IMG/VR virus record: IMGVR_UViG_3300021364_000120
Location: 1 to 29,835 of that record
Strand: one strand, 5' to 3'
Length of the DNA stretch: 29,835 bases
Source: a virus
This document shows positions 1-29,835 of the stretch, piece by piece. Numbering within the stretch: position 1 is the stretch's first letter; each line of letters begins with the position of its first letter. The position numbers were made by a program, and so were the translations under genes. The notes under the pieces are model-generated. The model did no database searches. It saw only the letters and a program-made list of their open reading frames with translations, and was not told the DNA's origin.

Positions 1-237
1 TACTGAAATATCAGCAATTTCACTTGGAACACTACCTGTTTGGTGAACTCTGCAACGGCGCATATCTGTAAATAGTTCAGACATATGAGTTGCTTCAATA
101 GTTGTATTAGCTGAAACTTGACTACTAGTTACTGCTTGTCCGTAACCTTCGTTACCAGCACCTTTACCAAGTATTGTTGCGACTCTTGCTTGTAGTTGAT
201 TAAACCGTGCCGCTGTAATTGTATCGCCTACTGCCAT
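1..237 (-). CDS. Small virion structural protein, N-terminal part (runs off the window)
   Basis: An ATG at 237 opens a frame that stays open for 79 codons to the window edge, so the C-terminus is missing. The product begins MAVGDTITAARFNQLQARVA and contains GKGAGNEGYGQAV and a CRVHQTGS segment. I recall similar small proteins beside the fibre genes of T4-like marine phages, but no function is known to me and no catalytic motif is visible. The start is supported by a GAGG ribosome-binding site seven bases upstream and by a perfect TATAAATA late-promoter motif 37 bases upstream of the ATG. It follows the last of three fibre genes, so a role in tail fibre or baseplate periphery is likely by context only. 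Confidence 0.75.
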   Translation of the reverse strand, partial: MAVGDTITAARFNQLQARVATILGKGAGNEGYGQAVTSSQVSANTTIEATHMSELFTDMRRCRVHQTGSVPSEIADISV

Positions 238-273
238 CTTAAAACCTCATTAAGTACGTATATTTTGTAAGTG

Positions 274-281
274 TATTTATA
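274..281 (-). promoter_or_regulatory. T4-type late promoter motif TATAAATA
   Basis: The minus strand reads TATAAATA exactly, the consensus recognised by the T4 gp55 late sigma factor. It lies 37 bases before the ATG at 237. The TAA inside the motif is the stop codon of the preceding fibre gene (279-277). Late promoters in T4 need no -35 box, so the short element is sufficient in principle. Confidence 0.65.
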
Positions 282-1749
282 CTTTCAAAACACATTCGAT
301 TAATTTTTCTGAATCGTCGTCGGATGACTCAAGAGCTACGCCAACAAGTCCGGTACTAGCAATAGTTGTACATACACCGTCTGCCCAAGCATATACTGGT
401 TGACCTTTTGACACAGGACCTTTAACACGTACAGGAACCCTTCCTTTAAGAGCAACCGCTTGTCCTTCTGCATCTGAATTCATTAGATATGCAGGATTAT
501 CACTTATTGTTCCTACACACATATCTGATGCTTTTGCTGGACGAACTTCTGCATTTCCACCAACTGCTACTGCTGTTCCTACAGGCAGTTCTTCTTCAGT
601 ACTATATACTTCTGCTAAATCAGCATATCTTGCCGCAGTTGCAGTTCCTCTAAATAAATTAGCGTATACATCACCGTCAGCATCTCGCACAGCGACAGTG
701 TTTGCTGTAGAACTTGTACTACCAGTGTAATCTGATCCTGAAACTCTAATTGCACTTGCACTAGTTGCAAGTCCGTTAAAAGAAGTTGCGTATACTGTAG
801 CCCATTTAAAGTTTGTGCTACCTAAATCATAACTAAGGGTACTCGCAGGATTAAATCCTGTATTTGTAATCTTTGCTATTTCTGTTTCTGTATTAGCTGT
901 TGTAACAGCAAATCTTAATTCATTTCCAACTTGGTTAGTAATTTTACCTTGAGTACCATCTTCAATACTTATAAGTAAATCATTTGATGTACCAACTGTA
1001 AGGCCGTCATCTATAAATCTTGCAACACTGTTGAAAGTAGCGTCAGCACCTGGTTCTGATTGAATAAAGTTAGCCGCATCAATGCCTCCTAATTTGAGTG
1101 CATTTGTTGCAGTCCCCCAAAATCTATGATCTGAGCTAGTTACACCATTGGTACTGTCTGTAGTATTTCTTAATGTAATACCTTTACGTATAACATCAAA
1201 GCCTGTAATAGCATTTTGTGGATCTGAACTATCAATTGTAAACTGTTCAGAACTAATTGCAAATAACGTTTCGTCATTTACTACTGCTGTAACTATAGTT
1301 CTAAGCTGAGCTGTAGTATCTCTAACTTCTTTTGTGACCATTTGGCTTACAGAATCGCCAGTTGATTGTGGACCTATAAGAACAAATCCGCCGGTTCCGG
1401 CGTTGGCATACAATTGATTGTTCGTTGTGTCCCACCAAAAATCACCTTCTGTAAGGCCGACAGGTTGTGTAGTGCTAACTTCTGCTCCGCCTGTAGTACG
1501 GAATTTAGTTCCGTCATAAAATTTTAATTTACTACTTGAACTATCAAACCAAATTTGTCCTGATATAGCTCTAGTAGGTTGTTGACCACTTGCAAAATTT
1601 TCAAGTAGTGCAACTAGGTTTTCGTTTTGTATTTCACCGTAGCCTGCATAGTTCTTACCAACTAGTTTTAGATCGGTGGTTTGATCAATAGTACCATCTT
1701 CAACTACTGTAAGCTGTGTACCATTAGTTCTATTAATTATGTATGCCAT
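277..1749 (-). CDS. Tail fibre-like protein with a peptidase-G2-like C-terminal module
   Basis: This 490-residue protein belongs to a three-member paralogous set with the next two upstream genes. Residues 1-125 hold the shared module: MAYIINRTNGTQLTV, then GYGEIQNENLVALLENFA, then two W-rich units (GQIWFD...LKFYDG...GG and GDFWWDTTNNQLY...LIGP). The middle is Thr/Ser/Asn-rich with typical fibre phrases (SYDLGSTNFKWATVYATSF, about residues 300-330). Residues about 370-490 form a distinct domain starting RYADLAEVYSTEEELPVGTA, with NPAYLMN and ALKGRVPVRVKGPVSKGQ. It resembles C-terminal modules of phage fibres related to the peptidase-G2 intramolecular-chaperone family; I cannot assign catalytic residues. 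The ATG at 1749 is preceded by GGGG at eight bases. Inferred role: trimeric host-recognition fibre or baseplate appendage. Confidence 0.8.
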   Translation of the reverse strand: MAYIINRTNGTQLTVVEDGTIDQTTDLKLVGKNYAGYGEIQNENLVALLENFASGQQPTRAISGQIWFDSSSSKLKFYDGTKFRTTGGAEVSTTQPVGLTEGDFWWDTTNNQLYANAGTGGFVLIGPQSTGDSVSQMVTKEVRDTTAQLRTIVTAVVNDETLFAISSEQFTIDSSDPQNAITGFDVIRKGITLRNTTDSTNGVTSSDHRFWGTATNALKLGGIDAANFIQSEPGADATFNSVARFIDDGLTVGTSNDLLISIEDGTQGKITNQVGNELRFAVTTANTETEIAKITNTGFNPASTLSYDLGSTNFKWATVYATSFNGLATSASAIRVSGSDYTGSTSSTANTVAVRDADGDVYANLFRGTATAARYADLAEVYSTEEELPVGTAVAVGGNAEVRPAKASDMCVGTISDNPAYLMNSDAEGQAVALKGRVPVRVKGPVSKGQPVYAWADGVCTTIASTGLVGVALESSDDDSEKLIECVLKV

Positions 1750-1773
1750 TTATTATACCCCGTAATCACATTG

Positions 1774-1781
1774 TATTTATC
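1774..1781 (-). promoter_or_regulatory. Probable late promoter motif GATAAATA
   Basis: The minus strand reads GATAAATA, one mismatch from TATAAATA and a match to the looser NATAAATA form that I recall being reported for cyanophage late genes. It begins one base after the stop codon of the upstream fibre gene (1785-1783) and lies 24 bases before the ATG at 1749. Confidence 0.45.
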
Positions 1782-1782
1782 G

Positions 1783-3576
1783 TTATACACTAGATGTTAG
1801 CTCCTGTATATATGCCCATGCACCGCCAACTACTCTAAATAGTTTTAAAGATCTATCAACTGTTAAAGAAACACTACCTGTAACGTCAATAAATGTTACG
1901 TCATCAAGCACAGATACAGATCCTGAATCGTTTCCGCCGCCGTCTAATGCTTGTACAGCTACTTCTGTCTTTTGTAGTGATGCGATCAAGTCTGCACCAG
2001 TAAAGGTTGCTGTTGCACTTGTTGTATCTGTACAATGCACTCTTGCTTCTGTACCGTTTTCTTTTGAAGATGCAGGAGCAATATCGTTAATTACAAGTGC
2101 TATTTGAGCATTAGAAAGTCCTGTAATATCTAATGCTAAACTTATAGTTTCTAAATTGATTGCACGATCAACATATGCTTTTGTTGCAACATCTTGTGCA
2201 TCTGTAGGATCTGCTACTCCTGATATTTTTTGATTATTTGTAACATTTATAGATCCTGCACTTGTAATTTGAAGTCCTGAATTATTTGATGTAATTGTAT
2301 TTCCGTCAACATTAACATTATCAACATTTAAGCTCTGTAATGCACCTAGAGATGTAATACCCGGTGCGGCAGTTCCTTGTATAAGTGTTATTCCGTTAGA
2401 TTTTAATGCAGTATTTTGTAAATTTATGTTTACATTAGATGACCAAGCATTAGTAGTTAAATCCCAAACAAATTCTTTGCCGCCTTGTGCTGATTGTAAA
2501 ATTATGCCACCGCCGTTTGCTGTGGCATCATCAATAACTGTACTGTCGTCAGTAATACCAAGCTCAATATTTTTGTCTTTTACTCTTAGTACTTCAGTTT
2601 CAACACCTATTCTAGTACCTTCGATGATTAAGTTTCCTGCAATTCTAGCATCACCGTTTACATCTAGTGTATACTCTGGAGAGTTTGTAAATAAACCAAC
2701 ATGTTTTGTGCTTGTTTTTGTATAGATTGCATCAACTGGTCCGTCTGTAGTTCTTACTCTTACTCGCCAATCGTGATCAGTAAGCTGATTTTCTGTAACA
2801 AAACTTGTTCCTAGTACATAACTTTTATTATTCTGTGATGTACCAACTGTTAGTCCTTGTGAATTTTGAATAATTAACGCACCACTTGTAGTACCGTTAG
2901 TATCAGCAGGAAGAAACTGTGCCGCAAGTCTAGTTGCTCCTGTAGCATCAATTAGTGCGTCAGCTCTTGTTGCTGTTCCATGCCATTTAAAATCATCATC
3001 AATTACATTAAATCCTTTTTGGACATCACCTACCAACCCACCTAATTGTGTTCCTGGTGTAGGAGTAAATGCAATTTTACTGTAGATTCCTACAATAGTA
3101 TTACCTATATAAAATTTAATAATTGTTCTACTTGTGCTTTGGTTATCTAGAACTGTTTCAACTTTGGATCCTGTAATTCCTTGGAATGCACTGTAAATAG
3201 GTCCTAGTAGGATAGGCTGGTTGCCATCATAGAAATACATCTGCTTTGATTCATTATTAATCCAAAGATCCCCTTCAACCATATTTGGTTCTACAGCACT
3301 TACAATAGGGCCGCCGCCTGAAGTAAATTCTTCACCGGTATATATTTTTAATCTATTAGTACTTGTGTCCCACCAAAGTTGTCCAGTAATAGGATTAGCA
3401 GGTGGTAATGTATTTGCAAAATTTTCTAGTACACTAATAAAATTTTCATTTATAAATTCACCAAATCCTTTATAGTTTCTTCCTATAAGAGTAATATCGG
3501 TTGTACTATTGTCTATTTGTCCATCTGCTAGATCAACTAGCAAAGAACCATTTGTTTTGTTTATTTGATAGCTCAT
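1783..3576 (-). CDS. Tail fibre-like protein, second of three paralogues
   Basis: This 597-residue protein starts with the shared module (residues 1-130): MSYQINKTNGSLLVDLADGQ, GFGEFINENFISVLENFA, then GQLWWDTSTNRLKIYTG and GDLWINNESKQMYFYDG ending in LLGP. Around residue 300 it has VGLFTNSPEYTLDVNGDARI, a head-fibre phrase also found in altered form in the 673-residue neighbour. Near residue 475 is KISGVADPTDAQDVATKAYV, a common phage fibre motif leading into a trimerising stretch. The C-terminus (about 500-597) is a beta-rich domain without a motif I recognise. Its ATG overlaps the stop of the preceding gene in TAATG, so translation is probably coupled. Inferred role: receptor-binding or accessory fibre. 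Confidence 0.8.
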   Translation of the reverse strand: MSYQINKTNGSLLVDLADGQIDNSTTDITLIGRNYKGFGEFINENFISVLENFANTLPPANPITGQLWWDTSTNRLKIYTGEEFTSGGGPIVSAVEPNMVEGDLWINNESKQMYFYDGNQPILLGPIYSAFQGITGSKVETVLDNQSTSRTIIKFYIGNTIVGIYSKIAFTPTPGTQLGGLVGDVQKGFNVIDDDFKWHGTATRADALIDATGATRLAAQFLPADTNGTTSGALIIQNSQGLTVGTSQNNKSYVLGTSFVTENQLTDHDWRVRVRTTDGPVDAIYTKTSTKHVGLFTNSPEYTLDVNGDARIAGNLIIEGTRIGVETEVLRVKDKNIELGITDDSTVIDDATANGGGIILQSAQGGKEFVWDLTTNAWSSNVNINLQNTALKSNGITLIQGTAAPGITSLGALQSLNVDNVNVDGNTITSNNSGLQITSAGSINVTNNQKISGVADPTDAQDVATKAYVDRAINLETISLALDITGLSNAQIALVINDIAPASSKENGTEARVHCTDTTSATATFTGADLIASLQKTEVAVQALDGGGNDSGSVSVLDDVTFIDVTGSVSLTVDRSLKLFRVVGGAWAYIQELTSSV

Positions 3577-5597
3577 TAGCCCCCTACCCCTGTGTATATA
3601 ATGTAATTCATTGTAGTAAACGGTTGCATAACGTCTAATGGTTCACCAACAGCATCGTTAGTTAGAATGCCACCTGATGTTGGATATGCTTGTCCAGCTT
3701 GTGAACCAGTCGGAGCATCATATTGAATACCTTCTGGATCAGTCGGAACGCCTTGGATATCTCTAATAACATAATATTGATCACCACTAGGTCCACGTAA
3801 ATCGTGTTCGTGTTCAGGTAAGTTTTCAACTTGAATATTTTTCTTCTCATTACCGCCCGAACCACCAATAACATCTGCGTTAACATTTGTAACTCTTCCA
3901 GCACTGTTTCCGCCCATATTATCAGCACCTAATGGTTGACGACCTCTTAAATCAGGAACAGCAAAAAATCCACTAGTAACCAATGATTGGTCTTTGTACT
4001 TGTAACCTATAACTTGAAACAGATCTAAGTAGTCTGAAATTTTTACTTCTAAACCATTACACAATAACCAACCTGCAGGACTTGTATCTCCTGCAAAGGG
4101 TGTTAACATGCCCACAGGTGCAACGCCTGTAACACTATTAAGTAAATTACGTTGTGTTATTTTATAAACACCAGGTGTGCCGCTAGTTCTGTTTACAATA
4201 AATTCATCGTCGATATTAGATGTTGAAACTTCGCTTTTATTAGCAATGAATGAGTTACTTATTGTACTTGTAAATATTTTGTTTGAGCCGCCTTGCTGTC
4301 CGTCAAATGTAATTTGATTTGAACTTACGTCTCCTTGGATTTCAAAAGTAGTAGCAGTTGCTAACTTATTTGTTGATCCAGAACGTCCGCTAACAGTACC
4401 AGTCACATTACCTGTTAAATTACCTGTAAATGTAGTAGCAAAAATATTTGCAAATTTAGTTGTAGAATTACCAATGTTGCTTGCGTTATTTGCTTGAGGT
4501 AAAATATCGTTAGAAATAATATCACCTGCAACATTTATATCTGTACCTACATAAAGTTTTTTAGCTACACCTAATCCACCTTTTATTATCGCGGACCCAG
4601 TTCCTGTACTACTAGAATCAGCAGTATTATTAACTAATATTTTTCCACTTGACTGGATATTACCTGTAACATCAAGTGCCTCAATTGGACTTGGATTATT
4701 AATACCAACCTTTTCTGTAGAATCAACTCTAATTACATTTTTACTAACACCGAGATTGTTTACTCTTATATCAATACTAGATCCAGAAGTTAAGTTGCTT
4801 ATAATACCACTTGTTCCTTCTACTGCAAAAGTTACTAGACCATCTTGTCCTACTTGTAAACCAGAATTGTTTCTAATTATAATAGGACTGTTTGTTGTAC
4901 TAGTAACATCTGTTCTTAAAAAGTTTGATGCTTGTACAGGATTTCCACCTATAACTAATGATTCTGCTTTTTCAGATGTACCGTAATATTTTGTATCTGC
5001 ATTTTGTAATGTTCGGCTAGCAAGATTTACACCAGGTTTAACAGATGTAAAACCTGCGATTGTACTCTTAGGAGTAAATTCTCTAGTACTATAAATTGCT
5101 AATACTTCACCTTGAACTTCAAATTGTAAAACTGTATAATTTATATCGTCAGTACCAACGAGTACAGTTGGTTTTGTACCAGTTAACAACCCATCACTAA
5201 ATTCAGGACCAACTAAGATCCAGCCACTACCTGTAAACAAGTATAATTGATTATTATCTGTATCACTCCAAAGATCACCTGCTATTGCATTTGTAACATC
5301 AGGTTCAATGTCGCCTTTTTTAATTCCGCCAGCATTCGCCCATGTTGCGCCATCATAAATTTTTAGTGTAGAAACTCCTACAGATTTATCATACCACAGT
5401 TGCCCTTGCACAGGATTTGTAGGAGCAGTTGTACTAGCAAAATTTTCTAATAATTGTATAAAATTTTGTCCTATAACTGTACCATAGTTTGCAGTGTTAC
5501 GTCCTGGAATACTTAAACTAGTAGTTGTATCAGTAGTTCCATCTTCAACTGTAATTGGTTGTTTATTTGGATCTGTGAAATTTATTGAATATGCCAT
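3576..5597 (-). CDS. Tail fibre/collar-domain protein (gp12-like C-terminus)
   Basis: The 673-residue protein has the shared N-terminal module (residues 1-135: MAYSINFTDPNKQPITV, NYGTVIGQNFIQLLENFA, GQLWYDKSVGVSTLKIYDG, GDLWSDTDNNQLYLFTG). A beta-rich shaft contains VGINNPSPIEALDVTG and a Gly/Asn-rich stretch GNLTGNVTGTVSGRSG. Residues about 492-556 match the phage tail collar domain (Pfam PF07484): PVGMLTPFAGDTSPAGWLLC, then PDLRGRQPLGA. An HxH motif follows in ENLPEHEHDL; in T4 gp12 an HxH pair binds a metal ion inside the trimer. Inferred role: short tail fibre or related adhesin. It overlaps both neighbours by one base (TAATG), indicating one transcript. Confidence 0.88.
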   Translation of the reverse strand: MAYSINFTDPNKQPITVEDGTTDTTTSLSIPGRNTANYGTVIGQNFIQLLENFASTTAPTNPVQGQLWYDKSVGVSTLKIYDGATWANAGGIKKGDIEPDVTNAIAGDLWSDTDNNQLYLFTGSGWILVGPEFSDGLLTGTKPTVLVGTDDINYTVLQFEVQGEVLAIYSTREFTPKSTIAGFTSVKPGVNLASRTLQNADTKYYGTSEKAESLVIGGNPVQASNFLRTDVTSTTNSPIIIRNNSGLQVGQDGLVTFAVEGTSGIISNLTSGSSIDIRVNNLGVSKNVIRVDSTEKVGINNPSPIEALDVTGNIQSSGKILVNNTADSSSTGTGSAIIKGGLGVAKKLYVGTDINVAGDIISNDILPQANNASNIGNSTTKFANIFATTFTGNLTGNVTGTVSGRSGSTNKLATATTFEIQGDVSSNQITFDGQQGGSNKIFTSTISNSFIANKSEVSTSNIDDEFIVNRTSGTPGVYKITQRNLLNSVTGVAPVGMLTPFAGDTSPAGWLLCNGLEVKISDYLDLFQVIGYKYKDQSLVTSGFFAVPDLRGRQPLGADNMGGNSAGRVTNVNADVIGGSGGNEKKNIQVENLPEHEHDLRGPSGDQYYVIRDIQGVPTDPEGIQYDAPTGSQAGQAYPTSGGILTNDAVGEPLDVMQPFTTMNYIIYTGVGG

Positions 5598-6208
5598 TAG
5601 CTACTAAGCCCCGATAAACTTTGTACCCTGACAGTATAATCAATTTGAATAAGTCTATTCAAAGATTTTTGTACCGGGTGAAAAATAACATGTGTCAATA
5701 AGCGTCCTGTACCAGTTGGATCATATCCTACTAATCCTAGCTCGTCAAACACATACAAGCTCTCAGTATTACTTGCATTGTCGATAGCGTCTTGTCCACT
5801 TGGTTCACCGTAGTCTAATAAACAAGTTACTAATATGTCAGTATAATTAGTTCCACTTACGTGTCTAGTTTCAATTTTGTTACGTGTAGGATCAAGGTTA
5901 TTCACGCTTCTATCATCGACAACTTTTTGGTAAGTTTGGTTATATAAACTTGCATTTGTACCTGTTGAGTTTGGTGTAAGGTACGTTATAATTCCTGTAG
6001 GGTCAATGCTAGTTCCACCGTTACCAAAGGCCATTTGATATATAAATCCCTCACCTGCATTACTTAAACTCTCTGCAAGTGAAATACTCATATTTTCATA
6101 ATGAATAGCATTCCTTTTATTGATAAGGACTTCACCCGTAGAAGGGTCACTAATTTTGATATGTCCTTGTATCAAAGTACCGTTTATGTCTTTAAAATTG
6201 TCTTTCAT
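5597..6208 (-). CDS. Virion structural protein of about 200 residues, unknown function
   Basis: The 203-residue product begins MKDNFKDINGTLIQGHIKIS and contains DPSTGEVLINKRNAIHYENM, IYQMAFGNGG, YNQTYQKVVDDRSV and VIFHPVQKSLNRLIQIDYTV. I recall proteins with this pattern as structural components between the large baseplate genes and the fibre genes of marine T4-like phages, but I cannot assign it to a T4 gene product. No signal peptide or membrane segment is visible. The ATG at 6208 has an AGGA site seven bases upstream (6216-6219) and a late-promoter-like motif overlapping the stop of the giant gene. An out-of-frame ATG two codons earlier is ignored. The gene ends in TAATG, overlapping the collar-domain fibre. 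A baseplate-fibre connector is a guess from position. Confidence 0.75.
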   Translation of the reverse strand: MKDNFKDINGTLIQGHIKISDPSTGEVLINKRNAIHYENMSISLAESLSNAGEGFIYQMAFGNGGTSIDPTGIITYLTPNSTGTNASLYNQTYQKVVDDRSVNNLDPTRNKIETRHVSGTNYTDILVTCLLDYGEPSGQDAIDNASNTESLYVFDELGLVGYDPTGTGRLLTHVIFHPVQKSLNRLIQIDYTVRVQSLSGLSS

Positions 6209-6227
6209 TTCATGATCCTATATACAC

Positions 6228-6235
6228 TATTTATT
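6228..6235 (-). promoter_or_regulatory. Probable late promoter motif AATAAATA
   Basis: The minus strand reads AATAAATA (NATAAATA class), about 20 bases before the ATG at 6208. The TAA within it is the stop codon of the giant structural gene (6233-6231), repeating the arrangement seen at 274-281. It would allow the fibre cassette to be transcribed independently of the giant gene. Confidence 0.45.
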
Positions 6236-9200
6236 CGGGCAACGAGGCTTGCTCTGCCTTCAAGAAGCGTGTTATTAAATTATTTGTAGTTTCTAGTGAA
6301 CTTCCATCTGGAGCCCATAGTCTACCTATTTTACGTGTTACTATTACTTTTTCGCCTATATCTGGAGCCTCAGCAAGTGTAACTAAACTAGTTATTCCGT
6401 CAACTGTAAATTCTGCAGGTGAAGTTTCATCTGCTTCTGGAGAATCTTGGTTAATTAGTATGTTAAACTTACTTATTGCATTTTTGCGTAAACGTCTTCC
6501 TCCTACGAATACGTCAAATTCATTATTAGATCTAGGTGTATATCCTAGATCAAACTGCGTTGTGCTTCCGTCTCCGTCAAATGTAAGTGTTACTGTTTCG
6601 TCTTTGTAAGGTACAGTTTGTTGGAAACCTTGATTAAACACATCAGATCCAGTTTCATGTACAGTTGCAACACCAGTTCCTAGTGTTCCTCTTGTAATTT
6701 GAGAAAGTTTATTTCCTGATATTTTAAAGAACTCTATTCTTTCGCCATTTATCATTAACACACCTGGTAGATTATTTTGCGGATTAGGTGTAGCTAATCC
6801 CTCTACACTTTCTAATACAATTTCTTTGTCAAAAATATGTAAATCCTGTGCTAACTTATATTCATAACTATCACCTAGTCTTTTATATACAGTCCTATTA
6901 AGAACATCTTTGAATTGTCTAAATGCAAATTTTGTCCCTGAAACACCTTCTGTTCCGAATTGGATTATTTCTATAGCATCATTATCTAAAAGTATGTCTT
7001 TTAATTTAATCGCTTTTTTGTTGTCTGTTAACTTATAATCAATACTTGGTGTTAATAAAATTTTATTTTTAGTTACCCAAACATAATTAATATCTACCGG
7101 TATAGCCGGAAGTGTTATTATACCATTGCGTAATCTATGATATTCTTCGTGTTCATCTGTACCTACTGTTAAAGCAACTCTGTTTATAACATCAAAATGT
7201 TGTTTTTCAATTTTTTGTATATCATGCTTACTAAAATGATAGACTTCAATTTTTTGTCCGTCTGCAGGTATTGTTTTTAAAGTTATATTAGTATAACTAG
7301 AATCAAGTTCTGTAATATTAGTTAGTGAGTATTCGCTGTCAACTGTAACATAAATTTCTAATTTATCACCAGGACCACCTACACCCTCAAACAATTCAAT
7401 ACTACTATTGAAAGGACGTATGATATAATCTTGAGCACTTATTAGTTCTCGAGTTTCATTTAAGTAAACTCTAATATCTTCGCTACTTAGTTTACCTGGT
7501 TCTTGTTGCCATTCTCTCATTTGATATTCTCTAGCAGTTGTAATATCAAATGATTCTTTGTATCCGCTAGACAAAATAGTATTATCAACTTTAACAATTA
7601 TATTTTGAATACTAGGTGCACGACTAAACGGTGTTAGACTTAATTGGAAGGTTCCTGTTGATCCGTCACCATCAAACGTATCAATTTTTATTTCACTAAA
7701 TGTTTGTTCTTCACCTTCGTATATTGCGTAATTAATTATGCTTCCGTCTGCAGGCGCTTCTCCAAATATTATATTATATCTACCGTCAACTGCTTCAATA
7801 ATACTTTCGACTACTACACCATCAACTGTCGCATAATAATTAACTTCGTCTTGTTCTGAAACTCTTGTTACAAAAGTATTTGTTGATCCGTCTCCTACAA
7901 AAATGTCTAAGTCTAATATTTTTTCACCATTGCCTGATAAACTTACAATATTCACAAGTTGATTTATTTCAGGTATGCTAGTAAAAGTAATTTCTCTATT
8001 TTTGTAGTCTACTGTATATTGTGTTTTATCTTGTAATGTACTATCAATCTTTACAAACAACGAATCTGCATTTTGAGGTAAAACTCCAAAAGCAAATGTT
8101 TTAGTTATACCGTCACCTCTATATGTGTTACTTGAGATTGTACTTCCGCCTCTACCGGATCTATGATAGACTTTAATATCAACTGTGTCTAAAACCTGTC
8201 CTGGAACTAATTCTTCAGGACCTTTAGATGTGGTCGGGGTAACAAATCCATCACCGTCAACTACAATATCTTCTGCTTTTACTCCAGATGCAGTAGTATA
8301 AGATAAGTTGCCGCCTTGTAATAGCGTGTCATAACTAGCCGGGTCAGCAACAAAACTACCGTCTGATGTTGTTTTACGAATAATGAATACATCATTTTCA
8401 CTGACACTTAAAGTTTCTTCATCGAATCCTATTATGTTATCTAAATTTTGATCATCAACAAATGTAAACCCTGTTTGTCCTGAACCAATTATACTAGATA
8501 TAATTGCTGTATCATTAGTTTGTTGCGGTGTGCCAAAATTAGGATCATCTATTCTGATTCCATTTTTATAAACATTATAACTTACATTTGTTTCTAACGG
8601 TTTTGCAAAAGTATAAATCTTAGTGCTATCATCTGTAACTCTAAATACTTCATCTTCATATGTTGTATCAAAAACATCATAAGAACTTGTAAACCATCTA
8701 TCAGAATCCCAACCAGCGCCGCCACCAAAATCTATGCTATCAATTTCTACTCCGCCATAATCTATACCGTCTAGTAATTGTGATAAATCATTTGCTAACA
8801 TTCCAGTTGTTGGATTGTAAAATAGATTAATTCTATCTTGTGCTTGCAACAACGTAATATCTTTTTTATAATCAATAATAATTTCACTATTTGCTACAGG
8901 TGCTGTCGTAAATATAATTTGACCTTTATTGCGTGTATATCCTTTTACTTCGTCAGTTACATTTTGTAACGAATATGTACTTCTTAAGGATTCAATACCG
9001 TTTACAGTAATTGTTACGGTTGTTGTATCTAAATTTAAAGGATATTTTAGATCAAAAATTTGTTGATTTGGTTTACTTACAAAAGTTTCTACAGTGTCTA
9101 GGCTAGCTAATAGCATAGTGCCTGTAGTTCTGTCAAACTTACATATTAAATGAGCACTTCTAATCTTGCCGTTACCTAAAATAGCAGTTGCCCTTGCTTC

Positions 9201-12200
9201 TCTACCACCATCTTCTAAACTTCCGTTTAATACAATTAAAGGTGCAGTGATGTATCCGCTACCGCCGTTAGTTACAACAATGTTACTTATTTTTCCTCCG
9301 GATCCTAAATAAGCAGTAGCCTTTGCACCTGAGCCGCCGCCGCCTGTAATTTCTACAACCGGTGCTGAGCTATATCTAGTTCCTTGATCTCCTAAAACAA
9401 TTTCTTTAATTTCAAAACCTAAATTTTCTATGTAGTGTTTACTTGGGTAAAAATCAGTTTCGGTGTCACCAGTAATAACACTGTCGCCACGGACTGTTAA
9501 TTCTTGTGGTAAAATTTTTCCTTGTCTTTCATTGTAAACAGGAGGAGCATCAAAGTCTGTTACTGATGATTGGCTGTTTTCAAGATTTTCATATATACTT
9601 ACATATTCGCGTATTTTAGACGCATAAGGTTTTGCTTCTTTGATATATTCTTCGTAACTAGGAAGACTATCATTATTAAATGTGATCTTTTGTTCTAAAT
9701 TTCCAACATTGTGTTTTGCTTTTACAAAACTTGTTTTAAATGCCCAATCTATATAAGGTTGTTCACTAAACGCATAACGTAAACTAGCAAAGAATAAATT
9801 GTTATATTCTGTTTCTAAATCACCAATAAAAATATTTTCTTTTATAGTTTGCAATATAATACGTAACTCGTCTACAGCCTGTAAGTCAAAAAAGGCACTG
9901 TCATAACTTATACCATCATATCCTGTATTTGAAGAAATTGAATCATAAATCAATTTATTAAATGCTATTGTTCCGTTTTGTCTTCCTACAGTTTCATAAT
10001 TTACAGTGTAGTCAGCACCAGGAACATCATTTATTTTTCTTAATAGTAACCAGCCACCTGTGCCTACATTATTGATTTTAATAATATTTCCAATTGCATC
10101 GTTTAAAGAATCTAATTCATATGCACCTTGCACAACAAAATTAATTGCTGTGTTTATATTATATCCTGATTGATACCAATCAATATAATTCCAATACCTA
10201 GTAACATCAAATGCCTGACTTGTAGATCTGTTGAATTCTCCATTAATATATTGATATACTGCCCAACGTCCTCCTATAGATTCGTCTGAATTTATAAGAA
10301 CGCTAAATGGTCTAACGATAGCTTGAACATTACTTGAATAATTTTTGCCGACATTTCTAATATTAATATCAATAATGCTTCCGGATTCATTTATTTCAGC
10401 TATTAGTTCTCCAGCTTCTCCTTGAGAATCTATAATTTCTATTATTGGAGGAGTAATATATCCTTGACCTTGGTCTTGAACTTGTACTTCTGCAATTCTT
10501 CCATCTACAATAATTAAATTTAGTTTAGCTTGTCTAGCATTACTTGTATTTACAGTTCGTAATTCTGCAAATGAATCTATTATTTTATCAAAAGTATTAT
10601 CATTAATAGAAGGTTTAGGTGTTATTAAATTTAAATTAGTAATATCATACTCGTCTACTATTAATTTGTCTTTTAAAACAATATTAACACGTTCAACAAG
10701 TTGTTTGACTGCTTCTACTCTGTTCACAAACATACTTTGTCTTGGTATATTCTGTATACCGTATTTTTGTTTTGCACTTAAATTAGGATCAGGAACAGGT
10801 CTGCTTTCAATATCATAACCAACTAAACTGTCTATCCATTTTCTTTCAATATCTGCATTAGGTTTACTAGTAGGTAATCCTTCTGTTAGAATTTGATATT
10901 CGTTGTGGATATTAATATCTTGATTATCTATTGTCCAATATCTTATATTCAATGCAACATCAGTATCTTCGATTAAACTTTCACAGTTATATAGAGCAAG
11001 TTTATTGTTTGCTAACAAAGTAATAAATTTATATCCTTGTTGGGATGGATTTTGTATAAATTGCTGAACTTCGTATGCACTTATAGATCTTCCGTAAATA
11101 TCTGGTACAGTCTTTTTATTTTGAACCCAAAAGTAATTATAAGTAGTAAAAGTTCCTGTTGCACTATCATATGTTCTTGTTGAACTGAATGCACCATTAC
11201 CGTATAGACTCTTACCGCTGATGCCTTTTGCTAGACCTTGTTCTGTATCTGCGAGATCATCCCACTGCGAAGGAGTTCTTTCTGTTTTAACCCATTCATA
11301 AACATCTACTGTTGTGCCAGGAAACAATTCATTAAATTTGTTTACACTTGTAATAATATCTCCTTGATAAGGATTAATCCATTTTGCATTTCCTATATTC
11401 CACCAAAGTTTACCAACAAACTTTTCATTTGTAAAATTATACTGATCATAGGTTGCATTGGTTCCTTCAGAAACTGAACTATAAGTTGCAGGATCGTAAC
11501 TTGTCTTAAAAGATATTTCTTGTTCGGCAGGACCTGCAATTTTACCTTGTATTGGATCAATATAGTCTAGGTATGTTAATAGTTTTTGGGTTTTTGTATT
11601 ATACAAAAATGCACCGTTAAATTTATCAAGATTAACTTGATCGATAGGTGTACGTAGTGTATTCCAATTTCTTGCATTCTTATCTTTTTTATAGTCTACA
11701 ATAAGTCCGCTTGCAATAATTGCATCATCTGGATCATCGTATCCTGGAAGACTCACATATACATGATTGTTTTTTGTTTTGATATTATCACCAAAATAAA
11801 TAACATCTATATTTAAACTAAAGTTCTGTGCATATACTAATGTATTATTAATTAATTCAAATACACTAACTGTTCCACTTTCGCTATCTGTTGTAGAGAA
11901 AGAAGTTAGATTGTTGTCCCAAACAGTTGATGCTGGATTCAAACCTGATGCTGGATCTAAAACATATTCTTCACCTTGTTTTGGATTTGTTAAACGTTCT
12001 CTATAAGTGTCAAAACTTGTTTTATTTTTTATGTCGCCGCCTCTTGAAGAAACTGCTAGTACATTATTATCAAAACTTAAATTTGTTCCAAATTGTGTAT
12101 TAATTTCTTTATCAATACTTCTAATAGTTTGTGTTAATTGGAATGTACCATTGGTCTGAGTATAAACATAAACTGTTCCTGAATCGTTTGCCTCTACACT

Positions 12201-15200
12201 ATTAGATGGTGCTCCTATAAAAATTTGGGTTCCATCAGTTGAAATATCTAAACTAGAACCAAACGCTTCATAATCATTTAATTGAGATTCAATTAATTGG
12301 CTATATTGGTATCTTCCAAATGTTTTTCTATACACTGCAACTTTTACATTTGGTTGAGAACTATCATCAAGATTAATATACGATGCTGTAGTAATTAAAA
12401 CTTCACCATTTCCACTAATTGCAAATTTTTCACCAAAATTAGTTAATAAATTTTGTTCAATTGCACTATCATCGCCAAGAGTTATACCACTTATATTAGG
12501 TATAAATCCTTGAACGTCTGTACTTTCACTTAATTCTGTCCAAAACATATTATTAAATGATTGAGCTGTAAGATTTGTAATTGCTTTATATAAAGAATTA
12601 TTGTACAGAACAATTTCATTCTCAAAATAATCTAAATTAGAATCAAAAATTCCTCTGTAATAAGGATCTTTTCCTAATTGGAATACATTATCTGAATTTG
12701 TTTTATAGAAGAAATATAATCTACCTTCATTTAATTCAGTGCCGTCTCCTGCCGCATGTGCAATTATTGTATAGTTAGTTCCATCTCTAATAATTTTAAC
12801 TTTAGTTCCTAACTTCCTATTAGTATTAGCTGTTGGAATACTAAAGTATCCTTCTAAATTATAATCTTGTCCGCTACTCTTTCGATAAACTCCTATTACC
12901 CCTTCTTTGGTATAAGAGCTAGAATTTCCAGTTTCAATAACTGGAATGTGGTTTGTTTGTTGCCAATCAAAATTAAACTGGTCTGGTGCTTCTACTGTTC
13001 TAGTAATACCTTGTTTAACATCGTTTTCATAAATCCAATATTCTAAACCAGTTAAAATATTGCTAGGACTAATTGGAATATCTTGGCCTTTATCAACAAC
13101 AACTAGTCTACCTACATTTGTTGTGTCCAATTTAGTGTTTACAATATTACCAACTAGTCGTTCTGTACTATCATTTAAGAAAAACGACAATGTTGATAGA
13201 TCATTATTTTCTAAACCTAAACTCCAATTTGCAGTTGTATTTTTTACAAACAATCGTACTCTATCAAACAATCTTATAACATTAGCTACTTCAGCACTAG
13301 CATTTGTGTTCTGGTCTAAGACAATATCTCCAACCTGTGGAATAAAAGGATTACCTTGCAAATCAAAGTTTGTAAATAGGACTTCTATTTCGCCATCCCA
13401 TATATCATTCACTGTATGCGTTGTATTGTTTAGATAATCAAATGTCAAACCTATTGCTTCAGGACTTTGAAGTTGATTATTTAATTTCAATTTGTTTAGA
13501 TTGAAATTAAACTGTTGTCCTGTAACAAAATTGGCTTCGCGTGGTTCTCTAAATACCCACTTAGTGCTAAGGTTAACTATTTCAGTTTGACCTTCTATAA
13601 AGCTCAATGTTTCAATGTAACTGATCTCAGTATTTTGAGTAGCTGTTGCATTTTGTAAATTATCAAAAATATTAAAATAATTATTAACAGTATCAACTTC
13701 GCCTGATTTAATAATGTCTTTAATAATAAGTCCTTCATTTGTTTCTGCTATATTTTGACTATTGAAGGATGTTCCTACATTTATTAACCACCAACCATTA
13801 TATGCAGAATATTCTGTAGGGAAAACTTTAGTATACTCTCCAAGAAATGCTACTCCTGAATATAATTCATCAGTATCTTCAAAATCACCATTTACATCTT
13901 TTAGATATATAATTGTTCTGTTGTCTTGGTTTGTAAATCTATAATAAACTTCTGCTTTACCTGCTGTAGTTTGTACAATGTCGCCCACACCAGGAATTGC
14001 TTGAGTGTTATCTATTAATACTATTAAATCTATTTTTTCGACAATAGGATGTTCACCATTAATAAAATCCTTTGTAATAACTAAATCATTACCAAACGGT
14101 AAACTTCCTTCAGGGTATCTAGTAGTAAACTCATTCCATTTTAATTGTAATTTATCGCCAATTTTAGTTGCTTCATATTGTGATGCTGGTGCTTTTATTA
14201 ATATGTGATCTGTTGCTTCTTCTGGAAAGCTATAATTACCTCGTATCATAAATGGAATACTAGGATAATTTCCGTTTTCATCTTCTAACGGTGCTAAATT
14301 TAATGCACTTGAGTTAAAAGTATTAAACACAGTTGTCTCAGCAGGGAGAATTTGTCTTCTTGCTCTCCATAATTGTTCTTTATAACTTACAATATCGCCT
14401 TGCTCGTATGTGTTACCGAAAGCAAAAAGATCTTTAAATTGTGTTTTTACATTACTTGCATCTGGAGCTCCAACTACAATATACTGTCCGTCATCACTAA
14501 CTGCAACACTATCACCAAATTTACTATTAGAACTAAACAAAGAAGTTTGTTCGTTAAAAGTTTGATTGAGCCTATAATCTTCAACTTCTGACGCCCTTAA
14601 ATATATTTCTAATCTTCCTGCGCCTGAGCTATCTGAGCCGCCTGCAACAAGGGTTACAGTATTTTTATCTACATCAAAACTTTTTCCTACAGTTGTATTT
14701 GGTTCTGAAGCAAAGATTTCTTTATCAATATTATAAGCCTTGCTATTTTTTAATACAGACCATTTACCGTCACCGGCATCATCTACCCATACAGTTTCAT
14801 TCTCAAATAAATTTGTTTTAGCCACAAATTGATTAAGTTCTGCTAACTCATTTATTCTTGCACTTTCAAATACTGTTAAAAATCCATCTATATCTGATTC
14901 TTCAGTTACTTTTCCTGTAATAGTTACTTTGTTTTGTTTAACTGATTCAACTACATAAAAACCATCATTTTCAGTATTAACAATTCCGACAATGTCGCCT
15001 GTTTTTACACTAGGAATAGTATCTAGTGTAATTTCACTAGAAGTACCGGACTGCGACATTGCAGTAATTCTATTGTTTGTGCCTACATGCTTATAAACAT
15101 TCCAAGATTGTTTTTCTCTACCTACCCAAACATAATCACCAGTAGCTACTTCATTTATGGATAAATTTGCTATTTCATTATAATCTAAAACTTGGAACTT

Positions 15201-18200
15201 AACATCTTCTATATTAACATAACCTGCTGTTTTACTATACCCCTCAGCAAAATATTTTGTAGGGAACGGTTTGTGATTATAGTTATTAGGTTTGACATAT
15301 ATATCATTTGATCTAAGTTTATATACTAGAGATGTATCTCTTGGATCAATTGTATCCACTAGCTCTATCGTTTGTGGTGATAATCTATATTTGCTTTCAT
15401 CTAATTTAATTTCAAATTCATCAAAGCCTGCATTTGCACCATATTGTCCTGAACGTATTGCCCATTCTTCAAAAAATTCTAAACTTTCCTTATTAGCACT
15501 TCCTAATTTATCAAACAATTTAGTTAATGAATTTTTAGTTGCTTTGTCTCTAATAAAACCTTGATAAAATTTATATTGACTTACAGGATCAGGAATAATA
15601 TTTTCTAAATATTTTCTTGTTTGATAACCTATCAAATGTTGTGCTAGTTTTTGTTGGTCGGTGTCAAAGTTGTCTGTTTCAAGATCATAAAAATCACTAA
15701 ATTGATTTGCTTTATAATCCCAGTTTGGAAGTAGTCCTGATTCAGGCTTACTAGAAAGAACCAACCAATTATTAGTTTGGAATTGTGCCGCGCCTAAAAT
15801 TTTACTACGTGCAGTATAATAAAACTGTTTATATTTTACAAGGTCGCCAATTGCATAATCTTGCCACGGTAGCCATTCTGTAACTTTTGCATTGTCATAT
15901 ATAAATCCTGGTATATTAAGACCACCATTCCAGTCGTCTGATCTATAACCTAAAACTTTAATACGTTCTTGTCTATAGCCACTGGCTTTATCATAAATTG
16001 TATCATTAAAAACTGTTGAATTATCTAAAATTACAACATGTTCTTTTTGAACAACAGGTATTTTAATATGGTATATACCATCAGCTGTGTTAACAGTTTG
16101 TAACCCGAATTGATTAGAATTATCTCTTTCTGTACTTGTAAATTCTGGTAAAAACTTTTGTCCGTCAGCACTTAACAAACTATAGTCAAAGAAATTATCA
16201 AACACATCATCAACTACAGCATATTCTTTTTCAAATTTAATTACATTTGCACTTGGACTAACTGTAAGTAATGTTCCAGCTTTCCAGTTTTGTAGAGTCC
16301 AAAACATAAATTCTTTTGCACTTAATTTCCAGTCTTCAATAGTTGTAATAGATTCATTAAAGTTGTCAAATACAAACCCTTGAGCAGAAAGATAGGTTCC
16401 GTAACCTAGCAAGAAGTCTACTACTTCTTGGACTGTTCTTAATGTAGTTCCGTATGACAATTCAGATACGGTAGATTCAAAAATTTTAGCTAACGTTGCA
16501 GTTACTCCGCCGTCTTCTGGTAAGAAAGGTAATTTTGCAAAATTATCTTGATTAAATGTGTTTCCGCTAGTATGAGTTAAAGTTACTCTAAAGAATGTAT
16601 CTTCATATCTTACTATTTGATCTTGTTCATAAGTTTTTTGTGAATCCCAGTCAACAAAAGATTGACTAATGCCGCCGACTCTAAAAGCTGGATCATTTTG
16701 TTGGTGGACAGGTGCATAGTATTTAAAAACAGGAGAGGTTCTATCATATCCTCTAAGACTATAACCGCTGGCACTTTTTTCTATTATAACTCCACTATAT
16801 GAGTACAAATCTAAAGGTGCACTAGTGTTTAAGAAAATTTTGTAATTTTCTTCAGGAACAAAAAGATTACCTTCATTCGTCGGAGTTCTACTATCTAGAA
16901 TTAATCTAAACTTTTCTTTTTGTGTAAATCCAGCAATTTTCATTGCCATTTTGTTATCGAGATTAATTAGATCATTTTTATATCTAGTATATGCTTCTTC
17001 ACTATTACCTAGCAAAAGAGCCTGCATATAATTGACTATACCTGCTGTATTAATTCTATTGTCATCATCTGCACCGTTAGGAAAAAGTAAATCTTTAGAA
17101 TTCATTCTTTTTCCTGTTTCTGTATAAACAAGATTATTAGACGAATCTCTTTTAATTCTGCTTATATCAAACGCTAAACTAAAAACCTTTGCGGGTTGGT
17201 TTATAAGCCAAGCACAAATTAATGCAAAAGGAAAGTCTGAGCTTTTACGCCAAGCTGTCTCAACCGGTGACTCGTCACCAAATCTAAAACTGTTTCCTAG
17301 TTGAGGAGTAATTAAACTTTTTGCTAAACCAGTTAGATTCGGCGGAACAAGATTTCCATCATTATCAACAGGAATATATTTTAATAAATCTGGATGTTTG
17401 TACTTGGTTATTGTTTTTTTTGGCTTGGCAACTATACCGTCTTGTATATCTTTCCATAAAACAAGATTATCACTAGTATATGGTGCTGTTCCGTATTCAT
17501 TATCCCAATAATCAGGTTTAATTGTAAATCCTAAACATTCCCATGGATGAGTATGCGGCCTATCTGTTCCTAAATATTCGTTGTAAACAGCTCTCCAACT
17601 GCCTGGTAGATTTGAACCATCTGGATATTGACCATGACTATAATTGTAGGTAAAACCATTGCCGATAGTATATGTACTATTTGTAGTATAGCCAACATTT
17701 CCGGCAAGATCTAACCATTGATTAAAATCAACTATTAAAGATTTCGTGATATCAAATCTGTCAAAATTAGATCTATTTGTATATGAACCTACAAAGTCTT
17801 CAATATTAAAAATGTCTTTGTTATATTCTTGTTTTATGTTATTATAAATTCTTTTTTCTAGTTCTAATAATAAATTGTCTCTAAAATCACCGTACGCTTT
17901 AATCTTTGAACCGTCATGTCCTTGAATCATACAAACTAATTTTGGATAATTTACAAAATCCTCTGTATAATTACCAGACTCAGTTGCGCCTGTGGTAGGC
18001 AAATAAAATACTGTGTTCGATCCCGCAAACATCAATACTTTAGCAGTTCCTGTGCCGCCATTAAGTGTATCTTTTTGTTGTGCGTCTACTTCTGTTGTGT
18101 ATAAAGGATAGAACCAACCTAGTTTAGATCCTTCGTTCATATCTGGAGATTTAACTCCGTATATTTTAAAAGGTCCGGTAGTTTCAGGTTCAGATAAAAT

Positions 18201-18569
18201 ATATGTGTCGTCTAATTGAACTTCTGGAACATATTTTGGGTATAATCCTAGTTTAGTAGGAGTAGGTGGAACCCAACATCCATCTGTAGTTGTATAATCG
18301 AATACAGAAATATTATCATCTACTGCTACATTTTTTATTTCTACAAATCCTTGATCTGTTAAAGTGTAATCTGTGCCAAGAATTAGTTGAACATTATTTT
18401 TATAAACACTTATGGCTCTATTTGATAATACTGTATTATCGAAAGGTTCTCCGAAACTAAAAAACTTATCTGAGTTGTCATAAACTATATAATCATATCT
18501 TAGAAATCCTTCAAAAGGCACCATATCAGAAAAATAAAACGGATCATCTTTGGTTTTATTTTTCATCAT
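6231..18569 (-). CDS. Giant baseplate/tail structural protein, main body (probably continuous with 21166-19262)
   Basis: The frame encodes 4112 residues from its first ATG at 18569, but that ATG is probably internal. There is no Shine-Dalgarno sequence, and the frame is open and protein-like upstream to 19280. Visible modules in protein order are: CBM5/12-like repeats near 16.6, 15.8, 14.35 and 12.6 kb; FG-GAP-like blades (for example KFGDSVAVSDDGQYIVVGAP near 14.5 kb and three more at 12.03-12.44 kb); Gly-rich GSGY beta units (10.4 and 9.3 kb); and C-terminal GDGST-type beta repeats (8.1-6.5 kb). No signal peptide or membrane span is seen. Position after gp6 and before the fibres corresponds to T4 gp7/gp8/gp10. 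Inferred role: wedge periphery or adhesin. The length is far beyond T4 gp7 (1032 residues). Confidence 0.85.
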   Translation of the reverse strand: MMKNKTKDDPFYFSDMVPFEGFLRYDYIVYDNSDKFFSFGEPFDNTVLSNRAISVYKNNVQLILGTDYTLTDQGFVEIKNVAVDDNISVFDYTTTDGCWVPPTPTKLGLYPKYVPEVQLDDTYILSEPETTGPFKIYGVKSPDMNEGSKLGWFYPLYTTEVDAQQKDTLNGGTGTAKVLMFAGSNTVFYLPTTGATESGNYTEDFVNYPKLVCMIQGHDGSKIKAYGDFRDNLLLELEKRIYNNIKQEYNKDIFNIEDFVGSYTNRSNFDRFDITKSLIVDFNQWLDLAGNVGYTTNSTYTIGNGFTYNYSHGQYPDGSNLPGSWRAVYNEYLGTDRPHTHPWECLGFTIKPDYWDNEYGTAPYTSDNLVLWKDIQDGIVAKPKKTITKYKHPDLLKYIPVDNDGNLVPPNLTGLAKSLITPQLGNSFRFGDESPVETAWRKSSDFPFALICAWLINQPAKVFSLAFDISRIKRDSSNNLVYTETGKRMNSKDLLFPNGADDDNRINTAGIVNYMQALLLGNSEEAYTRYKNDLINLDNKMAMKIAGFTQKEKFRLILDSRTPTNEGNLFVPEENYKIFLNTSAPLDLYSYSGVIIEKSASGYSLRGYDRTSPVFKYYAPVHQQNDPAFRVGGISQSFVDWDSQKTYEQDQIVRYEDTFFRVTLTHTSGNTFNQDNFAKLPFLPEDGGVTATLAKIFESTVSELSYGTTLRTVQEVVDFLLGYGTYLSAQGFVFDNFNESITTIEDWKLSAKEFMFWTLQNWKAGTLLTVSPSANVIKFEKEYAVVDDVFDNFFDYSLLSADGQKFLPEFTSTERDNSNQFGLQTVNTADGIYHIKIPVVQKEHVVILDNSTVFNDTIYDKASGYRQERIKVLGYRSDDWNGGLNIPGFIYDNAKVTEWLPWQDYAIGDLVKYKQFYYTARSKILGAAQFQTNNWLVLSSKPESGLLPNWDYKANQFSDFYDLETDNFDTDQQKLAQHLIGYQTRKYLENIIPDPVSQYKFYQGFIRDKATKNSLTKLFDKLGSANKESLEFFEEWAIRSGQYGANAGFDEFEIKLDESKYRLSPQTIELVDTIDPRDTSLVYKLRSNDIYVKPNNYNHKPFPTKYFAEGYSKTAGYVNIEDVKFQVLDYNEIANLSINEVATGDYVWVGREKQSWNVYKHVGTNNRITAMSQSGTSSEITLDTIPSVKTGDIVGIVNTENDGFYVVESVKQNKVTITGKVTEESDIDGFLTVFESARINELAELNQFVAKTNLFENETVWVDDAGDGKWSVLKNSKAYNIDKEIFASEPNTTVGKSFDVDKNTVTLVAGGSDSSGAGRLEIYLRASEVEDYRLNQTFNEQTSLFSSNSKFGDSVAVSDDGQYIVVGAPDASNVKTQFKDLFAFGNTYEQGDIVSYKEQLWRARRQILPAETTVFNTFNSSALNLAPLEDENGNYPSIPFMIRGNYSFPEEATDHILIKAPASQYEATKIGDKLQLKWNEFTTRYPEGSLPFGNDLVITKDFINGEHPIVEKIDLIVLIDNTQAIPGVGDIVQTTAGKAEVYYRFTNQDNRTIIYLKDVNGDFEDTDELYSGVAFLGEYTKVFPTEYSAYNGWWLINVGTSFNSQNIAETNEGLIIKDIIKSGEVDTVNNYFNIFDNLQNATATQNTEISYIETLSFIEGQTEIVNLSTKWVFREPREANFVTGQQFNFNLNKLKLNNQLQSPEAIGLTFDYLNNTTHTVNDIWDGEIEVLFTNFDLQGNPFIPQVGDIVLDQNTNASAEVANVIRLFDRVRLFVKNTTANWSLGLENNDLSTLSFFLNDSTERLVGNIVNTKLDTTNVGRLVVVDKGQDIPISPSNILTGLEYWIYENDVKQGITRTVEAPDQFNFDWQQTNHIPVIETGNSSSYTKEGVIGVYRKSSGQDYNLEGYFSIPTANTNRKLGTKVKIIRDGTNYTIIAHAAGDGTELNEGRLYFFYKTNSDNVFQLGKDPYYRGIFDSNLDYFENEIVLYNNSLYKAITNLTAQSFNNMFWTELSESTDVQGFIPNISGITLGDDSAIEQNLLTNFGEKFAISGNGEVLITTASYINLDDSSQPNVKVAVYRKTFGRYQYSQLIESQLNDYEAFGSSLDISTDGTQIFIGAPSNSVEANDSGTVYVYTQTNGTFQLTQTIRSIDKEINTQFGTNLSFDNNVLAVSSRGGDIKNKTSFDTYRERLTNPKQGEEYVLDPASGLNPASTVWDNNLTSFSTTDSESGTVSVFELINNTLVYAQNFSLNIDVIYFGDNIKTKNNHVYVSLPGYDDPDDAIIASGLIVDYKKDKNARNWNTLRTPIDQVNLDKFNGAFLYNTKTQKLLTYLDYIDPIQGKIAGPAEQEISFKTSYDPATYSSVSEGTNATYDQYNFTNEKFVGKLWWNIGNAKWINPYQGDIITSVNKFNELFPGTTVDVYEWVKTERTPSQWDDLADTEQGLAKGISGKSLYGNGAFSSTRTYDSATGTFTTYNYFWVQNKKTVPDIYGRSISAYEVQQFIQNPSQQGYKFITLLANNKLALYNCESLIEDTDVALNIRYWTIDNQDINIHNEYQILTEGLPTSKPNADIERKWIDSLVGYDIESRPVPDPNLSAKQKYGIQNIPRQSMFVNRVEAVKQLVERVNIVLKDKLIVDEYDITNLNLITPKPSINDNTFDKIIDSFAELRTVNTSNARQAKLNLIIVDGRIAEVQVQDQGQGYITPPIIEIIDSQGEAGELIAEINESGSIIDINIRNVGKNYSSNVQAIVRPFSVLINSDESIGGRWAVYQYINGEFNRSTSQAFDVTRYWNYIDWYQSGYNINTAINFVVQGAYELDSLNDAIGNIIKINNVGTGGWLLLRKINDVPGADYTVNYETVGRQNGTIAFNKLIYDSISSNTGYDGISYDSAFFDLQAVDELRIILQTIKENIFIGDLETEYNNLFFASLRYAFSEQPYIDWAFKTSFVKAKHNVGNLEQKITFNNDSLPSYEEYIKEAKPYASKIREYVSIYENLENSQSSVTDFDAPPVYNERQGKILPQELTVRGDSVITGDTETDFYPSKHYIENLGFEIKEIVLGDQGTRYSSAPVVEITGGGGSGAKATAYLGSGGKISNIVVTNGGSGYITAPLIVLNGSLEDGGREARATAILGNGKIRSAHLICKFDRTTGTMLLASLDTVETFVSKPNQQIFDLKYPLNLDTTTVTITVNGIESLRSTYSLQNVTDEVKGYTRNKGQIIFTTAPVANSEIIIDYKKDITLLQAQDRINLFYNPTTGMLANDLSQLLDGIDYGGVEIDSIDFGGGAGWDSDRWFTSSYDVFDTTYEDEVFRVTDDSTKIYTFAKPLETNVSYNVYKNGIRIDDPNFGTPQQTNDTAIISSIIGSGQTGFTFVDDQNLDNIIGFDEETLSVSENDVFIIRKTTSDGSFVADPASYDTLLQGGNLSYTTASGVKAEDIVVDGDGFVTPTTSKGPEELVPGQVLDTVDIKVYHRSGRGGSTISSNTYRGDGITKTFAFGVLPQNADSLFVKIDSTLQDKTQYTVDYKNREITFTSIPEINQLVNIVSLSGNGEKILDLDIFVGDGSTNTFVTRVSEQDEVNYYATVDGVVVESIIEAVDGRYNIIFGEAPADGSIINYAIYEGEEQTFSEIKIDTFDGDGSTGTFQLSLTPFSRAPSIQNIIVKVDNTILSSGYKESFDITTAREYQMREWQQEPGKLSSEDIRVYLNETRELISAQDYIIRPFNSSIELFEGVGGPGDKLEIYVTVDSEYSLTNITELDSSYTNITLKTIPADGQKIEVYHFSKHDIQKIEKQHFDVINRVALTVGTDEHEEYHRLRNGIITLPAIPVDINYVWVTKNKILLTPSIDYKLTDNKKAIKLKDILLDNDAIEIIQFGTEGVSGTKFAFRQFKDVLNRTVYKRLGDSYEYKLAQDLHIFDKEIVLESVEGLATPNPQNNLPGVLMINGERIEFFKISGNKLSQITRGTLGTGVATVHETGSDVFNQGFQQTVPYKDETVTLTFDGDGSTTQFDLGYTPRSNNEFDVFVGGRRLRKNAISKFNILINQDSPEADETSPAEFTVDGITSLVTLAEAPDIGEKVIVTRKIGRLWAPDGSSLETTNNLITRFLKAEQASLPE
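6480..9070 (-). repeat. Tandem beta repeats of GDGST type in the giant protein
   Basis: At protein level the C-terminal region repeats a unit of roughly 80-130 residues. Each opens with a G-D-G-S/I-T then aromatic pattern, followed by a hydrophobic strand and a V-x-V-x-G/D turn. Clear copies are DGDGSTTQFDLGY (about 6540-6582), DGDGSTGTFQLSL (about 7635-7680), VGDGSTNTFVTRV (about 7861-7905) and RGDGITKTFAFGV (about 8080-8127). Related but more diverged units occur near 8540-8620 and 8990-9065. Such repeats are common in phage fibres and usually form stacked beta domains. Confidence 0.6.
9238..10508 (-). repeat. Gly-rich GSGY/GxxY beta units in the giant protein
   Basis: Two related stretches, 10508-10305 and 9405-9238, share a pattern of hydrophobic strand, then Q/G-G-x-x-Y, then hydrophobic-P-V/I-I-E-I and a Gly/Ala-rich turn. 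Examples are QDQGQGYITPPIIEI, GDQGTRYSSAPVVEITGGGG and NGGSGYITAPLIVLNG. The similarity suggests an internal duplication. The intervening segment is not obviously repetitive. Confidence 0.5.
12031..14525 (-). repeat. FG-GAP-like (integrin-alpha type) blades in the giant protein
   Basis: Four units carry an F-G-x-x-hydrophobic start, a D/N-G turn and a hydrophobic strand ending G-A-P or an equivalent. They are KFGDSVAVSDDGQYIVVGAP (14525-14457), FGEKFAISGNGEVLITTASY (12440-12376), AFGSSLDISTDGTQIFIGAP (12266-12205) and QFGTNLSFDNNVLAVSSRGG (12095-12031). The last three are evenly spaced. The first is about 2 kb away, separated by a stretch with other modules. Confidence 0.55.
12525..16658 (-). 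repeat. Four CBM5/12-like repeats dispersed in the giant protein
   Basis: Four segments of about 42-48 residues share the pattern W/F-x-x-x-x-x-Y-x-x-x-D/E-x-V-x-Y-x-x-x-x-aromatic-x-A/V, ending in an aromatic or hydrophobic-Leu strand. That is the signature of carbohydrate-binding modules of family 5/12 (ChtBD3). Approximate positions are 16658-16528 (KTYEQDQIVRYEDTFFRVT), 15878-15757 (WQDYAIGDLVKYKQFYYTAR), 14425-14284 (NTYEQGDIVSYKEQLWRAR) and 12663-12525 (LDYFENEIVLYNNSLYKAI). They are dispersed rather than tandem. Glycan binding is inferred from the family, not shown. Confidence 0.6.
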
Positions 18570-19265
18570 AGTTTGTAATACTAAGTTTACATGTTCTTGT
18601 GTTTCTCCGTCATAACCTAAGTCATTAGCAGTTTGTAAAAACGCTCTTTTAAATTTTCCGTATTCATTTTTTCCAAAACGTATTGCTTTAAGAGCATCAC
18701 TATCTCTATTTGTTAGATGGTATGATGCAATATTAATACTTCCTGAATGTTGGACAAATTTTGTACCAAACTGAGATATCGGACCTAAATTACGTAAATT
18801 ACTAGTTCCAGGAAATGTTCCTTCGAACTCATCTAAATTTTCTACTATACTTTCAACATGATCGATAACTTGACCAAATGTAAATGATTCAATATTTTCA
18901 TTGAGTGGATTATTTTGTAAATTTATAGGAAACTCATAAAATCCGTTTGCATTTTTCTTTGCACTTGACTGTGTTTTAATAACTAGTTTGTTATTAATAG
19001 ATAAATTGTTAGAAAAATTTATATAACGAATGTCATTAACATTATAAACAGTATAGTCTGTATCTTGTTTTAATTTTTTATTATCAACAAAAACTTCTAT
19101 TACTAAATCATTAAGTGTTCCACTCTTATTATAAACATCGATAGCATAATCATTATTTTGATCTTCAGTATCATACTGACGAACTACTTTTTGAATACTA
19201 TTTTTTTCAGCCTTAGTCCATGCTGTTAGGTCTGTACTTGTTTCTCTGTTTTGATAATCTTTTAA
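18570..19265 (-). CDS. Upstream continuation of the giant gene's frame, without its own start codon
   Basis: This stretch has no complete gene of its own, but the frame of the giant gene is open through all 232 codons between 19265 and 18570. The translation is ordinary protein: LKDYQNRETSTDLTAWTKAE near the start, VIEVFVDNKKLKQDTDYTVY in the middle, then FGKNEYGKFKRAFLQTANDL leading into the ATG at 18569. I found no ATG, GTG or TTG in this frame in the interval. It is therefore best read as the missing link between the 634-codon gene and the giant frame, translated by -1 frameshifting or broken by a one-base error or mutation. Confidence 0.75.
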
Positions 19266-19280
19266 AAATAAATTATAATT
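19262..19280 (-). other. Frameshift point, candidate -1 slip at T-TTT-TAA
   Basis: The frame of the 634-codon gene stops at TAA (19264-19262). The giant gene's frame is closed only by a TAA at 19283-19281, so the two overlap in this short interval. Directly before the first stop the message reads TAT TTT TAA AAG. A one-base backward slip of the Phe tRNA on TTTTT continues as TTA AAA GAT TAT. A single missing T or A in the T5A4 run would give the same apparent break. I see no obvious stimulatory stem-loop or pseudoknot just downstream. Confidence 0.65.
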
Positions 19281-21166
19281 TTACGTGTAATTACATTACT
19301 ACTGTCTTGATAATTAAAAGTGTCTGCTAACAAATTAAAATCAAATATTATGTCACCGCTATTTTCAATACTTTTATAGCTTAACGGAAATCCTAGTTCT
19401 GAATCAGCTGTTCCTGTGCCTTCTCTGTAACTAAAGATTTTTGTACCTGTAAATGTAGAACTTTCATAGGAAGAAATACTATTGCCGTTACTATCAAAAA
19501 TATCAAATAACGGACTTTGATTAGTTTTAGTTTTTTCTTGAGCTACTTTCCAATCTGTACCGTTGTAATATAAAATTTTACCTTTAAAATTATTTCCAGT
19601 CTTAACAAGCACTGTTTCATTTAATAACGGATCAGCATCTTCTTCTTCTTTTAATGCAATCTGTGTATTATTATTAAATTGTAATTGAGTGACTCTGTAT
19701 ATTTTTCCTTTTACTCTTGCGTCTGTATCTGCACCGAAGATAACACGCATACCTTCAACAAGCGATATACCATCAACACTATATCCTAAACTACCTTCAA
19801 CAATACTAAGAGCATCTTTTGTGAAATTATCATAAACATCAATATCTTTTTTAACTTGTGTACCAGAATTAATTAATTTTAACCCTGCATCAAATTCAAT
19901 GATAGGACGTTTAGCGCGATTGTCTTGATTTATTTCAGGAGCAATGCCAAGTATTTCTGCTGTTTTTTCAATTACATCTTTATGAAACCATTTATTATAT
20001 CTTGCCCATTGATTTGCATCAGGAGATGCTCTATTGATTATAATATAATCTTTTGTATTAGCATAGCTTAATGCATCATCAAAAGGTAATTTGTCAAAGG
20101 GATTTGTATCAAACTCAGTATTAATGTCACTAAGGTAATTGGCTGTAATTTCTAAATTATCTGCTTCTACAAGTTTTATAGATTTACCTACACCTTCAAC
20201 AAACCATTCGCCTGTAGCGTATTTTTCAGGAGTAACAATTCCTCCAAATTTTATTTTCATGCCATTGGAAAGATCATATCCATTATTCATTCTATAGGTT
20301 TTTTTACCTAATATTTCCTCTTCGACATTAATTTCACTATTTTCTTCGATGTTTAAAACTTTAATTAAACCGCTTGCTTCTATGTCAAGATCATTTATAT
20401 AGTAAAGGTAAGACGGTGCATCTAAAGGAACTTCAAAAGTTATAGTACCCTGTTCTACCTTTTGTTGAGAAAGACCGTTATTATATAAATTATCATCAGA
20501 TATTCTGCTTGTAGTTCTAATTGTAAATGGCATATCATCTGTGTTTAACACAAATGTATATGTTTGTCCTCTATAAAGTGTAAGCGTTGGATTAGGTGTA
20601 GGTGTATCATCGTCAAATGCATATGCAATATTATCACCATTATCAACTTTAGTTACACTTATTGTTGTAACTAAATCTCTTGGTTCTCCTATAACATCTA
20701 TGCTATCTGGTCCGTTTGGTAACCAATAATATTCACGGAAGTTTGTAAACTTATCCCAATTAATATGCGGATTCCATGCATAATATTCTTGACTGTTTAA
20801 TCTTGAATGGTCATCAACAATTCCTTGTCTTACTTTAATACTATTAATGTAATCATTATAGTCTGCAAAATAATTTACATTATCTAGATCATCTTCAATA
20901 ACAACAGCTGGTTCAAATTGATAATTTTCTCTATCTGAACTAACATCTCCGACATAGTTATCTGAGCTTTGATCGTATGCTTTACTATTCTTTCTTCCAA
21001 AATAACCGTCAATCTTTTCAACAACGCCTGGCTGAGTTAACTGGTCAAGTGTGCTTGATAAGAACTTTTGGTTAGCAACAGTTCTAAAGTACTTAGGTAG
21101 TAGTTCACTACTCCTACGCTTTTTATTATTTTTTCCTAAAGGGATATTAAATTCATCATTGGCCAT
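19262..21166 (-). CDS. Giant baseplate/tail structural protein, N-terminal part (gp7-position)
   Basis: The 634-residue product starts MANDEFNIPLGKNNKKRRSS and continues with LPKYFRTVANQKFLSSTLDQ, WDKFTNFREYYWLPNGPDS and other well-formed segments. I recall this N-terminus from very large proteins next to gp6 in marine T4-like phages. Residues about 187-271 look like a cupredoxin-type beta-sandwich (PTLTLYRGQTYTFVLNTDD, MPFTIRT, then FEVPLDAPSYLYYIN and GLIKVL) but lack copper ligands. The protein ends abruptly in RKIIIYF at a TAA, and coding sense continues at once in the -1 frame, so this is probably the first part of a polypeptide of about 4978 residues. The ATG overlaps the gp6-like stop in TAATG. 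Inferred role: wedge component joining gp6 to peripheral parts. Confidence 0.8.
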   Translation of the reverse strand: MANDEFNIPLGKNNKKRRSSELLPKYFRTVANQKFLSSTLDQLTQPGVVEKIDGYFGRKNSKAYDQSSDNYVGDVSSDRENYQFEPAVVIEDDLDNVNYFADYNDYINSIKVRQGIVDDHSRLNSQEYYAWNPHINWDKFTNFREYYWLPNGPDSIDVIGEPRDLVTTISVTKVDNGDNIAYAFDDDTPTPNPTLTLYRGQTYTFVLNTDDMPFTIRTTSRISDDNLYNNGLSQQKVEQGTITFEVPLDAPSYLYYINDLDIEASGLIKVLNIEENSEINVEEEILGKKTYRMNNGYDLSNGMKIKFGGIVTPEKYATGEWFVEGVGKSIKLVEADNLEITANYLSDINTEFDTNPFDKLPFDDALSYANTKDYIIINRASPDANQWARYNKWFHKDVIEKTAEILGIAPEINQDNRAKRPIIEFDAGLKLINSGTQVKKDIDVYDNFTKDALSIVEGSLGYSVDGISLVEGMRVIFGADTDARVKGKIYRVTQLQFNNNTQIALKEEEDADPLLNETVLVKTGNNFKGKILYYNGTDWKVAQEKTKTNQSPLFDIFDSNGNSISSYESSTFTGTKIFSYREGTGTADSELGFPLSYKSIENSGDIIFDFNLLADTFNYQDSSNVITRKIIIYF

Positions 21167-24100
21167 TAGTAACCATAACCTCCGCTACTACTGCTACTGC
21201 CTGTGCTGACATTTGCACTACTTTGTATTCCTGTATTAGAATTAGAATTTGCTGAAACAGAAACTCCTGTTTCTGCTTTTATTTTACTTGCTGTAATGCT
21301 GTCAATAATCTGTACATCATCTACTGTTGCACCACTTACAAATATTTCAAAATCTTCTGCTTTTATTTCGTAGAGACTACCAAATTTTTGACTATCTTGA
21401 TTTGGAACTATTACAATATTAGAAATATCAGGAGCAGTCGAATTCATTATGTAAGTTGCTAATTCTGTGAAACTAAAATTATCTCCAAAATCCCAATTAT
21501 CTAAAACAAAAAACTGATTGATTGCTTGTACAACCCTTGTTTTTATATCGTTGTCATTAGTAACTTGATCTGGATTTTTTACAATTTTAAAAGTTGCTTG
21601 CACGTCTTCAGTTGCCTTACTTCCGAATAAAACTTTGTATCTTACTGGATGATAAATTACTTCGTCACTTATAGATTTTTTGCTGTTGATTTGTTGTCCA
21701 TAAGATAAAAACAAACTATCACTGCTCGGTGGCAGAGGTTTTTCGCTTGTTGCTCCTCTTAACCATTTTCTAAAATTAGTATCATACTGTCTTGTTAATA
21801 TATATGTGTCGATAATGTTAGTTGAACTAGGATCGATTCTACTATTTTCATCAGCACTATGTACATATTGAAAACGTAAATTGTCTCTACCAATAAATGC
21901 CTTATAATCAGCAGTGACAGTCAAATTGGTGTTGTCTATAAATTTAAAAGTATCAATATCTACAATATAAAAAACTTGTCCGTTAGTATACTGACTAAAT
22001 GCTCCAATAGAAACTTCATTCTGTACAACATTTATTGATCCACTATTATCATAAACAAAAATATTACTACCCTGTGACGAAACAATTTTCTTTAAAAATA
22101 CATATTTGTCTAATGAGTTGACTTGTTCGTTTACAATATTTTCAAATAAATCCGGATCGTCTACAACACCGTCATCGTTTTGATCATAAAATCCTGCTTC
22201 AACCTTTTTAGAATTAATGTAGCCGTCTACATCTCTAAATTCTTTTACAATTTCCCAAGTAATTGGATTTGTGTAAGGAATTACAGAATCAGGTTTTGTG
22301 TTAATACTTAATAATTCTATTTTATCTTTAATAAGTTGTCCTGTTTTATTATCATATATTTTTTTAGTGCTATCAAAATAGAAGTTTACTTCTTTATCAC
22401 TTTCAAAAACATATCTTAAACTACGCTGTGTTATTGTGTAAGTTTCACCATTAGTTTCAAATAATAGTAACCAACTTGAATCTAACTCTGCTCTACTAAT
22501 ATCACCGGCTTTACCGTTGCTAAATTCGCCTTGAACATTTAAATTTTCTTTTATAATTACTCGCCATTCTCTTTGACTTTGATCGTAACGTAACCCGAAA
22601 GATTTGTATGCAAAAACTTGATCTATTATTTGTGTCTTTACATCTGTAGATAAAAATCTATTTAATTTAGGTCTTACTTCTTGTAATATAGAACCTTGAG
22701 GTACAACATCATTGAAAACTATAGGGCCTGTGCCGTCGCTTTGTACTTCTGTACCGTTACCTATTAAATTTACAACTCTAACCCATTTATATTCACTTGA
22801 TCCTATATGATCAGCAGACCCTAGCATTAATGTACCATCCGGCATGAAATGATATCCGGGAGGAGCAACGAATTTTACAAGACATCCAGGTTCAATAAAT
22901 CTTAATGCGCCGCCTGTAAAAGTACCTACTTGGTATGCTTGATCGGTATCATCTGTAAAATAACCAGTACTTACATTTGTATCTGCACTTGACTGAACAA
23001 GTTTAGCGTTAAGATCACTAACAATAATTTTAGCATACTTACTATTGTAAAAATTATTAATATCTCTGCTAGACAAAAGAGGTTGAATTAAATTTTCAAT
23101 ATTACCTTCAATATCTGTTTGTGAATTAAATGTAAAACTATATTTGTTAGTATATTCTTCTTTGTATAATACACCATCATTTGCATAAATGTTTGTGCTA
23201 GAATATTTTGCAGTTGGATCTTTTAAATCAAAGTATCTACTAATACCACTAGATGATCTATTAACACTTTTTGTCTTAATAATTTCTTGACTAATGCTTA
23301 AAGGTACAATTTGATAATCCTCAGCAGTTACCATTCTGTCTTGTGTGTAATAAGTTTGTGGAGCTAATTTTCTGATATTTGCACTAGTCTCGCTTATGCT
23401 TGAATTATCTACATTTGATTTAAGTGCTAAACCAATTGTAAGTGTTTCAATTCTTCCGGAGCGGCTGATATACTCAACAGTTACTGAAATATTTGTTAAA
23501 TCTGATGGTCGTATAATAAATTGTCTATTAGCACTTTGTCTATAATAAATTCTGAAATTTCCTCTTGGTAGATTTCCAAAAATTCCATCAGCGAAAACTA
23601 AATTAATTCTATCATCAACTCTTGTTTGTATTGCATATAAATTACGTTTGTTTTTTGCACTAGAATTATAGATAACATTTGTGCCGACTGTAGAATCTAT
23701 TTTAGTCCACAACTGTTGTTCGAATCCTAAACTGTTTGTTTTATATAACCAAACATCAGTTTCGTTTATGTTTGTAGCATCTATACTTACTATCTGGTTA
23801 CTTGCAGGACTATCAATACTAAAGTTTCCTGTTTGTATTAAGCCTTGTCTAAAATGAGCAAAGTATCCTGTGTTAGAGCTACCATTTCCTCTACTGTCTT
23901 CTCTATAAAGTATTCCTAGATTGTTGCCAGGCAACGGTGCTTCTTCTTCTATGTTTTCTGTTTCAGAATTAATATTACAACTTGTAATTTCAAATTGTGT
24001 ATTCTGTCCGTTGACATTTTTACTAAAGCTGTATGTAGGAACGTCTGAGTTATTTGCATTAAATCTGTATTGCTGTGTAAGAACTCCATTGATAGTTGCT

Positions 24101-24627
24101 GATGAGTTAGGTTTCCCTATTGTTCCGTTTTGCGGTAATGCACTATTCAAAACTTTTGTAAACTGTTCTTGCCAATTAACATTACTAGGATCATTCCAAG
24201 TAATAGTTTGTCCAGCAAGATTTACTCCGTTACTATCAATGATACTTTCAGTAGTTTGTAAACTTTCAAATTTTAATAATCCATTTGCCGCTTGATTACG
24301 TTTTGCATTATAAGACAATAAACGAGCTAGTCTTAAAATACTTTCTCTACGATCAGCTAATTCAAGAAAGTTTTCTCTAGCATTAAGATCTGTACGGAAA
24401 GCAAGATTTTGTCCGAGGAAAGCAATCAAATCTATCAGTGCTAGATATTCTGAACTTTCAATATAATCGTTAAAATCTTCGGGATAATTTTGGCGAAGAT
24501 AACCTATCATCGCACGACGAAGATTGTCGAAATCGTATGATTTAAAGTCTGCGTTTCTAAAGCTCTGGTAAACTTTTTTCCAGTCTTCAGCAAGTAATAA
24601 TCTATTTTGTCTATCTGTTGTTGACAT
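21166..24627 (-). CDS. 6: Baseplate wedge protein gp6-like
   Basis: The 1153-residue product carries the conserved gp6 N-terminus (residues about 10-120): KSYDFDNLRRAMIGYLRQNY, PEDFNDYIESSEYLALIDLI, then AFLGQNLAFRTDLNARENF and ADRRESILRLARLLSYN. Near residue 430 is the typical TYYTQDRMVTAEDYQIVPL segment. The C-terminal core (about 985-1115) has YHPVRYKVLFG, INQFFVLDNWDFGDNFSF and PDISNIVIVPNQ, matching the gp6 dimerisation region. In T4, gp6 (660 residues) forms the inner ring that joins wedges around the hub. The extra length here is mainly central and includes a calcium-loop-like DQNDDGVVDDPD (residues 815-826). The protein ends in a Ser/Gly-rich tail. The start has a strong GAGG site seven bases upstream and a late-promoter-like motif. 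Confidence 0.92.
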   Translation of the reverse strand: MSTTDRQNRLLLAEDWKKVYQSFRNADFKSYDFDNLRRAMIGYLRQNYPEDFNDYIESSEYLALIDLIAFLGQNLAFRTDLNARENFLELADRRESILRLARLLSYNAKRNQAANGLLKFESLQTTESIIDSNGVNLAGQTITWNDPSNVNWQEQFTKVLNSALPQNGTIGKPNSSATINGVLTQQYRFNANNSDVPTYSFSKNVNGQNTQFEITSCNINSETENIEEEAPLPGNNLGILYREDSRGNGSSNTGYFAHFRQGLIQTGNFSIDSPASNQIVSIDATNINETDVWLYKTNSLGFEQQLWTKIDSTVGTNVIYNSSAKNKRNLYAIQTRVDDRINLVFADGIFGNLPRGNFRIYYRQSANRQFIIRPSDLTNISVTVEYISRSGRIETLTIGLALKSNVDNSSISETSANIRKLAPQTYYTQDRMVTAEDYQIVPLSISQEIIKTKSVNRSSSGISRYFDLKDPTAKYSSTNIYANDGVLYKEEYTNKYSFTFNSQTDIEGNIENLIQPLLSSRDINNFYNSKYAKIIVSDLNAKLVQSSADTNVSTGYFTDDTDQAYQVGTFTGGALRFIEPGCLVKFVAPPGYHFMPDGTLMLGSADHIGSSEYKWVRVVNLIGNGTEVQSDGTGPIVFNDVVPQGSILQEVRPKLNRFLSTDVKTQIIDQVFAYKSFGLRYDQSQREWRVIIKENLNVQGEFSNGKAGDISRAELDSSWLLLFETNGETYTITQRSLRYVFESDKEVNFYFDSTKKIYDNKTGQLIKDKIELLSINTKPDSVIPYTNPITWEIVKEFRDVDGYINSKKVEAGFYDQNDDGVVDDPDLFENIVNEQVNSLDKYVFLKKIVSSQGSNIFVYDNSGSINVVQNEVSIGAFSQYTNGQVFYIVDIDTFKFIDNTNLTVTADYKAFIGRDNLRFQYVHSADENSRIDPSSTNIIDTYILTRQYDTNFRKWLRGATSEKPLPPSSDSLFLSYGQQINSKKSISDEVIYHPVRYKVLFGSKATEDVQATFKIVKNPDQVTNDNDIKTRVVQAINQFFVLDNWDFGDNFSFTELATYIMNSTAPDISNIVIVPNQDSQKFGSLYEIKAEDFEIFVSGATVDDVQIIDSITASKIKAETGVSVSANSNSNTGIQSSANVSTGSSSSSGGYGY

Positions 24628-24630
24628 GTT

Positions 24631-24640
24631 CTTTCCTCTT
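24631..24640 (-). promoter_or_regulatory. Ribosome-binding site of the gp6-like gene
   Basis: The minus strand reads AAGAGGAAAG with its GAGG core seven bases before the ATG at 24627. It is among the clearest Shine-Dalgarno sequences in the window and fixes the gp6 start. Confidence 0.7.
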
Positions 24641-24646
24641 ACAAAC

Positions 24647-24654
24647 TATTTATT
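24647..24654 (-). promoter_or_regulatory. Probable late promoter motif AATAAATA
   Basis: It lies in the 47-base gap between the gp25-like and gp6-like genes, 20 bases upstream of the ATG at 24627. The minus strand reads AATAAATA, the NATAAATA form. This is one of the few true intergenic gaps in the window, which favours a real element over chance. Confidence 0.5.
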
Positions 24655-24674
24655 TGATTGAGAAAAGTGCGTAC

Positions 24675-25121
24675 TTAATTTACTAATCCGTTACGCTCGT
24701 CAAATTTAAATCTGAGCTGTTCTGAAATGTTGTATGGCAAGTAAGTAAGATTGCACTCTATCTGTATTCCGTGTTCAAAGCTATCTACTATAATATCACT
24801 AGCTCTTGTTCTAGGATCGTAGTTTACGATGTCTGTAACGTTCTTAGCTATTGCTTCTTTTAACGTATCTGTTAGTGGTTCAAACAGAGCGTCCCAAATA
24901 ATGCAACCAAATTCAGGGTTTTCCAATTTTTCACCCTGACGTATATGAAAGTGATTAAGAAGATCTTGTTTTATAAGCCCTACATCATATAATACAAAGG
25001 CTTTGTTACCTTTGTTAATTGTGCTGATACCTCTATAAGCCCTACTTGCAATCGCTGGTTTAGGTGCTTCAGGTGTTTCTACTTTAATATTTTTGTATAG
25101 TTCTTTTTCTGCACTGCTCAT
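24675..25121 (-). CDS. 25: Baseplate wedge protein gp25-like (sheath initiator)
   Basis: The 148-residue product matches the GPW/gp25 family (T4 gp25 has 132 residues). It has HFHIRQGEKLENPEFGCIIW, then DALFEPLTDTLKEAIAKNV and IVNYDPRTRASDIIV, equivalent to the family's GER-xPxFGxxL, LFEP and xPR segments. In T4, gp25 binds the gp6 wedge ring and templates the first sheath ring. The N-terminal 30 residues are polar, with a Pro-rich ETPEAPKPA stretch. The gene begins eight bases after the PAAR gene and is followed by gp6, as expected for wedge partners. No strong Shine-Dalgarno site is visible before the ATG at 25121. Confidence 0.93.
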   Translation of the reverse strand: MSSAEKELYKNIKVETPEAPKPAIASRAYRGISTINKGNKAFVLYDVGLIKQDLLNHFHIRQGEKLENPEFGCIIWDALFEPLTDTLKEAIAKNVTDIVNYDPRTRASDIIVDSFEHGIQIECNLTYLPYNISEQLRFKFDERNGLVN

Positions 25122-25126
25122 AATAA

Positions 25127-25134
25127 TATTTATC
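25127..25134 (-). promoter_or_regulatory. Possible late promoter motif GATAAATA
   Basis: The minus strand reads GATAAATA and includes the TAA stop of the PAAR gene (25132-25130). It is only about six bases from the gp25 ATG. Initiation from it would give almost no leader, or a start inside gp25, so it is the weakest of the five sites. Confidence 0.25.
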
Positions 25135-25393
25135 CGGCTATTGATACCCTGTCAGACCCTGTGGCAACGTCTCCACATGTTGCTTCGTCACCAGCTACAC
25201 AGACTAATTTTCCTCCAATACGAACTGTAGTGTTAATGCTTGCTACCATAGTAGGTCCTGCATGTTCACCAACGCCGTGGCCCTCGACATCGTCACCGTC
25301 GAGTATTACTAATTCATTATCAACATAAACCGTTGTCTGGCTAGGAATTAGATCTCCACCGGCTGTGTCATTATCTCTACATACTCCTGGCAT
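25130..25393 (-). CDS. 5.4: PAAR-domain spike tip protein (gp5.4-like)
   Basis: The 87-residue protein spans a complete PAAR domain. It has MPGVCRDNDTAGGDLIPSQ, VYVDNELVILDGD, GHGVGEHAGPTM, then VRIGGKLVCVAGDEATCGD and TGSDRVSIAG. PAAR proteins cap the gp5 or VgrG beta-helix as a sharpened metal-binding cone. Candidate ligands are His39, His44 and Cys73. The usual final ATCGH appears here as ATCGD, so one histidine may be replaced by Asp75. The start overlaps the upstream stop in TAATG. The neighbours (gp5-like hub, wall hydrolase, gp25) agree with a spike-tip role. Confidence 0.93.
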   Translation of the reverse strand: MPGVCRDNDTAGGDLIPSQTTVYVDNELVILDGDDVEGHGVGEHAGPTMVASINTTVRIGGKLVCVAGDEATCGDVATGSDRVSIAG

Positions 25394-26160
25394 TATGTTG
25401 TACTATCGTCCTGTGCTACTGCGGCCGCAGTTCCATTAATTGGAATATCTTGTTCCGGTGGTAAACTCCAATTTCTTCTTATACTTCTCACGTACTGACT
25501 GTTGCTGTTAAATGGATAATTTGTAACTTTAGCATTATCACTCTGATTTCCACCCAAACATTTTATTAATCCGTTTTCTGTAATTTCTTGAATAAATCCA
25601 ATATGTCCTCCTGAACGTGTTTTTGATTTAAAAACAACAACGTCCCATTTACGAATATTTTCGTATTTGCCGCGCCAATCAACTTCTCCGCCCCAACGGT
25701 CCCAACCTTGTGAACTCATTGTAGGTGTGCCTTGTCCTAAAGGGATACCTGCTGTATAAATCACCCAGCTAACAAATGCCGCGCACCAAGCATATGCCAT
25801 TTCACTCTGATCACGAGTATAGTTATTTTGACAAACTTTATAACATTCTAATATTCTTGGATTTCCTGGATTTCCTCTTTCACGCCAATCTTGTGTAAGA
25901 ACATTTGTCAAAATTGCATCTAGTCTTTCCCAGCCAGGATTTTCTGGTATTGGTCCTGGATCTATATTACCGTCTGTGGGAGGTAAATTACTAGGACTAG
26001 AACCTACAATAGATGCACCGCCCGGACCTGTACTAGGATAATCACCTTCTAAATCTAAATAATCATATCTGTTCGCCTCAAGTAGATCATTCCAGGCTTC
26101 GTTATCTTGTATCAGTGCTGGATTTACTACCGGACTTTGTGGTATAATTATCTGACACAT
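25393..26160 (-). CDS. Virion-associated peptidoglycan hydrolase, CHAP-like (TIGR02594 type)
   Basis: The 255-residue protein has a Pro/Gly-rich N-terminus (about 1-75) without recognisable domain and a C-terminal NlpC/P60-CHAP-type domain. The catalytic signature is visible. Cys126 lies in YAWCAAFVSWVIYTAG, His186 in SGGHIGFIQE, and the family's LGGNQSD motif is at about 202-208, with KWDVVVFKS before the histidine. Such enzymes cleave amide bonds in peptidoglycan. There is no signal peptide or transmembrane helix. The gene lies between the gp5-like hub and the PAAR tip, overlapping both in TAATG, so the enzyme is more likely a tail component used at entry than the lysis endolysin. A second role in lysis cannot be excluded. 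Confidence 0.85.
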   Translation of the reverse strand: MCQIIIPQSPVVNPALIQDNEAWNDLLEANRYDYLDLEGDYPSTGPGGASIVGSSPSNLPPTDGNIDPGPIPENPGWERLDAILTNVLTQDWRERGNPGNPRILECYKVCQNNYTRDQSEMAYAWCAAFVSWVIYTAGIPLGQGTPTMSSQGWDRWGGEVDWRGKYENIRKWDVVVFKSKTRSGGHIGFIQEITENGLIKCLGGNQSDNAKVTNYPFNSNSQYVRSIRRNWSLPPEQDIPINGTAAAVAQDDSTT

Positions 26161-28718
26161 TATACTATTCCCCCTTCATCATAGCCACCGGAATCTGCAA
26201 CTAGTGTTTCGTTAGGATCTCTAATCCAATCTGGATCATATTCTCCATTAGTTAAACGCTTATTAGCAAGATAACCTTGGTCTTTAGGATATCCTAATTC
26301 ATAACCGCCTTCGGTACCTGCTATTGCAAATCTAAAGTTACCAAGTGTACCTCGGCCAAAATCTCTATAACGCTCTTTGAGATATGCGGCCGCTACTTTA
26401 CAAGCAACCCCTAAGTCACTTAATTGTAACGTTGGATCATCGACAATGGTTACCCCAAATGGATTATAATCTGAAATCAAACCTTCATCAATTAGTCCTG
26501 CAAGTTTACCATAACGTTGATGATTTGCTTTACCTGTTAGCTGTATCAATCCTCTACCAATAAATTTGGCGCCATCACCGTCAGTAGTATTACCTAAATT
26601 TCTACCAATTTGGAATTGATTGCCGTAAACATATTCAAAGAATTGCGCTTTATCTGCTTTAAGTTCTGTCAAGGCCGCATCGCTTAATTGTCTTGTACTA
26701 CTGAAAATACTTCTTATTCTGTCGTTAGCGGTACCGCTATATCCTCTTTCAGTTGAAAGAGCTAGACCTGATTCTGTTTCAGCACAAGCAATAGCCGCGT
26801 ATACTTCGTCTGTACTAAATCCTTCTGCAAATAATGCATCTGCAAACGCTCTTGATACTTCTTGTTTACTTGCTTCAACTGCTGGTGGATCTGGTGGAAT
26901 ATTAGCCGCGCCTACAGGATTAAATCCTGCGCTTCCAGCGCCTACTTGTCCTGAAGTGTTATAACTGTTAGGCTGAGCTCCTGGTGCTGTTACACTTCCA
27001 GATGGTCCTCTTACAAATGTATCTGGGGTGCTAGGTGGGTAAGTTTCAGGTTGTGTATTTCCTGCTCTTGTATTTTCTGGAGCGTATTTTAATGGATCGA
27101 AATTTTCATGTTCAAACCACGGTTCGTGTTGTGGACGTCTTGATGTTCCTAAAGCTCTTTCTGGAGGAGTTGGATCTACGATAGCAGGTGCGGCTGGTAT
27201 AGTTGCTCCGCTTGGTGCAGGCGGTTCTGCGCCTTGAATATCAATATTAGCATCAGATTTCATTATCAGATTACCGACTGCTTTTATACCTATTACATTT
27301 CCTGCGGCAATTTTTGTTGCAAGTCCGCTTTTTAAATTAGTTTCTGCAATACTTTCGATCTTTGTATTTCCTAATGCTTTAGATTCAATATCTCCATCTG
27401 ATGTAATCCTTACACTGCCACATCCTTCAATACCTACGCTTGTTGTACTTCCTAATGCAAGATTTGCTCCTGCTAATACACTACCTTCAGCATTTGTTAC
27501 TATACTTAAATTACCTTGAGAATAGGCAACTAATTCTGCATTTGCATTTAAACTAACACTTTTAGCTGTGTTAACACTAAAATTTGAACCTGCTATAAAA
27601 CTTGTACTATCAATACTTTGACTGCGTACTTGTTGACCAACAATGTTTACATTTTCTCCTGCTGTTAAATTTATATCTCTATCTGCTGTAAAATTAAAAT
27701 CTTGTTGTGAATGTATACTAACACTATCTGCAGAAAAAATATCAATTTTACCATTAGATGATAATTCAATCCATGCTGTTCCTCTACCATTTGCAATGTA
27801 GATTAAATCTTCGGAATTGTGCATTAATATTTGGTGACCTGTTCTAGTACGCAATCTTATCAAATCGTTAGCAGGCAAAGTTTGATCACCGCCGGTTTCA
27901 TTTGCTTCTTTGTTTACATACTCCATCGGAGTATCTTTTGCAGATCCTCTTCTAATTAATCTGTGATCTCCGTCATCCATTACAAAACTTGATCCACCTA
28001 GTCTACTTCTATAATATGCTACAGATTGTGCAGACGGTCCATATGAACCTCTAGGTGCTCCTTCTCGTTTATCAAGAGGTCCTGGAGTACTCCAACCAAA
28101 AACATTACTCGGAACTTCTCTTCTTGCTCCTGAAGTTGTAACACCTCTTATATCGTCTTCAATTAATCCACTGCTTAATAATTGATTAACTGAATCAATG
28201 TTTATAGGTTTAACAAATGTAGAAGGGTTTGATCCTGTTTGATTTAATTTTTTATTATATTCTCCTACAGGTAACTTTTTACCTTTTAACTCATCTGGAG
28301 TTGAATTACTTGTTAATGTAGTTGAAGGATTTCCTGGAATCATAAAATTCATAAATTCATCTTGAATACATCCTATCCAGTATGCTTGGTTAATTTGATT
28401 TTCTGCAAAAATTACAAGCACTTTTGTACCAGGATCAGGTGGCACTGCCCAAAATCCGTAGCTTTGTTGTGTAGACCTATAATCGTCATTCTGTGTATTA
28501 CTTGTTACATCGTTTACACCATAAAAAGGCATTAAGTAACGAGCTGTAATAACTTGTCCTTCTGCATTAGAGTCATTGCCGCTTACACTATTGGTTTGTA
28601 ATTCTACACGCAAATCTCCTGAATGTCTAGGATCAACATGACTAATAACCTTAGCCACATACGGGCCAGGATAGTCTAGCGTATTATTTGCAAATGGGGT
28701 TCTTCTTTCAATAGCCAT
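26160..28718 (-). CDS. 5: Baseplate hub/spike protein gp5-like with C-terminal GH19-like glycosidase
   Basis: The 852-residue protein has four regions. Residues 10-130 resemble the gp5 OB-fold (YPGPYVAKVISHVDPRHSGD; YGFWAVPPDPGTKVLVIFAE; YWIGCIQDEFMN). Residues 286-495 are a VgrG/gp5-type beta-helix with short strand repeats (RTRTGHQILMHNSED, then TADRDINLTAGENVNIVG). Residues 498-618 are a Pro/Gly/Ser-rich linker. Residues 619-800 look like a GH19/chitinase-type lysozyme: candidate acids Glu647 and Glu649 in AIACAETESGL, and FIGRGLIQLTGKANHQRYG at 719-737. In T4 gp5 the lysozyme domain lies between OB-fold and helix and is of a different family. The protein presumably trimerises, forms the membrane-puncturing needle and digests the wall. 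It overlaps both neighbours in TAATG. Confidence 0.92.
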   Translation of the reverse strand: MAIERRTPFANNTLDYPGPYVAKVISHVDPRHSGDLRVELQTNSVSGNDSNAEGQVITARYLMPFYGVNDVTSNTQNDDYRSTQQSYGFWAVPPDPGTKVLVIFAENQINQAYWIGCIQDEFMNFMIPGNPSTTLTSNSTPDELKGKKLPVGEYNKKLNQTGSNPSTFVKPINIDSVNQLLSSGLIEDDIRGVTTSGARREVPSNVFGWSTPGPLDKREGAPRGSYGPSAQSVAYYRSRLGGSSFVMDDGDHRLIRRGSAKDTPMEYVNKEANETGGDQTLPANDLIRLRTRTGHQILMHNSEDLIYIANGRGTAWIELSSNGKIDIFSADSVSIHSQQDFNFTADRDINLTAGENVNIVGQQVRSQSIDSTSFIAGSNFSVNTAKSVSLNANAELVAYSQGNLSIVTNAEGSVLAGANLALGSTTSVGIEGCGSVRITSDGDIESKALGNTKIESIAETNLKSGLATKIAAGNVIGIKAVGNLIMKSDANIDIQGAEPPAPSGATIPAAPAIVDPTPPERALGTSRRPQHEPWFEHENFDPLKYAPENTRAGNTQPETYPPSTPDTFVRGPSGSVTAPGAQPNSYNTSGQVGAGSAGFNPVGAANIPPDPPAVEASKQEVSRAFADALFAEGFSTDEVYAAIACAETESGLALSTERGYSGTANDRIRSIFSSTRQLSDAALTELKADKAQFFEYVYGNQFQIGRNLGNTTDGDGAKFIGRGLIQLTGKANHQRYGKLAGLIDEGLISDYNPFGVTIVDDPTLQLSDLGVACKVAAAYLKERYRDFGRGTLGNFRFAIAGTEGGYELGYPKDQGYLANKRLTNGEYDPDWIRDPNETLVADSGGYDEGGIV

Positions 28719-29835
28719 TAGAGTTGATCATTACCTCCAAAGTCACCGAACTCTGCTCTTGTTTGTTCGCCTCTTAATCTAGCTCGGTATAATTCTTTAT
28801 CTCTTGTACTTGCGGCATCTAATTCACCAGCTGTAATGTTACCATCTAGATCTGCATCAATTCGCAATGTAGCCGCTATTTGTTCTGGTGTGTATCCTGC
28901 TTCTTCTAGTTCTGCTCTGCGTCTTTCTAAACGTCTTTGTCTACGCATAGTCTGTTGAGTTTCATCTGTTGCTACGTCATTTAGTCTTTGATTAGGACGT
29001 CTCAATAGATTTAGTTCTTGCATAAACTGTCCTCCACTAAAACTAGAAGTTAAAGTTTGCACCCTATACAACCCACTAAAACTATCAACCAACACATTAT
29101 CACCAAAGTCATACATTCCGTTATCTCTTATATCTATAGGAGTTCTAAAATTTAGTTTAATGTCAACTTGTCCTGATTGATAATCCATAGTTGTGTCAGC
29201 TGTTAAATTTATATTATTGCCTTCTCGAGCAGTATAATTTCCCATACCACTGTCGGCTAGATAATAAGGATCTCCCCAAATCTTCATTGTTGTACTAACT
29301 AAATCTACATTAGAATTTATCAATGCATCATTAAATTGTCTAGCTAGTTGGATTTTAGCGGTTTCACTAACTGCTCCGCCTGTAATAGAAGAGTCAGGTA
29401 TTTCTATTCTTATTGTGCCTCCATCACCTTGTGTATTTGCAGGCGCTTCATCTAGTTCTAATTCTGTTCCTGCTTCTTCAGATGCGGCTAAACTAGCTTG
29501 TGATCCTAATCCAATACTGTCTTGGTTTCTGTTTGCTGTAGGCGATATTGCTTGGAAAAATGCATTTTTAAATTCTAGATTAAAATCAATTACATCTACA
29601 TTTTTTCCGGTGTACATGTAATGGTATTCACGAGCTATGTTACGTTCTATATTTTCATATCCTCCCACAGGAGCATTTGGTGGAGCAAAAATACTTTTGT
29701 GAGCTTTCCACGGAATTAAACGGAACACTAACACCTTAGGAGGTCTACCAGTTCTTCCTTCTTGCTCTGAATTGTTAACATTATAAATGTTTGCTTCAAT
29801 TCTGAACCAGTTTACAAATCCTAAAGAATCAGCAG
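28718..29835 (-). CDS. Hub-associated structural protein, C-terminal part, with an EF-hand loop (5' end outside the window)
   Basis: The frame is open to the window edge. The GTG at 29734 is internal, because 33 further codons upstream read as good protein (ADSLGFVNWFRIEANIYNV near the edge). Conserved-looking parts are VFRLIPWKAHKSIFAPP, TTMKIWGDPYYLADSGMGNY, MDYQSGQVDIKLNFRTPIDI and SGLYRVQTLTSSFSGGQFMQ. These suit a baseplate hub protein of the gp27 or late-control-D kind, and the gene is directly before gp5 as a hub partner would be, but I am not certain of the family. The C-terminal 80 residues are Arg/Glu-rich, probably helical, and contain a canonical EF-hand calcium loop DADLDGNITAGE (28858-28823). 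Confidence 0.7.
   Translation of the reverse strand, partial: ADSLGFVNWFRIEANIYNVNNSEQEGRTGRPPKVLVFRLIPWKAHKSIFAPPNAPVGGYENIERNIAREYHYMYTGKNVDVIDFNLEFKNAFFQAISPTANRNQDSIGLGSQASLAASEEAGTELELDEAPANTQGDGGTIRIEIPDSSITGGAVSETAKIQLARQFNDALINSNVDLVSTTMKIWGDPYYLADSGMGNYTAREGNNINLTADTTMDYQSGQVDIKLNFRTPIDIRDNGMYDFGDNVLVDSFSGLYRVQTLTSSFSGGQFMQELNLLRRPNQRLNDVATDETQQTMRRQRRLERRRAELEEAGYTPEQIAATLRIDADLDGNITAGELDAASTRDKELYRARLRGEQTRAEFGDFGGNDQL

Follow-up and report, generated by a model that had tools for sequence, protein, structure and literature searches.

Three consecutive fibre genes with a common N-terminal module, and a Peptidase_G2-type end traded between phages, in the baseplate cluster of a marine jumbo T4-like phage

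In phage T4, the genes for the PAAR protein, gp6, gp7, gp8, gp9, gp10, gp11 and gp12 follow one another in that order, with gp10, gp11 and gp12 as three consecutive genes after gp6 and the large wedge genes. The gp10-12 proteins are reportedly related trimers that arose by triplication, as Leiman et al. are said to have described in 2006. In phages CBA120 and phiKp24, several fibres or tailspikes assemble in one phage via N-terminal anchor regions (PMC8825819, PMC9700779); those phages use T4gp10-like anchors, and depolymerase activity is predicted for the tips in phiKp24, but neither feature was found in the fibres described here. Receptor-binding proteins are well known to exchange domains, and intramolecular-chaperone domains occur on different proteins (PMC10684548).

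The DNA analyzed here, called the window, is a stretch of 29,835 nt of record IMGVR_UViG_3300021364_000120, and its minus strand carries a T4-like baseplate cluster. The cluster encodes, in order, a gp5-like hub lysozyme, a CHAP protein, a PAAR protein, gp25, a gp6-like wedge protein and a giant structural protein (ORF of 4112 aa, 6231..18569), then a conserved 203-aa protein (P0004, phrog_11259; 5597..6208), the fibres A, B and C, and the start of a further gene (1..237). The initial annotation had placed three consecutive fibre-like genes at 277-5597, and this was confirmed: A (P0003, 673 aa) occupies 3576..5597, B (P0002, 597 aa) 1783..3576 and C (P0001, 490 aa) 277..1749, all on the minus strand, and A and B, the first two transcribed, overlap by 1 nt. 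The three genes lie downstream of the gp5, PAAR, gp25 and gp6 wedge genes, as in a T4-like baseplate fibre cluster, and resemble T4 gp10/gp11/gp12 in being consecutive after gp6 and a large gene. Rfam and tRNA searches of the whole window yielded no matches. When gp6 and the 203-aa protein were compared, the closest isolated phages were Phosso and Atu_ph07, followed by SCTP-2, PA5oct, RaK2 and 121Q relatives, each of which has a genome of at least about 285 kb. The window is part of the genome of a marine jumbo T4-like myophage, kin of Phosso, Atu_ph07, PA5oct and RaK2.

The locus recurs in these phages. A block with one to several module-bearing genes was present in Phosso, Atu_ph07, PBECO4/RaK2, SCTP-2 and PA5oct, and a homologue of the 203-aa protein adjoins the fibre gene(s) in PA5oct (gp357-gp360; Wroclawvirus), Phosso, Atu_ph07 (Polybotosvirus), 121Q/PBECO4 and RaK2, as in the window. 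The giant structural gene with gp6 and gp25 lies nearby in Phosso, Atu_ph07 and PA5oct. The number of fibre genes at the locus differs: one in Phosso, Atu_ph07 and the RaK2 group, two in PA5oct, and three in the window. A third PA5oct gene was considered as a module gene and rejected; it is instead homologous to the gene that follows C, and lies downstream, as in the window (full-length homologue from locus L014 vs. PA5oct gp360, 27% identity, E 1e-16). In every relative inspected apart from XacN1 and RAS14, the gene for the 203-aa protein lies immediately upstream of the module gene(s); in XacN1, P0004 is separated from the module array, so the pairing does not hold universally. By published or annotated mass spectrometry, the homologues are virion proteins. 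PA5oct gp355 and gp357-360 carry ESI-MS/MS notes, a set that includes the giant protein, the 203-aa homologue, both module proteins and the gp360 protein, and the virion table of phAPEC6 lists gp250c (40.3 kDa, 40% coverage) and gp251c (21.95 kDa) (PMC7247149), which we infer from gene order and mass to be the counterparts of PBECO4 gp543 and gp544.

The first 125-135 residues of the three fibre proteins had been proposed to align, and they do. Over residues 1-135, all three pairs gave z values of 37-48, local scores of 258-292 compared to shuffle means of 30-33 (maximum 66), and E values of 4e-33 to 2e-42 in composition-adjusted BLASTP. The module spans residues 1-140 of A (5178..5597), 1-135 of B (3172..3576) and 1-135 of C (1345..1749), all on the minus strand. 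In A it consists of a helix (IGQNFIQLLENFA) and two W-rich units, at about residues 58-90 (5328..5426, minus strand) and about residues 98-133 (5199..5306, minus strand). The two units match each other as profiles, in agreement with the internal duplication first suggested, with an hhalign probability of 98% (29-31 columns, 34% identity) that is to be read as indicative because the profiles are short and related. The marine, Phosso and Atu_ph07 proteins have unit 2 and the PA5oct and RaK2 relatives lack it, so that the duplication is either younger than the module or was lost there. Homology continued beyond residue 135, to about residue 250-270 in the pairs with C and to 320-325 between A and B; pairwise z values were 4-19 for segment 135-260, and the segment from 330 to the end was at background.

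The three N-termini are closer to each other than to those of other fibre proteins. Among 50,697 phage records, the N-terminus of A matched 68; the strongest of these matches (E 9e-19) was weaker than those of the three fibres to each other. The 68 records belonged mostly to the jumbo group, with some cyanophages and a few others that matched in the W-rich part only. All 26 of 26 modules searched matched both phrog_15511 and phrog_14394 at the N-terminus; these PHROGs already include the module, without a known role. The module was also considered as a homologue of T4 gp9/gp10, and this was rejected: PF07880 (T4_gp9_10_N) was absent among matches to E 10 for the 26 modules, T4 gp9, gp10 and gp11 gave no significant BLAST match to the module, and a comparison of the module with PDB chains gave no match.

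With A as the query, 79 related marine-type loci were found. The order giant protein, 203-aa protein, A, B and C was kept in these loci as far as the contigs extend; all three fibres were visible in 70, and the other nine were cut by contig ends. Other genes lie between B and C in L084, L085, L086, L089 and L090, and one 262-kb record contained exactly three full-length modules. In a tree of 73 modules, some deep branches of which are weak and long, the modules sorted by slot with 6 label changes, compared to 40.6 in shuffles. Since the N-modules sort by slot, the triplication is old and largely vertical. The arrays of XacN1 and RAS14, each expanded to six copies, and the PA5oct pair formed separate expansions in this tree, and PA5oct has three further module copies in a second array (98-102 kb); the module was amplified separately in PA5oct and in XacN1/RAS14. 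One module multiplied and joined to different ends is what remains of the initial proposal of a gene triplication with swapped ends; the three genes do not exchange their ends freely with one another.

We consider it reasonably likely, though far from certain, that A, B and C are trimeric fibres at the baseplate periphery that share a docking module, and that the Peptidase_G2-type (G2) end of C is a self-removing cassette traded between phages. Each of the three proteins would form a trimer on the baseplate of a jumbo T4-like myophage; the N-module, a helix with one or two W-rich beta units, would be the wedge-docking end, and the remainder would be shaft and tip. The docking partner would most likely be the conserved 203-aa protein and/or the giant protein, both encoded just upstream. 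An old triplication gave each copy its own slot, and all three have been retained, like T4 gp10/gp11/gp12 in position; each site would take one fibre type.

The initial annotation had instead envisaged fibres competing for or sharing one docking site. Alternative fibres of this kind, giving mixed virions with a broader host range, would account for the shared N-module on all three proteins and for the six-copy arrays in XacN1 and RAS14. However, we regard them as improbable: interchangeable fibres are expected to be lost and gained, whereas one A, one B and one C are retained in order with slot-specific module sequences, and such a fixed set with one of each fits three dedicated positions better than a shared site. 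It is more improbable still that A, B and C form a heterotrimer or stacked complex via their shared first ~260-320 residues; the common region exceeds a simple anchor and includes a common mid domain, as such a complex would allow, but Phosso, Atu_ph07 and RaK2 have a single module gene at the locus, so the protein must homo-oligomerise there.

The C-termini are those initially assigned: a Collar domain in A, an end without a family in B, and Peptidase_G2 in C. In A, a mid domain follows the module, and the Collar domain (PF07484, E 2.4e-15) lies at residues 496-554 (3936..4112, minus strand), accompanied by a weak Gp10_C match. Both features recall the T4 gp10/gp11/gp12 set, from which the fibres here differ in an N-module without a T4_gp9_10_N match. 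B has a shaft with a DPTDAQDVATKAYVD motif, the sole part of the protein with a PDB sequence match (weak, to 23sh), and an unassigned beta end domain that gave no Pfam family match and no fold match with a model of pLDDT 54; AF2 models were poor outside the C tip and parts of the module. In the main clade, residues 1-330 were tracked by the C-terminal 130 residues in both A (r=0.97) and B (r=0.94), and the ends of both changed between clades only. The A end is a Collar in most loci and G2 in L085, L086, L089 and L090; this distant clade carries the tip on both A and C, with that of A nearer the main-clade C tip, which suggests an older between-slot event. The B proteins of L071/L077 are as long as 1971-1984 aa, and the one from L071 ends in Peptidase_S74, another self-cleaving chaperone family.

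C consists of the module, a shaft and the G2-type end (residues 377-490; 280..621, minus strand), which starts at Asp377 of the invariant YA|DLAE motif. The isolated tip matched Peptidase_G2 (PF11962) with 27.5 bits, above the cut-off of 25, and the whole C protein with 24 bits, just under it; 15 of 15 tip homologues tested matched at E<=0.1. The tip profile matched solved chains of phi29 gp12 (3gqh, 6qz9 and 3suc) and of Dpo31. With the tip model (pLDDT about 88), Foldseek returned 3suc (E 5e-4) and 3gqh (E 7e-4) at prob 1.00; the TM score normalised to 3gqh was 0.54 with a high rmsd, and other phage beta-fold proteins scored similarly, with matches also to the phage head/capsid beta folds 8qsy, 6qyy, 9kzj and 5wk1. 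By profile and fold, the tip is a Peptidase_G2-type, phi29 gp12-like intramolecular-chaperone domain. It is shorter than the phi29 gp12 domain (114 vs. 163 residues) and, unlike it, belongs to a fibre of a contractile-tailed jumbo phage. C carried the G2 end throughout, as did the single fibres of Phosso and Atu_ph07 and PA5oct gp359, so that on this distribution it is probably the ancestral end.

Asp377 and Glu380 of the DLAE motif did not vary among the aligned copies from slot C, Phosso, Atu_ph07 and PA5oct. They align with the Asp-x-x-Glu at the start of the domain in 3gqh and 6qz9. The aligned Asp is the first residue of the 3gqh chain, and Gln takes the place of the Glu in 3suc, a structure described as pre-mature. 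Residue 376 was Ala in all aligned members, where phi29 has Ser and Dpo31 also has Ala. Self-cleavage between Ala376 and Asp377 is predicted from this alignment: the G2-type chaperone of C would bring about trimer formation of the fibre and would afterwards release itself by a cut before Asp377. As Ala stands where phi29 has Ser, the cleavage is a prediction rather than a finding and may not happen. The description of the C-termini as adhesive ends may be wrong for C, because G2 belongs to a self-removing chaperone family.

The initial annotation had suggested swapped ends for all three fibres; frequent exchange was confined to the G2 domain of C, where it takes place between phages, and nothing similar was observed in A and B. 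N-part and tip identities in slot C correlated at 0.32 in the same main-clade set as used for A and B, and at 0.48 over 98 proteins. L104/L111 shared 51% identity in the N-part and 100% in the tip, and L160/L164 51% and 97%; L028/L031 showed the reverse (99% and 52%), and L028/L050 shared 79% and 98%. In the sharpest cases (L104/L111, L104/L133, L160/L164, L028/L031, L028/L050 and L109/L104; other pairs had blurred limits), DNA identity on the 5' side switched between -12 and +11 nt relative to the DLAE Asp codon, and was back to background at 341-373 nt on the 3' side, where the stop lies at 342-351. The traded segment is the last ~345 bp of C, and the genes flanking the cassette and both flanks are unaffected. 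In the L028 cases, tip and N data rejected each other's clades (p-AU 8e-42 and 2e-5); the L058/L024 tip clade was rejected on N data (p-AU 3e-45) and the window+L014+L015 clade on tip data (p-AU 0.001), whereas the conflict for L047/L048 was not significant (p-AU 0.32); all these p-AU values are indicative, because the groups were picked after the trees were seen. The G2 segment of C is traded between phages as an exact cassette, from the predicted cleavage codon to the stop.

Two other origins of the mosaics were considered. With the tip as the query, 80 loci were found, 76 of which were complete slot C genes with the module, and the G2 domain was single-copy in 8 of 10 marine records searched, the other two having a weaker second match in a ~4,000-aa protein; exchange of the tip among three paralogues of one genome was rejected on this single-copy state. 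Assembly chimeras are unlikely to explain all mosaics, since three samples contain the L104 type, and L111 and L133 are contigs from two different samples; one L104-type contig shares its sample with L111. Single-contig mosaics such as L028 could still be chimeric.

Trading of a supposedly discarded domain is unexpected, and the tip could stay on the virion. The main rival to a self-removing end is a G2-like domain retained on C as a receptor-binding or exposed tip, exchange of which would alter host range or surface identity; we give this less than an even chance while taking it seriously. It is the sole exchanged segment while the A and B ends are not exchanged, the pattern expected of a diversifying tip; Ala rather than Ser precedes Asp377; and the related beta folds 8qsy, 6qyy, 9kzj and 5wk1 are retained phage head/capsid proteins. 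On the other hand, all aligned copies retain Asp377 and Glu380, which the autocleaving phi29 domain also has, and the phi29 virion lacks the equivalent gp12 chaperone domain (PMC9863714). A slightly less likely alternative is passive exchange, in which conserved DNA provides crossover sites and the domain is not under selection. The crossovers do fall in conserved stretches, at YADLAE around TATGCTGACTTAGCAGAAAAATAT on the 5' side and at ATGGCAGTAGG at the start of the next gene in the L028 group, but nothing comparable occurs in A and B. Returning to the self-removing cassette, we propose tentatively, at somewhat under even confidence, that marine jumbo phages hold the fibre set constant and diversify C solely via its self-cleaving chaperone domain, with crossovers at the cleavage codon. 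If this is true, selection acts on a post-assembly role of a domain that was believed to be lost, be it as a tip, a cap or a match to host factors.

Module-bearing fibres, baseplate synteny, self-cleaving chaperones and fibre mosaicism are each of known kinds. A limited literature search found no account of a chaperone-type domain on a conserved fibre being traded precisely, with its cleavage codon as the boundary; the exchanges exemplified in PMC10684548 concern the receptor-binding or enzymatic part, whereas in C the rest of the fibre is conserved and the chaperone-type domain is the sole part exchanged. The data separate an old, fixed triplication from an ongoing exchange that targets this domain, and the exchange makes it directly testable whether the domain is really discarded. 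The module together with the 203-aa protein also forms a recognisable anchor for finding missed fibre genes in jumbo phages. No tail-fibre homologues were reported in the XacN1 paper (PMC5852040), and the XacN1 genome contains the six-gene array bearing the module.

Six tandem fibre-like genes carrying the N-terminal module common to the window's three consecutive fibre genes (slots A, B and C) were present in both XacN1 (L009, 14049-23105) and RAS14 (L010, 9370-18047). TPTPTP-rich linkers were also observed in some of these genes. No tail-fibre homologues were found in XacN1 according to the paper describing that phage (PMC5852040). PA5oct (L007) carried three further genes with this module in another array, located apart from the baseplate cluster at 98705-102169 of the record. 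Phosso (L004, 4871-17396) and Atu_ph07 (L005, 11909-18070) each had a radical-SAM and oxidoreductase gene cluster near its single fibre gene.

The slot B fibre has grown to 1971-1984 aa in two other loci (L071, 12100-18054; L077, 12094-18009), where the N-terminal module is still 52-54% identical to that of the window, and the C-terminal end of the L071 fibre is a Peptidase_S74 chaperone. In the L084-L090 clade, slots B and C are separated by a gene for a glycine-rich 475-aa protein with a hint-like CFMAGTMI segment (L086, 12970-14397). At 16700-18900 of L028, 3' of slot C and its gp360-like gene, several neighbouring genes begin alike (MSNGVLCFANNNGKINY, MSKGYLLVAMGDDYIKQA); these are perhaps glycosyltransferase-like.

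The giant structural gene upstream of the fibre genes was interrupted in the window at 18570-21166. Because the 634-aa ORF (19262-21166) and the 4112-aa ORF matched successive parts of a single Phosso protein of ~4,555 aa, and the gap between them is open in the frame of the giant gene and lacks a start codon, the gene has a break in its frame near 19260, which is either a sequence error or real.
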